IMG/VR virus record: IMGVR_UViG_3300021407_000002
Location: 1-57,107 of that record
Strand: one strand, 5' to 3'
From: a virus
DNA: 57,107 nucleotides
Under the pieces are notes generated by a model that was not told the DNA's origin, made no database searches, and saw nothing but the letters and a program-made list of their open reading frames with translations. A program made the position numbers and the translations under genes. Within the stretch, counting starts at the first letter, position 1. Every line of letters starts with the position of its first letter. Of this stretch, positions 1 through 57,107 are shown piece by piece.

Positions 1-127
1 TGACACCACGACGCCCTGGTCACGGTTGCCTCCCAGGAACGCCACCAGGGTGTCGCCGCCAGCAGGGGGCACAGATGACAGCCCGTATGTCTGGAACCGT
101 TCCACGCCGTCTGCTACCTCGCCAGCG
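1..127. repeat. Direct repeat of the contig ends (first copy)
   Basis: The first 127 bases are identical to 56981-57107. The repeat lies inside one reading frame (the baseplate V gene), which reads through the join without a break, so this is an end overlap of a circular assembly and not a biological terminal repeat. A length of 127 fits a common assembler k-mer size (inference). The unique circle is 56,980 bp. Confidence 0.95.
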
Positions 128-249
128 AGCAAGCCGACCTGCATCACCTGGATTCCACCAGCATCGTTGACGGCGCGCAGCACGCCCCGCGCAAGCATCA
201 TGTTCAAGCGCCTGACCAGGGGGGCGAGCTGACGATCTAACGCGCTCAT
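1..249 (-). CDS. Baseplate assembly protein V (Mu gp45-like spike), N-terminal part
   Basis: These 83 codons are the start of a 168-residue protein whose remainder lies at 56723-56980 across the circular junction. ATG at 249 begins MSALDRQLAPLVRRLNMMLA and continues through VERFQTYG and FLGGNRDQGVVV, the signature of Mu gp45/P2 gpV-type baseplate spike proteins: an N-terminal OB-like domain, then a C-terminal beta-helix needle. The ATG overlaps the stop of the preceding small gene by 4 nt (ATGA), so translation is probably coupled. In the virion it would sit at the tip of the tail tube under the hub protein. Confidence 0.93.
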   Translation of the reverse strand, partial: MSALDRQLAPLVRRLNMMLARGVLRAVNDAGGIQVMQVGLLAGEVADGVERFQTYGLSSVPPAGGDTLVAFLGGNRDQGVVVS

Positions 250-503
250 CCCGGCAGCCCTGTCTCGCCCTGCCGGGCCGTGGACTCTGGTGGCAGGGTT
301 GTGGCGGGCCCTGGCTGGGTGGTCTGTAGCGACGGCCCAGCCGGTCCTAGAGGGGGGTCGCCGCGGCGCCACGTGGGTGCGGTCATTGGTGCCTGGTGAG
401 CTGGCGTCCAGCCTGGTGGCATCGGCGGCGTGGCCCGGAGACCCCAGGGACAGAACACCACCGCGCTACCAGGCATCGGTGACCAGGTCTCCAAGCCGTT
501 CAC
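246..503 (-). CDS. Small proline-rich protein between baseplate hub and spike genes
   Basis: An 85-residue reading frame starts with GTG at 503, overlapping the TGA of the hub gene by 4 nt (GTGA), and ends with TGA overlapping the ATG of the baseplate V gene by 4 nt. This double 4-nt coupling, repeated at almost every junction of this operon, is the main reason to call it. The protein begins MNGLETWSPMPGSAVV and is rich in Pro, Thr and Gly, without a signal peptide or membrane segment. I do not recognise the family. Mu has no gene here. An upstream in-frame ATG (752) would put 83 codons inside the hub gene and is less likely. Confidence 0.6.
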   Translation of the reverse strand: MNGLETWSPMPGSAVVFCPWGLRATPPMPPGWTPAHQAPMTAPTWRRGDPPLGPAGPSLQTTQPGPATTLPPESTARQGETGLPG

Positions 504-1630
504 TGCTTGCTTTCCTTCCGGCGTCGCTCGCCAGCCTCGCGGTCGGCGGCCACCTGCCGCCAGAAGTCGGTCCCGCTGCCGCCGCCAGACTTGTCCTTGG
601 TTTCCGCTTTGAGGTCGTCCGGATTCGGGGTTAGCGCCTCGGGTGGCTGCAATGTCAGCCGCGTCATGGTGCCCGAGGCACCGAGCCGGAATGATGTCTT
701 GGTGATCGTCATCTCCCGGTCGAGGCCGAGCCAACCGTCGCCGATCCGACACATGCGGTTGATTGGCCAGGGTTCACCGGCTTCAGTGAACCAGCCTTGA
801 ACCTCGATCGTGGCGGTCCTCCCGTTGCCCCAACGGTTGGCCACTTCCCACTGCGCCCGCGCTTGCGCGTCGGCGTTCGATGTCTTGGCTGCCTGGTAAA
901 TCACGAGCGGACGGTAGCGGGTAATAGAGGGGTCGGTCGCCTGGCCGAGACTTTGCGCCGCCTGGGTGGGCGAGACGTTAGCCGCCCCTGCCTGCTGGCC
1001 CTTCACGATGACGATCGAATGACGCTCGCGGTCGTCCAGCAGGGCACTCGCCGTTTTGATATTACCGCCTTGCACCAGGCCCGTGTCGCAGTATTCCTCG
1101 GACACGCGGGTGATTAGCAGAGTGCCGTCCGTCTGCTCATACGCAAGGACCTGCCTTAGTCGCGTGATACGTTCGATCGCCTCCCACGCGGTCTCGCCCT
1201 GCTGAACCTTAAAATCCAACGACGCACCCAGATCCGTCTCGATGACCACGCCGACCTGGTAGACCGCAGCGAGCGCCCTGATGATGTCGCCGGGCGGTGC
1301 TTTTTTCCACTCAGTTGGCGCACCCTCGGGCGCGCAGTCCACCAGGTCGCTGACCAGGCCGCGCCCAACGATTTCGATCTGGTGGCTCGCAGCGTCATAG
1401 CGCGGTGACATCTGGTCGACCCAGCCGGTGGCCATCAGGTGCTCGTCAAGGTGAACCTGGCAGGAATCGCCTGGCTGAAAATCCCAAGCCTGTTGCATGC
1501 CAGGCCAGTCGCGCGTGCCGATCACACCGAACTGGATTGTCGCCTCGTCGACCGAACGATCTAGCTGCACGCTCAGCCAGCCTCGATAATCGCGATCACC
1601 GATGGTCAGGATCAATTCGGATTCAGGCAT
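500..1630 (-). CDS. Baseplate hub protein (Mu gp44/gpP-like, late control D family)
   Basis: The 376-residue product matches the Mu gp44/P2 gpD fold: an N-terminal beta-rich region (LTIGDRDYRGWLSVQL, then VHLDEHLMATGWVDQ), a central domain with the typical EIVGRGLVSDLVDC and PPGDIIRALAAVYQV segments, and a charged Lys/Arg/Glu-rich C-terminal tail. Hub trimers cap the tail tube and carry the spike. It starts with ATG at 1630, overlapping the upstream stop by 4 nt, and is followed without a gap by the small proline-rich gene and the spike gene. Confidence 0.93.
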   Translation of the reverse strand: MPESELILTIGDRDYRGWLSVQLDRSVDEATIQFGVIGTRDWPGMQQAWDFQPGDSCQVHLDEHLMATGWVDQMSPRYDAASHQIEIVGRGLVSDLVDCAPEGAPTEWKKAPPGDIIRALAAVYQVGVVIETDLGASLDFKVQQGETAWEAIERITRLRQVLAYEQTDGTLLITRVSEEYCDTGLVQGGNIKTASALLDDRERHSIVIVKGQQAGAANVSPTQAAQSLGQATDPSITRYRPLVIYQAAKTSNADAQARAQWEVANRWGNGRTATIEVQGWFTEAGEPWPINRMCRIGDGWLGLDREMTITKTSFRLGASGTMTRLTLQPPEALTPNPDDLKAETKDKSGGGSGTDFWRQVAADREAGERRRKESKQ

Positions 1631-2409
1631 CAGGTGATGGCCGGGGCAATCAGTTCAGTCGGCATGAACGTTGGATGCGGCGCGGGATTGGCGCGCAGCA
1701 GGGTGCCTGCCTCGCGCGCATCCTGGTAGACCCGATGGGCTGCAACGTGCACCGGCAGCGTGGTGACCGTGGCGAAGAACGTTGCAGTTTGGCTGCCTAT
1801 CTTGTCACTGAGTAGCGTGATCGCGGCGGTGAGCACTGCGCGGAGGCTCCCGACTGTGCCGTCATTGTCGATTGACGCGGCATTGATCACAGGGCCGAAA
1901 ATCGAGCTGATGGCAGTCCGCAATTCCTGGCCGTCCTGCGGGGCAACGCGGCGCAGACTGATGAGCCGTTGCGCGGCACCCAGAGCGCCAGAGCGCCGCA
2001 CCAGCGCGGTAATCGCCGCGCGGTTGATAAGCTGCTGCGTCCTGGTCGGGGTGTATTCTCCCGGCCGGGTGGTCGGCACAAGGGGCAAGCCAGTCGTCCA
2101 TTGCGAGAGTGCCGCCATCGCTGCAATGGCAATGCTGGTCTCGATCAGTGCCTCAAGAGCGACGGCCGAGATATACCGCTCGACCCCAATCGCGACGACA
2201 GCAGGGGGTTGCAGGACATACGCGGGCGAGAAACTCGCGCTGCGGTCCGCGATGGCAGCATAGGCCACCGGGTCGCACTGATTGCGTTCCAAAACCTGGC
2301 TGACAGCGGCGACCACTTCTGCAAGCATCGACGCGCTGTCGTTTGCAACGAAGTTGGAATATCCGGCCACCTGCCAGGCATCCGCGAAGGCGTCGGTTAT
2401 CCGTCCCAT
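1630..2409 (-). CDS. DNA circularisation protein, C-terminal half (Mu gp43-like)
   Basis: This 259-residue, Ala/Ile/Val-rich helical protein corresponds by position and composition to the C-terminal part of Mu gp43 (gpN, DNA circularisation/tail protein of about 490 residues). In this genome gp43 is split: the N-terminal domain is encoded just upstream at 2397-2843 and the two frames overlap by 13 nt. ATG at 2409 is read MGRITDAFADAW. With the upstream piece the combined length is about 405 residues, somewhat short of Mu gp43. The split could be real, a frameshift, or a base-call error at the join. Confidence 0.75.
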   Translation of the reverse strand: MGRITDAFADAWQVAGYSNFVANDSASMLAEVVAAVSQVLERNQCDPVAYAAIADRSASFSPAYVLQPPAVVAIGVERYISAVALEALIETSIAIAAMAALSQWTTGLPLVPTTRPGEYTPTRTQQLINRAAITALVRRSGALGAAQRLISLRRVAPQDGQELRTAISSIFGPVINAASIDNDGTVGSLRAVLTAAITLLSDKIGSQTATFFATVTTLPVHVAAHRVYQDAREAGTLLRANPAPHPTFMPTELIAPAIT

Positions 2410-2843
2410 GCGACACCCAGGGAACGGGACAGCGAGCGCTCTGAATTCGGCTCGCTGGTAGGCTCCACGAAGCCGGTCGTTTCAACAAAGGCCAGCACGA
2501 ACTGAGCTATGCGTCGGCGGGCATCGCCCTCATGCACCGTGAACGTATCGCACAGCACGTTATGCTGGCCGAGATACGGATGGATCAGCAGGCCCGGCCC
2601 TTCCGCTTCCAACGCGGTCAGTAGCTCATCGCGCTGCATTTCCCAAAGATCACCGATCACGTGTGCCTGGAACGAGAAGCGCCGACCGCGCCGGCCAAGG
2701 TCTTCGGCCAACGGCTCATCACGCAAAGGATACTCGTGCCACTCGTGGCGCCGGCCGCCAGCCAGGTCATAGGCACCGAGGCGGAAGGCCGCGTCGCGGA
2801 AGTAGCCGATGCGGAGAGGAACGCGACCGGGAAGCAGTCCCAT
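2397..2843 (-). CDS. DNA circularisation protein N-terminal domain (Mu gp43-like)
   Basis: The 148-residue product is a stand-alone DNA_circ_N domain: a start on the pattern of FRDAAFRLG, then RRHEWHEYPLRDEPLAEDLGR and FSFQAHVIG, and later LLIHPYLGQHNVLC. In Mu-like phages this domain is the first third of gp43, next to the tape measure, as here. The ATG at 2843 overlaps the tape-measure stop by 4 nt. The TAA at 2397-2399 falls inside the next frame, which begins at 2409, so a single frameshift would fuse the two pieces. Confidence 0.88.
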   Translation of the reverse strand: MGLLPGRVPLRIGYFRDAAFRLGAYDLAGGRRHEWHEYPLRDEPLAEDLGRRGRRFSFQAHVIGDLWEMQRDELLTALEAEGPGLLIHPYLGQHNVLCDTFTVHEGDARRRIAQFVLAFVETTGFVEPTSEPNSERSLSRSLGVAWDG

Positions 2844-4831
2844 CAGTGCGCCATCGCCAGACTGCCGCGCGGGCCGGAGTATTGTTTTTCGATCGAGACA
2901 TCAGCCGGGCCGGTCGATCGCTGCGAGACCTGCATACCGGGCGGGGCGTTCTGAAACTTAACGTCCAGTTCCGTCTTTGAAGTCTGCACGCCAGCCGCAG
3001 CCGCTGGCATGGCAGCAGCAGCAGGGGTGCCCGCCTTGCTCTCGGCAACGCCGCCCCAGGCACCGCCCAGCGTGCCGGATCCCGCACCAGCCCAGGCCCC
3101 GCCTGGCGGCTGGGCGATGGTCGCAGCAGCCTTGCCCCAGTCGCCGGTTAGCTTACTGGTGTCGAGCTGCGGAGCTGCTACCTGCGGCGTCTCGATCTTG
3201 CGGCCGAATATGCCGGTGATCGTATCCCAGACGCCGGTAAGCCATCCGACCAAGCTGTTCCACAGTCCTTTGACCGTTTCGATAGGATCATTGAACGCGC
3301 CGACGATCGCGTCTTTTATCGCTCCCGCGATTTGGCCGACCCCTGCAACGATTGCCTTGCCAAAATCGATAATGAACTGGCCAATATCGTCCGGTAGCGA
3401 GGCCCATGCTTCCCGGCCAACTTGGGCCAGGTTGCCGGCGAGCACCCGCCAGGTCGCGGTTACCAGGTCCCACCCGCTGCTGAGTTCGGCAGTGATGTCG
3501 GACCACTTAACTTGAAACCACTCATCCGTTGCGACGCGGCCCAGCTCGGCGAAGCCCTCGCCCAGCCGGTCAAGCGTTCCCGAGACAGCCTGCCACCCCT
3601 CATTGAATGCTGTTTTGATCTCGTCCCAATTTTTCCAGATGGCGTATGCCAGGTATGCGACACTAGCGACCAGCAGAATGATCGACGCCGCGATCGGGTT
3701 GGCAAGCAGCGTGGCGCCGAGCGCGACGAGAGCCTTGCCGATGCCGAACAGTGAACCGATGATGCCTGGCGCGACCACGGCGGTGAACGCCAGCAGGACT
3801 GCATTGCCCTTGCCGATGACCGCGACGAGGCCGTCCCATACCGGCTTCATGCTTTTGAGTATCGGGATAACATCATTGCTAATAATGGCAACGAACGCCT
3901 TGCCAGCCGCGACGATGTTCTGAATGACCGCGACGGTTTCCTCCATAATCTTTGGCTTAAACTCCTTAATCCAATTTTTCATTCCGGTCGCGCTTTCCTT
4001 CATGCTGGGCAGCAGTTCCTTCAGGATACCATACGCAACGCCCTTTATCTCGTGGCCGACCACCGTCATGATGTCGCCGAATTCCTTGGCCGACGACGCG
4101 GTTTGTAGGTCCATGATCGCGCCAGTGCTTTCCAGCTCCAACCCGAGCTTGCGGATACCTTCTTCGCCCTCATCGAGCAGCGCGAGCAGCTCCGCGCCGG
4201 TCTTGCCGAACACCTTCATTGCAGCTTCGCTACGGTGGATCGGGTCACTCATGTTCGATATCGCGGTGGCAGTGCGCAAGAAAATTTCCTCGGGGTTCAG
4301 ATTTTTCAGATCGGCCACGCTGAGGTTCAGCGCGTTGAATACCTTGACCATCTCGTTATTCTTGCCGCCCTTGCGCGCGGCCGCGATCGACTTGTTCAGC
4401 TTGGTGAGTGCGCCGCCCATCTCATCGGCCGACAGCCCTGATTGCTGCGCGGCATATTGCAGCTTCTGTAAACCTTCCACCGAGACCCCGGTCGTCTTGC
4501 TCAGCTTGACCAGCTCTGCGCCCGCGCCGACAGCATCGGTGACCAGCTTGCCGAGGCTGATGCCGCCGATAATGCCGCCGATCCGCAGGAACGGACCAAT
4601 CAGGCCCGCCACTGAGCTGCGGAGGTTGCCGAACTGCTTGCCCACGTTGGTGAGCGATGCGCCGATCTTGCCGAAACCGGCCTCTTTGGCCAGGGCACCA
4701 GGGATCGCCATCATGCCGCGCATTCTGGCGGTGCTCTGTTGTATCGATTTGTTAATTTGCTTAATCGGCGCGGTGAACTTGTCGGTGAGGGCGACGATAA
4801 CCTTGAAACCGGCATCGGAACGTTTGGCCAT
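2843..4831 (-). CDS. Tail tape measure protein
   Basis: A 662-residue protein at the tape-measure position, directly after the chaperone. It begins with a positively charged helical segment (about residues 1-60), has long Ala/Gly/Lys-rich helical stretches, and a strongly hydrophobic multi-helix region near residues 345-405 (AVLLAFTAVVAPGIIGSLFG and SIILLVASVAYLAYAIW), as expected of tape measures that reach the membrane. The C-terminal 100 residues are Pro/Ala/Gly-rich. The ATG at 4831 lies 4 nt after the end of the frameshifted chaperone product. The length predicts a contractile tail roughly 100 nm long (inference from the usual scale). Confidence 0.93.
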   Translation of the reverse strand: MAKRSDAGFKVIVALTDKFTAPIKQINKSIQQSTARMRGMMAIPGALAKEAGFGKIGASLTNVGKQFGNLRSSVAGLIGPFLRIGGIIGGISLGKLVTDAVGAGAELVKLSKTTGVSVEGLQKLQYAAQQSGLSADEMGGALTKLNKSIAAARKGGKNNEMVKVFNALNLSVADLKNLNPEEIFLRTATAISNMSDPIHRSEAAMKVFGKTGAELLALLDEGEEGIRKLGLELESTGAIMDLQTASSAKEFGDIMTVVGHEIKGVAYGILKELLPSMKESATGMKNWIKEFKPKIMEETVAVIQNIVAAGKAFVAIISNDVIPILKSMKPVWDGLVAVIGKGNAVLLAFTAVVAPGIIGSLFGIGKALVALGATLLANPIAASIILLVASVAYLAYAIWKNWDEIKTAFNEGWQAVSGTLDRLGEGFAELGRVATDEWFQVKWSDITAELSSGWDLVTATWRVLAGNLAQVGREAWASLPDDIGQFIIDFGKAIVAGVGQIAGAIKDAIVGAFNDPIETVKGLWNSLVGWLTGVWDTITGIFGRKIETPQVAAPQLDTSKLTGDWGKAAATIAQPPGGAWAGAGSGTLGGAWGGVAESKAGTPAAAAMPAAAAGVQTSKTELDVKFQNAPPGMQVSQRSTGPADVSIEKQYSGPRGSLAMAH

Positions 4832-4834
4832 GAG

Positions 4835-5241
4835 CTAACGCCTGCGCTGCGCCCGCGCGATGGCACGATCTATTCGTTGCAATCGGTTCCACCACCAGAG
4901 CAGCTCGTCAACGGTCATGCCGTCGATTTCGCTTGGTTGGAAATGGAAACAATATGCGAGCCATCCGATGATGTCTTCAATTTCGTAGGGACCTTGGCCT
5001 TCATCTTCGTCAGCAAATCGGCCAACGCGTCGATGTCGGGTTGCAGCATTTCGTCGAACACGCCGATCGGCACGCCGGACAGGGCTGCCAGCATGGCGAA
5101 AGCCTTGTCCTCGGGGGTGACATACTCACCCATCTGCCGCAGGTCCTTGCCGCGTGGGGTGCGCATGGTGATCTGGGTATAGGTCGAGCCGTCAAACGTC
5201 ACTGGATCGATCAGCGTATAGGTCTCTCGGCGCTCGGGCAT
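4835..5241 (-). CDS. Tail assembly chaperone, -1 frameshift extended form
   Basis: Reading the minus strand one base back from the chaperone frame gives an open frame that runs past the chaperone stop to a TAG at 4835-4837, four bases before the tape-measure ATG. Its tail contains IIGWLAYCFHFQPSEID, then MTVDELLWWWNR and an Arg-rich end. This pattern is typical of the frameshift-made extensions of tail chaperones (lambda G-T, P2 E-E', Mu 41). The shift must occur upstream of the zero-frame TGA at 4915-4917. I see no textbook X-XXY-YYZ heptamer; C-CCT near 4990 is the nearest candidate. An ATGA overlap at 4915-4918 could alternatively start a separate 27-residue frame. Confidence 0.72.
4915..5241 (-). 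CDS. Tail assembly chaperone, zero-frame form (Mu gp41-like)
   Basis: A 108-residue protein beginning MPERRETYTLIDPVTFDG, followed by ITMRTPRGKDLRQM and a helical segment with PEDKAFAMLAALSGVP. This is the Mu gp41/phage TAC family, which binds the tape measure during tail assembly. I chose the ATG at 5241, just after the tube stop at 5246, because a GGAG lies about 10 bases upstream. The ATG at 5265 would overlap the tube gene by 20 nt. A -1 frameshift late in the gene gives the longer product. Confidence 0.88.
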   Translation of the reverse strand: MPERRETYTLIDPVTFDGSTYTQITMRTPRGKDLRQMGEYVTPEDKAFAMLAALSGVPIGVFDEMLQPDIDALADLLTKMKAKVPTKLKTSSDGSHIVSISNQAKSTA

Positions 5242-5245
5242 GGGC

Positions 5246-5614
5246 TTAGCTCCGGTAACATTCAAGGCCCTCGAACCGCACCGTCATGGTGCCGGCCAGG
5301 GCGTCCAGCTCCAAGTCGCCAGCCTGCCAGGCATTGCGCAAGGTCCAGGTCTCACCGCTTTCGAGCTGTGCCACAACGGTGGAGTTGGTTATCTGCGATA
5401 TCTGTTCCAGGTTATAGAACCGAGGGCGGTTGCTGCACTCGGCCTCGATATACGGCACGTGATTTTCGGCAGTGTAGCCGTGCACGCCATCCGGCCCGCC
5501 GACGCCGGTCCTCGTCCAGAGATTGGGCGAAATGGTCAGGGTCGCGCGCACGGAAAGCTGGCGGCCGTCCACTTTGATCGAGCCGATGCCGCCGATATGG
5601 TTGGGGTCAGCCAT
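5246..5614 (-). CDS. Tail tube protein (Mu gpM-like)
   Basis: The 122-residue product starts IGGIGSIKVDGRQL and ends with TMTVRFEGLEC. It contains a conserved VPYIEAECSNRP and LESGETWTLRNAW core, the pattern of Mu/P2-type contractile tail tube proteins. It stacks as hexameric rings inside the sheath. Gene order sheath-tube-chaperone-tape measure is the standard one. Confidence 0.95.
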   Translation of the reverse strand: MADPNHIGGIGSIKVDGRQLSVRATLTISPNLWTRTGVGGPDGVHGYTAENHVPYIEAECSNRPRFYNLEQISQITNSTVVAQLESGETWTLRNAWQAGDLELDALAGTMTVRFEGLECYRS

Positions 5615-5628
5615 AGGTGGTTCCTCCC

Positions 5629-7155
5629 TTAAGCCGCCTCGACCGATACGCTACGCAGGCGGAATTGAGTAAGCGCGGCAAAGATCCGCAGCCCGTTGAC
5701 GAGATCGGGTGGCAGCAGGGCATCGACGCGGTTCGGGTCCTGGGCGTTCCGTTCCACAACGAGATTGGTCTTGAACGCCTCCATATTTTCCATTTCACCC
5801 GCCTCGACCATTTCACCATATGCCGCAATCATCTCTGACCGAATGATGGCGGGCGTAACGATCGCCTGGCCAGCACCAAAGCGGGTGCCGTCATCGGCCA
5901 GCTTGTGACGCGGATATTTCAGCAGGATGCGGCTCCGCATGAATCGGTTGAAATAGGCCAGCGAATAGAGGGTTTCCACGTCCAGATAGGAATTGTCGGG
6001 AGCACCCCAGACGTTCTTTTGATACGTGGTGATCGAGCGTTCCAGCCGCATCACCCCGCCGCTGTCCACATAGCCGCACGCGATCCCATCGAAGTAAAGC
6101 ACCTGGCGGTCGAGAATCTGGAACCGGTCATCAGGTCGAGGCGGCACGACCCCGAGAAGCGCCAAGGTTTGCACCGGCCGCGCCGCGCTCACCACTGCCG
6201 ACCCTGCCACCTGGCCCGTCCAGGCGGCGGCAATCTCACACTCGGGCGTCGGGCTACCGAACCAACCGGCCAGGGTCACGTGCTGATCGTTGCGCGTGTT
6301 GCCAAAGGTCGAGAGTGCGCCCAGCGTATCATTACGATATGCAAAGGCGTGGCCGTAGAGCTGTTGTGACCAGCTCCACCTGCCGGTGACATCTTGCAGC
6401 AGGTTGGAAAGATCATCGAGCGAGGTCGCATCGCTCCATGGCGAGCAGATGAAATCGTATAGCTCGTCCCCGAGATTGGAGACCAGCGCGGCCACGTCGG
6501 GCACCCCAGCCATGCCGGTCATCGCAACGGCCGTCACGGTCAGGCCAGGCGGCACAATCTCACCGTAGGCCGGGCCACGGAACGCGACAGCCAGGTGCAG
6601 AGCGCCGTGGATGCCTGGCTGGGAAGACGCCACCAGCGCAGCAGCCGGGACGATGGGCGGCCCGACATCGAAATCCTGTTTGGTCGCTGCCACACCGATG
6701 GCAGGATCAGCATTGATCGCATCAACCATTGCCTCGGCCACTTCATCGGCGCTCATTCCGGCGGTGAGATAGACCCGCACCGGTCGGCCACCGACATACA
6801 GTGGCAAGGTCCCGCCTTCCTGCGTTGTGCCGGCGACGGTAAAGCTGCCAGCTCCCGCAGTGAAACCCGTCTCAGCGGCGGCCAGGACGAAGAGAGGCAC
6901 CGACTGATTGTTGGCGAAGTAGGCAGCACACATGCGCGCCAGCGCACTGCCGACGCCGCACAACCCCTCGCTGTCGAACCTGCTGCGAACGCGGGTGAGC
7001 ACGCCCACCTGCAGCGGCCCGCGCGTCGGGTTATGGGTGCCCAGGACGAGGGCGTAAGTAACCTGCGAATAAGATGCTGCCTGGCTCGGGTCGATTTCAA
7101 AATAAGCAATCGGGACGCGGAGGTTGCTTGGGATTTGGTTAAACGAGATTGCCAT
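5629..7155 (-). CDS. Tail sheath protein (Mu gpL-like)
   Basis: A 508-residue protein opening MAISFNQIPSNLRVPIAYFE, the classic start of Mu-like sheath proteins. It carries LVLGTHNPTRGPLQVGVLTR, an RYNR-free central domain and a C-terminal segment with LVVERNAQDPNRVDALLPPD and VNGLRIFAAL. The sheath contracts to drive the tube through the cell envelope, so the particle is a myovirus. A Shine-Dalgarno-like AAAGGA lies 8-13 bases upstream of ATG 7155. Confidence 0.96.
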   Translation of the reverse strand: MAISFNQIPSNLRVPIAYFEIDPSQAASYSQVTYALVLGTHNPTRGPLQVGVLTRVRSRFDSEGLCGVGSALARMCAAYFANNQSVPLFVLAAAETGFTAGAGSFTVAGTTQEGGTLPLYVGGRPVRVYLTAGMSADEVAEAMVDAINADPAIGVAATKQDFDVGPPIVPAAALVASSQPGIHGALHLAVAFRGPAYGEIVPPGLTVTAVAMTGMAGVPDVAALVSNLGDELYDFICSPWSDATSLDDLSNLLQDVTGRWSWSQQLYGHAFAYRNDTLGALSTFGNTRNDQHVTLAGWFGSPTPECEIAAAWTGQVAGSAVVSAARPVQTLALLGVVPPRPDDRFQILDRQVLYFDGIACGYVDSGGVMRLERSITTYQKNVWGAPDNSYLDVETLYSLAYFNRFMRSRILLKYPRHKLADDGTRFGAGQAIVTPAIIRSEMIAAYGEMVEAGEMENMEAFKTNLVVERNAQDPNRVDALLPPDLVNGLRIFAALTQFRLRSVSVEAA

Positions 7156-7176
7156 CGTCGTGGTTCCTTTCGCTCA

Positions 7177-7389
7177 TCATTGGCGATAAAGCACGGCCCG
7201 CACGGCGCAATCCTTCGCTTCAAGAAGTTTGCGCAGCGCGGCGGTCCGCTCGGGATTGCGTGGCACAGTCTCGGCGATCCAGGCGGCAAGGTCGCTGAAT
7301 GCACGGCTGGTAGGCTGAAGATGCGCCGGCAGATGTTCATAGGCGAAGAACTGAAGCATCGTCTCGGGATAGACTTGCTCGGTTGCCAT
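7177..7389 (-). CDS. Conserved small phage protein (FAYEHLP...LRKLLEAKDCAVR family)
   Basis: A 70-residue protein with YEHLPAHLQPTSRAFSDLA and ERTAALRKLLEAKDCAVR. This sequence type is common in phages and its function is unknown to me; many homologues lie among structural genes or near lysis genes. The start at 7389 is chosen because the longer upstream frame overlaps the DUF2635 gene, whose stop is at 7391, and an AAGG sits about 12 bases upstream. Confidence 0.75.
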   Translation of the reverse strand: MATEQVYPETMLQFFAYEHLPAHLQPTSRAFSDLAAWIAETVPRNPERTAALRKLLEAKDCAVRAVLYRQ

Positions 7390-7390
7390 C

Positions 7391-7597
7391 CTAGCAGCCC
7401 TTGTTCGGTATGACGCGCTCGACATCGCCAGTCCGCAGGCGGCGTTCAAAGTAAAGCCGCTCGGATGAGACATCGCGGCCCTCGGGCGGGATCGGCCTCC
7501 CGTCCACCGGGTGCCGAACGAGGTATCCTTCCCTCGGCTTGACGATGAGGGGTTCCCGCGTCGAGCGCGGAAGTGTGCGGATCGGATTGAACGTCAT
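7391..7597 (-). CDS. DUF2635 protein (Mu gp38-like)
   Basis: A 68-residue protein with the DUF2635 pattern: IVKPREGYLVRHPVDGRPIP, then PPEGRDV and a C-terminal YFERRLRTGDVERV. In Mu and its relatives this small protein lies just before the sheath gene, as here. Role unproven; probably a tail assembly factor. It overlaps the upstream gp37-like gene by 4 nt (ATGA at 7594-7597). Confidence 0.9.
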   Translation of the reverse strand: MTFNPIRTLPRSTREPLIVKPREGYLVRHPVDGRPIPPEGRDVSSERLYFERRLRTGDVERVIPNKGC

Positions 7598-8220
7598 GGT
7601 GATTGCCCTTGCGGAATGTCTATGGTGAACTGCGTTTCAATCCTGCCCTCGGGTCCAGTGGCCCATGGTGGCGGTCCGATTGCCGGGTCGTATTCCAGGC
7701 TCGGCGGCAAGCCAGGATCGTAAGGATCGACCGCATCAACCCTGGCATTGACCCCGAGGAATGCAGGATGCTCGAACTGTTCCTGTTCGCCGTCGCACTC
7801 ATCGATTTGCGTGCTGGTGGTGAACGTGAACAGCCAGACGGTCACGTCGCGCGAGTGCGCGAGCAGCTTGCAGCCGTCATAGGCGATCAGGGTGTAACCG
7901 AGTGAGGGTGACCAGTTGAACAGCGCGCGGAACAGTGCCCGCCGCACGTTCGGAACCGTCATCGCTGGTGCCTGGCCGCGTATTTCCTCATGAGCTGACA
8001 GCTTGACCGCTATACCCCAGGTCTCGGTGACCTTTTGAACATTCTCGTTGATCGCTTCCACGGTCTCTGCGGTCTCACTCAGAAACACGACATAGGCGCA
8101 AGGCAAGGCCATGTTCGCATATTCAACGATCTTGAATGCATCGGCAGCACCTGCCACCCGGTCGGCAAACACCGCGCCGGCCGCGTTCGAGCGCCTCAGC
8201 TTGGCAATCAGGTCGGCCAT
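7594..8220 (-). CDS. Tail terminator-like protein (Mu gp37 family)
   Basis: 208 residues from ATG 8220 (MADLIAKLRRSNAAGAVF). It has VEYANMALPCAYVVFLSE, a helix with NVQKVTETWGIAVKL and a C-terminal region with VRRALFRALFNWSP and YDGCKLL. This matches the Mu gp37-type neck/tail terminator group found between head-completion genes and DUF2635/sheath. A GTG at 8241 two bases after the previous stop would add seven residues; I prefer ATG 8220, which has GGGCGG upstream. Confidence 0.8.
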   Translation of the reverse strand: MADLIAKLRRSNAAGAVFADRVAGAADAFKIVEYANMALPCAYVVFLSETAETVEAINENVQKVTETWGIAVKLSAHEEIRGQAPAMTVPNVRRALFRALFNWSPSLGYTLIAYDGCKLLAHSRDVTVWLFTFTTSTQIDECDGEQEQFEHPAFLGVNARVDAVDPYDPGLPPSLEYDPAIGPPPWATGPEGRIETQFTIDIPQGQSP

Positions 8221-8243
8221 GTCGAGCCGCCCAGCGCCCACGA

Positions 8244-8477
8244 CTACCAGCCGAACGGCGGTTCTTGTCCCGCCAGCTTCGCCACTGCATTCCAGAACAT
8301 CTTGGCGGCGCCATCCCAGTCGATGCCTGGTGCAAGCTCGATATGTGGCGGATCGAATGTGATCGTCACGGCTGGCTGGCCGTTTTGCCCGGGAAACACG
8401 AAACTCGGCGTAGCCATGACGCCAAGGCTTATCGGTTGGCTGAACGCCTCGTATTTTGATATATTATCGCTTGCCAT
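8244..8477 (-). CDS. Small hypothetical protein in the neck gene cluster
   Basis: A 77-residue protein starting MASDNISKYEAFSQPISLG, with FPGQNGQPAVTITFDPPHI and a Trp/Phe-rich end. It abuts its neighbours on both sides (previous stop at 8478, next gene at 8241 or 8220), so it is surely translated in the late operon. I do not recognise a family. Position suggests a neck or tail-completion role. Confidence 0.75.
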   Translation of the reverse strand: MASDNISKYEAFSQPISLGVMATPSFVFPGQNGQPAVTITFDPPHIELAPGIDWDGAAKMFWNAVAKLAGQEPPFGW

Positions 8478-8900
8478 TTAGCCGGTCTCCACTTGCTGCG
8501 GGGCTTGGGTGGGCGAGCCGTCGATCGCGAAGATGCCGGGACCGATCGCTGCCTCCACCAGCCCGACGACCTCGTCTCGCTTATTGGCCAGGGCCACCGG
8601 CATCAGCGGGCGCGGTTCCATATGCCTGGTGCCCAGCTCCACCAGGTGCGCATGCCGTGACATGGTGCCTGCGACCATGGCATAGCCGCGCCGCGAGGCC
8701 CGCCCGTAGGCCGATTGAAAGAGGGTGCCGCTGGCGCGTCCTGGTGGCTGGCCTGGCAGCGACATCGTCTTGCGGCTGGCCAGCCTCTTCGCTTCCTTTT
8801 TGACCACGGCGGCGGCCTTGCGCATGGCGCTACGCACCTGCTTACGGTCGAACTGCATATAGCGGGTGTAATCGATCTGGACGTTGATCGGTCCGGCCAC
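8478..8900 (-). CDS. HK97 gp10-like tail completion protein
   Basis: 140 residues, GTG start at 8900. The N-terminal helix is Lys-rich (MRKAAAVVKKEAKRLASRK), followed by PGQPPGRASGTLFQSAYG and HLVELGTRHMEPRPLMPVAL, the hallmark of HK97 gp10-type neck/tail proteins. These link the head connector to the tail terminator. Order connector, stopper, gp10-like, terminator, sheath fits a complete neck. Confidence 0.85.
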   Translation of the reverse strand: MAGPINVQIDYTRYMQFDRKQVRSAMRKAAAVVKKEAKRLASRKTMSLPGQPPGRASGTLFQSAYGRASRRGYAMVAGTMSRHAHLVELGTRHMEPRPLMPVALANKRDEVVGLVEAAIGPGIFAIDGSPTQAPQQVETG

Positions 8901-8907
8901 GGTTGCT

Positions 8908-9087
8908 CTATCCGCCGCGAATGAACCAACCGAAGTCGTGCAGGCCGAGCAGCACCAGCAGCAGGAAAATAAAGATCATCCCGAACCGGTTCCAGTAAGC
9001 GTTATACGGCGGCGGGCCGAAACTGCCGCCGAGCCACCCGATTAACCAAAGGAACATCAACAGCCAGAAAATAAAGCTGATCGGCAT
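8908..9087 (-). CDS. Small membrane protein inside the head-completion cluster
   Basis: A 59-residue frame from ATG 9087 to TAG at 8908-8910. It encodes two hydrophobic helices, IFWLLMFLWLIGWLGG and MIFIFLLLVLLGL, separated by a Gly/Pro/Tyr-rich turn (GPPPYNAYWNRFG), and ends HDFGWFIRGG. It fills the gap between the stopper and gp10-like genes. Similar tiny two-helix proteins lie among head-tail genes of many proteobacterial phages; function unknown. A holin-type role is possible but unproven. Confidence 0.75.
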   Translation of the reverse strand: MPISFIFWLLMFLWLIGWLGGSFGPPPYNAYWNRFGMIFIFLLLVLLGLHDFGWFIRGG

Positions 9088-9090
9088 TGT

Positions 9091-9489
9091 TCATTCCTCC
9101 GGGTCATAGAGGGGTGCGACCATTACTGGCGGTAGTGCGACCATCGAAGCGTCGCCGTATAGCTCCGCATCAACCTTGACGTAGCGCCGCGCATCATCCC
9201 GCTGCACGCGCTTGGCGCGATACCGCTGGCCATTGACCACGAAGTGATGCTCGGTTGTCAGGTCCTCACGATAGCGGAATGTCAGCACGTGGGTTGGACG
9301 CTCAGTGACCGCGAAACCCACGCCCCACGCGACCTCGCCAGTGGTCGGCTCGATGGAGCACCAGGCAGTGCCGGTCACGGTATAGAGCGGCTTGGATTGC
9401 TCATCGTCCGTTACTGGAATGTCGCGCCAGAGCTGGATTTCGGCCAGGTTGCGGTAACGCCCGATCGGGGGCGCCTTGGGCAATGGCAT
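9091..9489 (-). CDS. Head closure / head-tail joining protein
   Basis: 132 residues from ATG 9489, which overlaps the connector stop by 4 nt (ATGA). The beta-rich sequence RYRNLAEIQLWRD, TGTAWCSIEPTTGE, HVLTFRYREDLTTEHHFVVN and RYRAKRVQRDDARRYVKV is typical of SPP1 gp16/HK97 gp7-type stoppers (phage head-tail joining family). Longer starts would run into the connector gene. Confidence 0.82.
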   Translation of the reverse strand: MPLPKAPPIGRYRNLAEIQLWRDIPVTDDEQSKPLYTVTGTAWCSIEPTTGEVAWGVGFAVTERPTHVLTFRYREDLTTEHHFVVNGQRYRAKRVQRDDARRYVKVDAELYGDASMVALPPVMVAPLYDPEE

Positions 9490-10199
9490 CAGGCAAACCC
9501 GAGTTGCCGATAGGCAACGAGCAGCGCATCCCACCCCGTCTGCACCATTGGCGTGAGGGTGAATTGCGTGCTCGATTCACGGTTTTCATACCAGGTCGCG
9601 ATTGCCAGCAGCAGGGCTTGCTTAATGTCCGGATCGATGTCGGCCGGATCTTCGCGCCCACATCGGAAGGTGATCCCGACCGCCAGCGGCCCCGGCGTGA
9701 GGTTGGCGACATCCCAGTCGGCCGCGCCGCCGTCCCAGGATGAGCCGCCCTGATTGCTGTCCCAGGTGGACGACATGTTGGTGGGCCAGTGGCCACCAAC
9801 CGGATACATTACGGCGGGAAACCGATCATCAGGCTCGACAATGAACTGGTTAACTGGCACCGGCCCGCCGCTCAGTGTGACCGACACCAGCTCTGCGAAT
9901 GGCGGATAGGGCAGTTCAAGCCCGGTATACCCTGGCGGCCAGGCGTGCAGCGTCAGCAGCCAGTCTTGAGTCATGATCGCATACGTGCAGTGCCGCTGCA
10001 GTAGCCCGACCGCAGCGGTGAGCATGCCGGTTAGCAATGCCTGTTCGGGTCCAGTCTCGGCCCCTGGGTCGAGGCGCAGGTGGGCCACGATCTCGGACAG
10101 TTCGAGCGGCAACCTGGTCGGGCCCATGGTGCGCCGCAGACGCGGGTGGAGATCGGGGCGGTTCCACGACCAGCGCCGACCCCAGGGTGACCAGCTCAC
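9489..10199 (-). CDS. Head-tail connector (HK97 gp6-like adaptor)
   Basis: 236 residues. The core LELSEIVAHLRLDPGAE, LLTGMLTAAVGLLQRHCT, and the end DIKQALLLAIATWYENRE are the DNA-packaging adaptor pattern of the gp6-like family, with an insertion rich in Gly/Ser/Trp (about residues 140-170). GTG at 10199 overlaps the previous stop by 4 nt (GTGA). An internal ATG 24 codons later (MGPTRLPLELSE) is a possible alternative start and gives the more usual N terminus. Confidence 0.82.
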   Translation of the reverse strand: MSWSPWGRRWSWNRPDLHPRLRRTMGPTRLPLELSEIVAHLRLDPGAETGPEQALLTGMLTAAVGLLQRHCTYAIMTQDWLLTLHAWPPGYTGLELPYPPFAELVSVTLSGGPVPVNQFIVEPDDRFPAVMYPVGGHWPTNMSSTWDSNQGGSSWDGGAADWDVANLTPGPLAVGITFRCGREDPADIDPDIKQALLLAIATWYENRESSTQFTLTPMVQTGWDALLVAYRQLGFA

Positions 10200-11641
10200 G
10201 GGCCAGCCTCCAATGCCGCCACGCGCAGCTCTAGTGCCGCGATCGTCGCATTGACGTTGGCAATCGCGGTGTCGACATATCCGCGGTTTGCAGCATGGGC
10301 GGCGAGCACAGGCGGAACGTCCAGGGTCAAAATGCCGTTGATGGTCCCGCCGCTGAGCTGCAAATAGCGGGCATCGGCGGCAGCTTGGGTCAGCAGTGGT
10401 GCAACCGCATCATCGACATATTGCCGGTTGACTGCATCGGTGGCGGCGGCCGGGCCGAGCAAACTGGTAATCCGATTGTTGACCATGCTCAGCGGCACGC
10501 TCGACATCGCCGTGGTCGGTGTCCACTGCCACATAACGACGCCGTTGATGTCGACCACAACGGCACCAGCCGCGCCGAATAGTCCTGTCGTCGGCGCGCC
10601 AATCTGCAACGCGGGTGCATTCAGTGCACCGTTCGGCAGCAGCAGCGGTCCGGTCAGCGTGCCACCAGCCTGTTGCAGGTATTTCGCGTCGGCATCGGCC
10701 TCAGTGATCCCGCCGCCCCCGCCGCCACCGCTGGCAATGCCACCAGACGGCTCGACCCCTGGCAGGAACAGCGACCAGTCGGCGTTCTGGCTGCTCGGCA
10801 CTCCTTCGGTCCTGGCCAGCGCCATCCAGAGCGAATACCCGAGCCGCACCACGTCGCCGCTGACGTAGCTGTCGCCTGGCTGATAGGATCCGCGATAGCG
10901 AAACACTGTGACGTCGAGGGGTTCGGATACCTCGTCATCGTCGAAGATGAGGCCAAGCAGGCCAGGCCCCGGGCTATACGGTGCCCTGATGCCCCTGCCT
11001 GGTCGCCCCTGTAGGCCAACACCCCCAGGCGTGCCGGCCGGCCCAGGCAGGCCCTGGGCGCCTGTAGCGCCTCGCTCGCCGGCTGGCCCTGGCTTGCCAC
11101 GATCGCCCTCGTGTCCGTCAGCTCCACGCGCCGCCACGATTTGCCAGCCAGGTCCACCGAGAGGCCCCGGCTGCTGGTGGAGTGCCCGCCAGGTGGCGCC
11201 GTTGTGCGCGACCTCATCGCCGGCCCCGTAGTCACCGTCGAGGGTGTAGAGACCGCGATGGAGAGGCAGCGGCAGACGCACCGGAAGGTCGACCACGTTG
11301 CCTGATGCCAGCGTAACGACGAAGCCGAATTGACGCGGGTCGGCCCCCTCTTGGTAGGCATGCACCGCGCGGATGCCATCGGCCAGCAGCAACCATTCGC
11401 CGATCCTGCCAGGTGGTCGAGCTGCTGTCGGCTGGCGTGCCTGCCACAAGCCGCCATTGAAGTGGACCACGGCGGCCTGCTCGTAGATGTCACCCTCGCG
11501 CCAGACGCGGGCGGCCTGGGTGAGATCGATCGGCGCGGTGCGGGCAGGTTCCGCGATGCCGATCAGTCGTCCAGCTTGTGGCGCATTGAACCGATCAGCC
11601 AGAGCTGCGGCCACGGCTTCGGCGATTTCGGGGATGTCCAT
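10196..11641 (-). CDS. Collagen-like virion fibre protein C (shortest paralogue)
   Basis: 481 residues. It has three carbohydrate-binding-like modules of the W-x-G-x-x-Y-E..VV..NGGLWQA type (about residues 45-90, 130-172 and 250-295) and a collagen-like Gly-X-Y stretch (about 172-216) between the second and third. A Gly run follows, then fibre repeats (ADAKYLQQAGGTLTGPL, ADARYLQLSGGTINGIL) and a coiled-coil end. It shares this N-terminal plan with the next two genes and a 65-residue module around MWQWT and PLSMVNNRI with paralogue B. Its position between portal and connector suggests a head or neck fibre; host-surface binding is inferred. Confidence 0.85.
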   Translation of the reverse strand: MDIPEIAEAVAAALADRFNAPQAGRLIGIAEPARTAPIDLTQAARVWREGDIYEQAAVVHFNGGLWQARQPTAARPPGRIGEWLLLADGIRAVHAYQEGADPRQFGFVVTLASGNVVDLPVRLPLPLHRGLYTLDGDYGAGDEVAHNGATWRALHQQPGPLGGPGWQIVAARGADGHEGDRGKPGPAGERGATGAQGLPGPAGTPGGVGLQGRPGRGIRAPYSPGPGLLGLIFDDDEVSEPLDVTVFRYRGSYQPGDSYVSGDVVRLGYSLWMALARTEGVPSSQNADWSLFLPGVEPSGGIASGGGGGGGITEADADAKYLQQAGGTLTGPLLLPNGALNAPALQIGAPTTGLFGAAGAVVVDINGVVMWQWTPTTAMSSVPLSMVNNRITSLLGPAAATDAVNRQYVDDAVAPLLTQAAADARYLQLSGGTINGILTLDVPPVLAAHAANRGYVDTAIANVNATIAALELRVAALEAGP

Positions 11642-14079
11642 CAGGCAGGGCCTAAATCTTGAACCGATACGAGGGTGCGCATATTCGGTGCGATCGTTCC
11701 GCCAGCGCCGACCTGGATCAGCGGGCCGCCAGTGCTGGTCGCGCTGATAGACAACAGGACGCGGACCGTGCCGCTGCTCGCATCAACCGCTGCGGTGAGT
11801 TTTACCGGAGTGCGGAATATACCGGTTGAATTGCTGGTCATTTTATACGCGACGAGCGTGCTCACGAGCGCGATCAAATTTGACGCATAGGTCAATTCCC
11901 AAATCGTGCCAACCGGATCGGTCGAGGCGAAGATCGGATCGATTGATACACCAATGTTGCGGATTCCTGACCCGCCAGCCGGCATCGGGAAATTGACATC
12001 GAGGAAGGTTAGAGCGGCGGCACTGATCGTGATTTCAACCGGCTGGTAAACGAGCGTGCGCAGGGCTGTCGGTGCGGTGGCAGCGGCAATAGCATCGTCG
12101 ACATATTGCCGGTTGGCTGCATCGCTAGCAGCGGCCGGCGCGGGCAGGTTTAGAATCCGATTGTTGACCATGCTCAGCGGCACGGTCGACATCGCGAGCG
12201 TCGTGGTCCATTGCCAGGTGATAGCGCCAGCAAGGTCGACGATCAGGGCATTGGCTGCCGAGAATAATCCGGTGGCATTGCTGCCGAACTGCAACGAGGG
12301 CGCGGCCAATGAGCCTTGCGGCAGTAGCAGCGGCCCGGTCATGATGTCGCCGGCCTTCTGCACGCCGAGTGCTCGCGTCAATACCTCGCTGAGGTTCGAT
12401 CCGTCATTGTTTTCGATCCAGACCGTCTCGCCCCCGCCACCGCGCCGCAGAACGACTCCATTATTCCAATGGATGCCCCCGCCGCGCCCGCCAAGGTTCA
12501 TTCCGATGTCGCCATCCGGACCGGACAAGGCATAAAGGTCGATGTCGCCGCGCACTAAACCGCCAGTTGCCAATTGCAGATAGCGGGTATCGGCATCGCC
12601 CTGCGAAATCCCGCCCTCGCCCTCGACCAGGATGCGGCGGCGTGATCCTGTCACGCCACTGTTATCCTCGATCATTACGCCAGGGTTACCAGCGGTTTGG
12701 CGAAACACCAGAGTATTCGCGTTGACGTAAGCAACCGCCAATCCGGCTTGCCAGACGATACCTTGATCGGTGGCTGCGAAGTTTAGCGCGCCGTCCATTG
12801 TGCCGCCCGCGAGCCGCAGATACCGCGCATCGAGAGTTGGCAGATCGGGACCGCCGACTTGCGCATCGACGTATGCCTTGTTTGCGACATCAAAAGGAAC
12901 AGTCGGCTGGGTAAAGACGTTTACGTGCGGCGCGCCATCGAGGCCCGGATAAATGCCCATGGCATCCATCATGGTGAGGCCCACCAATACAGAGAATGTT
13001 AGCTCGCCGCCTTCGCCCAGCCGCGCGAAGCTGCGCATACCACTGAACACCGTGTTGCCATCGCCAGCGGCAAATTGCAGCACGTTAACCTGGTTATCAC
13101 CACGAAGCTGCAACGGCCCGGCCATGAAGTCGCCGCCAGCTTTGTTGACATACCGCGCGTCGAGCGTGGGAAGGTCGGGCGTGCCGCCGCCACTCTGCCC
13201 GCCGCCACTGATCCCGGTCTCGGCGGATGGGAGATACAACGACCACTTGGTCGAGGTTGCAGTCGGCACGTCGCCCGTGGGCTCGACGCATATCCACAGC
13301 GCGAAGCCGAGCCGCACGATGTCGCCGCGCTGGTAGTCTGCACCAGGCTGGTAAATCCCGACGAAGCGCATGCTGGACACGTCGACCGGATTGGTGATCG
13401 AGCCATCCTGCAAGACGACGCGCACGAAGCCTGGCTGGCCTGGCACTGCCTCGACGCCCGCGATGCCGAAACCATCCTGACCTGGTGCACCAGGCTCGCC
13501 CTTGGCGCCTGTGAAGCCGCGCGGTCCAATCTCACCCGGTGCACCTGGCGGACCGACCTCGCCTACCGGCCCACGCTCGCCAGCGATGCCCTGCCGCCCC
13601 CTGGCCGCTACTACCACCCACCCAGCGTCGTCGGGCGACCCAGGCGCCTCTATAAGCGCGCGGAAGGTGGCCCCGGCATACTCGACCTCGTCACCCTCGA
13701 AGTAGTGGGCACCAGGCCGATACTGGCCTCGGTGCACTGGCAGCGCGAGACGGAACGGCAGGTCGATCGTCTTGCCACCAGTCAGCCCGACCATGAGGCC
13801 GAACACGCGCGGGTCTTCGCGATCCTGGTAGCTCCGCACCAGGCGAATGCCGTTGGTGAGCAACAGCCATTCACCAGTCTCGGCTGACGGCCGCGAGGCG
13901 GTGCGGATGCGTGCCTGCCAGACGCCGCCCTGATGGTGGACGACGGTGCCCTGCTCGTGGATTTCACCAGGTGCCCAATCACGGGCGAGTTGGGTGAAGG
14001 ACACGCGCGGTCCCGCCTGGTCGATCAGCCTGGCGGCCACCTCGTCGGCGAACCTGGTCAGGTCGAGGTCGTCAGGCAC
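11641..14079 (-). CDS. Collagen-like virion fibre protein B
   Basis: 812 residues with the plan of its neighbours: binding-like module (about 33-75, PGEIHEQGTVVHHQGGVWQA), a beta region ending with module two (about 118-160), collagen-like repeats (about 161-205), module three (YQPGADYQRGDIVRLGFALW), then four fibre repeats of the KAGGDFMAGPL/RLAGGTMDGAL kind, each followed by ANKAYVDAQ-like segments. The C-terminal 110 residues form a beta-rich cap. ATG 14079 overlaps the upstream stop by 1 nt. Probably trimeric. Confidence 0.85.
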   Translation of the reverse strand: MPDDLDLTRFADEVAARLIDQAGPRVSFTQLARDWAPGEIHEQGTVVHHQGGVWQARIRTASRPSAETGEWLLLTNGIRLVRSYQDREDPRVFGLMVGLTGGKTIDLPFRLALPVHRGQYRPGAHYFEGDEVEYAGATFRALIEAPGSPDDAGWVVVAARGRQGIAGERGPVGEVGPPGAPGEIGPRGFTGAKGEPGAPGQDGFGIAGVEAVPGQPGFVRVVLQDGSITNPVDVSSMRFVGIYQPGADYQRGDIVRLGFALWICVEPTGDVPTATSTKWSLYLPSAETGISGGGQSGGGTPDLPTLDARYVNKAGGDFMAGPLQLRGDNQVNVLQFAAGDGNTVFSGMRSFARLGEGGELTFSVLVGLTMMDAMGIYPGLDGAPHVNVFTQPTVPFDVANKAYVDAQVGGPDLPTLDARYLRLAGGTMDGALNFAATDQGIVWQAGLAVAYVNANTLVFRQTAGNPGVMIEDNSGVTGSRRRILVEGEGGISQGDADTRYLQLATGGLVRGDIDLYALSGPDGDIGMNLGGRGGGIHWNNGVVLRRGGGGETVWIENNDGSNLSEVLTRALGVQKAGDIMTGPLLLPQGSLAAPSLQFGSNATGLFSAANALIVDLAGAITWQWTTTLAMSTVPLSMVNNRILNLPAPAAASDAANRQYVDDAIAAATAPTALRTLVYQPVEITISAAALTFLDVNFPMPAGGSGIRNIGVSIDPIFASTDPVGTIWELTYASNLIALVSTLVAYKMTSNSTGIFRTPVKLTAAVDASSGTVRVLLSISATSTGGPLIQVGAGGTIAPNMRTLVSVQDLGPA

Positions 14080-17000
14080 TACTGCGGCCCCATATCCGAC
14101 AAATAGATTTGCGTGCGGTGATCATCGAAGCCGCTCCCGACGCCCATCATCGTGATAGCCGGACCAGACAACATTCGAACTTGAATCGATATAGTCGGGT
14201 TGTTGCCCGTCACCGCCGCCATGAACGCGATTTGGCCGCCGCTGATGTCCTGCGCCACGGTGGTCGTCTTTTGATGGAGGCTCTGCCGGATGCGGGCAGT
14301 GCTGCCGTTCACGCCCCATTGGAATAACCAACTACTATTAAGCGCTGCGGTCGATGTAAGACCTGGAACAACGATGATCGAGACAAACGAATTACCTCCG
14401 CGAGGAATGTTGAACGTGCCCGTCCAGAGCGTAAGGAAATTCGCAGTCAGCACGAGCTGGTTTGGTTCTATAAGTCGGCTTAATCCGCGCCCGTATCGCG
14501 CATCGCCGTTGATCGTATCGATGATCGCGCGGCGGTTCGTTCCGTTGTTGTCCTCGATCTGCGGCTGGGTGTTGGCAGTGTGGCAACGGATCATCATACC
14601 GGTGCCGAATGCCTTGTAGAAGCGGCCACCCGAGTTTGTTGTAAGGCCATAACCATCACCAGCAGCAACGAAGTCGCGGTTTACGTTTTCGACTATTCCA
14701 TACAGTTCGATATACCGCTCGATGTTGCCCGCCTCGGTCGCGATGCCGACAATGTTTAGACCACGATTGAACAGCCTCGCGCCGACCTTGCCATCGTTGA
14801 CGTCAGTCGGGGTGCCATGGCCGAAGCGAACGAAGCCGCCATTGGTCATGGTGAGGTTGCTGGTCGCGAGCGTAGTGCCCGCTATTTCGAGGCCCGTAAG
14901 CAGGGCGCGTTGTGTGCCGCCGAGCGTGACGCCGCCAGCCAGTGCCTCGGGCGGTTTCGGGATTATGACTTGATTTGTGGTCTGCACGTCGCGCGTCATA
15001 CCCGTGCAGTGCAGCTTAAAGCGTGGCGAAGCGCCGGCGGTGCGTATGCGCGCCTCTAGTCGTTTTGGGTTCGCATTGGCCGTATCACTTAACCGAAACT
15101 GATCGAACAGAAGACCGCTAGGATTGCGCGACATCGATACGATCGACATCGTCGCAGCACCGAACGTCGTGGTGACCTCCAATACGAACGAGCAATCAAT
15201 GTTGGTGCCGTAAATATCGGCTTGGAAGCGGAAGCTGCCGTATGCCGGCAAGGTTATTAGAAGCATCCAGTTATTCGCTGCGTAATTCGTCGCCGATGGC
15301 ACGCCTTCCCAGTAGTCGCCCTGGTTATAGCCGTATAGGTCGACTGTAGAATAATCCGGCACGGCTGGCGCTACCGGGATCGCGAGACGGGCACGAAATA
15401 GCATGTTGTCAAAGCGGACGATTTCACCGGCCGTGATGTTCAGGCCAGCCATCCAATCGCGCACGCGGCCCTGATTGGCATCGACATAGCGCCGGGTCGC
15501 CGCATGCAGTTCCGAGACAGGATCATCGAACAGGGTCAAATACCCCTGCATATCATCGCCAGTCTTGACGATATAGCGCGCGTCACCCTCCGGCCGGGTC
15601 AATCCTCCTCCGGAACCTGTCAGGTGCTGCCACTCGCCCAAGGTCGACGACCAGAGAATCCAGTCGTGGTTAAAAATCGTCTGCCCGCCGATGCCAGGCA
15701 CGCCGGCCGGCGCATTTTCAGGCACCTGCGGGTCGTCCGTCTCTGCAATGAAGTAATCGCCTGGCTGCGCCGCCCAGGTGATCAGGTCCGGGTTATTCGC
15801 CGCCACGCGCCACAAGCCTTGATAGCGGATGAGTGAAGTTGCAAGCGTATCGATGTAACCCTTGCGCGCAAGATCATTGTCATCGATCGGATCGCCGGCG
15901 AGCGTGCGCACCTGGTTTACGACGGTGATCATGCCCGAGCCCAGCCCGATGCGCAGCGGAACGTCCGCGATCGAACCGTCTGCGGCATGACGGACGATGC
16001 CAAGGTCCTCGGCCTGGCCTATCATCGGCGTAACGCCGAAACTCCACTTCCCCGCCCCCTCGCGGGCGAACTGCAATACCTCACCGTCGATCCCGTCGAG
16101 CTGCAAGGCAGCGATCGAGCCGGCGACGGTGCCAAGTGAGACTGACGATGACGGCCCGGTATCTTGAAAGCGCACCACCAGGTTGCCGGTCATGGTATCG
16201 CCGAGCTTGCTCACGAACAGATCCGGCCCGCGATCGAATAGCCCGTCGACATATTGCTTGGTCGACGCATGCAGGTTTGCGACCGGATCGGCGTGCAGCG
16301 TTAGAAAGCCGGTCATCTCGCCACGATCACCGCCGCGACGCATGATCCCGGTGAGTTCGTTCAAGACCTCCGCGCCGTTCCCGAGTTCATCGAGAACGAA
16401 TAAATGGTCCTGACGATCTGCTTGCAGGCAAAGCCCTGTCACTGCGCCTCTTGCAGCAACGAAGACGCCGAAGCGCTCAGTTTCCCATATGATGCCGGGC
16501 GCGCGATTGATCGGCAGAACTGGCGAACCCACGTCGAAGTTTAGGTCGCCGGTCATCATGTCGCCGGCTCTGACCACGAATAGACCGTCAGCCTGGTCGA
16601 CGTATGCCTTGCGCACCAGGTCATCAGCGCCGATCGGATCGCCGCTCACGGTCATTGGCTGGCGCAGCTCCACGTGGCCATCGGCCCACGAGACGCTAAA
16701 ATCGACCGTCGGCGGAAGCCCGTTCCGCAAAATGGTGAAGTCTTGCCGCGCGTCGTAATGCAGCGCGCCGACTTCCCAGCGTGGCCCGGCCGGGTCAGCC
16801 CATTGAATGAGCGTGCCCTCACCACCCTCTAGGCGGAATGTCGCCCGGCCGAGGGTTTCGTTACCAGGTGGCCCTTGAACATTCCTGATTAGAATGCGGT
16901 TGTTGGTGACGGTCAGCGGCCCGGTCATCACGTCGCCGGTCTTGGCGACATAGGCACCAGGCAGCAGATCGTTAAAATCATCGACGTAACGTTTGGTCAC

Positions 17001-19031
17001 GGCGTCTTGCGGCTGGGTCGGGTCAGCACTCAGTTCCAGGTGCGGCGCCTCACCTGGCACGTCAGGAGGGCGCGAGCGCATCAGGGTCTCGGCACCCTGT
17101 AGCACGCCGGGATTTTCCACCCGGAAAAGGATACTCGGGCCGCCGACGACATCCGACCGCGTCGCATAAATCCTGGCCAGGCCGCCAGCATCGTCTGCCC
17201 AGATGAGCGGCGGTGCAGCTCCGCTCTGATCGCCGTCCTTGTGCAGGAAGACGGAATGATTGATCTGCAACGCGCCGTCGCTCGCCTGGAACCGGATCGG
17301 CACATCGACCGGTTGGCCGTTCTCGAAACGAACAAAGCTCAGATCGTAATTGCCTGCTTGCAGGCCCGTCGTGCCGATAGTCCAACGCCGCTGCCCGTCC
17401 GCCTCGAAGCGCACGAGTGCTGCCTCGGTCCCGCGCAATATAATGGCTGCATCGCCGAAGCCCGAGGTCAGGACAACCTCGGCGCCTGGCGCCCCCGGCG
17501 CTGTGACGCTTAGATTGCCGGTCATCGTATCGCCAGCCTTGAACACATAGAGGTCGTCAGCTTCAAGGCGCGTCAGCCCGCCGCCGCTCAGGTGCTGCCA
17601 TAGGTCAAGCTCGTGCGACCAGATGACGAAGTCGAGATTATGGATCGTTGCGCCGCGCAAGCCAGGAACATCCGCCGTAACGATTTCCGGGATCGCCGGG
17701 TCGGCAGTCTGCGCGGTGTAATAATCACCAGGGTTCGCCAGAAGCGCGGCGTCGATCAGATCCGGATCATTTAGCGCAGGCTGCCACAATCCTTTGTATG
17801 TCGTCTTCGCGCCGACGACCGCATCGACATAGGCTTTCGTGGTGGCATGCGTCGGGTGCGTCGGCGGCCCCGACAAGCCGAGCGCGCCGGCCATGACATC
17901 ACCGGCCCGCATGACATAGGTGTCCGAGCCGGGAATACCGCCGCCTGATGACGGCTCCACCCCAGGCAGGAACATCGCCCAGGCCGGCGTCGTGGCACTG
18001 GGCACCACGTTGGTGCGTTCCCGCGCGATCCACAGGTTGAAACCGAACCGCACCACGTCGCCCGAGGCATAGCTCTGACCTGGTGAATAGGTGCCGGCGT
18101 AGCGGAATACTGTCAGGTCGAGGGGCGGTGAGACCGTGTCGTCGTCGTATTGCAGGGTGAGCAGGCCAGGCCGTTCCTGCCAGACGCTGGCGATGGATCG
18201 GCCGCGAGGCCCGACCTCGCCGGGACGCCCCTGCAAGCCTTCCTGGCCGGGTGCGCCGGCTTCGCCTTGCTCACCCTGCGGCCCTCGCTCGCCCTGCCTC
18301 CCACGCCCCCCACGTTGGGCCACAAGTGCCCATTCATCGGACGGCGGTGAGCTGGTCGCCTTATCCACCAGGCAGCGCCACGACGAGCCGTCAAGCGCGA
18401 CCTCGTCGCCCAGCTCATAGACCACGTCGCCCCGATACTGGCGGCGGTGCAGTGGGATCGGGAAGCGCAGAGGCAGCTCCCGCCGCAGTCCGTCGCTCTG
18501 ATCAATCCCAAGCATGAACGAGCGCGCGTCGAGCTGGGCAACGTCGATCTCGTGCAGACCGTCTGCAATGATGCGCCACGTCGCTGCAGCGGGTCCTGGT
18601 GCCTCGGTCGTGCGGTCGATTGCCTGCCAGGTGCCCCCGAGATGCCGGGCAATCTCTCCGGGGTCATAGACGCGGCCGGGGACGTAGGCATGGGCGATCG
18701 TCAGGTGACCGTCGCGGCCATCCCGTGGACGTGGCGCGGTGGCGAACAGGGCCATCAACCGATCGGGCATGGCCCTGGTTTCTTGCGCCACCAGATTGTG
18801 CAGCGCGCGCACCGCGTCGGCGCTCTGCCGGATGGAATCTTCCGCGCGCCGCCTGGTCTCTTCGAGCAGCTCATCGGCCTGGCTCGTGCGCTCTGCCAGG
18901 CGATCGGCCAGAGCTAGCTCGAATGCGTCAAGCCTGGCCTGGACATCTTCGCGCAGCCGCACCAGCACGGGCGCGACCGCCCGCACGACTGCCTCGGTAG
19001 CAGGGTCAAGCCGCCCGAGATCGCCGTCCAT
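14079..19031 (-). CDS. Giant collagen-like virion fibre protein A
   Basis: At 1650 residues this is the largest protein of the genome. Order: a coiled-coil segment rich in Arg/Glu/Ala (about 20-90), a binding-like module (115-160), a second (195-240), collagen-like repeats (241-278), a third module (about 305-350), then a long series of RAGDVMAGAL/KAGDTMTGNL repeats alternating with TKAYVDAVV-type segments. Two copies of a domain with GDYYTAQTADPAIPE and GDYFIAETDDPQVPE also occur, and it ends with a beta-rich tip. It overlaps the portal gene by 26 nt. I infer a head/neck-attached trimeric fibre because it is encoded straight after the portal. Confidence 0.87.
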   Translation of the reverse strand: MDGDLGRLDPATEAVVRAVAPVLVRLREDVQARLDAFELALADRLAERTSQADELLEETRRRAEDSIRQSADAVRALHNLVAQETRAMPDRLMALFATAPRPRDGRDGHLTIAHAYVPGRVYDPGEIARHLGGTWQAIDRTTEAPGPAAATWRIIADGLHEIDVAQLDARSFMLGIDQSDGLRRELPLRFPIPLHRRQYRGDVVYELGDEVALDGSSWRCLVDKATSSPPSDEWALVAQRGGRGRQGERGPQGEQGEAGAPGQEGLQGRPGEVGPRGRSIASVWQERPGLLTLQYDDDTVSPPLDLTVFRYAGTYSPGQSYASGDVVRFGFNLWIARERTNVVPSATTPAWAMFLPGVEPSSGGGIPGSDTYVMRAGDVMAGALGLSGPPTHPTHATTKAYVDAVVGAKTTYKGLWQPALNDPDLIDAALLANPGDYYTAQTADPAIPEIVTADVPGLRGATIHNLDFVIWSHELDLWQHLSGGGLTRLEADDLYVFKAGDTMTGNLSVTAPGAPGAEVVLTSGFGDAAIILRGTEAALVRFEADGQRRWTIGTTGLQAGNYDLSFVRFENGQPVDVPIRFQASDGALQINHSVFLHKDGDQSGAAPPLIWADDAGGLARIYATRSDVVGGPSILFRVENPGVLQGAETLMRSRPPDVPGEAPHLELSADPTQPQDAVTKRYVDDFNDLLPGAYVAKTGDVMTGPLTVTNNRILIRNVQGPPGNETLGRATFRLEGGEGTLIQWADPAGPRWEVGALHYDARQDFTILRNGLPPTVDFSVSWADGHVELRQPMTVSGDPIGADDLVRKAYVDQADGLFVVRAGDMMTGDLNFDVGSPVLPINRAPGIIWETERFGVFVAARGAVTGLCLQADRQDHLFVLDELGNGAEVLNELTGIMRRGGDRGEMTGFLTLHADPVANLHASTKQYVDGLFDRGPDLFVSKLGDTMTGNLVVRFQDTGPSSSVSLGTVAGSIAALQLDGIDGEVLQFAREGAGKWSFGVTPMIGQAEDLGIVRHAADGSIADVPLRIGLGSGMITVVNQVRTLAGDPIDDNDLARKGYIDTLATSLIRYQGLWRVAANNPDLITWAAQPGDYFIAETDDPQVPENAPAGVPGIGGQTIFNHDWILWSSTLGEWQHLTGSGGGLTRPEGDARYIVKTGDDMQGYLTLFDDPVSELHAATRRYVDANQGRVRDWMAGLNITAGEIVRFDNMLFRARLAIPVAPAVPDYSTVDLYGYNQGDYWEGVPSATNYAANNWMLLITLPAYGSFRFQADIYGTNIDCSFVLEVTTTFGAATMSIVSMSRNPSGLLFDQFRLSDTANANPKRLEARIRTAGASPRFKLHCTGMTRDVQTTNQVIIPKPPEALAGGVTLGGTQRALLTGLEIAGTTLATSNLTMTNGGFVRFGHGTPTDVNDGKVGARLFNRGLNIVGIATEAGNIERYIELYGIVENVNRDFVAAGDGYGLTTNSGGRFYKAFGTGMMIRCHTANTQPQIEDNNGTNRRAIIDTINGDARYGRGLSRLIEPNQLVLTANFLTLWTGTFNIPRGGNSFVSIIVVPGLTSTAALNSSWLFQWGVNGSTARIRQSLHQKTTTVAQDISGGQIAFMAAVTGNNPTISIQVRMLSGPAITMMGVGSGFDDHRTQIYLSDMGPQ

Positions 19032-20475
19032 GGATCACCGTTCTTTGCGTGCGCCGCTCAGGGCTGGGAAGCAGCCGCCGCGGTGGAGCATCGCGGAATA
19101 CCTCACCCATCAGGGCATCGCGGAGCACGTCGGGCGACAGTGCTGGTGCCGGCAGTGCAAGCTGTGCTGGTGGTGCTTCCAGCGCGGCGGTCGGCGTCGC
19201 TGGTGGGTTCGGTCCGCCGGTCGGCGGCTGGCTGGTCAGGTCGGCACGCTTGGCCAGCACTTCGACCGGAACCATCTGCTGCTGCATAAAAATCTGGTCG
19301 CCGCCTGGCAGGGGATTGAGACCCTCGACCGAGCGCGCTTCATTCGGCGTCCGCAGTCCGCCCTGGACCGATCGCGCCAATGCTTCCACCCGCGCTTGCA
19401 TCTCGGTGCGGAACAAATAATCCGTATCGAATTCGAGCCACTCACGGCGGCCGTCCATATCGAAGAACTGGGTAAACTTGTCCTCGATCGCGCTCATGTG
19501 CGCAACGAGACAGCCGGAATAATAGATCCGGGTGAGCTGCTCGGACGAGTTGTATGATACCTTGGTCAGATCGCCGAGCATGAAAATCGGGAGGCGATAC
19601 ACCCGCGCAACGTCCTCGACGGTGTAGCGAAGCTGCTCGATAAGCTGGGCATCGACGGCGGTCAGGGCCAGCGATTTCCATTCCAGGCCCTGTTCCAGCA
19701 CTGCCACTTCACCGGCATTGCCTGGCCCCTTATAAACCGCGCTCCAACGGTCCTTGATTGCCTGCGCCCGCTCAGGGTCCAGCTTGCTTGCGGTTTGCAG
19801 CACGCCAGACGGCCGCGCCATGTGGTTAAAGAAGCGTTCCGATTGCGTCAGGATAGCCATACCGGCCGAGGTTGACAGCGCCGCCGCCATCAGCGGGGTG
19901 ATGCCGATCAGGGGGTCGGCCAGGGTCAGCATGCGGTGGTGCAAGCACTCCCGCGTTGTGAGCATGCGTTGCACGTCAATGTCGGCCAGCTTATTCGGGG
20001 CGACCGAATAGAACACTTCATTGCCGGAACGGTAGGGCCACACGCCATCGGGGAATAGGACGTGTAACTCGTCAATCTCATAGCGCCGGTTGCGCATCGC
20101 ATAGAGATAGCCGTTGCCGCGATATAACTGCGATGCAACGAACTGCTTCATCATATCGAAACGGGTTTGATACCCGTTCGGCTTGTCCAGCACGCGCAGC
20201 GGGGCAGATACCTCGACCTCGACCTTGTCGCCATCGACCATGCGATAATGCCGGATCGGCAAGCGGGCGATGTCACTGCTGATCGTATCGATCGAGGTAT
20301 AGACCGCCGGGAAGGTGAGCAGGGGCGGCATGGTGTTCGGCGACGGGTAGCCGCTTTGAAACCACGTATGACCCCATTGGTTCGGTGGCGTGGTCGGCCA
20401 CCAGGCGGTGCGCGTTACCCATTGACCGAGGCGGGAGAGCGCGCTGCGCCAGATGCTAGTGCGCCCTACTGCCAT
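19006..20475 (-). CDS. Portal protein (HK97 family)
   Basis: 489 residues. Typical features are FPAVYTSIDTISSDIARLPI near residue 55, YLYAMRNRRYEIDELHVLFP, SERFFNHMARPSGVLQT and the DVARVYRLPIFMLGDLTKVSYN motif, followed by a Pro/Ala-rich C terminus. It forms the dodecameric DNA gate of the capsid vertex. The gene follows the capsid gene instead of preceding the protease, an unusual order. Confidence 0.95.
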   Translation of the reverse strand: MAVGRTSIWRSALSRLGQWVTRTAWWPTTPPNQWGHTWFQSGYPSPNTMPPLLTFPAVYTSIDTISSDIARLPIRHYRMVDGDKVEVEVSAPLRVLDKPNGYQTRFDMMKQFVASQLYRGNGYLYAMRNRRYEIDELHVLFPDGVWPYRSGNEVFYSVAPNKLADIDVQRMLTTRECLHHRMLTLADPLIGITPLMAAALSTSAGMAILTQSERFFNHMARPSGVLQTASKLDPERAQAIKDRWSAVYKGPGNAGEVAVLEQGLEWKSLALTAVDAQLIEQLRYTVEDVARVYRLPIFMLGDLTKVSYNSSEQLTRIYYSGCLVAHMSAIEDKFTQFFDMDGRREWLEFDTDYLFRTEMQARVEALARSVQGGLRTPNEARSVEGLNPLPGGDQIFMQQQMVPVEVLAKRADLTSQPPTGGPNPPATPTAALEAPPAQLALPAPALSPDVLRDALMGEVFRDAPPRRLLPSPERRTQRTVIHGRRSRAA

Positions 20476-20778
20476 TTATCGACGGCCCCTCGGACGATGC
20501 GTCAGATGGGCATTCGGCGCGTCTTGCGTGGTCATCGGCGGAACAGGCGATGACTCCGGTGCATCGGCAGGCAGCTCCGGTGCAACGGGCGGCTCGGGAT
20601 TGTCACCTGCCACGACCACGTGGCCGAACCATTGCGCGATCCTGATTTCCTCGCGCTCGGCATCGGTCTCGGGTGTGACGATGTCGCCTGGTGCGGCCAC
20701 GCCGCCGCCATACTTGAACGCAGTTTTGACCAGAAAAGAAAGGGGGGCGGTTTCCCGCCCCTCAGTTGTTTCGCTCAT
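20476..20778 (-). CDS. Small hypothetical protein between capsid and portal genes
   Basis: 100 residues, acidic in the middle (TPETDAEREEIRIAQWFGHV), Pro-rich at the end. It starts 4 bases after the capsid stop and ends against the portal ATG. A terminator-like hairpin lies over its first codons. No family recognised; a head accessory protein is possible. Confidence 0.75.
   Translation of the reverse strand: MSETTEGRETAPLSFLVKTAFKYGGGVAAPGDIVTPETDAEREEIRIAQWFGHVVVAGDNPEPPVAPELPADAPESSPVPPMTTQDAPNAHLTHRPRGRR
20743..20762 (-). terminator. Terminator-like hairpin after the capsid gene (possible attenuator)
   Basis: On the minus strand GGGGCGG-GAAA-CCGCCCC forms a 7-bp GC stem with a GNRA tetraloop, followed by CCTTTCTTTTC. 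It sits within the first 12 codons of the small gene after the capsid gene, so some late transcripts may stop after capsid, giving excess capsid over portal mRNA (inference). Confidence 0.55.
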
Positions 20779-20781
20779 GGC

Positions 20782-22257
20782 TCAGGGTCCTGTTGGTGGA
20801 GCACCGTCATTCGCCAGCGCCCAGACAATGGCGACATCGTGACGCCGTGCCCAGGAATGCGACATCCGCAGCCGCATGAACACCATGTCATTCTGGAACG
20901 CCGAATAGATGCCGGAATTCGGCGCGGGCGGGCTTGGTGCACCCGGTGGCGTAGCCGGCGCGTCGTCAAGTTGCACGCTGGCTTCTTGCGATGCATCAAT
21001 CACTGGTGCCATATCGTCGGCCCAGATTATTTGCGAGGCATCGACCAGCGCGTAGGCAGTCATCGTCCCGGTGCCAGGTGGGAACGGGATCGGGATCGCG
21101 GTCGTATCTATGATCGGATAACCGAGCAGGGTGCCTGCATCAATCTCCGCTTTGAAGGCGAAGATTTCCTGCACGGTGCGCAACAGCCGCAGGTATTCTT
21201 TCGTCCGCGCGTTCATTATCCACACGGGCGCATTCATCGGCACGTTGTTACGGCGCAGCTCCCACAACATCGCCCGCAATGCCAGGGTGACCGCCGTCAC
21301 GTCAGCTCCACCTGGCCCGATGGGTGCTGGTATCGCGCCCTCCGGTAGTGGCAGCAGTCCTTGCAGGATGCCCGCAGGGTTGGCAGCAGCGGCGATGGTG
21401 GAGAAGAAAACGCTATCGACCGTCCGCGCGGTCCCTTCGAGCATGTCATCACGGATCAGCATCTCGGTCGGTGGATCCGATCGCCGCAACAGTTCCTGGG
21501 TTTGTGGAACGATCACGGCGAGCTTGCTCGGGACCAACGTCATCCGGTCAAAGATCAGGCGATTGACGCGGATCGACGAGCCTTCCCCAACATATCCACC
21601 GGCCACGCCGCCGGTCTGTTTGGGAATAAGCAACGACCCAGCGTTGTTAAAGCTGAGCCGCCGCATTGATGGCATCCGCCCAACGATGAGCATCGGGCGC
21701 AGCATCTCGATAAACTCGCTGGCCAGATATTCAAAGCGGGTTATGAGGCCGCCGCCAAGGTTGGGAGGGTCGTTGGTTCCCATCGGCGGCACTGGCGTGC
21801 GAAACTGCATTGCGACACTGCGTTGGATGATCTCGGTTAGCTCGTCATCCCCCCATCGCATGCGGGAATACTCAGCAGCGTTCCAGACGCCGGCCACCGA
21901 AATCGCGATGGCCATCCTGGTAAAGTCGGCCCCCTTGAACCGATCGCGCCGCTCCATCTGCACGACCGGGTTGCTGCGCTGCGTCGCGAGCACCATTGCC
22001 GTGCCGGGCCGATTGCCTGGCACATTGCCAGCAGTCGGAACAGCGGCGCGCGCGAGAGCGGTCTCCGCATCAGTCAAGTGACGCAATTGGACGTCGATGC
22101 CGTCCAGCCGTGAACGTGCCTCGCCGATCGTCGCGGTCTCAGTGTCATTCAGGTCGCGGTTGTCGTCGAGGGCAGGCTGTAGCGCAGTCTCGTAAGCGCG
22201 GACCATCTGCCCACGCTCGGTTTGCAACGCGGCGATGCGTTGCGACAAGGTCGTCAT
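20782..22257 (-). CDS. Major capsid protein (HK97 fold)
   Basis: 491 residues. The first 65 residues form a coiled coil (MTTLSQRIAALQTERGQM onward), probably a scaffold-like segment removed by the protease. The rest carries HK97-type features: GGLITRFEYLASEFIEMLRP, LIPKQTGGVAGGYVGEG, the MTLVPSKLAVIVPQTQELLR strand-helix, SVFFSTIAAAANPAGILQGL and MNARTKEYLRLLRT. It follows the protease gene after 12 bases. Confidence 0.95.
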   Translation of the reverse strand: MTTLSQRIAALQTERGQMVRAYETALQPALDDNRDLNDTETATIGEARSRLDGIDVQLRHLTDAETALARAAVPTAGNVPGNRPGTAMVLATQRSNPVVQMERRDRFKGADFTRMAIAISVAGVWNAAEYSRMRWGDDELTEIIQRSVAMQFRTPVPPMGTNDPPNLGGGLITRFEYLASEFIEMLRPMLIVGRMPSMRRLSFNNAGSLLIPKQTGGVAGGYVGEGSSIRVNRLIFDRMTLVPSKLAVIVPQTQELLRRSDPPTEMLIRDDMLEGTARTVDSVFFSTIAAAANPAGILQGLLPLPEGAIPAPIGPGGADVTAVTLALRAMLWELRRNNVPMNAPVWIMNARTKEYLRLLRTVQEIFAFKAEIDAGTLLGYPIIDTTAIPIPFPPGTGTMTAYALVDASQIIWADDMAPVIDASQEASVQLDDAPATPPGAPSPPAPNSGIYSAFQNDMVFMRLRMSHSWARRHDVAIVWALANDGAPPTGP

Positions 22258-22269
22258 GGTGTTGTGCCT

Positions 22270-22947
22270 TTACGGCCGACCCGAAACACCGGGCAGTGAA
22301 AGCGACTTGAACCGCGCTAGGTCAGCAAGCGCCCGGTCACGCACCGCAAACGTGCCCACAGGCTTCGGGGCAAGGTGCTGATCGGGATTAGCGCGGAACA
22401 CTCCATCAGCGAATAGCCGCCGAAGGAATCTCGGTGAGCTGTCGATTGACTTGGCCAGGCCAAGCGCGTCCGGGTTGGCCGGCACGGTGCAGAGTGACAG
22501 CTCAATCAGTTGATTACGAAGGAAGCGGTAACCGTCCCAGCGGCCCCGGTCGTCAAGCCGGTCCTCCATCTCGATCGGCACGAAGCCCACCGAGACGGCG
22601 CGGATCAGCCGCAGGTTGACGGCGCGGGCCAGCTTGTCGACGAACTCATCATGCCCCTCGGGTGCGAACTCCACCCGCGCAACGGTCTCGCTGCGGTCGC
22701 GGTCAGGTTCGAACTCCCGCACCCAGCCGATCGGCATTCCCCAGGAATTGTGCGACCACAGAAACACCGGGTTGCGCCAGAAGTCCGCCAGGTCCCATTC
22801 CTGTTCGATGATGTCGCCGTAACGATCGATCCGGTTGGTCGAGGCGACGAAGCTGGCCATGCGGTTAGCATCGAGCGGCCCGATTTCAGCTTGCTTGACC
22901 TGGTGGCCAGGGCCGAGCGCGCCGACACGATCGGATAGCGTGCTCAT
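22270..22947 (-). CDS. Prohead maturation protease (HK97 gp4, peptidase S78)
   Basis: 225 residues with the S78 signature: RYGDIIEQEWDLADFWRNP, VFLWSHNS (catalytic His about 66), LIRAVSVGF (Ser about 119) and LIELSLCTVPANPDAL. It cleaves capsid N-termini during head maturation. The ATG overlaps the upstream acidic gene by 4 nt (ATGA at 22944-22947). Confidence 0.95.
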   Translation of the reverse strand: MSTLSDRVGALGPGHQVKQAEIGPLDANRMASFVASTNRIDRYGDIIEQEWDLADFWRNPVFLWSHNSWGMPIGWVREFEPDRDRSETVARVEFAPEGHDEFVDKLARAVNLRLIRAVSVGFVPIEMEDRLDDRGRWDGYRFLRNQLIELSLCTVPANPDALGLAKSIDSSPRFLRRLFADGVFRANPDQHLAPKPVGTFAVRDRALADLARFKSLSLPGVSGRP

Positions 22948-23438
22948 GGTGACAGCAACACGTCGGACGTGTCCTCGACCTCGACCACCAGATCGCCCTC
23001 GTCGTCCTCCGTAACTGCAACGATCGTCTCGCCTTCCTCGGCGGTGATGGTCACTTGGTCCTCGTCACCCTCGACCAGCAACCTGGCATCGAGCGCGCTT
23101 TCGATCGTGGCGTCGTAGGGTTCCATATCCGGAGTCACGTCCTCATTGTCGACGAAATCCTCGTCTTCCTCTTCCGTGGTGATCGACGGGCTTTCCGGCT
23201 CGAACTCGGGAGTCACGTCCTCCCGCGTCACAGGGCTTGCCTGGGCTTGTGCAAGGATCCGGTCGGCCAGCCATAGCGCGGCACTGCCACGCCCCTGGTG
23301 CATCGTCCCAGGCGATCCAGGGGTGGCAGCTCCACCAGCCTGCATAACCGGGGGGTCGGAATGCACATCCGGTGCCCCGGCGCGCGTATTGTAGACCTGG
23401 CCACTGCGATGGCCGGGGGTCATTGACGGCGATGCCAT
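22944..23438 (-). CDS. Acidic hypothetical protein preceding the prohead protease
   Basis: 164 residues, very acidic over residues 75-160 with duplicated REDVTPEFEPESP / NEDVTPDMEPYD segments and EEEDEDF. The N terminus is Pro/Gly/Ser-rich. No family recognised. Its place directly before protease and capsid, with strong negative charge, would suit a scaffold, decoration or capsid-chaperone role (inference). Confidence 0.75.
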   Translation of the reverse strand: MASPSMTPGHRSGQVYNTRAGAPDVHSDPPVMQAGGAATPGSPGTMHQGRGSAALWLADRILAQAQASPVTREDVTPEFEPESPSITTEEEDEDFVDNEDVTPDMEPYDATIESALDARLLVEGDEDQVTITAEEGETIVAVTEDDEGDLVVEVEDTSDVLLSP

Positions 23439-23463
23439 GGGGGTTTCCTTTCCTGGCTGGTGG

Positions 23464-25197
23464 TCATGCGGCGGCTAACGCTCGTCGGGCGTGCAGGTAG
23501 CCGACACGATGCCGGGGCAACCAGCTCGGCCAACAGACCTCGCAAACTGCCTTGCTGCTTGCTCGTTCAATCACCGCAGCGCAGCCGCAGCACATCGACC
23601 CGCGCAACATCAGATCACAGCCGCCACCGGGATCAGGGCGTTCGCGTTGCCAGCTCCCCGCTAATGTCCAACCGCACAACCAGTTGGGTTCGATGACGGC
23701 GCGGAAACCAGCATCACGAAGCTGTCCAATGATTCGTTCTGCCTCAGCTTTCCAGTCCCGGCCGGCGACCTTGTGAAAGTCGATGATGACGGCCCGCAGG
23801 TTCGGCTGGACGATGGGCAAGTCATACTCGCCGCCCTCGATGTCAATCTTGACAATCGTGGCGCCGGCGACTGCCTGTTCGTAGCTCATTGCAGCAACGC
23901 GGGTGCCAGTTTTGGCCGATGACGGTTGGGTGCTGTTCGTTACGCCGATGCCATGCGACACGAAAAAATTGACCTCGCCGACATGAGCTGCGGGCACGAC
24001 CGCAGCGCGGCGCAATTCCAGGTTCGGCAGTTTGGTCAGCGACAGCACCTGGTGCGAGAACGGCGTCGGCTCATAGGCCACGACGCGCTGCACCGGAAAG
24101 CGCGCGCAGCGGATGGCATAGGTCCCAACATAGGCACCGATATCCGCCACGACATCGGAATGCCGGAGACTGATTGAGTTGCATTCGCGCATCGTGGTGA
24201 TGAACGGTTTGCGAACGCCGTCCGAGATCACGTTGTGTCCACCAGGAACATTGCCGCCTTGCATATGCCGAAAGGATAGCTCCACCAGTCCACCACGTGC
24301 TGCCGCCTTGGGTTGCCGGCGAGCAGCTTTTGACGGGTGATGAGGCACGACCTTCATACCGAAGTTGTCGACCCCGGACGACACCACCAGGTCGTCGCGG
24401 CGCACGAGCTGGTTGGTCTTGAACTGTGAATAGTCGACATAGTGATGGTGCCGACCATACCGCCATGCCAGTCGGGCGACATCAGGATGCAGCGCGACCA
24501 GCATCCGCGACTTCGCCGCCGTGCCATGGGCATACAGTTCGGTCGTATTACCGCCAGGCACGAGCTGGGTTGCAATTTTCTTTTGCAGGAAGGCGTTAAA
24601 CAGCACAGTGCACAGGCCAGCTTTCAGCATCCGCAGGGATAGGTCAGCGTCTTCGTTATAGCGGCCGCGCCACCGAAACGGCAGGTCGGTCCGAATGAGG
24701 TTGCAGGAAAAGATCCGGGTATTGAGCACGAACGGCCCGTTTCTATACCGACGAGGCACGAAGGACTCATAGTGTGGTCCCGCCATCGCGACGTTGGTGT
24801 AGCGTTGTGCAAAATCCTCCATACAGCGGAATATCGTTCCGTCCCCGACAGGTATCTTGGCATTCTCGTGCAGTCGATAGAATTCCCGAATATTATCGTC
24901 GATCACCCAATGCCACGCCGCACCGGCTGCAACGGCTTGTGCCCAGGCGAAGTTGCGGGCAGGTCCCGACCCTTTTGATTTGGTGTCGCCATGATCGTCG
25001 CACGGGTCGTAGTCACGCTGAAACTGCTTGTCGAGCACCAGGATACGCGAACGATCGATCACTGCCGCATACTTCGTATATTCCTGTTCCTCAACAATGA
25101 CGTGATAGGGCACGCCGATGCGCTCGAAGACGCGCATGGTGATCCTGGTCTCGTATCGACCCTTGGACGGGATGTAAATCGGGAATTCAGGGTTCAT
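23464..25197 (-). CDS. TET-associated-type glycosyltransferase fused to FkbM-type methyltransferase
   Basis: 577 residues. Residues 1-285 match the TET/JBP-associated glycosyltransferase (TAGT) type: PIYIPSKGRYETRITM, CDDHGDTKSKGSGPARNF, WHWVIDDNI (97-103) and the acidic GRYNEDADLSLRMLK (178-192). Residues about 340-480 form a Rossmann methyltransferase of the FkbM type: DVVADIGAYVGTYAIRC (SAM loop, 349-363), VVAYEPTPFS and ATIVKIDIEGGEYDLP (447-461). A small Cys cluster near the end (C536, C537, C539, C552, C555) could bind zinc. TAGT enzymes are known to sugar-modify phage DNA bases after TET oxidation. Here no TET or base-modifying partner is visible, so the acceptor (DNA, glycan or virion protein) is open. 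The gene overlaps the ParB-like gene by 11 nt. Confidence 0.88.
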   Translation of the reverse strand: MNPEFPIYIPSKGRYETRITMRVFERIGVPYHVIVEEQEYTKYAAVIDRSRILVLDKQFQRDYDPCDDHGDTKSKGSGPARNFAWAQAVAAGAAWHWVIDDNIREFYRLHENAKIPVGDGTIFRCMEDFAQRYTNVAMAGPHYESFVPRRYRNGPFVLNTRIFSCNLIRTDLPFRWRGRYNEDADLSLRMLKAGLCTVLFNAFLQKKIATQLVPGGNTTELYAHGTAAKSRMLVALHPDVARLAWRYGRHHHYVDYSQFKTNQLVRRDDLVVSSGVDNFGMKVVPHHPSKAARRQPKAAARGGLVELSFRHMQGGNVPGGHNVISDGVRKPFITTMRECNSISLRHSDVVADIGAYVGTYAIRCARFPVQRVVAYEPTPFSHQVLSLTKLPNLELRRAAVVPAAHVGEVNFFVSHGIGVTNSTQPSSAKTGTRVAAMSYEQAVAGATIVKIDIEGGEYDLPIVQPNLRAVIIDFHKVAGRDWKAEAERIIGQLRDAGFRAVIEPNWLCGWTLAGSWQRERPDPGGGCDLMLRGSMCCGCAAVIERASSKAVCEVCWPSWLPRHRVGYLHARRALAAA

Positions 25198-25879
25198 CGA
25201 CGTAACGCTTATCCGCGAAACGTTCTCGCTCGGCCTCGGGATACCAGATATATTTTGCCTTCTCGCTGATCACCTGCTCGATGAGCTGGGCGAAGGCATC
25301 AACCGCCGCCTGGTCCTTGAAGTGCACTGCGATCGAGCGGAATGGTCGGTCGTCCGGCTGGTCGTATGCTGGCATGCCGTCCCACTCACCGTCCGGGTCG
25401 GATACGCCGAGCTTAAACAGCGGTTCCAGTTCGAAGTCGGCGAACCCGGTCAGCGACAGGTCGACGCCCATGTCGCGCAGGTCCATCATTTCAAGTTTAA
25501 GCGTCCCGGCATCCCAGTCGGCGTTCAGCGCCAGCTTGTTATCTGCCAGCGTGTAAAGCCGCCGCTGCGTGTCCGACCAGCCGCGCGCAACCATTACAGG
25601 AACGGTCTCGATTGCCAGTTGATGCGCCGCCAGCACGCGACCATGCCCGGCGATGATCGTTCCCGCCTCGTCCACCAGCACCGGCATCGTCCAGCCCCAT
25701 TGCCGGATCGAGGCAGCGATCTGCGCGACCTGGGCGTCCGAGTGCGTCCGCGCATTGTTGGCATAGGGAATTAACTTTGCGATCGGCCAACGCTCGACCG
25801 CATCGGCTGGCCAGAGCGGCCCGCCAGTCGGTGCTTTTTCCGAACGACCGCCGCTTTTGGGCTTGATATTAGGGGTCAT
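25187..25879 (-). CDS. ParB-like nuclease-domain protein beside the glycosyltransferase
   Basis: 230 residues from ATG 25879. PIAKLIPYANNARTHSDAQV, IRQWGWTMPVLVDEAGTIIA and IIAGHGRVLAAHQL (75-88) give the ParB/Srx fold usually found at the N terminus of phage DNA adenine/cytosine methyltransferases. RRLYTLADNKLALNADWD follows as in those fusions, but the methyltransferase part is absent. It is the first gene of the long late operon and overlaps the glycosyltransferase by 11 nt, so the two probably act together, perhaps in DNA modification (inference). A longer frame upstream lies antisense to the next gene and is rejected. Confidence 0.85.
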   Translation of the reverse strand: MTPNIKPKSGGRSEKAPTGGPLWPADAVERWPIAKLIPYANNARTHSDAQVAQIAASIRQWGWTMPVLVDEAGTIIAGHGRVLAAHQLAIETVPVMVARGWSDTQRRLYTLADNKLALNADWDAGTLKLEMMDLRDMGVDLSLTGFADFELEPLFKLGVSDPDGEWDGMPAYDQPDDRPFRSIAVHFKDQAAVDAFAQLIEQVISEKAKYIWYPEAERERFADKRYVDEP

Positions 25880-25940
25880 GGTGACTATATTTTGGGTGCG
25901 GACAATCATGCCCGCAACCGAAACGAGATGGAGACCACCA

Positions 25941-26390
25941 ATGACCAAGACCGAAACCAAAGTCCTGACCGGCGCACGTGGCCGGGTTGCTGCTGCCAAG
26001 GCCAAGGCCAAGGCTGCTGCCGACCATGCTTTTGCTTTGGCAGTGACTGAGAACGTCGCGCAGCAGAGGGCGGCCAAGGCTGCTGCTAAGCCTGCTGCCA
26101 ACGGGGTCAAGACCCCTCGCCCTGGCACGTTCGTGGCCAAAATGGTCGAGCTGCTGGTGCGCAAGCAGGGTGCTACCAGGCCCGAAATGAAGGAAGGTTG
26201 CGGGTCCAAGACAATGCCGAGCGCCAATGGCCTTGACCCCTTGGCCGCGAAATTCGGCTACGTGTGCTTCGCTGCCAACGCGGCTCGGACGCCCCTGCTG
26301 GTCTACCAGTTCGTAAAGCCTGGCCAGAAGCCCACTGCCTTCGATGCAGTCGAGTGGACCTCGGATGAGACCGCGAAGGTGGGCGCGTAG
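25941..26390 (+). CDS. Histone H1-like Lys/Ala-rich DNA-binding protein
   Basis: 149 residues. Residues 10-60 are rich in Lys and Ala (RVAAAKAKAKAAADHAFALA, QQRAAKAAAKPAANG), like bacterial H1-like tails. The C-terminal part (TFVAKMVELLVRKQGATRPE to TPLLVYQF) looks like a small winged-helix-type domain. It is divergent from the ParB-like gene, with 61 bases between starts. GGAG precedes ATG 25941. Nucleoid or transcription role is inferred. Confidence 0.75.
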   Translation: MTKTETKVLTGARGRVAAAKAKAKAAADHAFALAVTENVAQQRAAKAAAKPAANGVKTPRPGTFVAKMVELLVRKQGATRPEMKEGCGSKTMPSANGLDPLAAKFGYVCFAANAARTPLLVYQFVKPGQKPTAFDAVEWTSDETAKVGA

Positions 26391-26429
26391 GCGCCCCCCG
26401 ACGTGACCCCAGCAGAAGGAAACCAGCCA

Positions 26430-26612
26430 ATGAAACTGACCCTCGCCTTCGTGCGCACTGAGCTGCGCCAGCTCAAGTTGGTCATCACCCACGTGGACGA
26501 CGAATACCGGGTGAATTTCAGGAACGGCCGCGAGGCCACCGCCTACTACACCAACGATCTGCAAGATGCCCTGGACACGGGCCAGGCCATGGCCAAGACG
26601 TTCTGCCCCTGA
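26430..26612 (+). CDS. Small hypothetical protein
   Basis: 60 residues beginning MKLTLAFVRTELRQLKLVI, with DDEYRVNFRNGREATAYYTN and DLQDALDTGQAMA. The pattern of a small alpha/beta protein conserved in proteobacterial phages; function unknown. AAGGA lies about 10 bases before ATG 26430. Confidence 0.75.
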   Translation: MKLTLAFVRTELRQLKLVITHVDDEYRVNFRNGREATAYYTNDLQDALDTGQAMAKTFCP

Positions 26613-26694
26613 CCACCCACACCACCCACCCTCGCGGCGGCGGTTCACAGCTCCACCTGTGCACCGCCGCCGCATCGCTTTATCGTGGGTCATC

Positions 26695-26976
26695 ATGTCC
26701 ACGGAACCGATTCGCACTGCTGCTGATTTCCGCGCGGCCCTCGATCGGCTCGGCCTGACGCAATCCTCACTTGCCCGCCTGTTGCAGGTGCTCGGCCACC
26801 CTGCCGAAATCGCGGTATCGCGGCGCCGCATCCAGCGATGGGTCGCCGGCGACGCGCCGATCTCGGGCGAGATGATTGCCCTGGTTACCCTGCTCGAACT
26901 GGTGCCCAGCACCGCGCGCCGCCTCATCGCCCTGCCGGCCCTGCATCCCCGTCCTGGTCGCCCCCCGGTCGGCTGA
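26695..26976 (+). CDS. HTH transcriptional regulator (XRE-like)
   Basis: 93 residues from ATG 26695. DFRAALDRLGLTQSSLARLL and SRRRIQRWVAGDAPISGEM form a helix-turn-helix of the XRE kind, including the recognition helix and the WVAG turn. It ends in a Pro/Arg tail that overlaps the opposite-strand gene by 53 bases. Possible regulator of the late divergent region. Confidence 0.78.
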   Translation: MSTEPIRTAADFRAALDRLGLTQSSLARLLQVLGHPAEIAVSRRRIQRWVAGDAPISGEMIALVTLLELVPSTARRLIALPALHPRPGRPPVG

Positions 26977-27373
26977 CGGTCGGCCACCAGGCCGGCGCGG
27001 TCATGCCCAGCTCGAACATGCTTGCAGAAAGCGCCCGGCGAATCGTCGTGGCGATGCGGTTCTGCAGCGACAGCGGGCAGTAACCCACGACCTGCGGCGG
27101 ATCCCCCGCCAGAGCGACCAGGGGATCGCCTGTGCGGATCACCGCGGTTCGGGCTGGCAACCCTACCTCGCGGCTTTCAGCCGGGCTGAGCTGCACGTGT
27201 GAGCGATGCCTCGGGCCCGTCTGCGGCATCACGGGAATCCCCAGCAGTGCCCCGCTGGGTCGGCGTTCCCAGATGATCAGCGAGCAGTCTGCCTGGTGCA
27301 CAACGGCGCCACGCAACACGGGTGGTGTCAGCGATTCCTCGGTGAAAAAGACAAGCCCGGCCGGAATGCGCAC
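26924..27373 (-). CDS. Hypothetical phage protein, GTG start inside a hairpin
   Basis: 149 residues read from GTG 27373 (RIPAGLVFFTEESLTPPVL). Protein-like hydrophobic patterning is clear: AVVHQADCSLIIWERRPSG, HVQLSPAESREVGLPARTAV, IRTGDPLVALAG, and a helix SLQNRIATTIRRALSASM. No family named. The start lies in a perfect 10-bp hairpin with a T-rich 3' side, so expression may be attenuated or the true start may be further in. It is convergent and overlaps the HTH gene. Confidence 0.55.
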   Translation of the reverse strand: MRIPAGLVFFTEESLTPPVLRGAVVHQADCSLIIWERRPSGALLGIPVMPQTGPRHRSHVQLSPAESREVGLPARTAVIRTGDPLVALAGDPPQVVGYCPLSLQNRIATTIRRALSASMFELGMTAPAWWPTVSRPGGDQDGDAGPAGR

Positions 27374-27382
27374 CGGCCGGGC
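27355..27382 (-). terminator. Terminator-like hairpin closing the early operon
   Basis: GCCCGGCCGG (27355-27364), an 8-base loop, then CCGGCCGGGC (27373-27382): a perfect 10-bp stem. Read on the minus strand it is followed by TTGTCTTTTT, the layout of an intrinsic terminator. It would stop transcripts from the 34.6-27.7 kb operon before, or at the start of, the 26924-27373 gene. Confidence 0.6.
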
Positions 27383-27485
27383 AAGAGTTGGTTATCAGGT
27401 AACCGCATGGCCCAGAGGCGGTCGCGGGTGGGTTAGCCGCTCGCACCGCTGGCGACACTGCAAAAAAAGATACGCCCACCTCGGC

Positions 27486-27520
27486 ACGAGACGCAATCCA
27501 GTTTCCGCAGTCTCGTTTTG
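27486..27520 (+). terminator. Weak plus-strand hairpin with short T tract
   Basis: ACGAGAC (27486-27492) pairs perfectly with GTCTCGT (27510-27516) over a 17-base loop, followed by TTTTG. It may end plus-strand transcription from the 25.9-27.0 kb genes or form part of the parS-like locus just next to it. The large loop makes it a weak terminator. Confidence 0.35.
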
Positions 27521-27534
27521 TTCCACGTGAAACG
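27519..27534. promoter_or_regulatory. parS-like ParB-binding palindrome
   Basis: TGTTCCACGTGAAACG agrees with the bacterial chromosomal parS consensus TGTTNCACGTGAAACA at every position except the last. It is the only such site I find in the genome and lies in a gene-free stretch. A host-type ParB could bind it. The phage's own ParB-fold proteins are of other subfamilies and lack an adjacent ParA. Confidence 0.7.
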
Positions 27535-27708
27535 GCTCACGGATCGATCCGGGGCGAGCATGTCAAGCCCTGTGCCGCCAGCAACGCCAGCAACGCCAGA
27601 AACCCCGTCAGGGCCGCCAGGAAGGCCCTGGCCAGGTTCCAGGGCATGCCCTAGCGGCCAGGACGCCCAGGGCCGCCAGGCGACGGAATTTAGGCCCTCC
27701 CGTGGCGA

Positions 27709-28158
27709 TCAGCGCATGGCGCCCAGTCGGCGAAGCGCGTTGATGGTCCACCGCCTGGCAGTGGTGTCCGCCACCTGGTGCTGCCGCCCAGTCAGTGCCC
27801 AGGACTGGTCAAGCACCACGCACTGCTCAAGCAGGCGGAATTCGAACCTGCCCAGCTCGTCGGCGATCCGGCGCAATCTGGTCGCTGCACCCAGCCGGTC
27901 GATCGCCCCTCCATCGCGCCCAGCTCCACCAGCTCCGCGCAGGGTCATCAGGCTCGGCGCACGCTGCCCGATGGCCGCGTCCCAGTCGCGCCGAAACTTC
28001 TGCGCGGCCTCATAGTCCCACGGCTCGATGGCACCCTCCACGACGAGCGCGTCCAGCCTGGTGGCCACCCGCCAGCCTTGCCGGAAGGCCCGCGCGTCGA
28101 CCTGGGGTGCTGCAACGTCGTGGTGCTGGCGGTATGCCTCGGACGGCCCGGTGCTCAT
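27709..28158 (-). CDS. Conserved phage protein of the early operon
   Basis: 149 residues from ATG 28158 (MSTGPSEAYRQHHDVAAPQV). Helical; it carries AFRQGWRVATRLDALVVEGA, PWDYEAAQKFRRDWD and an HTH-like end (DTTARRWTINALRRLGAM). This layout resembles small phage/prophage proteins with a C-terminal DNA-binding helix, such as DUF6456-like ones, but I am not sure. Last gene of the chain before the gene-free stretch; ATGA overlap with the gene upstream. Confidence 0.75.
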   Translation of the reverse strand: MSTGPSEAYRQHHDVAAPQVDARAFRQGWRVATRLDALVVEGAIEPWDYEAAQKFRRDWDAAIGQRAPSLMTLRGAGGAGRDGGAIDRLGAATRLRRIADELGRFEFRLLEQCVVLDQSWALTGRQHQVADTTARRWTINALRRLGAMR

Positions 28159-28355
28159 GCTGCGGCCTGCGGAACGGGTGGCAAGTCCCAGCACTCAAGC
28201 ACGTCATCCATCGGAATGTGCCGATAAGTATGCCGCAGCCGCAAATACGGTCTATCCGACGCTTGCGGCGCCGTGACGACCCAGCCGTATTTGCGCGTGA
28301 ATACCAGCAACGGGCGCTCAGGGAAGCCGGTCGTGGTATCGAGCGGACCGGTCAT
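28155..28355 (-). CDS. Small hypothetical protein
   Basis: 66 residues (MTGPLDTTTGFPERPLLVFT, then GWVVTAPQASDRPYLRLRHT). Overlaps both neighbours by 4 nt (ATGA). No domain recognised; possibly a beta-rich protein. Confidence 0.7.
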   Translation of the reverse strand: MTGPLDTTTGFPERPLLVFTRKYGWVVTAPQASDRPYLRLRHTYRHIPMDDVLECWDLPPVPQAAA

Positions 28356-28603
28356 CGCCGGCTGGTTCCGTTCCAGACGCGACCGGCGTCTAGCTCCTCG
28401 ACCAGGCGGCGGAATGCCGCGTTGGTGCCCTCGCCCTCCCACCAGACGAAGCGTCTGGTCCCGGTGTCGGCGTGCGTCCATTCGCCCAGGGCCGAGCTGA
28501 TGCGAGACGGCTGCAACACGAAGCCTGCCAGCCGCATGTTGTCGCGGAACCTGTCGTCGGGCACGTCGGGGCGGCGTGCCTGGCGGTCGCGGGCGGACAT
28601 CAT
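28352..28603 (-). CDS. Small hypothetical protein
   Basis: 83 residues, ATG 28603 (a second ATG follows at once). Contains DDRFRDNMRLAGFVLQPSRI and RRFVWWEGEGTNAAFRRLVE. Coupled by ATGA overlaps on both sides. Function unknown. Confidence 0.7.
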   Translation of the reverse strand: MMSARDRQARRPDVPDDRFRDNMRLAGFVLQPSRISSALGEWTHADTGTRRFVWWEGEGTNAAFRRLVEELDAGRVWNGTSRR

Positions 28604-28773
28604 CGGCCCACCCCCCGCCACCAGGCCCGCACCCGGCAGCAGAGCGCGCACGGCTTCCGACGTGGTCGGTCCAGCACCCGCTTCGCGCTCAGGGGTGGAG
28701 GGGTTGGGATCGATAGGCGCGGCGGGTGGGTTTGCCGCTGCGGGCGCGGGTCGATTGGAGGGGGCGCGATCAT
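28600..28773 (-). CDS. Very small Pro/Arg-rich protein with CxxC
   Basis: 57 residues (MIAPPPIDPRPQRQTHPP), ending with KPCALCCRVRAWW, which could bind a metal. Called because it fills the gap exactly with 4-nt overlaps at both ends. Function unknown. Confidence 0.6.
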   Translation of the reverse strand: MIAPPPIDPRPQRQTHPPRLSIPTPPPLSAKRVLDRPRRKPCALCCRVRAWWRGVGR

Positions 28774-29117
28774 GGTGAGATCGCCACGTATGGCGTGCCC
28801 TGGCCGGCTTCCGGCATCTGCCCGAAAATTTCCTCGACCAACCATTCGCAATGCCGTTCCGCCCAGTCGATCGCTTGCGGGACCGTCAGCGGGGTGAGGG
28901 TCAGAGCGTCAACGTCGCCCAGCTCGTTGTAATCCACGCGGAAGTAAGCGCCGAACACATTGACCATTAGCACCGAGCCGATATCAAACGGCGGTGCTTC
29001 GCCCATCTGGACCTCGGCCGATTCGCATAGGTTCCAGTGATGCAGCACGCTCGCGGTCGTGCTGTCATAGGCCACACCACCAATGCGGCGGCGGATCGCC
29101 GGAACGGGGCGGCTCAT
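28770..29117 (-). CDS. Hypothetical protein of the early operon
   Basis: 115 residues from ATG 29117. Reads RRRIGGVAYDSTTASVLHHW, VLMVNVFGAYFRVDYNELGD and LTVPQAIDWAERHCEWLVEE; a compact alpha/beta protein. ATGA overlap upstream and downstream. I do not recognise the family. Confidence 0.75.
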   Translation of the reverse strand: MSRPVPAIRRRIGGVAYDSTTASVLHHWNLCESAEVQMGEAPPFDIGSVLMVNVFGAYFRVDYNELGDVDALTLTPLTVPQAIDWAERHCEWLVEEIFGQMPEAGQGTPYVAISP

Positions 29118-29587
29118 GCGCGTTTCCTTCCGTTTGGTAAAGGATTGTGTTGGTCGAGCAACTCGGCCGACAGGTAGCTCGGCCGGGGCGGGCGCGGCGG
29201 TTCCCAAGCAGGCTCGGAGCTGCGCATCGCGGCCGAGGTCTCACGCACGATGCCGTGGATCCGTTCAAGCTGCTCGGGGGTCGGCGGTGGAGGTTCAGGC
29301 TCGGGCGGTGGCGGCGCGATGGCGACCGGGCGCGGGCGGTTGTCATGCCACCAGTCCGACAGGTAGCCGCACAGCTCGCCATAGGTGGGAAAGTATTTGC
29401 ACTGGCGCGCCACGTAGCTCAGCGAGTCAGGGGTGAACGCCTCATCGGTGAATTCCCGCATCAGCATAGGAACAAAAGCCGACAGCTTCATCTCGGCTTC
29501 CTGCCGGGAGATGCTAACCGCCGCGAGCACGCCCAGCGATACTAACCACTCGCGCACCACCCGGACGTGTATCGACTGCTGCGGCAT
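29114..29587 (-). CDS. Hypothetical protein following the replication-initiation-like gene
   Basis: 157 residues. A helical N-terminal domain (VVREWLVSLGVLAAVSISRQ, then AFTPDSLSYVARQCKYFPTY, GELCGYLSDWW) is followed by a Pro-rich linker (PPPPEPEPPPP) and an Arg-rich end. Proteins with this pattern often lie next to replication genes of alphaproteobacterial phages; a loader role is only a guess. It overlaps the upstream gene by 74 bases. An internal ATG at 29491 with AGGAAG upstream would avoid the overlap, but cuts a conserved-looking helix. Confidence 0.72.
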   Translation of the reverse strand: MPQQSIHVRVVREWLVSLGVLAAVSISRQEAEMKLSAFVPMLMREFTDEAFTPDSLSYVARQCKYFPTYGELCGYLSDWWHDNRPRPVAIAPPPPEPEPPPPTPEQLERIHGIVRETSAAMRSSEPAWEPPRPPRPSYLSAELLDQHNPLPNGRKRA

Positions 29588-30167
29588 CGGTGTGGTCCCT
29601 CATGTCGGTTGCGATCTCGCTCATCCCGTTACGATAAACCGGCGCGCGCGCCCCCCGCTGGCGGGGGGCACCGGGGGGTGGTGCTTCTACTTCTGCTTTT
29701 GCATCTGCTTCTGCCTCTATCTTATCCACCCGCTTAACCGGCTGCTTATCCACGCCATTGCCGGAAGGCGGCTCCGGATTCTGGACTCTACCGAGGGCCG
29801 GATTCCCGCCCAGCGAACCGGCCCGCGTTTTGGTAGCGTGCTCGGACCAGTCTCGGACCATACGTCGACTCAGGATGGCTCCGGCCCCGGTCTGGCCCGG
29901 GGCTGGGTCGGCCCTGGATAGGACCCCGTTGCGTTCCAACTCGTCGACCAAATGGGCGACTTGGCTCGATGGCGCACCGACTATTCGGGCGAGTTGCGGG
30001 ATGCTCGGCGGCCTGCCGGCGACCAGGACGTGACCATACGGATCGGCGTTGGCGGCGATGCAAAGCATCCGCATCCAAAGACCCTGCGCCGCCAAGCTGC
30101 ATAAGCGGAGCGCGGGATCATTTTCCCAATCGCCCCACCACAGCTTCGACCAGCGAAGCTTGCTCAT
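29514..30167 (-). CDS. Replication-initiation-like protein (winged helix)
   Basis: 217 residues starting MSKLRWSKLWWGDWENDPAL, then RLCSLAAQGLWMRMLCIAA, a segment SIPQLARIVGAPSSQVAHLV and LVDELERNGVLSRA forming a winged helix, and a disordered C-terminal half. This resembles phage replisome-organiser N-terminal domains. No helicase or polymerase is encoded nearby, so host replication proteins would be recruited (inference). Confidence 0.75.
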   Translation of the reverse strand: MSKLRWSKLWWGDWENDPALRLCSLAAQGLWMRMLCIAANADPYGHVLVAGRPPSIPQLARIVGAPSSQVAHLVDELERNGVLSRADPAPGQTGAGAILSRRMVRDWSEHATKTRAGSLGGNPALGRVQNPEPPSGNGVDKQPVKRVDKIEAEADAKAEVEAPPPGAPRQRGARAPVYRNGMSEIATDMRDHTDAAAVDTRPGGARVVSIAGRARGG

Positions 30168-30195
30168 GGCGGGCGCCCCCCTGACGCTCCGCGCG

Positions 30196-31011
30196 TCACA
30201 CCTTTTGCAGTCGGACTAGTGCTCGCGCACCCGCAATCTCCGCTTCGATCTCTTGAACGGTCACCACCTTGATTCCGTTCGCGCTGAACATCTTGCGCAG
30301 ATCGGGAAATGAAACGGCGCGGCCGGCGTAGCTGCCGACGACCAGCACGCTCGCCCGCAGCCGCGCCATCTGACGCATAACGCTCGGGAAGTCGTCACCG
30401 AGCGATGGCTTGATCTCGACGAACGTAGCGGTTTCACTATAAAAACGTCTATCGTATTTTTGTTCGCCTTCGGTCGCAGTAAAGTCCCACGTCATGGCAA
30501 CATCCACGCCGCTTTGCTCGAAAGCTGCGCCAGTGTTTAGTGCGAGTAATGTCGGCTCGTCGAGCTTGCGTTGCTGAGCCTGTATTAGGGCGACGAGCTG
30601 TGCCTCTTTTGTTTGGTTATCGAAACCCTTATCCCATTGACTGCGATAGCGGACCTGCTCTAGGTCGCCCCGATGCATCTTTATCCAATCCGATGCATTC
30701 TCCCGATAGCGAGCTGCGTAGTCTTTACGTGCCGAACTCAGCCTTTCGGCACCCGCGATGCATTGCAGGAACGCCGCACGGAACACCGGGTCGAGGAACC
30801 GAGCCTGGATCGCATTATGTTCCGGCGTGTCATCGGTCCCTGCGCCGCGCGCGACAATCGCGGCGTGCAGTTCCGCGAAGCGTTCTGCTAGCCAGCCCTG
30901 CCCGAGCAACCATTGCGCATAGGCGGGGTCTTGTTCCAACAACTCGGCGACAGTCGCACCTTTGTGTTTTCCAAACGGAATGACGATCGCGCTCGGTTCC
31001 TTGTCGCTCAT
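30196..31011 (-). CDS. DUF3820 / PD-(D/E)XK-type nuclease
   Basis: 271 residues. N-terminal DUF3820 segment IPFGKHKGATVAELLEQDPA (11-30, then YAQWLL), as found at the C terminus of exonucleases of the ExoX type. The C-terminal domain has AFEQSGVDVAMTW (163-175) and TFVEIKPSLGDDFP (196-209), giving an E165...D170...E199-x-K201 set as in PD-(D/E)XK nucleases. It may supply the exonuclease for the RecT annealing protein. ATG 31011 has GGAGGG upstream. Confidence 0.72.
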   Translation of the reverse strand: MSDKEPSAIVIPFGKHKGATVAELLEQDPAYAQWLLGQGWLAERFAELHAAIVARGAGTDDTPEHNAIQARFLDPVFRAAFLQCIAGAERLSSARKDYAARYRENASDWIKMHRGDLEQVRYRSQWDKGFDNQTKEAQLVALIQAQQRKLDEPTLLALNTGAAFEQSGVDVAMTWDFTATEGEQKYDRRFYSETATFVEIKPSLGDDFPSVMRQMARLRASVLVVGSYAGRAVSFPDLRKMFSANGIKVVTVQEIEAEIAGARALVRLQKV

Positions 31012-31169
31012 GTTTCCACCCTCCATCTCGGCCGGAACAGATCGCCCTGCCTGGGATCGGGCATGCCGCGCTCGATCGCGCGCAGCGGGTCAAGCTCGGT
31101 CAGAGCCGCGACGCCTTTCCGATACGGCCGGCAGTTGGTGCAGAACTTCGCCCATCGCAACTTGCTCAC
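31008..31169 (-). CDS. 53-residue zinc-knuckle mini-protein
   Basis: A short frame from GTG 31169 to a TGA overlapping the next ATG by 4 nt. It begins SKLRWAKFCTNCRPYRKGVA and ends RWRVET. The first six residues copy the start of the replication-initiation-like protein (MSKLRW), and FCTNCRPYRKGVAA copies the end of the zinc-ribbon protein at 33629-33880, with near-identical DNA. It looks like a fused duplicate; only one CxxC is present. Confidence 0.65.
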   Translation of the reverse strand: MSKLRWAKFCTNCRPYRKGVAALTELDPLRAIERGMPDPRQGDLFRPRWRVET

Positions 31170-31192
31170 GTCGCCCCCGGCAAGCACGAACG

Positions 31193-32260
31193 TTAATGCA
31201 ATGATTGCTTGGGCGCCGTCGTCCCCTCAGCTTTCGCTTTATCGGCTACCTCCAACAGCAACCCGATATCCACTTCGCGCAGGCGGTTGACGATGAGGTA
31301 TGCCCGCTCGCCGAATTCCTCGATCAGCCAAAGCCAATAATTCGCCGTAGTCTCGCGGCGGTGATCGATTAGTGGAATCTGGCGCGGCGGTGCTGCCGCT
31401 GCCACCTGCTCGGCGACCGTGGCCTTGTCCAGGCGCTTGCGTTCTTGCTTCGCTATCAGCTTTTTGGCCTCGGATCGCAGCGCTTTCACTTGTAGCTCTG
31501 CGGTGTCATGGGCTGCGGCGAAGCGCAGCGAGTGGTGGCGATTGGCGAGGCCAAGATTGATCGCTTCCTGCTTGGCCCGCTCGCTTAGCTTGTCGATCAT
31601 CTTGGCGGTGCCGACCGTTGGATGACTCACCCCCATCTCGCGCGCAGCCGCACGGTTGCCTCCAGTCCTGCCGCGCCCTCCTGCGGTATAAACTGGTAAA
31701 CCATTTTCCAGTTTATACCCCTTGTTCGCCTGCCATTTCGCCACCTTCGCCTTGTGGCACTCATAGCAGGTGGTGTTCGACACATAGCGTTTGCCGTCAT
31801 GCCCGTTCACGCACTGCTCGGCTGGATAGTAGAAGGTTTCCCCGGCTGCCTTTGCTTCATCGCGAGTGGCAAAGCGTCGGTCGGGCATAGGTCCGCGCTC
31901 CCGTGCTGCCTGCGCGCGCTGCGCAATCAATCCGGCCCGCGCTGTTATGTGCTGGCTGCGCTCCAACGCAGTGAGGTCGGCACGTTGCAGGTTCTCATCG
32001 ATGGCCCAGATGCGCGCGTCGCGTTCGTTATCGAATATCACCGCATCGATGTGGTCTTCGCGGTTCGCCTTCATCGCGGCAACGCGGTGCTCGCCGGTTA
32101 CCAGGTGCGGCTTGCCATTGACCATGCGCACGGTGATCGGGGTGCGCAGTCCGATCTCCCTAATACTCTCGGCGAGGCTCGCGACGGCGGACGGTTGGAG
32201 CGCCCTAAGGCGCTCCGTTACCAAAACGATATCGCTGATCCTGATACGCGCTGTTTGCAT
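31193..32260 (-). CDS. ParB-domain protein with internal zinc ribbon and HTH
   Basis: 355 residues from ATG 32260 with GGAGG upstream. Residues 5-95 are a ParB N-terminal domain (AESIREIGLRTPITVRMVNG, HLVTGEHRVAAM at 52-63). A zinc-ribbon-like insert follows (C150, H154, C165, C168; RYVSNTTCYECHKAKVAKWQ), then a helix-turn-helix NRAAAREMGVSHPTVGTAK (202-220). The rest is charged and helical. Similar phage ParB proteins regulate transcription; partition is unlikely without ParA. Confidence 0.82.
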   Translation of the reverse strand: MQTARIRISDIVLVTERLRALQPSAVASLAESIREIGLRTPITVRMVNGKPHLVTGEHRVAAMKANREDHIDAVIFDNERDARIWAIDENLQRADLTALERSQHITARAGLIAQRAQAARERGPMPDRRFATRDEAKAAGETFYYPAEQCVNGHDGKRYVSNTTCYECHKAKVAKWQANKGYKLENGLPVYTAGGRGRTGGNRAAAREMGVSHPTVGTAKMIDKLSERAKQEAINLGLANRHHSLRFAAAHDTAELQVKALRSEAKKLIAKQERKRLDKATVAEQVAAAAPPRQIPLIDHRRETTANYWLWLIEEFGERAYLIVNRLREVDIGLLLEVADKAKAEGTTAPKQSLH

Positions 32261-33186
32261 CACACGACCTCCGGAAGCCGCACGGTCGAGTCCCATCTGA
32301 AGTGTCGTGGGTTGCGCCGCTCGATTAAACCATTCCATGCGATGATGATTGCCGCAGCCGCCTTCACGGCGACATCGCGGGTGCTGCGGGCTGTGGCGGC
32401 GCGGAAGTGTTCCCGCACACGTAGCACCGGGCTGCGCGGCGGAAGGTTTGCACCGCTCACCATAGCTTCCCAGAAGGCGTCCAGCCGATCACGCCTCGCG
32501 GTGCCGTGCGCTATGGTCCAGTATGCAAGTCCCGAAGCCGAAGGCGTAACAAACAAGCGCAGCCGCATCCCGGTTTTGATCGCCATATCGAAGTCGGGGT
32601 CGGTGCCGTAAAGCTCATCCAGCCTTTCGGTCAGCTTGTTTCGGTCGAGCGATGCCGGTTCCTGAAGCTCGATGCGGAGGATTAACGCCACCAGGGCTTG
32701 CCCCGCCATGACATTGAGATGGCCATGTTCGCGCGCGATATCGGCGACGCTGCGCGAGATACCCTGGTCGTAATAGTCCCGCTCCGCAGGATCGCAGCCG
32801 AAGCATACGGTAAAGGTGATCACGCATCCGGACAGGATGACCGCGCGCAGTCGGTGCTGGCCGTCGCGCATCACACCCTCGATGTCGAAACAGATCGGGT
32901 GCGGGACCTTCGCTCTATAGCGATTTTCCAACATAGCGCGGGCCATGATCTTTGCTCGTGTCTCACGCAACGGGCGGTTATTAAAATTGCGGTCGAGCAT
33001 TGCCTGCGCCATCTCAGGCCCGATACTTATTTCGAGGTAGACGTGACCGACGATAGTGTACTGCGCGAGAATGGCTGCAAGCTGGTTGACAGCCGAAGCC
33101 TGCGTGCCAGTGGTCGGCAGCTCACGCGGCGCGATCGGCACTGCGTGCGCACTTTTGGTATCGCGTTTCGTCTGCATCTGTGGCAT
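32260..33186 (-). CDS. ParB/sulfiredoxin-fold phage protein
   Basis: 308 residues. The core ISIGPEMAQAMLDRNFNNRP, LRETRAKIMARAMLENRY, PICFDIEGVMRDGQHRLRAV (96-116) is the ParB-like pattern of many actinobacterial and proteobacterial phages. The helical C-terminal half is variable. AAGGA precedes ATG 33186. The stop overlaps the next ATG by one base (TGATG). Function unknown; regulation or nuclease activity possible. Confidence 0.8.
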   Translation of the reverse strand: MPQMQTKRDTKSAHAVPIAPRELPTTGTQASAVNQLAAILAQYTIVGHVYLEISIGPEMAQAMLDRNFNNRPLRETRAKIMARAMLENRYRAKVPHPICFDIEGVMRDGQHRLRAVILSGCVITFTVCFGCDPAERDYYDQGISRSVADIAREHGHLNVMAGQALVALILRIELQEPASLDRNKLTERLDELYGTDPDFDMAIKTGMRLRLFVTPSASGLAYWTIAHGTARRDRLDAFWEAMVSGANLPPRSPVLRVREHFRAATARSTRDVAVKAAAAIIIAWNGLIERRNPRHFRWDSTVRLPEVV

Positions 33187-33215
33187 GGTCTCATCCTTCT
33201 TTATGTTGACGTGAA

Positions 33216-33632
33216 CTATCGAGCCGGGGGGCGGTGTGAAGCGCCCTCCGGCTCCCTTGTTTCAGGCGCTCGTGCCGCCTGAACCTCGATGCCGGCACGT
33301 CGCAGCGCCGGTATGCAAGCAGCGCGGACGCGGCTATTTGGCCCGCCCGGCCCATAGTTGGCAGTGAGGTAGTGCAGCAACCTTGCTTGTATCTTCTCGG
33401 TAAGGCCGCAGCACAACGTCGCGGGATCGGTATTGGCGACCAGCCAATTTTCCAATCCGCCCCAGCCTCCCAAAACGCCCGCTGGCCCGGGTTCGTTGTG
33501 CTTCATAGTGCGCGCTTCATGCGGCAGGAAATGGAGCACGATCCCCGGTTTCGCGCGGCTGGGCTTGCGGTTTGCTCTGCGTGCTCGCCGAGCGCCCGGT
33601 ATCAGTGGAATGCCTGGCAGTTGATCGTTCAT
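33216..33632 (-). CDS. Hypothetical protein of the early operon
   Basis: 138 residues; Arg/Ala/Pro-rich ends and a helical centre (LTEKIQARLLHYLTANYGPG, RVRAACIPALRRAGIEV). ATGA overlap with the zinc-ribbon gene. No domain recognised. Confidence 0.68.
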   Translation of the reverse strand: MNDQLPGIPLIPGARRARRANRKPSRAKPGIVLHFLPHEARTMKHNEPGPAGVLGGWGGLENWLVANTDPATLCCGLTEKIQARLLHYLTANYGPGGPNSRVRAACIPALRRAGIEVQAARAPETREPEGASHRPPAR

Positions 33633-33880
33633 GCTATCCCCCTCCGTTCAAGTGCCTTTCGAGCGGCGACGCCTTTCCGATACGGACGGCAGTTGGTGCA
33701 GAACATCGCCGGCCGGCCGCCTTCGGGACTGCGCGCAAGCCGTGTTCGGCAGATCACGCAATAAAGCGGAAGCGCCCGCCAGGCGCGTGATTGGCAGGTG
33801 TCACAGCGTATCCTCGGCCGCCCGCGTTGCACCTTGTGGATAAGTTGCCGCCGGCAGTCGATGCAGTGGCGCGGCTTCAT
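33629..33880 (-). CDS. Double zinc-ribbon protein
   Basis: 83 residues from ATG 33880 with four CxxC motifs: CIDC, CDTC, CVIC and CTNC, making two zinc ribbons. Arg/Lys-rich between them, so nucleic-acid binding is likely. Its 3' end is duplicated in the 53-residue gene at 31008. Coupled by 4-nt overlaps to the VRR-NUC gene and the next gene. Confidence 0.78.
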   Translation of the reverse strand: MKPRHCIDCRRQLIHKVQRGRPRIRCDTCQSRAWRALPLYCVICRTRLARSPEGGRPAMFCTNCRPYRKGVAARKALERRGIA

Positions 33881-34308
33881 GCTGCCTCGATCACGCGCCG
33901 GGCGCGCGGTATCTGCCATTGATCAATACAGGCCAGCACTTCTGTCGCATCGCGCGCCACCCCGACGCGGCCACCGGCCACCAGCACAGCAGCAGCCACC
34001 GACTGCTGAGCTGCGGACAGCTCACCGTCGTCGGCCTTGATCTCGACGAGGTGGGCGAGGCCGCGGAACAGGATGAACGTGTCGGGAATGCCGGCGATGA
34101 TCCCGCGCCCGATCCGCACGCCAGGCACCTCGCCCGCGTAGTTTGCATGATCGATGCTCCACCAGACCACGCCAGCTCTGCTGACCTTGCCTGGTGGCGC
34201 GATCTCAATCCGCAATACGTCGGCTATCTGCTTCTGCAGCGGGTGCTCGCGCACCACCGGAGGGGTTAACGTGAATCGACGCGCGCTCGGGCTGACCGCG
34301 CGCGGCAC
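33877..34308 (-). CDS. VRR-NUC domain nuclease
   Basis: 143 residues, GTG start. E22 in REHPLQKQIAD, GRGIIAGIPDTFIL (67-80) with PD, HLVEIKADDGELSAAQQ (86-102) with the E-x-K pair and the conserved Gln are the VRR-NUC signature (PD-(D/E)XK superfamily). Phage members act on branched DNA during replication or recombination. Second gene after the Cro-like regulator. Confidence 0.88.
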   Translation of the reverse strand: MPRAVSPSARRFTLTPPVVREHPLQKQIADVLRIEIAPPGKVSRAGVVWWSIDHANYAGEVPGVRIGRGIIAGIPDTFILFRGLAHLVEIKADDGELSAAQQSVAAAVLVAGGRVGVARDATEVLACIDQWQIPRARRVIEAA

Positions 34309-34310
34309 GG

Positions 34311-34577
34311 CTAGGATGCCTGGGCTTGCTGCTGGTCCTTACTGCGGCGCGGCCGGTATTCAGGCCCATGCAGGGGCGAGGTAGCGGCCAGGCGGTCGAC
34401 GCTGGTGGCGATGCCATGCTGCGCCGCGATGCGCGCGACCTTGGGCCACATATGGCTCGGGATGCCCGACCGTTTCCAATGGCTGATGGTCGAGAAGTCG
34501 CGCCCGACTGCCTTCGCGAGCGGCTCATTGCCGCCGAGCTTGGTCACCAGCCGCGCGATCAGTTTCATGTGGTGCAT
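34311..34577 (-). CDS. Cro-like HTH regulator (carph-isopro type)
   Basis: 88 residues from ATG 34577 (or MKLIAR at 34568). LVTKLGGNEPLAKAVGRDFS and TISHWKRSGIPSHMWPKVAR form the HTH of carph-isopro/Cro-like phage regulators. First gene of the leftward early operon, divergent from the repressor gene at 34744; a Cro role fits. Confidence 0.78.
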   Translation of the reverse strand: MHHMKLIARLVTKLGGNEPLAKAVGRDFSTISHWKRSGIPSHMWPKVARIAAQHGIATSVDRLAATSPLHGPEYRPRRSKDQQQAQAS

Positions 34578-34743
34578 GACGGATGAGCCTAACGCCGGCA
34601 TTGCACCGGGTGCAAGCCCTGGCTTGACAGCAAGCATGGTTGATGCGTTTGTGTTGCAACTTGCAAGCACCGCAAGCATTAAGCTGGAAAATACGCCGTC
34701 ATTCCCGTATGTTGCTAACGGTTGTTCCTTGGGGTTCTCGCAA
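34578..34743. promoter_or_regulatory. Divergent switch region with two operator-like palindromes
   Basis: 166 bases between the Cro-like and repressor genes. It holds two near-palindromes of the CTTGCA-N5-TGCAAG family at 34600-34616 (ATTGCACCGGGTGCAAG) and 34660-34676 (CTTGCAAGCACCGCAAG), each with one mismatch, and a TTGACA at 34624-34629. Around the second site a -35-like TTGCAA and a CATTAA flank the 17-bp palindrome exactly, which would place the operator in a promoter spacer. A lambda-like switch is inferred. Confidence 0.65.
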
Positions 34744-35178
34744 ATGCCTCGACCACGTGCCTCCTACGCCCGACAGATATCAGAAGATATGCGCGCCGAG
34801 GTGGGCGATCGGCTGCGCTGGGTGCGTGAAGCCTTCGAGGCCCGCCAGCCAGGCCAGCACACACAAGCAGCATGGGCGGTGAACTTTGGCGTCAGCGCGG
34901 CATCATTCTCGCGCTGGGAAAGCGGGAAACTGTTACCTAATCTCGATGCCCTATACCGCCTGGTCTACCTGACAGGCTGTGATTTTAACTATGTGTTTTT
35001 CGGGGTGCTTTCCGGGCAGATTGTGCCATGGCTGCGTGACGAACTCGCGCGAGCGCATCCTGAACTGCATCACGAAGCGGAATTTTTCCTCGTGCGGGAT
35101 CGAACTGCCGGAATGCGGCCAAGACATCATGGGCGGAATTCGACGCGGCGTGCTGATCCGAGGAAGTCGAAACCTTGA
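34744..35178 (+). CDS. HTH repressor (CI-like position)
   Basis: 144 residues from ATG 34744. An XRE-type HTH: RLRWVREAFEARQPGQHTQA, AWAVNFGVSAASFSRWESG, LPNLDALYRLVYLTGCDFNY. The C-terminal third is Arg/His-rich without a LexA-type peptidase domain, so induction by self-cleavage is unlikely. It is the best candidate to bind the CTTGCA-N5-TGCAAG sites. Confidence 0.8.
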   Translation: MPRPRASYARQISEDMRAEVGDRLRWVREAFEARQPGQHTQAAWAVNFGVSAASFSRWESGKLLPNLDALYRLVYLTGCDFNYVFFGVLSGQIVPWLRDELARAHPELHHEAEFFLVRDRTAGMRPRHHGRNSTRRADPRKSKP

Positions 35179-35378
35179 CCCTTGCCATACGTGCCTCCCG
35201 GCACTTCGTTCCGATTTGTCGCCACGATCGCCCGTCACGCGGGACTGACGCGAGCATAACGTAGCGGGTTCCGCGCGGCTGCCAAGTCGGAATAAGTTAT
35301 CCACTTCATTAATAATACAACTCACGTCGAATTGACGGTGTGTTCACACTCGGCAATCGACCGCTTGAAAATTTGCTA

Positions 35379-35395
35379 CTTGCATCGGCTGCAAG
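35379..35395. promoter_or_regulatory. Operator palindrome before the recombination operon
   Basis: CTTGCATCGGCTGCAAG is a perfect CTTGCA/TGCAAG palindrome with a 5-bp spacer. It lies exactly between a -35-like TTGCTA (35373-35378) and TATGTG (35396-35401), 50 bases before the Gp157 start. Binding there would block the promoter. The -10 match is weak. Confidence 0.65.
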
Positions 35396-35444
35396 TATGT
35401 GCGATCGGTCCGCCCCCACGTATGCGCACTTATGCGAGGTTGGG

Positions 35445-36038
35445 ATGAGCGACGAACCACGCGGGCCAGGTCCCAGCACCATCGAACGCGCGGTGGCTGC
35501 CTGGCAGCGTGCTCAGGTTGCCCTGGCAGAAGATCCGGACCTGGCGGCTGATGAGGCGGCAATCCGCAACGCGATCGGCGATGATCCTGGTGCGGTGCAT
35601 CCTGACGATCTCATCCGGCGCATGGTCCGCGTCGCTGCCTTCGCCTCCACCAGGCAGACTGAAGCCAAGCAGTTCATCGCCAGCTTTCGGGCGCGGCACG
35701 AACGCTACGGCAAACGCCTCGCGATGATCCGCAGTGAGCTGTTCGAACTCATGTCAATCATGAAATATAAAAACTTCAAGGCAGCCGAGGCAACCATCTT
35801 CATCGCGCACGGAAGCCCGGCAGTGGTGATCACTGACGAGGCGGCGATCCCCGATCAATACGTGAGAATGACCAGGACCGTCGACCGCGCGGCGCTGCGC
35901 GAAGATTTGAAACAGGGCGTGGTGATCGAGGGTGCCTACCTGTCCAATGCCGCCCCCTCACTTGGCATCCGTGGGCTGACCCCGGTCGCGGACGTGCCGG
36001 GCGAGAGTGCTGAACCGGCCCAGGAAGGGAGCGAATAA
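35445..36038 (+). CDS. Siphovirus Gp157-like protein
   Basis: 197 residues from ATG 35445. The helical middle (FRARHERYGKRLAMIRSELF, ELMSIMKYKNFKAAEAT) and the beta end (SPAVVITDEAAIPDQYVRMT, then LREDLKQGVVIEGAYLSN) are typical of the Gp157 family, which usually accompanies phage recombinases. Its stop overlaps the RecT start (TAATG). Confidence 0.88.
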   Translation: MSDEPRGPGPSTIERAVAAWQRAQVALAEDPDLAADEAAIRNAIGDDPGAVHPDDLIRRMVRVAAFASTRQTEAKQFIASFRARHERYGKRLAMIRSELFELMSIMKYKNFKAAEATIFIAHGSPAVVITDEAAIPDQYVRMTRTVDRAALREDLKQGVVIEGAYLSNAAPSLGIRGLTPVADVPGESAEPAQEGSE

Positions 36039-37036
36039 TGGCCAGAGCACCAATGGAGATTGCCGTCCGCATTAACAAGCCGTCTGCATTCAACGGCACG
36101 CAGACCGCGTGGAATGTCTTATGTGATTTATACCCAGCGGCCGAGACGCCAGAGATTATTATGGCGGTTATGGAATACTGCACCATGCGAAAGCTCGACC
36201 CGTTCAAGCGCCCGGTGCATATCGTTGCAATGTATAACACGAAGCTGCGCCGTAAGGTGCAGGTCGTCATGCAAGGTATTAACGAGATTGAAATAACCGC
36301 CGCCAGGTCCGGCAAGTGGGCTGGCATGGATGCTCCGGTCTGGGGTCGGGATGTTGAGAGAACATTCCGAGGACAGTTCGAGAACGACGACGGCAGCGTG
36401 CGCGATATCGAGGTAACGCTGACCTATCCGCTGTCATGCAAGGTCACTGTTTACCGCCTGGTCGGGGGCACCCCCCGAGCCTTCACCGAAGAATTGTTTT
36501 GGGACGAGTGCTACGGGCGGGCAGGCTTCCGGTCCGAAGTGCCGAATGCCCGCTGGCAGCAGGCACGCCGACAAATGATCCATAAATGCACCAAGTCGGC
36601 AGTGCTGCGCGCCGCCTTTCCCGAGGATATCACCGAGTATTCCGCTGAGGAAATGGACGGGCACGAGATCGATGCTGGCGGCATCACCATTGACGCAACA
36701 CCCACGCGCCCGCCGACGCCACCCAGGCGTGAGACACCGCAGCACCAGGTCGACGCGATGGACACTGGCGGCCCGGCTGATGAGCCTGACGCACCAGGTG
36801 ATTACCGGATCGCAACCCCGAGCGGTGGTTTCGTCTACGAAGACCCGATCGAGTGGCTCGCAGGCTGGGACAAGCTGCTCGATGAGCTGAAGAACCGGCC
36901 GAATGATCTGCGGGCATTACGAGCCATGAACCGTCGAGAACTGTTTGACGTCGCGGCGGTGAACGAGGGCGCGGCTCAGGATGTTGAGACGCGGCTCGCC
37001 CGTCTGCTCGACCAGCCGCGCGGGGATGCAAGATGA
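36038..37036 (+). CDS. recT: RecT-family single-strand annealing protein
   Basis: 332 residues. The N-terminal 210 residues match the RecT/Bet group: VMEYCTMRKLDPFKRPVHIV, QVVMQGINEIEITAARSGKW, the GRAGFRSEVPNARWQQARRQ and HKCTKSAVLRAAFPEDI end. The C-terminal 120 residues are variable and acidic/Pro-rich. It anneals complementary strands in phage recombination. Partner exonuclease may be the DUF3820 nuclease on the other operon. Confidence 0.9.
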   Translation: MARAPMEIAVRINKPSAFNGTQTAWNVLCDLYPAAETPEIIMAVMEYCTMRKLDPFKRPVHIVAMYNTKLRRKVQVVMQGINEIEITAARSGKWAGMDAPVWGRDVERTFRGQFENDDGSVRDIEVTLTYPLSCKVTVYRLVGGTPRAFTEELFWDECYGRAGFRSEVPNARWQQARRQMIHKCTKSAVLRAAFPEDITEYSAEEMDGHEIDAGGITIDATPTRPPTPPRRETPQHQVDAMDTGGPADEPDAPGDYRIATPSGGFVYEDPIEWLAGWDKLLDELKNRPNDLRALRAMNRRELFDVAAVNEGAAQDVETRLARLLDQPRGDAR

Positions 37037-37242
37037 GCAAAGCACCAGACTACGAGTTGGCAACGATCACCCGGATCGTTCATATGCTGGCCGCGCTGAA
37101 ACCATCAGCCAGGCGGCGCGTCATGGCCTATATTTGCGCGCGTATCGATGCCCTGCCTGTAATCGCTGCGGTCGGTGGGGGCGCCGAGGAAGAGCCGAGC
37201 GAGGCCGAGCCGCTGCCCATGTTTCCGCAGGTGGCGGAATGA
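37033..37242 (+). CDS. Small hypothetical protein
   Basis: 69 residues with a helical start (ATITRIVHMLAALKPSARRR) and an acidic end. ATGA overlaps with RecT and the next gene. Function unknown. Confidence 0.72.
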   Translation: MSKAPDYELATITRIVHMLAALKPSARRRVMAYICARIDALPVIAAVGGGAEEEPSEAEPLPMFPQVAE

Positions 37243-37505
37243 TTACTGCGCTGCACCCGATCGACGTTGACAGTGACCCGACCGAGACGGTGCGCGTGGA
37301 GCGACTGATCGACAGGCAGACGCTGTGCGACCTGATGGACATCGACCCCGATACGCTGCGCCGATGGATGAGGGCGGGTAAGTTTCCACGGCCGCTGATC
37401 CTCGGCAACCTGCATCGCTGGCGGGCGGCGGATTATAACGCCTGGCTGGCTGACCAGGCGAAGCCGCGCAGCAGTAAACCCTCGACCAGGCGGACCACAC
37501 CATGA
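37239..37505 (+). CDS. AlpA/excisionase-like HTH protein
   Basis: 88 residues from ATG 37239. VERLIDRQTLCDLMDIDPDT, LRRWMRAGKFPRPLILGNLH, RWRAADYNAWLADQ is the AlpA/MerR-like winged-helix pattern of phage regulators and excisionases. Candidate directionality factor for the integrase, though encoded 4 kb away. Confidence 0.85.
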   Translation: MITALHPIDVDSDPTETVRVERLIDRQTLCDLMDIDPDTLRRWMRAGKFPRPLILGNLHRWRAADYNAWLADQAKPRSSKPSTRRTTP

Positions 37506-37741
37506 GCCTGCCGCCAGGCCAGCAGGCGACCATCGTCAAGGTCCAGTTGCCACTATCGCCGGAGCTGCGAACCGGCCCGGCCCTGATCTATGATGAGGAA
37601 CGCCAGCACATGCAGGCACGCAAGCTGACCCAGGCAGAGCACAAGCTCGTGGGCCGGGGATTGAAAGCCTACTGCTCGGCCTGGTGGCATGGGGCGATCG
37701 GCTGGGTGCTGCTGGAACGCGCACCGAAACAGCGGTGGTAA
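37502..37741 (+). CDS. Small hypothetical protein
   Basis: 79 residues (ATIVKVQLPLSPELRTGPAL, IYDEERQHMQARKLTQAEHK, AYCSAWWHGAIGWVLLER). Sequence pattern seen in phage recombination operons; function unknown. ATGA overlap upstream. Confidence 0.72.
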   Translation: MSLPPGQQATIVKVQLPLSPELRTGPALIYDEERQHMQARKLTQAEHKLVGRGLKAYCSAWWHGAIGWVLLERAPKQRW

Positions 37742-37743
37742 GC

Positions 37744-38016
37744 ATGAAACCGATAACTGTTAGCGAAAAGCTGCGGCTCGCGCGTGGGTTCTGCAAGGCA
37801 TTGCAGGAAGCCGGAATGACGCCATCGGAAGGTTGCGTCTTGCTCGCGATAACTTATGCCATGTGGATCGAGGCCCAGCCAGACGGCAGTCCCGAGTTAT
37901 GCAGGGCAATGCTCGAACGCGCCCAGAAGACTGCGGCAGGGGCGTTCGAGCTGCTTCGCGCAGAACGCAAGACGACCCAAGAGATGCTCGAAGAGGCAGC
38001 GCGGGCGGTGAACTAA
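37744..38016 (+). CDS. Small helical hypothetical protein
   Basis: 90 residues from ATG 37744: VSEKLRLARGFCKALQEAGM, TPSEGCVLLAITYAMW, then a Glu/Ala-rich helix. The stop overlaps the next ATG (TAATG). No family known. Confidence 0.72.
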   Translation: MKPITVSEKLRLARGFCKALQEAGMTPSEGCVLLAITYAMWIEAQPDGSPELCRAMLERAQKTAAGAFELLRAERKTTQEMLEEAARAVN

Positions 38017-38690
38017 TGGCGCAGTCTCCACTGTTGACCGTTCATATGCCGGGCCGGATCGCCACGTTGCGGCGCGATCATCGAGGGTATCCCGTGCCGT
38101 TCTTCGTCCAGTGGGTTAAAGGCAAGCCAGAATTCCCGTTGTTCGATCCGGTCAAGTGGAAACGCTGCGTCGGGCAAAAGCTGTGCTGGATATGTGGCCA
38201 CAAGCTCGGCCAACACCTGGCTTTCGCTGTCGGCCCCATGTGCACCATAAACCGGGTGAGCAGTGAGCCACCCCAGCACCGCGAGTGCGCCGAGTATGCA
38301 ATGAAGGTCTGCCCGTTCCTCATCAACCCAGCAATGCGCCGCGTGCCCACCGAGAAGTTCGGCCAGGTCAAGCCGCCCGGTGGGATCATGTTCGAAGGCA
38401 ATCCCGGCGTGATGGCGCTATGGGTCACGCCGCGCTTTTCAATCCTGCGGACCCCGACCGGGCCGATTATCGAGATGGGCGAGCCGTCCAAAGTTGACTG
38501 GTTTACCCGAGGCAGGCCGGCTACTGCAGCGGAGGCCGCCGAGGCGTTCAAGGCAGGCTCGATCAGGCTGCTGGCGGCCGCAGACGCCGAGGCCGGCGAG
38601 GCGGGTATTTTAGAGCTGATCAGGCTCCTGATCCCGGCACGCTTGCTGCTGCCGGATCCGAACCTGGTGGTCGAGTTTTCTGCATCGTGA
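38016..38690 (+). CDS. Conserved phage protein with Cys/His cluster
   Basis: 224 residues. MPGRIATLRRDHRGYPVPFF, the cluster KLCWICGHKLGQHLAFAVGP, MCTINRVSSEPPQHRECAEY and VCPFLINPAMRR make a Cys/His-rich domain widespread in proteobacterial phages, function not known to me. Metal binding through C-x2-C and later Cys residues is likely. Confidence 0.8.
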   Translation: MAQSPLLTVHMPGRIATLRRDHRGYPVPFFVQWVKGKPEFPLFDPVKWKRCVGQKLCWICGHKLGQHLAFAVGPMCTINRVSSEPPQHRECAEYAMKVCPFLINPAMRRVPTEKFGQVKPPGGIMFEGNPGVMALWVTPRFSILRTPTGPIIEMGEPSKVDWFTRGRPATAAEAAEAFKAGSIRLLAAADAEAGEAGILELIRLLIPARLLLPDPNLVVEFSAS

Positions 38691-39052
38691 CCCAGCGCGA
38701 CCTGGCCCTGATGTCGGCGACCGCGATCCGGCTTGCTGATGGGATCACCAGGCTGCAACGCCTCGCGACAAGCGACGGGTGCGAACTGGTGCTCAGCCGA
38801 CAAGCAATGGCACTGGTCGAGCAATTCGACTTGCTGCGCCACTACCTGCGGCAGGCCGCGCTGGTGGAGGCGATCAGCGCGGCACCCCCTGGGGTAGCAG
38901 GGCCCGACGCGAAGCAGGCTCAGGCCGCGCGGAAAACCGCCCTAGCGATGACGGGCAAGGCGGCTGGGGGGCGTGCGCGAGCTGACAAGCTGTCAGCAGC
39001 ACGGCGCAGAGCGATTGCCAGCAAGGCCGCGCAGGCCAGGTGGACGAAATGA
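38687..39052 (+). CDS. Hypothetical helical protein
   Basis: 121 residues, GTG start overlapping the previous stop (GTGA). Long helices rich in Ala/Arg, ending with RRRAIASKAAQARWTK, a DNA-binding-like basic tail. No family recognised. Confidence 0.72.
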   Translation: MTQRDLALMSATAIRLADGITRLQRLATSDGCELVLSRQAMALVEQFDLLRHYLRQAALVEAISAAPPGVAGPDAKQAQAARKTALAMTGKAAGGRARADKLSAARRRAIASKAAQARWTK

Positions 39053-39291
39053 ATGATCGCCTCGACCAGATCCGGATCGAACGACTGGCGCACCAGCTCA
39101 TGCTGCTGGCCAGGGACCACCTGCGGGCCGGTCCCACCCATCGGGATCGGGTTTATGAAGTGCTGAGCGCGCTGGCCATGGTGACCGGGGTCATGCTCGC
39201 AGGCACCCAGAGCACGGGGACCGAGGATACGGCCGAACTGTTCTTCGAGCTGGCCATGCGCCAGCAGCTCGCCGCTAGCAGGGTGCAATAG
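39049..39291 (+). CDS. Small hypothetical protein
   Basis: 80 residues from ATG 39049: MNDRLDQIRIERLAHQLMLL, then HRDRVYEVLSALAMVTGVML. Helical; ATGA overlap with the upstream gene. Function unknown. Confidence 0.72.
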   Translation: MNDRLDQIRIERLAHQLMLLARDHLRAGPTHRDRVYEVLSALAMVTGVMLAGTQSTGTEDTAELFFELAMRQQLAASRVQ

Positions 39292-39308
39292 GACGAGGGG
39301 GGGCAACT

Positions 39309-39428
39309 ATGCTGACGGATCGACGGCGTCGGTTCTGGCGCATGGTGACCGGGGGTGCGTTCGACCTGGCAATCGCCCTTGCCGGCGCGGCATTGATCGC
39401 GGCCATGGTGCTGATGCTGCGCCGCTAG
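39309..39428 (+). CDS. 39-residue single-span membrane peptide
   Basis: A short frame with a strong GAGGGGGG ribosome site 7-14 bases before ATG 39309. The peptide MLTDRRRRFWRMVTGGAFDL continues into the hydrophobic span AIALAGAALIAAMVLML and ends RR. It is the last gene before a strong terminator. Possible small membrane effector. Confidence 0.6.
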   Translation: MLTDRRRRFWRMVTGGAFDLAIALAGAALIAAMVLMLRR

Positions 39429-39438
39429 GCGTGTCCAT

Positions 39439-39466
39439 TTTTGCCCCCTCATTTGAGGGGGCAAAA
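39439..39466. terminator. Bidirectional intrinsic terminator
   Basis: TTTTGCCCCCTC, loop ATTT, GAGGGGGCAAAA: a perfect 12-bp stem with A/T tracts on both flanks. It lies between the convergent plus-strand recombination operon and the minus-strand PEP-CTERM gene and would end transcription from both. Confidence 0.92.
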
Positions 39467-39478
39467 GTGAACAGGCGA

Positions 39479-40123
39479 TCAGGTAGCCGAGCGACGGCGG
39501 ATAAAGCCAAGCCCTGCCAGGCCGACGCCAAGCAGTGCCAGGGTGGCAGGCTCAGGCACCGGCGAGGCCGAGAAGTTGCCGGCGATGCTGGACGCGAAGC
39601 TCGCCAGGGTGGTGCCGTCGATCCCCGCGCCCGGGGTCACGTCGATGAAGCTGAGCGAGAGACCTTCAGGCTTGCCGAGAAGATCCGCGGCGATCACACC
39701 CGAATTGAAGGACACCGACTCAGGCGGGTCCGCAGCAGTGAGCGAGAGGCTGTCACCGATGCCGAACACCGCGTCGGTGAAAGAACCGCTCAGGTAGTTG
39801 GTCAGTCCCGCCCTGATCGAGAACGTGCCGTCGAAAGCCTGGGTAACGTGACCAGCGACGGTCGAAGCAGCTCCGACGCTAGTGGCGAGCAGGGTGAGAG
39901 ATGCGGACTTCGGGACTGCCACCGCTGCGTCGATCTGGGTGATGTCAATACCGATGCCAGTGCCGAAGATCGTGGTGGACGTTCCGGCACCATTGGCAGT
40001 CGCGTGGATCGTATCGGCGTCGCCCACCTGGCCCATGGTCAGGATGGTCGTGGCGTGAGCTGGCAGGGCCGCCAGGGCAATGAGCGCGGCCGTGGTGAGT
40101 AGCGTGGTTCGTAGCCTGGTCAT
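39479..40123 (-). CDS. Secreted PEP-CTERM sorting-signal protein (cargo gene)
   Basis: 214 residues. Signal peptide at 1-24 (ending PAHA), a Thr/Gly/Ala/Ser-rich secreted region, and a C-terminal sorting signal: VPEP at 189-192, a hydrophobic span of about 16 residues (ATLALLGVGLAGLGFI) and RRR. PEP-CTERM proteins are processed by exosortase and linked to exopolysaccharide or biofilm formation. No exosortase is in the phage, so the host would supply it. A GGAGG precedes the ATG by 7 bases. Its own promoter region and terminator make it a self-contained moron expressed perhaps in the lysogen. Confidence 0.93.
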   Translation of the reverse strand: MTRLRTTLLTTAALIALAALPAHATTILTMGQVGDADTIHATANGAGTSTTIFGTGIGIDITQIDAAVAVPKSASLTLLATSVGAASTVAGHVTQAFDGTFSIRAGLTNYLSGSFTDAVFGIGDSLSLTAADPPESVSFNSGVIAADLLGKPEGLSLSFIDVTPGAGIDGTTLASFASSIAGNFSASPVPEPATLALLGVGLAGLGFIRRRSAT

Positions 40124-40177
40124 TGGTAACCTCCGGTTGCTTGCGCGGACCGCAAGGGGGTCGCGCTAGACCAGTGG

Positions 40178-40195
40178 TGCAACAATCGTGCTTGG
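40178..40195 (-). promoter_or_regulatory. Sigma-54-like -24/-12 promoter of the PEP-CTERM gene
   Basis: Read on the minus strand CAAGCACGATTGTTGCA follows YTGGCACGRNNNTTGCW except for two bases in the -24 element (TG replaced by AA). The GC of the -12 element is intact and spacing is right. It would start transcription near 40167, about 44 bases before the ATG. Sigma-54 control is known for many PEP-CTERM genes. Confidence 0.6.
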
Positions 40196-40257
40196 GTGGG
40201 GATGTTCAGACGAATCAACGCCCTCCGAGGAAATGCACGGCGTGCACGTTGGCCCGG

Positions 40258-40361
40258 TGTAAAGTTTCCCGACGCGCAAAAGCAGCCCGGGCCAGTGGGA
40301 CTGACAGGGTTCCGCCGTTTTCAGCCTGGCTGGCGTCCAATGGGGTGTAAAGTCTGCCGAC
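40258..40361. promoter_or_regulatory. Paired TGTAAAGT-CCGAC boxes upstream of the PEP-CTERM gene
   Basis: TGTAAAGTTTCCCGAC at 40258-40273 and TGTAAAGTCTGCCGAC at 40346-40361 match at 14 of 16 positions, 88 bases apart. They lie 65-170 bases upstream of the -24/-12 promoter, the usual distance for an enhancer-binding activator. They resemble the activator boxes (PrsR type) described before PEP-CTERM genes of floc-forming proteobacteria; that likeness is from memory and should be tested. Confidence 0.6.
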
Positions 40362-40364
40362 TCC

Positions 40365-40538
40365 TCAGAACACGCCCAGCAGCGCCGCATAGAGCACCCC
40401 AGCCAGGGCCAGGCACACCAGGCCCACTAGCTGGCAGCTCCACGGTTGATGCGCCCAGGCAGCGTTATAGGGCCAGCGCGGGGACAGCGCGATGATCGCC
40501 ACGATGGCCAGGTTCAACAGTAGAGCACGCTTGATCAT
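40365..40538 (-). CDS. Small two-span membrane protein
   Basis: 57 residues from ATG 40538 (MIKRALLLNLAIVAIIALSP). Two hydrophobic spans, LLLNLAIVAIIALSP and LVGLVCLALAGVLYAALLGV. Directly upstream of the PEP-CTERM promoter. Could be a holin-like or superinfection-related membrane protein; unproven. Confidence 0.65.
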   Translation of the reverse strand: MIKRALLLNLAIVAIIALSPRWPYNAAWAHQPWSCQLVGLVCLALAGVLYAALLGVF

Positions 40539-40569
40539 GTGTGCTTCAAGCAGGCTTCGCGGTCTGGTG

Positions 40570-40782
40570 TCATGGGTGGGGTGCCTGCAATTGGATGACG
40601 ATCGGTTGCGGTGGACGTGGCGGATAAATCCAATCACCGAGACGGCTTGCTGCCGCGATAGCTGCCGCAGCGATCAGGATCATGGCAATTGCTTTGGGGG
40701 TTTCCCAGCGGAGCTGCGTAGTGCGCAGCGCAACGTCCAGGTGCAATAGCTCCCGTTTCAGTCTGTCATCTAAATCGCTCAT
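40570..40782 (-). CDS. Small membrane protein with N-terminal coiled helix
   Basis: 70 residues: charged helix MSDLDDRLKRELLHLDVALR, one span (AIAMILIAAAAIAAASRLG), then a Pro-rich tail YPPRPPQPIV. The layout resembles holin or spanin-accessory proteins of some phages. Start chosen at 40782; upstream in-frame ATGs have no better ribosome site. Confidence 0.65.
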   Translation of the reverse strand: MSDLDDRLKRELLHLDVALRTTQLRWETPKAIAMILIAAAAIAAASRLGDWIYPPRPPQPIVIQLQAPHP

Positions 40783-40858
40783 GTCAAACGAACCCCTGGC
40801 CATCTGCCCGGTGCCCAGGATCGGACTCCGGGGGTGGCCAGGGTAGCAGAGCTGGACG

Positions 40859-40875
40859 CTTGCATCCACTGCAAG
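40859..40875. promoter_or_regulatory. Operator palindrome upstream of the integrase
   Basis: CTTGCATCCACTGCAAG, a perfect CTTGCA/TGCAAG palindrome with 5-bp spacer and further symmetric G/C outside. It lies between the leftward membrane-protein genes and the rightward integrase and could control either. Confidence 0.65.
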
Positions 40876-41066
40876 CGCCCCAGGGGGCAAAAACTATGCA
40901 CCAGGTCACACATGAGCCACGGGCAAGGCTCAAGGACGAGTGCTAAGGCACTCTAAAGGCTCACAAAAATCCCAGACCTGGGCATTGTTCACCACAATAC
41001 CTAGACCAGCCTCAGGCGTCAGTATGCGGAGGGTGTTTGCCTTGCTTTTCTGTAGCTTAGCGGGTA

Positions 41067-41088
41067 ATAGGCTTGCAGGCAATGCAAG
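41067..41088. repeat. 22-bp direct repeat before the integrase, containing an operator palindrome
   Basis: The core CTTGCAGGCAATGCAAG is a perfect CTTGCA-N5-TGCAAG palindrome. The 22 bases are repeated exactly at 42419-42440 near the 3' end of the integrase gene, 1352 bp apart. It could be a regulator or integrase arm-type site. Confidence 0.75.
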
Positions 41089-41155
41089 GAGGCCACGTGC
41101 TACCGCAGCGAAACTATACATCAGTCACACACCAACCCCTCGAAGGAAACCACCC

Positions 41156-42478
41156 GTGAATTCCCATAACAAGTTATCGAAATTATGCAACGGCCTCGAC
41201 GTGCAGCGCGCCAAGGCCATCGACAAGCCGATCACGCTGCGCTTCGGTCATGGCCTGTTCCTCCACGTGACACCAGCCGGCACCAAGTCGTGGCGCTGCC
41301 AGTATCAGTCTGGCGGGCGAAACACCAATCACCACCTCGGGCACTATCTGCCAGACGGGTCCGGCATGTCCTTGGCTGATGCCAGGCTGGCGCGCGCTCA
41401 GGTCCGCAAGACGGTCAAGGATGGCGGTAACCCAGCAGTCGACAAGCTGGCCGACAAGACCGCCAGGCAGAAGGCCGACGCGGCCACGTTCGAGAGTATC
41501 GCCCTCGCCTGGCACGAAGCATGCGCGCGGAGATGGTCAGAAGGCTTCGCGGACCACGTTATGCTGCGGTTGCGCAAGCATGTGTTTCCGGTGCTGGGCA
41601 AGCTGCCGGTCGCGCGATTCTCGTTCAAGCACGCTGAGCACCTGCTCGCTAGCGTGCTCAGTGTTGCCCCAGCTCAGGCCGTGCATGTGAAGCAACACAT
41701 GAGCGGGGTGCTGGACTATGCCCGCATTCAAGGACTGGTGCCGTTCAATCCTTTACGCGACGGCGCCAGCAGGTTCCTGCCAAAGCGTGACCGTGGCGCT
41801 GAGCAGCACCAGCCCAGGGCCGAGACCATCGAGGCAGCGCGCGCAGTCCTGCGAGCAGTCGAGACCAGCCAGGCGGGCGCGACCGTCAAGCTGATGCATC
41901 GGTTGATGGCACTCACCGCATTGCGCAAGAATGAAATGATCGGCGCGCGCTGGGATGAATTCAGCTTCGGCTTGTGGACCATCCCCTGGCAACGCATGAA
42001 AGCCAAGCGCGACCACCTGGTGCCGCTATCGCCACAGGCTGAGGAAGTGGTCGCGGCGGCGCGGATGCTCGCCAAGACACTCAATCGATCGAACGATCTG
42101 GTATTTCCGAGCTTGGAAACTGGCCTCGCCCAGAACCGCAACACGATCAACGATTGCATGGGGCGGGCACTGGTGCGCAACGGCATGGCCAGCAATGCCC
42201 ACGTGCCGCACGGCTGGCGCGGGACCTTCTCGACCATCATGAACGATCGCTACCCAGTCGGCGGTTATGACCGGCTGATTGAGATGAACCTCGCACACCA
42301 GGTCCAAGGCGTGACGGCAGCGAGCTATAACTCTGCTGAGCACGTGCCATCGCGCCGCGCGCTGTTCTGCGAGTGGGCGGACCTGCTGCTGGTCGGCGCG
42401 CAAGATGCTTTCACGCTCATAGGCTTGCAGGCAATGCAAGTGACCGATAACGTCGTAACGCTCAGGGAGGCCGCATAA
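41156..42478 (+). CDS. int: Tyrosine integrase (P4-type)
   Basis: 440 residues from GTG 41156 with AAGGA upstream. N-terminal arm-binding domain of the DUF4102 type (FGHGLFLHVTPAGTKSWRCQ, then GGRNTNHHLGHY, SLADARLARAQVRK), a SAM-like core-binding domain, and the catalytic domain: R257 (MALTALRKNEMIGARWDEF), Lys near 282, H352-x-x-R355 (PHGWRGTF), H381 (LAHQ) and the nucleophile Y391 (TAASYN). It inserts the phage into the host chromosome. The frame extends upstream but lacks a ribosome site there. Confidence 0.93.
   Translation: MNSHNKLSKLCNGLDVQRAKAIDKPITLRFGHGLFLHVTPAGTKSWRCQYQSGGRNTNHHLGHYLPDGSGMSLADARLARAQVRKTVKDGGNPAVDKLADKTARQKADAATFESIALAWHEACARRWSEGFADHVMLRLRKHVFPVLGKLPVARFSFKHAEHLLASVLSVAPAQAVHVKQHMSGVLDYARIQGLVPFNPLRDGASRFLPKRDRGAEQHQPRAETIEAARAVLRAVETSQAGATVKLMHRLMALTALRKNEMIGARWDEFSFGLWTIPWQRMKAKRDHLVPLSPQAEEVVAAARMLAKTLNRSNDLVFPSLETGLAQNRNTINDCMGRALVRNGMASNAHVPHGWRGTFSTIMNDRYPVGGYDRLIEMNLAHQVQGVTAASYNSAEHVPSRRALFCEWADLLLVGAQDAFTLIGLQAMQVTDNVVTLREAA
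42419..42440. repeat. 22-bp direct repeat in the 3' end of the integrase gene
   Basis: Exact copy of 41067-41088, including the palindrome CTTGCAGGCAATGCAAG. It lies in codons for IGLQAMQ, 38 bases before the stop. The pair encloses nearly the whole integrase gene. Confidence 0.75.
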
Positions 42479-42783
42479 TGTCACTAATCACCAATGAATT
42501 CCGCGCAGCAGTCGAGGCGAAAGCCCACGTCTTCTACATCGACAAGGTAATGTGCCAGCGGTGGAACGCCCACCGCCAGCCTAACCAGCCTCGGCTGCTG
42601 ACGGGCTGGTGCTGGGAAGCCAAGCGATCAAAGGACGATTACCGCACCGGGATCAAAACACCCACAGGTGCATATATCGATGCTTGGTATGCCCTGGTGC
42701 TGCATGAGGCACCCCCGCGCATAGGTCGCTCAGCCGCACGCCTGCGCGTCGTGGCCGATAGCTCGCAGGGGGTGGCGGCATGA
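42478..42783 (+). CDS. Hypothetical protein downstream of the integrase
   Basis: 101 residues; start overlaps the integrase stop (TAATG). Trp/Tyr-rich centre: KVMCQRWNAHRQPNQPRLLT, GWCWEAKRSKDDYRTG. Next stop overlaps the HTH gene by 4 nt. Function unknown. Confidence 0.72.
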   Translation: MSLITNEFRAAVEAKAHVFYIDKVMCQRWNAHRQPNQPRLLTGWCWEAKRSKDDYRTGIKTPTGAYIDAWYALVLHEAPPRIGRSAARLRVVADSSQGVAA

Positions 42784-43307
42784 CCCAGGGGATGAGAGGA
42801 ACGGCCCGCAAGCCGTCCCCGAAGCAGATTGCCAAGTATGGCCACATCGCCGTGGTGATCCGTCGTGAGCTGGACCGACGCAAGTGGTCAGTGCCGGACC
42901 TTAGTCAAAAGCTCGGCCTAAAACGCACGTCGGCGACGGCATACCATTGGGCGCTCGGCCTGGGAGCACCCACCCCCGAATATCGTGCCAAGATGGCCCA
43001 CCTGCTCGGCATACCGGAAACAGACTTGATCGCTCGACCGCTCGACCAGGAACACTTGCCGGTCGTGGCCGCCCCAACGCACCCAACGGTCGTGCAGGTC
43101 CCTACGCATCCCACGGTCGCGATGGGTAAGCAGGTGCTGCGCGCAGCAGGGCTGGCAGGCGACGTGCTGGGGTTCAGCGTTGGCACTGATGGTATGGCCA
43201 GGCTGCGGCTCGACGTCACCCTGCCTCTCGACCAGGCGGCCCCCCTGCTGCGGGTGCTGCTTGACGCTGGGGTCGTCCTGGGGAGGGTCCAGAACGATGG
43301 CGAGTGA
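42780..43307 (+). CDS. HTH-domain protein
   Basis: 175 residues. Residues 15-80 form an XRE-like HTH (GHIAVVIRRELDRRKWSVPD, LSQKLGLKRTSATAYHWALG). A linker with a duplicated PTHPTV follows, then a C-terminal alpha/beta domain (LGFSVGTDGMARLRLDVTLP). Possible second regulator of lysogeny or of the cargo genes. Confidence 0.78.
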   Translation: MTQGMRGTARKPSPKQIAKYGHIAVVIRRELDRRKWSVPDLSQKLGLKRTSATAYHWALGLGAPTPEYRAKMAHLLGIPETDLIARPLDQEHLPVVAAPTHPTVVQVPTHPTVAMGKQVLRAAGLAGDVLGFSVGTDGMARLRLDVTLPLDQAAPLLRVLLDAGVVLGRVQNDGE

Positions 43308-43512
43308 CATGCTGGACCAAGTGACGCTGGACTATGCGGCGGCTCACATTAAGGCCAGGGCAGAAGCAGAACGGCTCATGCGGGATAGTGCCCGCAGGGG
43401 TGGGCAACTGGACCTGTCGCAAGCCCACGGTGATCGGGCGGCTGCCTTGGATGAGGCGGCCGCCGCTGTTCTCCTGCTGGCCAGTGTCGAGGCGTGCGAT
43501 GCTGGCCGATGA
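43297..43512 (+). CDS. Small hypothetical helical protein
   Basis: 71 residues from ATG 43297, GGGAGGG upstream. Ala-rich helices (MASDMLDQVTLDYAAAHIKA). It overlaps the HTH gene by 11 bases and the next gene by 14. Function unknown. Confidence 0.65.
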   Translation: MASDMLDQVTLDYAAAHIKARAEAERLMRDSARRGGQLDLSQAHGDRAAALDEAAAAVLLLASVEACDAGR

Positions 43513-44488
43513 GCTGCTAAACCAAGCCGGAACGCAGGACGATCAGATTTTTGGCGGGGCGTTCACTGAGCTGGCCAAAGCGCTGCGGCACGCACAGCGG
43601 TTCGATTTTTCGCCAGACGTGATGCGGTCGGCCTTTACCGTCGCGCACTCACCGATCCCCGGGCAGCTCCGCGCCCTGCCCCTGACGAAACTGCCGTTCC
43701 GGCTGTGCTGGTTCGAATGGCCTGGCGGCTTTTCTGGCGACCCTTCCGCGCGGACTGATTGTTACGCTCCGGTGCCCAAGCGCCTCGGTGCCCTGGTCGA
43801 GACTGATGAAAGTATGCAACGCGGCGCGATGGTCTATGCCTGGCTGCATCCTGACCAGGGTGCGAACATCTGCCCGATCGCGGTGACCTTCGACTGGCGG
43901 CCCGAACCAGCACCCCTGCCGGATCTCAGCCATGCTGACCTATGGGGCAAAGGTATGTCCGATCAATGGTGGCGGGAACAGGCGCTGCTATTCCCGCGCC
44001 TTCGTGGTGCCATGCCAGGCGACGTGATGGATGACCACCGGCGCTTCGGGCTGGTCATCAACCCAATGATGAAGCGGTTTATGGATTATGCCGTGTCTCA
44101 CGCTCATGGCGGTTACGAAAAGCTACTCAATGCCGCGATGGAGGACGTTAAAGGCGAACCTGTCCTGCTGCGGGCGGCGCTCATGCTGCTGAACTCCCGC
44201 AACCTCGCGATGCGTGAATTCCACCCTGTGCAGCCGCGCCTAAACGCTGCCAGGGCACGCCGCGGCAAGGCCCCGCTATTGCCCTACACCCACGTTCGCA
44301 TAGCGCTGACGCGAGCCCTGGGCGAGCGGGCGGGCATGGCTGCTGACCCTCGCGCGCCGGCCAGGCTCCACCTGGTGCGCGGGCACTTCAAAATTCGAGC
44401 TGGTGGAATTTTCTGGTGGGCACCCCATGCCAGGGGTCACGCGACCCAGGGTGAGGTTCGCACCCAGCACCACAGCGTGGCAGTATGA
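43499..44488 (+). CDS. Conserved phage protein of unknown function
   Basis: 329 residues from ATG 43499. Reads LPFRLCWFEWPGGFSGD, VFDW-like strand AVTFDWRPEPAPLPDL, NAARARRGKAPLLPYTHVRI, and a conserved end HLVRGHFKIRAGGIFWWAPH followed by ARGHA. The last motif recurs in many prophage proteins annotated as hypothetical. The Arg/His-rich end could bind nucleic acid. No catalytic set recognised. Confidence 0.8.
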   Translation: MLADELLNQAGTQDDQIFGGAFTELAKALRHAQRFDFSPDVMRSAFTVAHSPIPGQLRALPLTKLPFRLCWFEWPGGFSGDPSARTDCYAPVPKRLGALVETDESMQRGAMVYAWLHPDQGANICPIAVTFDWRPEPAPLPDLSHADLWGKGMSDQWWREQALLFPRLRGAMPGDVMDDHRRFGLVINPMMKRFMDYAVSHAHGGYEKLLNAAMEDVKGEPVLLRAALMLLNSRNLAMREFHPVQPRLNAARARRGKAPLLPYTHVRIALTRALGERAGMAADPRAPARLHLVRGHFKIRAGGIFWWAPHARGHATQGEVRTQHHSVAV

Positions 44489-44769
44489 GCGCCAACCCGA
44501 TCATGATCCCACATTGTGGCTACATGGCGCGGCTGCATTGGCGACTGCGCGAGCGCCTTCCGATGTGGGTGGTCTACCGACCGACGACGCGCGAGTATCC
44601 TGGCAGGTGGGTGGCGCGGATGCATGTCACCCTGCCAGAGCCTAAGCCTACCCGGTTCGTGCTCATCCACGACACTCTTGCGGAATTGCGTGAGCTGCTG
44701 CCGTTGGGCTTAACGCAGCTCGCTCGCGCCCCAGCAGACGTGCCTGAGATCGAGGAAACCTGGTTGTAG
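44485..44769 (+). CDS. Small hypothetical protein, last of the integrase operon
   Basis: 94 residues (YMARLHWRLRERLPMWVVYR, then VARMHVTLPEPKPTRFVLIH). ATGA overlap with the gene before it. Followed by a strong hairpin. Function unknown. Confidence 0.72.
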   Translation: MSANPIMIPHCGYMARLHWRLRERLPMWVVYRPTTREYPGRWVARMHVTLPEPKPTRFVLIHDTLAELRELLPLGLTQLARAPADVPEIEETWL

Positions 44770-44838
44770 CCAGGACAGCCCCCTGGCCTCGCTACAGGCC
44801 ACCAGGGCCAGGCCAGGGGCAACCAGCCAGGCGAGACA

Positions 44839-44873
44839 CCCGACAGCCCTGCAGCGATCCCAGGGCCGTCGGG
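44839..44873. terminator. Hairpin between convergent operons
   Basis: CCCGAC-A-GCCCTG, loop CAGCGATCC, CAGGGC-C-GTCGGG: two 6-bp GC stems with one mismatch. It lies between the rightward integrase operon (ends 44769) and the leftward late operon (ends 44891). No clear T tract, so efficiency is uncertain. Confidence 0.7.
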
Positions 44874-44890
44874 CAACCTCGTCTAGCCGT

Positions 44891-45349
44891 TTAGCGGCGG
44901 CGCGTCGGGTCTACTTCCGGCCCTTGTGGCCGTTCCGGCAGGTGGATCGCGTTCAGGTCCACGACCACCCAGCGCCAACCATACTCCGGGATCCGGCAGG
45001 CAGCGAAGAACAGGCGCTTCGGCAACGGCTGGCCAGGCCCTGGCGGTGGCAGTGACGGGCCAGCTCCACCACCTGGTGGACGGATCGGCGGCCAGACCTC
45101 GCCGGGTTCCCAGGGACGCTCGCCACCTGGTGGCACCGGGAAGATCGGGAAGTCCGGACCTTCCAGCGGCGGCCAGACGCCGGGCGGGTCGGGCATATCG
45201 GGCGGCTCGACTTCCGGCCCCTCACCCTCGGGCAGGCCCCACTCGGGAGTCTGGTCCTCTTCCTCACCTGGCAGGCCCTGGTCGGGCCGATGCCCGTGGC
45301 GGCGGACTTTGCGCAGGCGAACGAAGCCGGCAATGCGAGCTAGTGGCAT
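44891..45349 (-). CDS. Proline-rich hypothetical protein
   Basis: 152 residues from ATG 45349 with AAGGGA upstream. The middle (residues 35-110) is dominated by Pro/Gly/Glu, with short repeats such as GPDFPIFPVPPGG and PPIRPPGGGAG. The end is a small domain (FFAACRIPEYGWRWVVVDLN). Last gene of the late operon, after the lysin. No family recognised. Confidence 0.72.
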   Translation of the reverse strand: MPLARIAGFVRLRKVRRHGHRPDQGLPGEEEDQTPEWGLPEGEGPEVEPPDMPDPPGVWPPLEGPDFPIFPVPPGGERPWEPGEVWPPIRPPGGGAGPSLPPPGPGQPLPKRLFFAACRIPEYGWRWVVVDLNAIHLPERPQGPEVDPTRRR

Positions 45350-45496
45350 GGCGATGGTCCCTTTCACTGATGGAGTTTTGTGCTTGCAGATGCCGTAAGA
45401 AAGGCCGACTCGGCCGGCATCGATCCCCATCAACACCGATCACGGCGGGAACGCAAGTCCGCAGGAAACCTCGGGCGCTTTGCAGTCATCGATCTG
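45350..45496. other. Short intergenic stretch between lysin and proline-rich genes
   Basis: 147 bases. A CTTGCAGATGCCGTAAG at 45383 resembles the operator family with two mismatches. No gene or clear terminator found. Confidence 0.35.
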
Positions 45497-45895
45497 TCAC
45501 GCCGCCACCCTTGCTGCCTCGGGATCAGCGGTCTCAATTGCATAGAATGCATCCCCGTCATTGACCGCCTGGCCAGCACCGCCGCGAAAGCGGATCGTTC
45601 GCATCTGCACAACGTGGCCCACCCACTGATCCCAGACCAGCAAGCCGACAGGATCAGCGCCGACCAGAATCGCTGCATGGGAGCGGCCCGAGGTATCGTT
45701 TTCATACCTGCCACCAGCATCGAAGGTCGCAATCGCGGTGCCGATCGGCAGGCCGCCATCGCGTGCCCTGGCCCCGCGCCGCCAGGTGGAAGTGTGCCCC
45801 AGCCCGCTCGCTTCACGGACATAGGCAACGCAATGACCATTGCCCACGACCTGGCCGCGATAGGATGCTGCGTTGGTGGCGATCCATTGTTGCAT
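45497..45895 (-). CDS. CHAP/NlpC-like cysteine peptidase, probable endolysin (BPSL0067 family)
   Basis: 132 residues. Cys22 in VVGNGHCVAYVREASG and His73 in SGRSHAAILVG give the Cys-His pair of papain-like amidases. TAIATFDAGGRYEND and LLVWDQWVGHVVQMRTIRF are typical of the BPSL0067 family. No signal peptide, so export would need a holin. Placed directly after the terminase, it is the best lysin candidate of the genome. Confidence 0.78.
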   Translation of the reverse strand: MQQWIATNAASYRGQVVGNGHCVAYVREASGLGHTSTWRRGARARDGGLPIGTAIATFDAGGRYENDTSGRSHAAILVGADPVGLLVWDQWVGHVVQMRTIRFRGGAGQAVNDGDAFYAIETADPEAARVAA

Positions 45896-45913
45896 TGTCG
45901 TGTCCTTCCGTTA

Positions 45914-47617
45914 TCAAAACACCAGCAGATCGCGATCCGTATAGATATAACCTCCGCCATCCTTCTCGTGTGCTATTGACACGCCCAGCGCGATGATCGT
46001 TGCAATGGCACAGTCGATTTTTTTCTCCACCGACTCCTTGCGGGGATACACGTTCGATCTCGCGTCGTAGTGCCCAACGACGTTGCCGATGCACCAGGCC
46101 AGCACCGGATCCCCAGTGTGCATGATGCGGCGCTCACGCATCAGCGCATCGAGCAGCTTGGTCGGCTCGGAAAAATTAAGAGTAGAGCTGCGGTATTCCT
46201 GCATCGGGAAGCCCTCATTGCGGAGGCGCTGGGATAGCTGCATGATCATATACGGGTCGTAACCACAGGCCCGCATGTCATACTCAGCAGCAGCAGCCCG
46301 CAACCAATCTTCCACCGCCTCGAAATCAGTGGTCTCGCCTTGCGTCACGGTGAGCATGCCCGCGTCCGCCCACTGCACATAAAGCGGATTGCGCTCAGGG
46401 TCGACCGCCGCATCAGGCAGGAATGCATTCGAGAACACTGCATAGCTCGTCTTGTCAGTCTCAGCATCGTAACGCGGAAAGATCAATACAGCAGCGGCAA
46501 TATCGACCCGCGTCGCCATGTCGATCGCTGCAAAGCATGGCTCGCCCTTGAAGTCTGCCAGGCGCAGAGCTGGACTAGCGCACGCCTCCCATGCACCAGT
46601 GTCGAATAATGCATTGTTGGCACTCACCCATGCATTCAGGTGGCGCGTTTTGAAAGCTGCCTGCAAGGCCGGCGAGGCCAGTGCCTGGCGGGCCAGCGCG
46701 TGCAGAGCATCCGGCTGCACCAGCTCACCCCAGCCTGGGTTTGCCTTCTGCCAGGTCTCTTCGGACCATGGGTCGTCGTCAGGGTCCGCGTCGTATATGC
46801 ACCCGAAAAAATGGTCATCGTTCAAGATGCCGCCGAGAACCTGCTCGGTATAGTTCCAGACCTGGCGGCCGACGCCGGTAGCATTGTCCGTCGCGGTGCT
46901 GATGGAGATTAGCAGCGGCTGCAATCTTTTGCCGGTGGCAGTGATCAGCACGTCATAGATAGCTGATGAGCGGTGAGACCCGATCTCGTCCAGCACGGCG
47001 AAATGCACGTTCAGGCCATCCAATGCCTTGGCGTGGGCACTGAGCGCGCGGAACGATGAGCCGGTGCGGGCTTGTGAGACCGTGTGAGCATTGACCTGCA
47101 CGCCGTAGTGCCGGCGAAACTCGGGATTCTTCTCGGTCATCACCTTAGCCATGTCCAGCGCGATCGTTGCCTGCGACCGCGAGACTGCTGCCGAGTAGCC
47201 TTCAGCTCCACCCTCGGCCTCGGTGAACGTTACGAACAGGGCAAGCACTGCCGCGAGGGTCGTCTTGCCATTGCCCCGCGCAATCCAGATTGATGCCTGG
47301 CGGAACCTCCGTGCCCCGGTCGCGCGGTCCACAAACCCGAATAGGTTGATGAGTAACCATTTCTCGAAAGGCAACAACGTGATCCGCTCACCTGCCTTCG
47401 GTCCTTTGACGTTGACCATCAGGTGAGCGAAGACGATGGGTGCCTGGGCGCGTTTGGGATCGAACACCCACTCGCTATCGGGCTGCCTGGCTCGCTGCAG
47501 GTCGTCCAGGAACCGGCTGCAAGCCTGCCTGGCCTTCTTGCCTGCCTTGGTGCGACCACTGGCCACAGCGCGCGCGTAGGCGATCCCCTCGGTGACCACA
47601 TCGGGCAGCTTGATCAA
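45914..47617 (-). CDS. terL: Terminase large subunit
   Basis: 567 residues from TTG 47617, whose TTGA overlaps the small-subunit stop; GGAGG lies 5-9 bases before it. The ATPase domain has Walker A ARGNGKTT (113-120) and Walker B FAVLDEIG (206-213). The nuclease domain has AAIDMATRVDIAA (Asp near 366) and CGYDPYMIMQLSQ. HK97/P27-associated type, consistent with cos packaging. It docks on the portal to package DNA. Confidence 0.95.
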   Translation of the reverse strand: MIKLPDVVTEGIAYARAVASGRTKAGKKARQACSRFLDDLQRARQPDSEWVFDPKRAQAPIVFAHLMVNVKGPKAGERITLLPFEKWLLINLFGFVDRATGARRFRQASIWIARGNGKTTLAAVLALFVTFTEAEGGAEGYSAAVSRSQATIALDMAKVMTEKNPEFRRHYGVQVNAHTVSQARTGSSFRALSAHAKALDGLNVHFAVLDEIGSHRSSAIYDVLITATGKRLQPLLISISTATDNATGVGRQVWNYTEQVLGGILNDDHFFGCIYDADPDDDPWSEETWQKANPGWGELVQPDALHALARQALASPALQAAFKTRHLNAWVSANNALFDTGAWEACASPALRLADFKGEPCFAAIDMATRVDIAAAVLIFPRYDAETDKTSYAVFSNAFLPDAAVDPERNPLYVQWADAGMLTVTQGETTDFEAVEDWLRAAAAEYDMRACGYDPYMIMQLSQRLRNEGFPMQEYRSSTLNFSEPTKLLDALMRERRIMHTGDPVLAWCIGNVVGHYDARSNVYPRKESVEKKIDCAIATIIALGVSIAHEKDGGGYIYTDRDLLVF

Positions 47618-48141
47618 TCTTTCCTCCCGCCCTCGACGACCCGCAGGCTGCGAAGCAGCTCCCACCCGGTGCCGGGGTCCGCGTCCTCGTCCCTCGCATC
47701 AGGCACCTTGAATCGCGCACGGGCTGACGGGGTGAAACCCATCTCACCTTGCAGGTTGCGCATGATCAGCACGCAATGGTTGATGACCCGGAGATAGGGC
47801 GAGAGGCCGGGACCATCCTTGCGCTTGACCAGGAACGGCAACGGCTGGCCCTCGTCCAGTTTACGTTGCGCGACCACTGCCTTGGCGTGCCGGTCCACGA
47901 CCTCGATGTAGTTGGCAAACACCACCCAGTCGATGCGGCGCAGCAGATCGCGCGGCGCGTCCAACAGTATCTCGGCCCACAGCTCCCGCTGCGCGGCCGT
48001 CATCCATTCCGGCGCTGGCTTGTGGGCCAGGTCGCCGACAGCCTCCGGGTCGGCGCGGTTGCCATGCCGGCACGGCTGCAATGTCCCTTGCAGTTTCAGC
48101 ACGGCGGTCGGCTTCGGGTGCGGCCCCCCTTTGCGAGCCAT
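47614..48141 (-). CDS. terS: Terminase small subunit (P27 family)
   Basis: 175 residues beginning MARKGGPHPKPTAVLKLQGT, then PAPEWMTAAQRELWAEILLD, IDWVVFANYIEVVDRHAKA and LIMRNLQGEMGFTPSARAR, the P27 pattern. It recognises the packaging site. HNH nuclease gene and a non-coding gap lie just upstream. Confidence 0.94.
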   Translation of the reverse strand: MARKGGPHPKPTAVLKLQGTLQPCRHGNRADPEAVGDLAHKPAPEWMTAAQRELWAEILLDAPRDLLRRIDWVVFANYIEVVDRHAKAVVAQRKLDEGQPLPFLVKRKDGPGLSPYLRVINHCVLIMRNLQGEMGFTPSARARFKVPDARDEDADPGTGWELLRSLRVVEGGRKD

Positions 48142-48315
48142 AGCGAGCTATCCGATCAGTGCCAGGTGGTGCGCGGTTCGCAACAGGTGAGCGCCGGCCG
48201 CTGGCAGGTCAAGCTCGTTCCGCCTGGGGTGAAAATCGCTCGGAATTGCACGCGAAAAAACTTGCCTTGCCGAGCCTGTCCTCGGGAATCTCGCGGAATC
48301 TTCAAACGCCCCCCC
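48142..48315. other. Non-coding gap upstream of terS, candidate cos region
   Basis: 174 bases between a small membrane-protein gene and terS, with an 8-C run (48309-48316), an A6 stretch (48255-48260) and TCGCTCGGAAT/TCTCGCGGAAT near-repeats. In HK97-type phages with an HNH nuclease the cos site usually lies between HNH and terS. No cos can be proved from sequence alone. Confidence 0.4.
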
Positions 48316-48453
48316 CTATGCTTGGCCAAGTTTCGGCAGGTGGAGCAGCCAGGTGACGAAACCAACCGCGAGCGCGAGGCCCACGACCACGATAAGCAGG
48401 CCCACGCAGAACATGAAAGCGCGCGGCGACATCGGCTTCCATTCATGGCGCAT
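48316..48453 (-). CDS. 45-residue single-span membrane protein
   Basis: MRHEWKPMSPRAFMFCVGLL leads into IVVVGLALAVGFVTWLLHL and ends KLGQA. ATG 48453 lies 11 bases after the HNH stop; an in-frame GTG at 48471 is an alternative. Hydrophobic pattern favours this frame over the overlapping Cys-rich frame at 48156-48467. Confidence 0.55.
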   Translation of the reverse strand: MRHEWKPMSPRAFMFCVGLLIVVVGLALAVGFVTWLLHLPKLGQA

Positions 48454-48463
48454 CGGCGGTGGC

Positions 48464-48808
48464 TCACGCACGGCGTCGTTCCCGTTGCGTCTTTGCGTTA
48501 TGGCAAGGATAACACAAACTTTGCAAGTTGCTCGGATCGAGCCGACGCTCGGGCGCATCGCGGATCGTCTGGATATGATCGACCATCGCCGCGATCGTCT
48601 CCCGACCAAGCTGCATGCACGCCCGGCAGTATGGTTCTTCGGCCAGGTGCTGCTTGCGCACTGCCCGCCAATCGACATCGTAGCCGCGCTGCGCTGCTGG
48701 TGCTGGTGGATTGTAGCGCTGTTGCTCCGTGCGGAATGCTGCCAGCCGTTCAGCTTGTGACGGCAGCCAGGGTGCACGGAACAGTGGCGCGCGGGCGTTC
48801 TTGGTCAT
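48464..48808 (-). CDS. HNH endonuclease next to terminase
   Basis: 114 residues from ATG 48808, overlapping the previous stop by 4 nt. AEEPYCRACMQLGRETIAAM (C61, C64), VDHI (H78), then SNLQSLCYPCHNAKTQRE (N94, C99, C102, H103) is the HNH/zinc motif. Such nucleases work with TerL and TerS in cos cleavage in HK97-like phages. Confidence 0.93.
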   Translation of the reverse strand: MTKNARAPLFRAPWLPSQAERLAAFRTEQQRYNPPAPAAQRGYDVDWRAVRKQHLAEEPYCRACMQLGRETIAAMVDHIQTIRDAPERRLDPSNLQSLCYPCHNAKTQRERRRA

Positions 48809-49041
48809 GCGGCCTGTTGATCCGGCTGCGGTCCATTGTTGGGACCGCGCTTGGCCTGGCGGGGCGTGAGCGCCGCAGCGATCTGTCCAGTCAGGTTGCG
48901 GATGATTGGATCGGCCGTCTTCCACGGTGCCTCGGTCAGCAGTTGGTGCACAGCATTCCACTGGCCGAGGGTGAGCACGATGGCCAGTGGCTCGGCCAGG
49001 TTGTATGTCGTCGGCTGCTCGATTGTGTTGTCGTCTCGCAT
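48805..49041 (-). CDS. Small hypothetical protein
   Basis: 78 residues (LAEPLAIVLTLGQWNAVHQL, then APWKTADPIIRNLTGQIAAA). Compact helical protein of the kind often found near holin/terminase genes. Function unknown. Confidence 0.72.
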   Translation of the reverse strand: MRDDNTIEQPTTYNLAEPLAIVLTLGQWNAVHQLLTEAPWKTADPIIRNLTGQIAAALTPRQAKRGPNNGPQPDQQAA

Positions 49042-49058
49042 GTTGGTTGCTCCGTTTG

Positions 49059-50051
49059 TTACGCTGGCATAGGGGTTGCGGCGCCACCTTCAAGCGCCCT
49101 GACACGTAGCGCAAGCTGTTGGATCGCGCGCACTAGGAAGGCTGGCGTGGAATTCCCGACATCGCTATTTACCAGAAACCCGATTGGCACGGGAACGACC
49201 TCGCCATCAGCGCCTCGATGTGAGCCGCTACCAAGCCGCATTGCTGCGATGGTGTCCAATGCGTCTACTGTGACAGCGCTGGCCTGTGCGGCTTCAAACA
49301 GTATCGGCTGCAAGATAATCTGACCCTGAAGCCCGCCGCCGCTATTCGCATTGACATAGACAGCGAGATGAGTCGCGCCAGCGACTTGCCAGCCAAAACC
49401 GATTGTCGGAATTGAAAACTGGCTGTAGACGATCCCATCGGCTTGAACTCTGGTGCCGTTGCACGAGGTTGGCCTTTGGATCGTTACGTCCCGCGTTCCT
49501 CGATTGATTGTAATAACGTTCTGGATAGGCGGCCCGCCGGTTAGTAATCCGATCTGAAAGTCACCGTTTGGCTCGGTATTGAGCGTCCACCGTTCGGTAG
49601 GGTGTGCGCCGACAGCGAGCTCGGCAAGGCCATACTGGCCCGCCGGATCAAAAGCGTAGCAGTGCAAGGCGCCGACCTGTCCGGGGGTTGATATAGACGT
49701 ATCGGAATACAAAATTCCGACTGCGGAAATATTCCCGGCAGCGTTGATATTGCCGTTTGCGCCGTTGAGGGTTAATGGCCCTGTCATCGTGTCGCCGGCT
49801 TTGTGAACGTATTGGCCAGCATGGTTGGCAGCGATCGCATTGATCGCTTGCCAGAGCTGGTCGTGGCGGGTCCCGTCGAGTGGTATCCCAGCAAGCTCGA
49901 CAACGGTGCAAGGTTCCTCTTGCGTGGCGTCGAACCAGATCGCTTCAAGCTGCGTGGTAGACAGCCCGGTCTGAGGATTGCCATCGGTAAAGCCGTCCTT
50001 TCCGGGACCGAATTTATCGATGAAGCGGGTCGGCGTGCTGATACGTTGCAT
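49059..50051 (-). CDS. Tail fibre protein
   Basis: 330 residues starting MQRISTPTRFIDKFGPGKDG, then FTDGNPQTGLSTTQL, a start common in tail proteins of proteobacterial myophages. HKAGDTMTGPLTLNGANGN is a fibre repeat, followed by a beta-rich region and a C-terminal coiled end (AIQQLALRVRALEGG). Probably a second adhesin. Confidence 0.85.
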   Translation of the reverse strand: MQRISTPTRFIDKFGPGKDGFTDGNPQTGLSTTQLEAIWFDATQEEPCTVVELAGIPLDGTRHDQLWQAINAIAANHAGQYVHKAGDTMTGPLTLNGANGNINAAGNISAVGILYSDTSISTPGQVGALHCYAFDPAGQYGLAELAVGAHPTERWTLNTEPNGDFQIGLLTGGPPIQNVITINRGTRDVTIQRPTSCNGTRVQADGIVYSQFSIPTIGFGWQVAGATHLAVYVNANSGGGLQGQIILQPILFEAAQASAVTVDALDTIAAMRLGSGSHRGADGEVVPVPIGFLVNSDVGNSTPAFLVRAIQQLALRVRALEGGAATPMPA

Positions 50052-50054
50052 GGC

Positions 50055-50324
50055 TTAGTGCCTATCAGGGGGCGAGGGTGGGGGCGGCGGCGGCGGGCGA
50101 TTGGCGCCCGCAGCGATGAGGGCAAGGATCGCGGTTAGTATCTCGGCCCACCAATCGTGCAGACTTTCGACCAGGCCGAGCTTTACGCAGGTGCCGGGCG
50201 GCGCGACGCCCGATAATACACCCCACATGCAGCCGGCGCCCACAATCAGCATGCAGACAAGCACAACGCCGATCGTCGCCGCCAGCAACCAGAAGCAGGC
50301 CCGGAGCATGTCGAACTGGCGCAC
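50055..50324 (-). CDS. Two-span membrane protein, holin candidate
   Basis: 89 residues, GTG start at 50324 (an ATG at 50309 is possible). Spans LLAATIGVVLVCMLIVGAG and AEILTAILALIAAGAN, then a run of seven prolines. Size and topology suit a class II holin; the probable lysin is 4 kb downstream in the same operon. Assignment tentative. Confidence 0.65.
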   Translation of the reverse strand: MRQFDMLRACFWLLAATIGVVLVCMLIVGAGCMWGVLSGVAPPGTCVKLGLVESLHDWWAEILTAILALIAAGANRPPPPPPPSPPDRH

Positions 50325-50336
50325 GGCTGGGCGAGC

Positions 50337-50582
50337 TCACGGCGGTATTTCGTTCGTCGGCAGGCCAACCCAGGCGGTGAATTGCAGATCGCGGACAGCG
50401 CGCTCTAGCAGCCTCACGCGAGCCTCTAGCGCCTCGATCGCCGCCGGATCGGCGAGCAGCCTCGGCGCGCCCGCAACGCCAGCATAGAGACGCGGCGTGG
50501 CGGGCGTCATGTCAATGGCAGGCTCACCGTCAGATAGGGCGGTCGGTGGTCCAGTGCCCCGGCGCAGTTGGATCGTCGCCAT
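50337..50582 (-). CDS. Short fibre-related protein (MATIQLRR family)
   Basis: 81 residues: MATIQLRRGTGPPTALSDGE, PAIDMTPATPRLY, then a coiled coil (AIEALEARVRLLERAVRDLQ). The N terminus matches that of the next fibre gene upstream and is typical of phage fibre N-terminal adaptors. It may be a trimeric cap or a truncated fibre. Confidence 0.75.
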   Translation of the reverse strand: MATIQLRRGTGPPTALSDGEPAIDMTPATPRLYAGVAGAPRLLADPAAIEALEARVRLLERAVRDLQFTAWVGLPTNEIPP

Positions 50583-50605
50583 CGTTCAGCTTTCCATAAC
50601 AGTTA

Positions 50606-51688
50606 TCAGAATGAGCCGCCGTCTACGATATCGACCGAGAGGGGCGACGCTGCGGTGCCCAGGCCAAACAGCGAGCCATCAGTGGCGACCTCAATCAGTG
50701 ACCTGGCAACTATTTGGCTCAGCGCGTCCTGCACGTTGGTGGCGGTGAGGGGTGGAATGGTGGTGATGTTGACGTTCGATGCTGTCAGGACCGCGCCGCC
50801 GACCTCGACCACGACCCACGCAGGGGTCGCGTCACAGATCAGCCAGTCGCCTCGGGTGTATGTCCCAGAGGGTGGCGTCGGTGCCACCGGCCCGACTGGT
50901 GGGCCGCCGCTCGTGCAGATGAGATACCAGCCGCGCCGCGCCGCCGTGGCCGGGGGCAGGTCGCCCTGCGGGATAGGGTTGATCGGGTTCGGCGACGGCG
51001 TAACGGTATTGGTGGCGACGTCATAGGTGCCACCGAACACCAGGTTGCCGGTGAGGTTGGCGATGGCGTTGTTTAGCTCATTGATGGCAGGCACGACGGT
51101 CTTCGCAGTGGTCTGTAGTGCTGCCACGTCAGCACCCATCGGACCGCGCAGGCCGAGCGAGGTGATCGGAAAGATTGGGTCGGCACCTGCGGCGATCTGA
51201 GCGCCGGAAGCGACTGCCATACCCAGGGCCGATCCCACCAGGGTGAGCGCGCTGCCAGCCGGGACGTTGACCGCACCGCGCAAGGCAGCAGTTGCGATGA
51301 TGACACTCAGCGGGACAGCATCGCCGTCGCCGGTCATGGTCGCATCGTGGTTGACTGCAACGATCCCGCCGCCTGGTGGCGTCTGCGGGCCGAACCGGAG
51401 ATTCCCAGCGCCGTCAGTGATCAGCACATTGTCTGCCACGCCTCCGGTGACCCGCAGCGTCGTGGTGCTGAAAGTCTTGGCGCCAGTGACAGTTTGGGCG
51501 CCGGCGACCTCGACCTGGCGGGCACTGTCCACCAGCGGAATAAGCGCGGTCCCCGTGTCGATCCATAAAGAGTTCGGACCGCTGCCGGTAAAGCCTGGCA
51601 AGTTGAAAAACGGCTCGCCCTCGTTGAGCGTGGCAGGTGGAGCGACTTGCCCACCAGTGACGTGGCGGCGCAGTTGGATCGTTGCCAT
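50606..51688 (-). CDS. Tail fibre protein
   Basis: 360 residues opening MATIQLRRHVTGGQVAPPAT and LNEGEPFFNLPG, an adaptor, then GAQTVTGAKTFSTTTLRVTG (fibre repeat), helices, and a module GTYTRGDWLICDATPAWVVV of carbohydrate-binding type. Ends SVDIVDGGSF. Starts directly after the stop of the adaptor-like gene. Confidence 0.83.
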   Translation of the reverse strand: MATIQLRRHVTGGQVAPPATLNEGEPFFNLPGFTGSGPNSLWIDTGTALIPLVDSARQVEVAGAQTVTGAKTFSTTTLRVTGGVADNVLITDGAGNLRFGPQTPPGGGIVAVNHDATMTGDGDAVPLSVIIATAALRGAVNVPAGSALTLVGSALGMAVASGAQIAAGADPIFPITSLGLRGPMGADVAALQTTAKTVVPAINELNNAIANLTGNLVFGGTYDVATNTVTPSPNPINPIPQGDLPPATAARRGWYLICTSGGPPVGPVAPTPPSGTYTRGDWLICDATPAWVVVEVGGAVLTASNVNITTIPPLTATNVQDALSQIVARSLIEVATDGSLFGLGTAASPLSVDIVDGGSF

Positions 51689-52057
51689 TTAGAACGTTCC
51701 TCCATCAATCCGTTGTGTCGCCGTGAACACGATCGGCCCGCTCATCGCGCCGCCTGCCAGGTCCAGCTTAGTGATCTGTAGTGCCTCGATCTCGTCCACC
51801 GCTGCTTGGAAATTCTGCCGCACCGAGGCAGTGGTCGGCGTGCCGAAAACCGGGAAGTTGGGATCGATCGCCGAGACCAGCCTGGCAGATGAGTTGCGCA
51901 ATATCGGGGTTGGCGGCGGGCGTGAGCTACGCGGCAGCACGTGCACAGGCGGCTGGCGCGGCTGCGGGGCAGATGCCTCGCGCTGCATGAGGGCAAGCGC
52001 CTTGCGCACCATAGCTGCGGACACATGGCGCGGCCGGTGGATTATGGGGCGGCGCAT
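51689..52057 (-). CDS. Short tailspike-adaptor-like protein
   Basis: 122 residues from ATG 52057. A basic start, then a segment NSSARLVSAIDPNFPVFGTP, TTASVRQNFQAAVDEIEALQ nearly repeating residues 25-65 of the tailspike. Ends with a fibre-like GGAMSGPIVF and DGGTF, the same last residues as the neighbouring fibre. Looks like a duplicated anchor domain without receptor-binding part. Confidence 0.75.
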   Translation of the reverse strand: MRRPIIHRPRHVSAAMVRKALALMQREASAPQPRQPPVHVLPRSSRPPPTPILRNSSARLVSAIDPNFPVFGTPTTASVRQNFQAAVDEIEALQITKLDLAGGAMSGPIVFTATQRIDGGTF

Positions 52058-52058
52058 A

Positions 52059-54467
52059 TCATCCCGCCACCTCACAAATCATAACGCGGACAACCCAATT
52101 GAGATTGGCGCCAGCGATGCCGATCCCCTGCACCAACAGCCCGCCGTTGACGGTATCAGGCGGCATGCTAACCCCTAGAGTGGTGAGCGCGGCATCCGCC
52201 CAGTCAGGCGTCTGATTGCCGATCTGCGCGCCGACAATGGCGACTGTCCCAGCTCCGACACCGCGCTTGACCACGCTGACGACATCCCAACCCGCGCTGT
52301 TCCCGGTCGTTGTGTCGCGAGCGGTTACCATGCAACGGACCGTCATGGTGCAATTATCTGCTAACGTAACTATATTGAACGGGGTCGGGCCACCCCCATC
52401 GCTGGTCAGGTTCTTTAGCTCAGCTCCGACAGTCTGACCGCGTAGCACCAGCTCACCGGCCTGCGCGTCGCCGGTCGAGGCGAAACTACCGCTCGCCCAC
52501 GCGCCGCGCCCATAGTTGCCACGCGTCATCGCTTGCGATCCGCCTGGCACCCAAGAAAAGGCGCCGTTGGCGGTCGAGGCTTGGCCAGCGGCCACGATGG
52601 CATGATCACCCGAGGCGGTATTCTGGTCGCCGCCGATAATTACCGACCAAGGTCCGCTGGCACACTGATCGCTAGCAAAGCGTAATGCCTGGAAGTCGAT
52701 CGCCTTGACGCCGCGCGGGTCGCCGGCCGCCGCTTCATTGGTGAAAATGTTATCAGGTGCCATAAACACGGTGAATGCGCCTGTCGCAGTGCAGGTGACG
52801 ACGCCATAGCCTCCGAGCACATCCAATGATCCCCAGTTGCCGGCGAGCGACAAGCCGCCTTGATAGGTATTCCCGACGAGGTCGGCAGTTGAGCCGGTGC
52901 CTCCATTGAGCGTGGTCGCCCCGGCGATCACCGACGAGGTTATTTTTAGTGCATAGATGCCGGTGGTTGGCGTGATGGTAAGATTGCCGGAAAGGAAGCA
53001 ATCGACAATCCGCATCTGGGATATTTCGGTATTGGGGTGGAAGTCTAAGAACTCACCCGGGGTATTGTAAATCACCTCTGCAACGGAAAGATTATAGATC
53101 ACGCCGGTATTGATGTTGCCGCCGATGCCGGCGTTGCACGCTTCCACGTGGCATCCGCGAAATGAAAAGATCGTCGCGGTGTAACCGCCTCCCGCCATGT
53201 TGTCAAAGGTAACCCAGCGTTCCGGACGGTTCTGGCCCTGGTTAAAATGACAGTTGTCGAAGTGGATCGTATTCGGTCCGATCCCAGGGTCGGTCGCGGG
53301 GTCAGGTTGACCGCCAGTGATGCGGACATACGCGTTGCAGTCATAGTCGCCGACGCCGTTGCGGCCGAACCGACACTGTGAAAAGCGCAGCTCAGGCCAA
53401 CTATCAATTTCGACATGCACATCGGTTGCAGCGCCAGAGAAAATTCTGGTCGCCATCGTCGAAAGCCCTGTCACTCCGTTTGCATACCAGCGCCACGGCT
53501 TCGCGTGATTGAAGCTCGTCACGTCCTCCACTACGACGTTGTAAGACGATGTGATGAAGACGCCGACCGAACCTGGTGGAGGGGTGCCGCCAGAGCGCAA
53601 CACGGTAAGGTATTTCAGGCCCTGCGCGAGATTGCCAGTGCCGCCGTCGAGCGTGACGCAGGTCGCCACACCGTTGTCGAAATTGAGCGTTGTGCCGAAG
53701 CCGGCAACCGGCGAACCACCGCCGCGCAGGTTGCCGACCAGGATGACGTTACCCTCTAGCACCAACCCATCGCCGAGACGGTAGCCGGTGGGTGTCGCGG
53801 GCGCGACGACGGTCTGCAAGCCCAGAGCATTCGCTGACTGGATTGCAGCTCTAAAGGCAGGTTGGTCATCGGCGACATTATCGCCGACTGCGCCGAGGTG
53901 GATCACGTTAACCACGAATGCGTCGCGCAGTGCGGAAAGCGCGGCATCGACGTAGCGTTTCGTTGCAGCTTGCAGGTCTGCGTTCGGATCATCTGCCAGC
54001 GTCAGCAGGCCGTTGGCTTTCAAGTCGGTATGAACTGTGGTGAGGTTGTTCGCATCGTCCACAGTCAGCCTGGCATCATTATCGGCAGCGAGCATAAAAA
54101 CGCCGTCGCTGCGCTGGCCAAGCTGCCACCGCTTGTTAAGCACGCCGTTCAGGAACATCGCAAAAACATCGACAGGAGTGCTGGCAGTCATCACCAACGG
54201 ATAAAACCCATCGGTGTCGATCAGTAGCTGGCCGTGCAGGTCGCCACCGTCCAGCCCGAGCTTGGTCGCTTGTAAATCCTCGATGTCGTCCTTGGCCGCC
54301 TGGAAATTGTTACGCACCGACTCAGTGGTCGGGGTGCCGAAAACAGGAAAGCTCGGATCGATCCCCGATACCATCCTCGCGGTCGCATTGCGCACTGCGG
54401 AACCTAGCGGCTCGGGTAGCTCAGCGACGAGCACATTGCGCGGTCGATGTGTTACGGTGCGTCCCAT
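52059..54467 (-). CDS. Tailspike with pectin-lyase-like beta-helix
   Basis: 802 residues. Anchor ATARMVSGIDPSFPVFGTPT, a fibre segment, then NVIHLGAVGDNVADDQPAFR at about 210 begins the right-handed beta-helix typical of polysaccharide-degrading spikes, running to about 550. VIIGGDQNTASGDHAIVAAG and GQASTANGAFSWVPGG resemble YadA-type head repeats. The C-terminal domain is a beta-rich trimeric tip. Likely a glycan hydrolase or lyase; catalytic residues not identified. Confidence 0.87.
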   Translation of the reverse strand: MGRTVTHRPRNVLVAELPEPLGSAVRNATARMVSGIDPSFPVFGTPTTESVRNNFQAAKDDIEDLQATKLGLDGGDLHGQLLIDTDGFYPLVMTASTPVDVFAMFLNGVLNKRWQLGQRSDGVFMLAADNDARLTVDDANNLTTVHTDLKANGLLTLADDPNADLQAATKRYVDAALSALRDAFVVNVIHLGAVGDNVADDQPAFRAAIQSANALGLQTVVAPATPTGYRLGDGLVLEGNVILVGNLRGGGSPVAGFGTTLNFDNGVATCVTLDGGTGNLAQGLKYLTVLRSGGTPPPGSVGVFITSSYNVVVEDVTSFNHAKPWRWYANGVTGLSTMATRIFSGAATDVHVEIDSWPELRFSQCRFGRNGVGDYDCNAYVRITGGQPDPATDPGIGPNTIHFDNCHFNQGQNRPERWVTFDNMAGGGYTATIFSFRGCHVEACNAGIGGNINTGVIYNLSVAEVIYNTPGEFLDFHPNTEISQMRIVDCFLSGNLTITPTTGIYALKITSSVIAGATTLNGGTGSTADLVGNTYQGGLSLAGNWGSLDVLGGYGVVTCTATGAFTVFMAPDNIFTNEAAAGDPRGVKAIDFQALRFASDQCASGPWSVIIGGDQNTASGDHAIVAAGQASTANGAFSWVPGGSQAMTRGNYGRGAWASGSFASTGDAQAGELVLRGQTVGAELKNLTSDGGGPTPFNIVTLADNCTMTVRCMVTARDTTTGNSAGWDVVSVVKRGVGAGTVAIVGAQIGNQTPDWADAALTTLGVSMPPDTVNGGLLVQGIGIAGANLNWVVRVMICEVAG

Positions 54468-55162
54468 GGCTCGCTTGCCCCCCCGTCCCAGATGCTGGCG
54501 CCGGCATCCCAGATCGAATGCGTCATCGGCGGTAGACCACCAGTGCCGTAACTAAAAATAACGATCGTCTGCGCCGGGGCGATTGCCAGGATCGCGCATT
54601 CAAGTGAGCTGTAACCCCAGGTCGCAAGAAACTCGTTGCAGAATGATCGACACGTCATCCATTCAACGCGCACCGCGTCATCGTGCACTTTGACCAGCCA
54701 GGTATGCGGCCAGTCCGGCCCAGTGTTCAGGAACGCGTTACAGCCCGACCAGGTGCGGAACGGGCGGAATTCGACAACCGATATGTCCCAGCCCAGGGTC
54801 GCGGCATAGTCCACGAAGTCTTGCGGCGTGGTCGTGCCACCTGATTGCCGCTTGGCAATAACATCGCGGCGGCGCAAAGCGATCGTCGGTGCCAGCTCAC
54901 CGACGCATGGCTCAGGCAGGCCGCAATCGGTTTCCCACATCGGCAGGGTTTCAACAGTGGTGCGCGGGTCAGCCTCGGCGAGCAATGCTTGAATGCGGGT
55001 GTATGCGTAATGATGCACACCCACTAGGCCCCGCATCAGACACTGCTGGACCGCTGCAGGATCGCGCGCCCAGGCAAACCCTTCCGGCAGCATAGCAGCC
55101 GCTTGCGTATCGAAGTCCGCTTTGGTCAGCGCGAGCGCGCCGTGTTCCTGTGCTTCGCTCAT
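54452..55162 (-). CDS. Baseplate protein Mu gp48-like (DUF2313)
   Basis: 236 residues. AAMLPEGFAWARDPAAVQ, WETDCGLPEPCVGELAPTIA, LRRRDVIAKRQSGGTTTPQD, FVDYAATLGWDI, and SFCNEFLATWGYSSLECAI are DUF2313 hallmarks. In Mu-like baseplates it connects gp47 and the fibres. Overlaps the tailspike by 16 bases and baseplate J by 4. Confidence 0.93.
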   Translation of the reverse strand: MSEAQEHGALALTKADFDTQAAAMLPEGFAWARDPAAVQQCLMRGLVGVHHYAYTRIQALLAEADPRTTVETLPMWETDCGLPEPCVGELAPTIALRRRDVIAKRQSGGTTTPQDFVDYAATLGWDISVVEFRPFRTWSGCNAFLNTGPDWPHTWLVKVHDDAVRVEWMTCRSFCNEFLATWGYSSLECAILAIAPAQTIVIFSYGTGGLPPMTHSIWDAGASIWDGGASEPWDAP

Positions 55163-56247
55163 CGGTAGTGCAGCGCCCTGGACAGAACGTAGTTGATGTC
55201 GCCCACCGTGGGCAGCTCACCCACCTGCAAGATGACGTCGTCGGCTGGTAGATCGATCTTGTGCGTGCGCACGCCCGAGGCGATCGACACGGCTTCCCAT
55301 ATCCAGTTGATCGCAATGGTGCCGCCTGGCACGCCCTCGCGGAACAGCATGTCCGCCAGCTCATCGGCGATAGCCCGCTCAGTGTCCTCGTTGCGTGGCA
55401 CCAGGTCGCGCACCACGACATCGATCGGCCTGGCCACTGGTGCATACACGAACAGCTCAGCAGTGACCGGGCGCAGCGGTTCGATGTATGCCAGCAGTGC
55501 CCTCGCGTCCGCCTCGGTCGGAATGCCGCCAGGATAGGTGTCGTCCATCGCGAAGCGGACCACGACCGTGCCGGTGCCCTGTTCCCGTGGAAATACCCAG
55601 GCCCTAGTAACGCCTGGGAATTCCAGTGCCCAGCGGACATAATCGGACTCAGCTCCACCCTGGGGCGGACGTTGGATGCGGTCGAGAATGCGCGACCGCC
55701 ACGCCTCTTGCTGTTCCTGATCAGTGCCCCCGATCATCAATGCAGGCACCACCGCACCGACGATGCCGCCGATCGAATTGACGGTGTTCAGTTGGGTGCC
55801 TGCCACCAGGTTGCCGGCCACACCTGGCAGCTCGGCCCTGATCGGCGCCGAGAGCTGCGGGCCTACTGGCACGCCGACCGCCGTGGTGCGCACTTGGATG
55901 CCGGTCTCAGTCGCAAACAATGACCCGGAGGGCAGAGCTGCCGGGCCGCTGGTCGAGGCCAGCAGGGTGCCGGTGGACCGCTGCGCGTCCTTGCGCGGCA
56001 CTCTCCATTCAGATCCGTGGCGGCCGAGGCCGACGCCGGTCGCAGTGGTGACGTGTATTTGCCGGGCAGCATGGTCGATCGCGTCGAGCTGCTCGTCTGC
56101 CAGGCCAGCGGCAGAGATCGCCAGCACGTCGAGGTTGCTTTGCGCCAGCCTGGCATTCGCGCCGGGAAGGTTGGCCTCGATGTCAGCTTGTGCCTGTTCG
56201 ATCAGCTCAGGCAACGTGCGACGAAAGAAACCATTACCGGCCGGCAT
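55159..56247 (-). CDS. Baseplate J protein (Mu gp47-like)
   Basis: 362 residues. LPELIEQAQADIEANLPGAN, ATGVGLGRHGSEWRVPRKDA, VAGNLVAGTQLNTVNSIGGI, GGTDQEQQEAWRSRILDRIQ and GGAESDYVRWALEFPGVTRA are standard baseplate J motifs. It forms the wedge of the baseplate. 1-base overlap with the gp46-like gene. Confidence 0.95.
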   Translation of the reverse strand: MPAGNGFFRRTLPELIEQAQADIEANLPGANARLAQSNLDVLAISAAGLADEQLDAIDHAARQIHVTTATGVGLGRHGSEWRVPRKDAQRSTGTLLASTSGPAALPSGSLFATETGIQVRTTAVGVPVGPQLSAPIRAELPGVAGNLVAGTQLNTVNSIGGIVGAVVPALMIGGTDQEQQEAWRSRILDRIQRPPQGGAESDYVRWALEFPGVTRAWVFPREQGTGTVVVRFAMDDTYPGGIPTEADARALLAYIEPLRPVTAELFVYAPVARPIDVVVRDLVPRNEDTERAIADELADMLFREGVPGGTIAINWIWEAVSIASGVRTHKIDLPADDVILQVGELPTVGDINYVLSRALHYR

Positions 56248-56723
56248 CAGATGATGACCCCCGAAATGCGGTCCATGCCCACGAGCTGCCCCCAGGCAAG
56301 AGCGAAGCGCCAGCCGACCCTGCTGCCAGGTGGAGAGACGATGACAAGGGTCAATTCCAGCCGCCCGGGGCCGGTCCAGACTGCCGCGATATCAATCCGC
56401 GATGCCACGCCCTCGCGGATCATCCATTCAGTCGCTTCCCGCGCATACTGCTCGGCCCTGATGCGGGTCAATTCCGTTTCTTTTTCGCGCGACAGCAGCC
56501 AGAGCCGTGAGCCGAGCGGGTATTTTCGATACGCATCTGCCCACCAGCCTCGGCGGCCGCCGCCATCTGGTGGCACGTCGTCGTCGTGCGCCGTGCGATC
56601 GGTGCCGAGCGACAGCATGACTGCCGTGGCCAGGTCCTGATCCGAGCGCAGCACGCCAGCAGGCAGCAGCTCGTAATCCCCACGACCGACCGCCTCGCTC
56701 CACACCGTGGCAATGTCGACCAT
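56247..56723 (-). CDS. Baseplate wedge protein (Mu gp46-like)
   Basis: 158 residues of the phage GP46 family: DYELLPAGVLRSDQDLATAV, RRGWWADAYRKYPLGSRLWL, LLSREKETELTRIRAEQYAR. gpW/gp25-like fold expected. ATGA overlap with the V gene. Confidence 0.94.
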   Translation of the reverse strand: MVDIATVWSEAVGRGDYELLPAGVLRSDQDLATAVMLSLGTDRTAHDDDVPPDGGGRRGWWADAYRKYPLGSRLWLLSREKETELTRIRAEQYAREATEWMIREGVASRIDIAAVWTGPGRLELTLVIVSPPGSRVGWRFALAWGQLVGMDRISGVII

Positions 56724-57107
56724 CAGGGCGCCAACACGCCGAATTCGATGGGCGGTTCAGATGTCACCCGCGCGCCCCGGAGATTGGTCTCACCTGTCGC
56801 GGTGATGGTGGCATCAGTGCCCGCCGTGGCCTCGATAGTTTCGTCAGCCTCAATGATGACCCGCCTGGCCTTGATCACCAGGTCGCCCTCGTTGGTCAGC
56901 CGCACGGTCACGTTCTGATCGTTGTAAAGGATGACCTCGCCGCTATTGAGGCCAGCCGGGCGCGATCCACGATCGTTGACTGACACCACGACGCCCTGGT
57001 CACGGTTGCCTCCCAGGAACGCCACCAGGGTGTCGCCGCCAGCAGGGGGCACAGATGACAGCCCGTATGTCTGGAACCGTTCCACGCCGTCTGCTACCTC
57101 GCCAGCG
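56723..57107 (-). CDS. Baseplate assembly protein V (Mu gp45-like spike), C-terminal part across the junction
   Basis: The rest of the gene that starts at 249. After the repeat the protein continues NDRGSRPAGLNSGEVILYND, then VTVRLTNEGDLVIKARRVII and a repeated-beta end (IEATAGTDATITATGETNLR), the triple-stranded needle of gpV proteins. Counting the circle, the full length is 168 residues. Stop overlaps the gp46 start by 4 nt. Confidence 0.93.
   Translation of the reverse strand, partial: AGEVADGVERFQTYGLSSVPPAGGDTLVAFLGGNRDQGVVVSVNDRGSRPAGLNSGEVILYNDQNVTVRLTNEGDLVIKARRVIIEADETIEATAGTDATITATGETNLRGARVTSEPPIEFGVLAP
56981..57107. repeat. Direct repeat of the contig ends (second copy)
   Basis: Identical to bases 1-127. 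Together they show that the contig closes into a circle; duplicated sequence should be counted once. Confidence 0.95.

Follow-up and report, generated by a model that had tools for sequence, protein, structure and literature searches.

A portal-adjacent family of phage proteins with CBM5/12-fold modules and three paralogous, putatively fibre-forming members with collagen-like repeats

Modules with a CBM5 fold at the N-terminus of trimeric fibres have been described for the Milano tail spike (TSP gp124), the long tail fibre of Agrobacterium phage 7-7-1 and CBA120 TSP1. In Milano, the two N-terminal globular domains are a tail-binding module that is wedged into the baseplate (PMC10811340). For CBA120 TSP1, a likeness to chitin-binding domains was noted, and polysaccharide binding by the head-binding domains of tailspikes had never been reported until then (PMC3966878). 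On the head side of the virion, cyanophage A-1(L) has trimeric neck fibres composed of gp82-gp81-gp80 with a distal CBM that did not bind to the host (PMC10966104), and the head spikes of RcGTA attach to the capsule (PMC13420450). Collagen-like fibres of phages, neck fibres and tailspike domains with a CBM fold are already known.

The three paralogous proteins described here, termed fibres A, B and C, resemble each of these systems in part. They share the N-terminal CBM5-fold modules with the fibres of Milano, 7-7-1 and CBA120, but these are baseplate-mounted, lack a collagen run and are encoded by genes that are not beside the portal gene. Judged by its description, the A-1(L) system may serve as a precedent for trimeric neck fibres with a CBM, although it is encoded far from the portal (gp80-82) and is a bead-chain of separate subunits. 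The RcGTA head spikes, likewise compared by description, appear similar as head-side accessory spikes, but their genes lie at an ectopic locus and they sit on the capsid. Family 5/12 CBMs of chitinases share the fold and the core aromatic residues, whereas the phage modules are without the aromatic binding pair. Close relatives by position and sequence include gp62 of Escherichia phage JLK-2012, a protein of Salmonella phage FSL SP-016 and PAJU2 gp07, which are annotated as 'portal protein' (PHROG 1289/16748). They occupy the same slot between portal and adaptor, have two CBM5/12-type modules with the same linker and are homologous in sequence, but each is a single gene product of about 330-410 aa with mostly a coiled-coil spacer and neither shaft nor tip. 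A literature search in a limited collection gave no account of such a portal-adjacent family. As far as the tools used reach, what is new is the entire slot family, together with its fusions to portals and the triplication that gave rise to giant fibres.

The window, i.e. the whole 57,107-nt stretch analyzed (IMG/VR record IMGVR_UViG_3300021407_000002), is a complete circular genome with a terminal overlap of 127 bp, in which the first and last 30 bases match. It encodes a contractile sheath and P2/Mu-type baseplate genes; no tRNA or Rfam matches were found in it. The open reading frames of the three fibres have exactly the coordinates given by an earlier reading of the sequence alone, and their estimated genome share of about 15% amounts to 15.5% (Table 1). 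Downstream of the fibres lie the genes for the adaptor Ad1, the head closure protein Hc1 and Ne1. The successive overlaps of 26, 1, 1 and 4 nt indicate that portal, A, B, C and adaptor form one translationally coupled array. Elsewhere in the genome, at 23464-26227, a 577-aa protein combining a TET-associated glycosyltransferase (TAGT, PF20691) with an FkbM methyltransferase adjoins a ParB-like protein, which suggests DNA base hypermodification.

Table 1. Coordinates of the fibre array, its parts and the separate tail-fibre locus in the window.
Feature	Position	Strand	Remark
Portal protein, upstream boundary of the slot	19006..20475	-	PF04860, E 1.6e-77
Fibre A, 1650 aa	14079..19031	-	26 nt shared with the portal gene at its start
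A residues 112-360, shared region (module 1, module 2, collagen, module 3)	17952..18698	-	BLASTP and module HMM
Collagen-like Gly-X-Y run of A	18201..18311	-	PF01391
C-terminal tip of A, about residues 1515-1650	14082..14489	-	TNF-like lectin-like fold (low-confidence model); other tip in relatives
Fibre B, 812 aa	11641..14079	-	Overlaps A by 1 nt
Collagen-like run of B	13435..13599	-	PF01391
C-terminal tip of B	11644..12102	-	Distantly like the tip of A (22-24% identity); diverged or replaced in relatives
Fibre C, 481 aa	10196..11641	-	Overlaps B by 1 nt; terminates in a predicted helix, no tip domain
C residues 44-298, three CBM5/12-type modules around the collagen run	10748..11512	-	Modules 1 and 3: pLDDT mostly >80, matched to CBM5 structures
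Collagen-like run of C	11000..11131	-	PF01391
Head-tail adaptor Ad1, downstream boundary of the slot	9489..10199	-	4-nt overlap with C
Tail-fibre/tailspike locus downstream of the baseplate wedge gene (802, 128, 360, 330 aa)	49059..54467	-	

All three proteins follow one order: a helix, two CBM5/12-fold modules, a collagen repeat and a third module, followed by a shaft and, in A and B, a tip. The paralogy of their N-termini, proposed earlier, is confirmed by BLASTP for every pair (A/C E 2e-54, 43%; A/B 4e-49, 38%; B/C 1e-77, 40%). The proposed plan holds in that the collagen repeat lies between modules, but what had been distinguished as one binding-like module and two further modules are three copies of the same CBM5/12 kind. 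Three modules per protein were detected with the module profile; A may contain a fourth one around residue 1200. Pfam CBM_5_12 scores 32.5, 37.5 and 35.6 bits in A, B and C, above the gathering score of 26.2. For Pfam Collagen, the 812-aa protein B scores 29.5 bits, above the cut-off of 27.2, and the other two lie just below it with 26.6 and 23.3 bits. A six-frame search with PF01391 found exactly three collagen places in the genome, with matches in A, B and C, and the uninterrupted Gly-X-Y run comprises 13-15 triplets in A and B. Residues 564-665 of B (12085-12390) and 313-414 of C (10400-10702) are 62% identical, far above the remainder of their C-terminal halves, so that a recent exchange between the two genes is likely from the sequence comparison.

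The position among head-neck genes, pointed out earlier, is a slot conserved across phages. A, B and C match phrog_1289 (E 5e-24 to 4e-19) and phrog_16748 (E 5e-18 to 1e-14), and tblastn with A detected homologous genes in enterobacterial phages, all of them located between portal and adaptor and in most cases annotated as 'portal protein'. The search relied on profiles and contig scans because tblastn with fibre C against phage records gave no match. The gene arrangement is the same around portal relatives in Rhizobium, Stenotrophomonas, EBPR and Pseudomonas phages. Portals were used as anchors to avoid searching for CBM proteins alone, and contigs with at least 700 b downstream were counted. 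In this portal-anchored set, a CBM5/12-module protein is the product of the first gene downstream of the portal in 66 of the 73 viral contigs and in 50 of the 74 contigs with bacterial prophages. The seven portals underlying the portal profile mostly have a slot gene next to them, and hits were ordered by their resemblance to the portal of this phage, so these percentages describe its portal clade and not all phages. Three more bacterial loci (L204, L206, L209) have the CBM gene just beyond the slot. Conversely, the portal lies directly upstream in all 64 CBM-anchored contigs that include one. CBM ORFs elsewhere in the flanks are few: four in viral contigs, all of them paralogs B/C, and eight in genomic contigs, of which four are module-bearing portals and three lie just beyond the slot. 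In half of 186 slot genes, the start overlaps the portal stop as ATGA.

The 163 unique slot proteins range from 105 to 1783 aa, usually 105-660 aa, with a median of 344 aa among the 156 complete ones. Their common plan is an N-terminal helix-like segment, a coiled-coil or Gly-X-Y spacer, one or more modules and a basic RGRDG end; a DLTQ-type C-terminal motif was found in only 15 of the 156. The minimal slot protein (L102:1503-1820) has 105 aa, i.e. one module and a short N-terminal part. Proteins of this size cannot be long fibres, which counts against the fibre reading. In Enterobacteria phage PPompW_132418 (L254:3058-4282), the slot gene is annotated as frameshifted and is possibly dispensable, unless this is a sequencing error. 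The label 'portal protein' for slot proteins is widespread and occurs in phage records in L005, L007, L012 and L254 as well as in PHROG 1289/2271.

Further evidence for a tie to the portal comes from fusions. Four portals carry a module at their own C-terminus and all four lack a separate slot gene, whereas none of the 177 portals with a separate slot gene carries one (Fisher p 5e-4); shuffled portal tails used as a control gave 0 matches in 4480. An Acidobacteria MAG (L236:85-2274) contains a 729-aa ORF in which the portal is joined to a complete collagen-containing, two-module slot protein, a fusion that looks natural at the sequence level. The other three are Acinetobacter prophage portals (L230:9851-11269, L234:9878-11314, L248:9872-11311) with a CBM5/12-like module at the end, terminating in GVFK..YKKG.FVTHKGSLWHCEKD. 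The portals of L175, L235 and L249 have similar tails that score below the threshold. Two other candidates were not counted: phrog_2271 (859 positions), the halves of which, effectively portal and slot protein, are exactly two adjacent JLK-2012 genes, and the 583-aa 'portal' of vB_EcoS-569R3, which may be due to a frameshift or sequencing error. The fusions, by excluding the separate gene, tie the module to the portal complex. They also raise a conflict. The C-terminus of portal proteins forms the crown and is expected to face the head interior. The portal of HK97 extends about 140 A into the procapsid (PMC9410871). Modules fused to portals would therefore be expected inside the capsid, at odds with docking of the separate proteins on the outside.

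Taken together, we propose, with a probability of roughly 0.45, that A, B and C are trimeric virion fibres which are docked at the portal or neck vertex and built from the portal-neighbour family. The N-terminal helix and the CBM5/12-fold modules would mainly serve as docking elements or structural beads, and the collagen run would act as a spacer. Three copies of the gene would have arisen in this lineage and gained fibre shafts, and the exchangeable tips of A and B would make contact with the surface of the host or with the polysaccharide on it. C, with a predicted helix at its end, may act as a collar or as a short accompanying fibre. A search for virion proteomics of related phages, and for proteomics, electron microscopy or knock-out data on any member of the family, found none.

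A first alternative is that A, B and C are extra tail fibres on the baseplate, with the tandem modules acting as tail-binding domains as in Milano, 7-7-1 and CBA120, and that the position of their genes is incidental. An AlphaFold2 monomer model of C was built with 20 orthologues and paralogues. Its pLDDT is mostly above 80 in the modules and low elsewhere, with a mean of 60. In a Foldseek search with this model, the best-ranked matches were tail fibres of Agrobacterium phage 7-7-1 (E 5e-4), and the baseplate-wedged Milano tail spike came near the top. The shaft of A has sequence in common with the 802-aa tailspike of the phage itself (32%, E 8e-8). Although these matches favour a baseplate location, the slot gene also adjoins the portal in phages with unrelated (siphovirus) tails, and the modules fuse to portals. 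In addition, a separate locus for tail fibres follows the baseplate wedge genes of this phage, as expected from the earlier statement that A, B and C lie far from the baseplate fibres. An N-terminal motif, which would be the baseplate anchor, is common to the 802- and 128-aa fibres of this locus only and missing in A, B and C. A baseplate location is therefore considered unlikely.

The sequence-only reading had suggested head or neck fibres whose CBM modules themselves bind glycans or exopolysaccharide, holding the virion before tail attachment. The Pfam matches above the cut-off, the attachment of RcGTA head spikes to the capsule and the fold are in line with this. Modules 1 and 3 of C match chitinase CBM5 domains with Z 7.0-7.3 and 1.6-2.1 A over 45-47 residues (module 3: Z 7.3, rmsd 1.7 A over 46 residues; module 1: Z 7.0), and the CBM5 'ski-boot' fold is present with its core Tyr (Y 92%) and Trp (W 99%) among the scored modules. 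However, nearly all CBM5 modules have an adjacent Y-W or W-W pair that is known to be important for binding (PMC8449059). At these positions, which were set by alignment to 2RTS as model columns 25-26, no aromatic residue was found in 282 and 280 phage modules, respectively, while the core Tyr and Trp are retained. The fold is also that of the tail-binding domains in the closest phage structures, and the CBM of the A-1(L) neck fibre is without host binding. Furthermore, the pairwise identity of the modules follows that of the portals with a Spearman coefficient of 0.76, and the adaptor (0.67) and the N-terminal 40 aa (0.50) do so less closely; the pairs are not independent and the coefficients are given with no p value. 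The modules thus evolve like the portal and not like swapped receptor-binding parts, which further weakens the claim. Glycan binding by the modules is improbable on these grounds; another face of the module could possibly bind sugar, but the sugar-binding-like modules probably serve fibre building or docking more than sugar binding. A CBM5-like stretch matching the module profile (E 2e-5) also occurs in the Anabaena CIS protein All3316 (Cis13, PDB 7b5h), the published account of which does not mention carbohydrate.

Complete A-B-C arrays were found in L017 and L020, and arrays ending at contig ends in L015, L016/L095/L096, L021 and L022, while L027 has a single three-module version. The same sheath family is encoded in 5 of the 8 related records searched. 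In a maximum-likelihood tree of the shared region, A forms one group (94/96) and B and C are less clearly separate. The A/B/C labels cluster on the tree far beyond chance, which indicates that the duplications predate the divergence of these phages. The suggested history of duplication followed by C-terminal diversification is borne out in both parts: the slot gene was triplicated before the lineage diverged, and long shafts ending in exchangeable tips were added. The identity of A to its relatives is mostly high along its length, but the tip can be unrelated. In L017, it drops to 26-29% in the last 150 aa compared to 71-76% just upstream, and a Peptidase_S74-like end (E 0.0016, below the cut-off) takes the place of the tip. 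Likewise, the identity of B to its counterpart in L015 falls from 93% to 25% at the C-terminal end. The model of A is weak, with a mean pLDDT of 43 and 35-50 in the tip. Its last 135 residues nevertheless match TNF-like trimeric lectins (Z about 9, 3 A, 125 residues; poor model), and the region near residues 1230-1358 matches the C-terminal domain of a tailspike (Z 9.8; poor model). Judged from this model, the tip of A would be a better candidate than the modules for contact with glycans.

Two further explanations concern a different place in the virion. A, B and C could be capsid-surface decoration or head fibres and not neck fibres. SPP1 has a collagen-like head protein, and the shaft of B matches the 'head decoration' PHROG phrog_2647 (E 1e-9), but linkage and fusion are with the portal and not with a capsid gene, which makes this explanation quite improbable. 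That the short slot proteins are internal, crown-associated portal partners in assembly or DNA packaging, with the long A to C as a derived exception or as something other than virion fibres, agrees with the expected internal location of portal-fused modules, the translational coupling to the portal and the absence of the slot in some lineages with a module-bearing portal, but is very improbable given that A has shafts and an S74-like or TNF-like tip, features typical of fibres on the outside, that a 1650-aa fibre would hardly fit in the head and that several lineages lack both module and slot gene.

Beyond this phage, we tentatively suggest, with the odds somewhat against the proposal in its full breadth, that the portal vertex of proteobacterial phages widely contains a component that has gone unrecognised, the CBM5/12-fold 'portal companion'. 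It would be encoded by a coupled gene of its own or joined to the C-terminus of the portal, and in this lineage triplication would have turned it into giant fibres at the portal vertex with swappable lectin-like tips. If this is right, the database 'portal protein' of many proteobacterial phages would be an accessory fibre or docking protein at the portal vertex, and some phages would bear long head-side adhesins with exchangeable tips besides their tail fibres. Calls of a 'carbohydrate-binding module' in phages would then often denote a structural bead and not sugar binding, which matters for receptor prediction.

Follow-up and report, generated by a model that had tools for sequence, protein, structure and literature searches.

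A TAGT glycosyltransferase fused to an FkbM-type methyltransferase and paired with a ParB-like gene in a temperate phage: a candidate for late DNA glycosylation

A phage gene was found that joins a TAGT-type glycosyltransferase to an FkbM-type methyltransferase and overlaps a gene for a ParB-like protein. What would such a pair modify, and where would its acceptor come from? The stretch analysed, referred to as the window, spans positions 1 to 57,107 of the IMG/VR record IMGVR_UViG_3300021407_000002 (57,107 nucleotides, bacterial virus). The record is classed as linear with no completeness given, and absences in the window are read with that.

The gene set of the window (integrase, RecT, Gam, sheath, baseplate, HK97-type capsid and terminase) is that of a temperate, contractile-tail phage. 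The baseplate hub genes lie at one end and the wedge genes at the opposite end. This suggested that the genome, for all its linear class, is nearly complete and circularly permuted.

The fusion gene (23464-25197, minus strand) is one uninterrupted reading frame of 577 aa, in the order TAGT, FkbM and a zinc-ribbon-like end. The features of the pair are as follows.

25187..25879, minus strand: ParB-like gene, 230 aa, with ParB_N (GHGR motif, residue 78) and a C-terminal TAGT-partner domain
25190..25396, minus strand: the partner domain (C-domain), about 68 aa, W-x-x-MP-E/A-F/Y ... K-x-K/R-x-x-W-Y/F-P, from the alignment of relatives
25187..25197, minus strand: ParB-TAGT stop/start overlap, 11 nt, also found in L002, L007, L008, L015 and other relatives
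24343..25197, minus strand: TAGT glycosyltransferase domain, GT-A type, residues 1-285 (PF20691, E 1.4e-37; PHROG842, E 1.6e-44)
23638..24279, minus strand: FkbM-type SAM methyltransferase domain, residues 307-520 (PF05050, TIGR01444, AF2 fold, identity to L051 and L202)
23518..23616, minus strand: zinc-ribbon-like end, CxxC-x12-CxxC, residues 528-560

Both domain calls of the initial annotation were confirmed by profile. The PF20691 match covered residues 5-211 with 130.1 bits (cut-off 27.5). The PF05050 match covered residues 352-499 with 26.0 bits (cut-off 22.7), and TIGR01444 gave 52.8 bits (cut-off 37.7). The GT-A type motifs of TAGT were intact (IDDN at 99, RYNED at 179), and DDN and NED were near-invariant among 28 aligned relatives. 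The FkbM motifs were also intact (DIGAYVGT at 352, YEPTP at 375, KIDIEGGEYD at 450). The domain resembles the FkbM family in passing both curated cut-offs and in its SAM-binding motifs, and differs in its tail and in its fusion to TAGT.

AF2 models were made of a fused relative (C-domain-TAGT, L044) and of the FkbM part alone. GT-A fold neighbours were found for the former, and the latter showed a Rossmann methyltransferase fold at moderate confidence (pLDDT 69). Structure searches with the TAGT, FkbM and C-domain sequences returned nothing usable; the matches to eIF3j and PRMT6 were weak and partial.

The terminal Cys cluster, also noted initially, consists of CCGC (536) and CEVC (552). It is kept in two separate FkbM relatives, L051 and L202, which argues against chance. 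The end may bind nucleic acid. The window FkbM, tail included, is 56% identical to that of L051 and 61% to that of L202, and the corresponding TAGTs are 47-51% identical. The fusion of TAGT to FkbM proper was seen in one record only, the window.

The ParB-like gene starts with ATG at 25879 and stops at 25187, and the 11 nt that it shares with the TAGT start (ATGAACCCTGA) agree with the overlap described before. Such an overlap may couple the translation of the two genes. The ParB_N match (PF02195) reached 24.1 bits, slightly under the Pfam cut-off of 26.3; other matches were to PHROG620 (E 1e-48) and Spo0J (E 0.001, phmmer). The initial annotation had it that this protein lacks its usual methylase. 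Indeed no methylase is attached, but in its place stands a different domain, the C-domain, the one normally paired with TAGT in this clade.

About 130 relatives were compared overall. Nearly all those retrieved with the window protein carry a ParB-like gene directly 5' of TAGT, and the constant part of these upstream proteins is the C-domain (W-x-x-MP-E-F ... K-T-K-x-I-W-Y-P). It is covered by no Pfam model and resembles no solved structure. It is found in three settings: after ParB_N, by itself, and as an N-terminal part of TAGT, the last of these in Aeromonas phiAS5, Pectobacterium POP12, Vibrio 1.076.O and Vibrio 1.124.O, among others.

Linkage was counted over all loci for 127 distinct TAGTs (95% clustering) with enough upstream DNA. 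By the filter, 125 of them had the C-domain, either upstream or as part of TAGT itself (75 as ParB_N-C-domain, 35 alone and 15 fused). The remaining two, L043 and L125, also have it, slightly beyond the distance filter. An unbiased scan with the C-domain alone gave 79 further loci, and every one had a TAGT close downstream (79/79). In the AF2 model of L044 the C-domain was packed confidently against TAGT (mean pLDDT 88, pTM 0.87). By these measures the C-domain is the obligate partner of this TAGT clade.

One ParB_N-C-domain protein (L028:8478-10004, 508 aa) has an extra C-terminal region. Pfam matched ParB_N alone in it; by eye, the extra region is like a DXD sugar-binding glycosyltransferase (SDCVRLKSAASCNGIVLDMDAVLL).

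A scan that used the terminase from one family of carriers supplied loci for comparing what follows ParB_N. In nucleotides, the sister phages L318 and L319 are 88% identical over 6.3 kb starting at TerS, and at the other flank, over 808 nt that include the ParB_N coding part, they are 94% identical. What lies between the flanks is the C-domain and TAGT in L318; in L319 the same ParB_N continues into an N6_N4_Mtase (PF01555, E 9e-29). L327, L358 and L360 have a fusion of this kind at that position, and L380 and L383 have N6/N4 methylases there. A more distant phage, L387, whose terminase is 70% identical, has a gene for Mom (PF25680, E 2e-51) after ParB_N and before TerS.

The methylase-bearing ParB is an alternative occupant of the slot also held by C-domain and TAGT, with exchange by recombination at the domain boundary behind ParB_N. 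The slot occupants of known function act on DNA, and this is the strongest argument that TAGT does so too.

The Mu-type Mom is, like the candidate here, a late modification enzyme, and a Mom gene is found in the same slot; as a GNAT-like enzyme with adenine as its target, Mom has a chemistry unrelated to that of TAGT. Fusions of ParB_N to N6/N4 DNA methyltransferases are known from prophages (PMC6536676, PMC12704722). They share the ParB_N and the genomic slot, but here a C-domain and a separate glycosyltransferase replace the methylase.

The arrangement also recalls the ParB-Tls locus. In PMC6536676, which cites Iyer et al. 2013, DNA-modification genes are placed between the ParB-like gene and TerL, and the ParB-like proteins are said possibly to direct DNA modification during packaging. 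Likewise, the window ParB-like gene adjoins a putative DNA-modification enzyme, many relatives consist of exactly ParB, TAGT, TerS and TerL, and the role proposed here for ParB is the same, steering modification during packaging. The window differs in that the modifier is a TAGT-FkbM fusion and the terminase is about 20 kb off. Its late block opens with the ParB-TAGT pair, and protease, capsid and portal come after.

20782..23438, minus strand: late operon genes directly downstream of the pair, comprising the next three
22944-23438, minus strand: 164-aa gene of no assigned function
22270-22947, minus strand: prohead protease
20782-22257, minus strand: HK97-type capsid
45914..48141, minus strand: terminase large and small subunits, adjacent to ParB-TAGT in many relatives

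TerL occupies 45914-47665, so the TAGT-FkbM gene is not located between ParB and TerL. Placement of TAGT from ParB to TerL is present in the relatives L027, L029, L039 and L041. A second, distinct ParB-like protein of 381 aa (31193-32338, minus strand; PHROG3264, E 9e-28) is encoded in the early block, with a weaker match to the endonuclease VII family.

FkbM accompanies 10 distinct TAGTs (the window and nine other loci) in several arrangements. It is fused to TAGT in the window and to ParB in L012. It is a separate gene between C-domain and TAGT in L051, L052, L163, L206, L212 and L215, and follows TAGT in L032 and L202. A scan with FkbM alone gave 15 loci. In five of these, which include the two closest, a C-domain-TAGT is adjacent.

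Other enzymes were inserted at the same unit. They were class I methyltransferases (L141, L154), radical SAM genes between ParB/C-domain and TAGT (L355:1948-3048, with SPASM, and L155:665-1705), an NAD-dependent epimerase (L196) and a second TAGT (L194). Erwinia and Pantoea prophages carry TAGT and ParB/C-domain genes of the L002 type, and L002 itself has a GT9-like enzyme and a methyltransferase directly upstream. A sugar-elaborating pathway would be expected to show such a repertoire. In it, the putative task of the FkbM domain would be O-methylation of a sugar hydroxyl.

Tandem duplicated TAGT genes were seen in L017:1824-3502, in L220:5944-7859 and in Vibrio phage Kuja (gp32/gp33). In L030:1901-4234 the TAGT frame runs on into a helicase-like C-terminal half as one ORF of 777 aa.

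Carrier hosts are highly diverse (Erwinia, Pantoea, Vibrio, Aeromonas, Tenacibaculum and a Verrucomicrobiaceae bin). In the lytic relatives Vibrio 1.124.O and henriette 12B8, the unit is placed among replication genes.

DNA glycosylation with O-methylation of the sugar is the likeliest function of the TAGT-FkbM protein, and we consider the following course of events probable. The ParB-like protein would bind or scan phage DNA through ParB_N, and its C-domain would recruit TAGT. Around packaging, TAGT would move a sugar onto the phage DNA, either onto a base or onto a group linked to one, and FkbM, being fused to it, would afterwards O-methylate that sugar. Virion DNA carrying this product may be protected against those nucleases of the host by which a plain sugar is tolerated or recognised. 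DNA as the acceptor is favoured by the methylase/Mom swap, by a TET gene in one relative (below), by the linkage of C-domain and TAGT, by the recurrence of FkbM, and by the position among replication genes in lytic relatives.

The name TAGT stems from a neighbouring TET/JBP dioxygenase. As stated in the initial annotation, homologues of TET/JBP (PF12851), cytosine C5 methylase (PF00145) and thymidylate synthase/dCMP hydroxymethylase (PF00303) were absent, with 0 matches for each in the window. The TET/JBP search was run twice, the second time with phage Nigel as a working positive control, which matched at E 4e-8, though under the Pfam curated cut-off. A still more divergent oxygenase could therefore escape the search. 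The divergent Fe/2OG enzyme for which a search had been proposed did not appear: of the 25 families that a Pfam scan listed for 44 further ORFs of the window, none was a 2OG oxygenase, a hydroxymethylase or a DNA methylase.

The T6-type TAGT belongs to the same Pfam family, PF20691. It is a beta-glucosyl-HMC-alpha-glucosyltransferase (PMC13216743) and reportedly glucosylates DNA-borne glucosyl-hmC (PMC13216743, PMC13390438), which also favours DNA as the acceptor here. In T6, dCMP hydroxymethylase and an alpha-glucosyltransferase supply the acceptor, whereas neither was found in the window, and Pfam scans of its ORFs gave no family of DNA alpha- or beta-glucosyltransferases. The window adds instead the FkbM domain and the ParB/C-domain partner.

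TET was found in one of about 85 TAGT records examined, L169, and its absence appears to be the rule for this TAGT clade. In L169, a TET/JBP protein (469 aa, PF12851 E 9e-21) lies 0.7 kb after a fused C-domain-TAGT, in a cluster with a second TAGT-family protein and a sugar nucleotidyltransferase; ribonucleotide reductase genes are upstream. From this gene content, the C-domain-TAGT unit occurs within a recognisable DNA-hypermodification cluster.

A co-conserved helper gene was sought in 12 further carrier genomes and the window, and none was found. Only ParB/C-domain and TAGT were common to all 13 genomes, with no conserved phage-encoded base-activating enzyme among them. The TET and thymidylate synthase tests combined found no supplier of a hydroxylated base in most relatives. 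These results count against DNA as the acceptor. Either the acceptor comes from the host or from enzymes that differ between phages, or the pair needs none.

The first of these alternatives keeps the classical order of a hydroxymethyl base followed by a sugar; the host, or a phage hydroxylase that escaped recognition, would have modified the base beforehand. The substrates of known DNA glycosyltransferases are 5-hydroxymethyl- or 5-hydroxy-pyrimidines (PMC13390438), and divergent enzymes can be missed, as the Nigel control indicated. Krischvirus phage SAP has glucosylated cytosines without recognisable synthases (PMC13390438), so that hidden routes to a modified base do exist. On the other hand, no candidate was common to the 13 carriers, and hosts ranging from Erwinia to a Verrucomicrobiaceae bin are very different. 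We regard this hidden first step as a serious possibility, although on balance doubtful. It refines the mechanism proposed above, so the two overlap and the likelihoods expressed here are not intended to sum to one.

In the second alternative, ParB/C-domain and TAGT would glycosylate unmodified bases self-sufficiently, with no hydroxymethyl handle, and FkbM would add the first O-methylated DNA sugar known. We think this unlikely. If true, the base chemistry would be new, a DNA glycosylation with unknown entry chemistry.

A gene resembling the uracil-DNA glycosylase superfamily lies between TAGT and FkbM in L202 (4279-4944). Its match (E 0.001) was below the Pfam cut-off, and it was not counted as evidence.

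The position of the pair in the window, beside head genes and not the terminase, speaks against DNA as the acceptor. TAGT could instead glycosylate a virion protein (capsid, portal or tail) and FkbM methylate that glycan, the ParB-like gene being a coupled but separate late gene. The pair is directly ahead of the protease and capsid genes, and the TAGT of Vibrio 1.076.O lies between portal and head morphogenesis genes. The closest solved folds to the TAGT of the L044 model include protein glycosyltransferases, such as collagen galactosyltransferase, in weak matches (TM <0.4). Such a target is hard to reconcile with a DNA methylase or Mom in the same slot of related phages, with the fusion of the C-domain either to ParB_N or to TAGT, and with the placing of the unit amid replication genes in other relatives. 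Capsid and portal types also vary widely across carriers. An acceptor other than DNA had been one of the options in the initial annotation; it stands as an alternative, weakened by the methylase/Mom cassette swap and by the TET-bearing relative, and modification of a virion protein is in our estimate quite improbable.

Glycosylation of collagen-like fibres, prompted by the collagen galactosyltransferase fold, was considered and dropped, as the TM was <0.4 and these fibres are not shared by the relatives. In the window, two large fibre-like virion proteins (11641-14079 and 14079-19031, minus strand) contain CBM5/12 (chitin-binding type) motifs with collagen-like repeats.

Lysogenic conversion, in which TAGT and FkbM would alter the lysogen surface by modifying a cell-envelope glycan, has in its favour that glycans are frequent substrates of FkbM enzymes and that a GT9-like glycosyltransferase and a methyltransferase accompany some cassettes. 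It is very improbable given the late-operon position, the ParB partner, the linkage to packaging genes and the strictly lytic phages that carry the unit.

TAGT, FkbM and the ParB-Tls locus are already known. So are solitary TAGTs, which a 2026 paper reports in 288 of 753 glycosyltransferase-bearing phage genomes, suggesting that they may encode novel transferases (PMC13216743). Fusion of TAGT to FkbM, the partner domain, the methylase swap and the sugar add-ons were not found in the literature searched, which excluded Iyer et al. 2013. With them, the solitary-TAGT class gains an anatomy, namely an obligate partner domain, a ParB-linked slot that DNA methylase or Mom can fill instead, and a set of accessory sugar enzymes that includes FkbM. 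The proposed late, ParB-coupled DNA glycosylation predicts TAGT-dependent modified nucleosides in temperate phages. Cultured carriers include Vibrio phages 1.076.O and 1.124.O and Aeromonas phage phiAS5.

Two further genes of the window were noted. A small protein of 96 aa (33629-33919, minus strand) has two CxxC...CxxC zinc-ribbon pairs. An ORF of 214 aa (39479-40123, minus strand) ends in a PEP-CTERM-like sorting signal (SPVPEPATLALLGVGLAGLGFIRRR), which is unusual for a phage; the scanned ORF batch that included it gave a Pfam PEP-CTERM match at E 3.5e-7.
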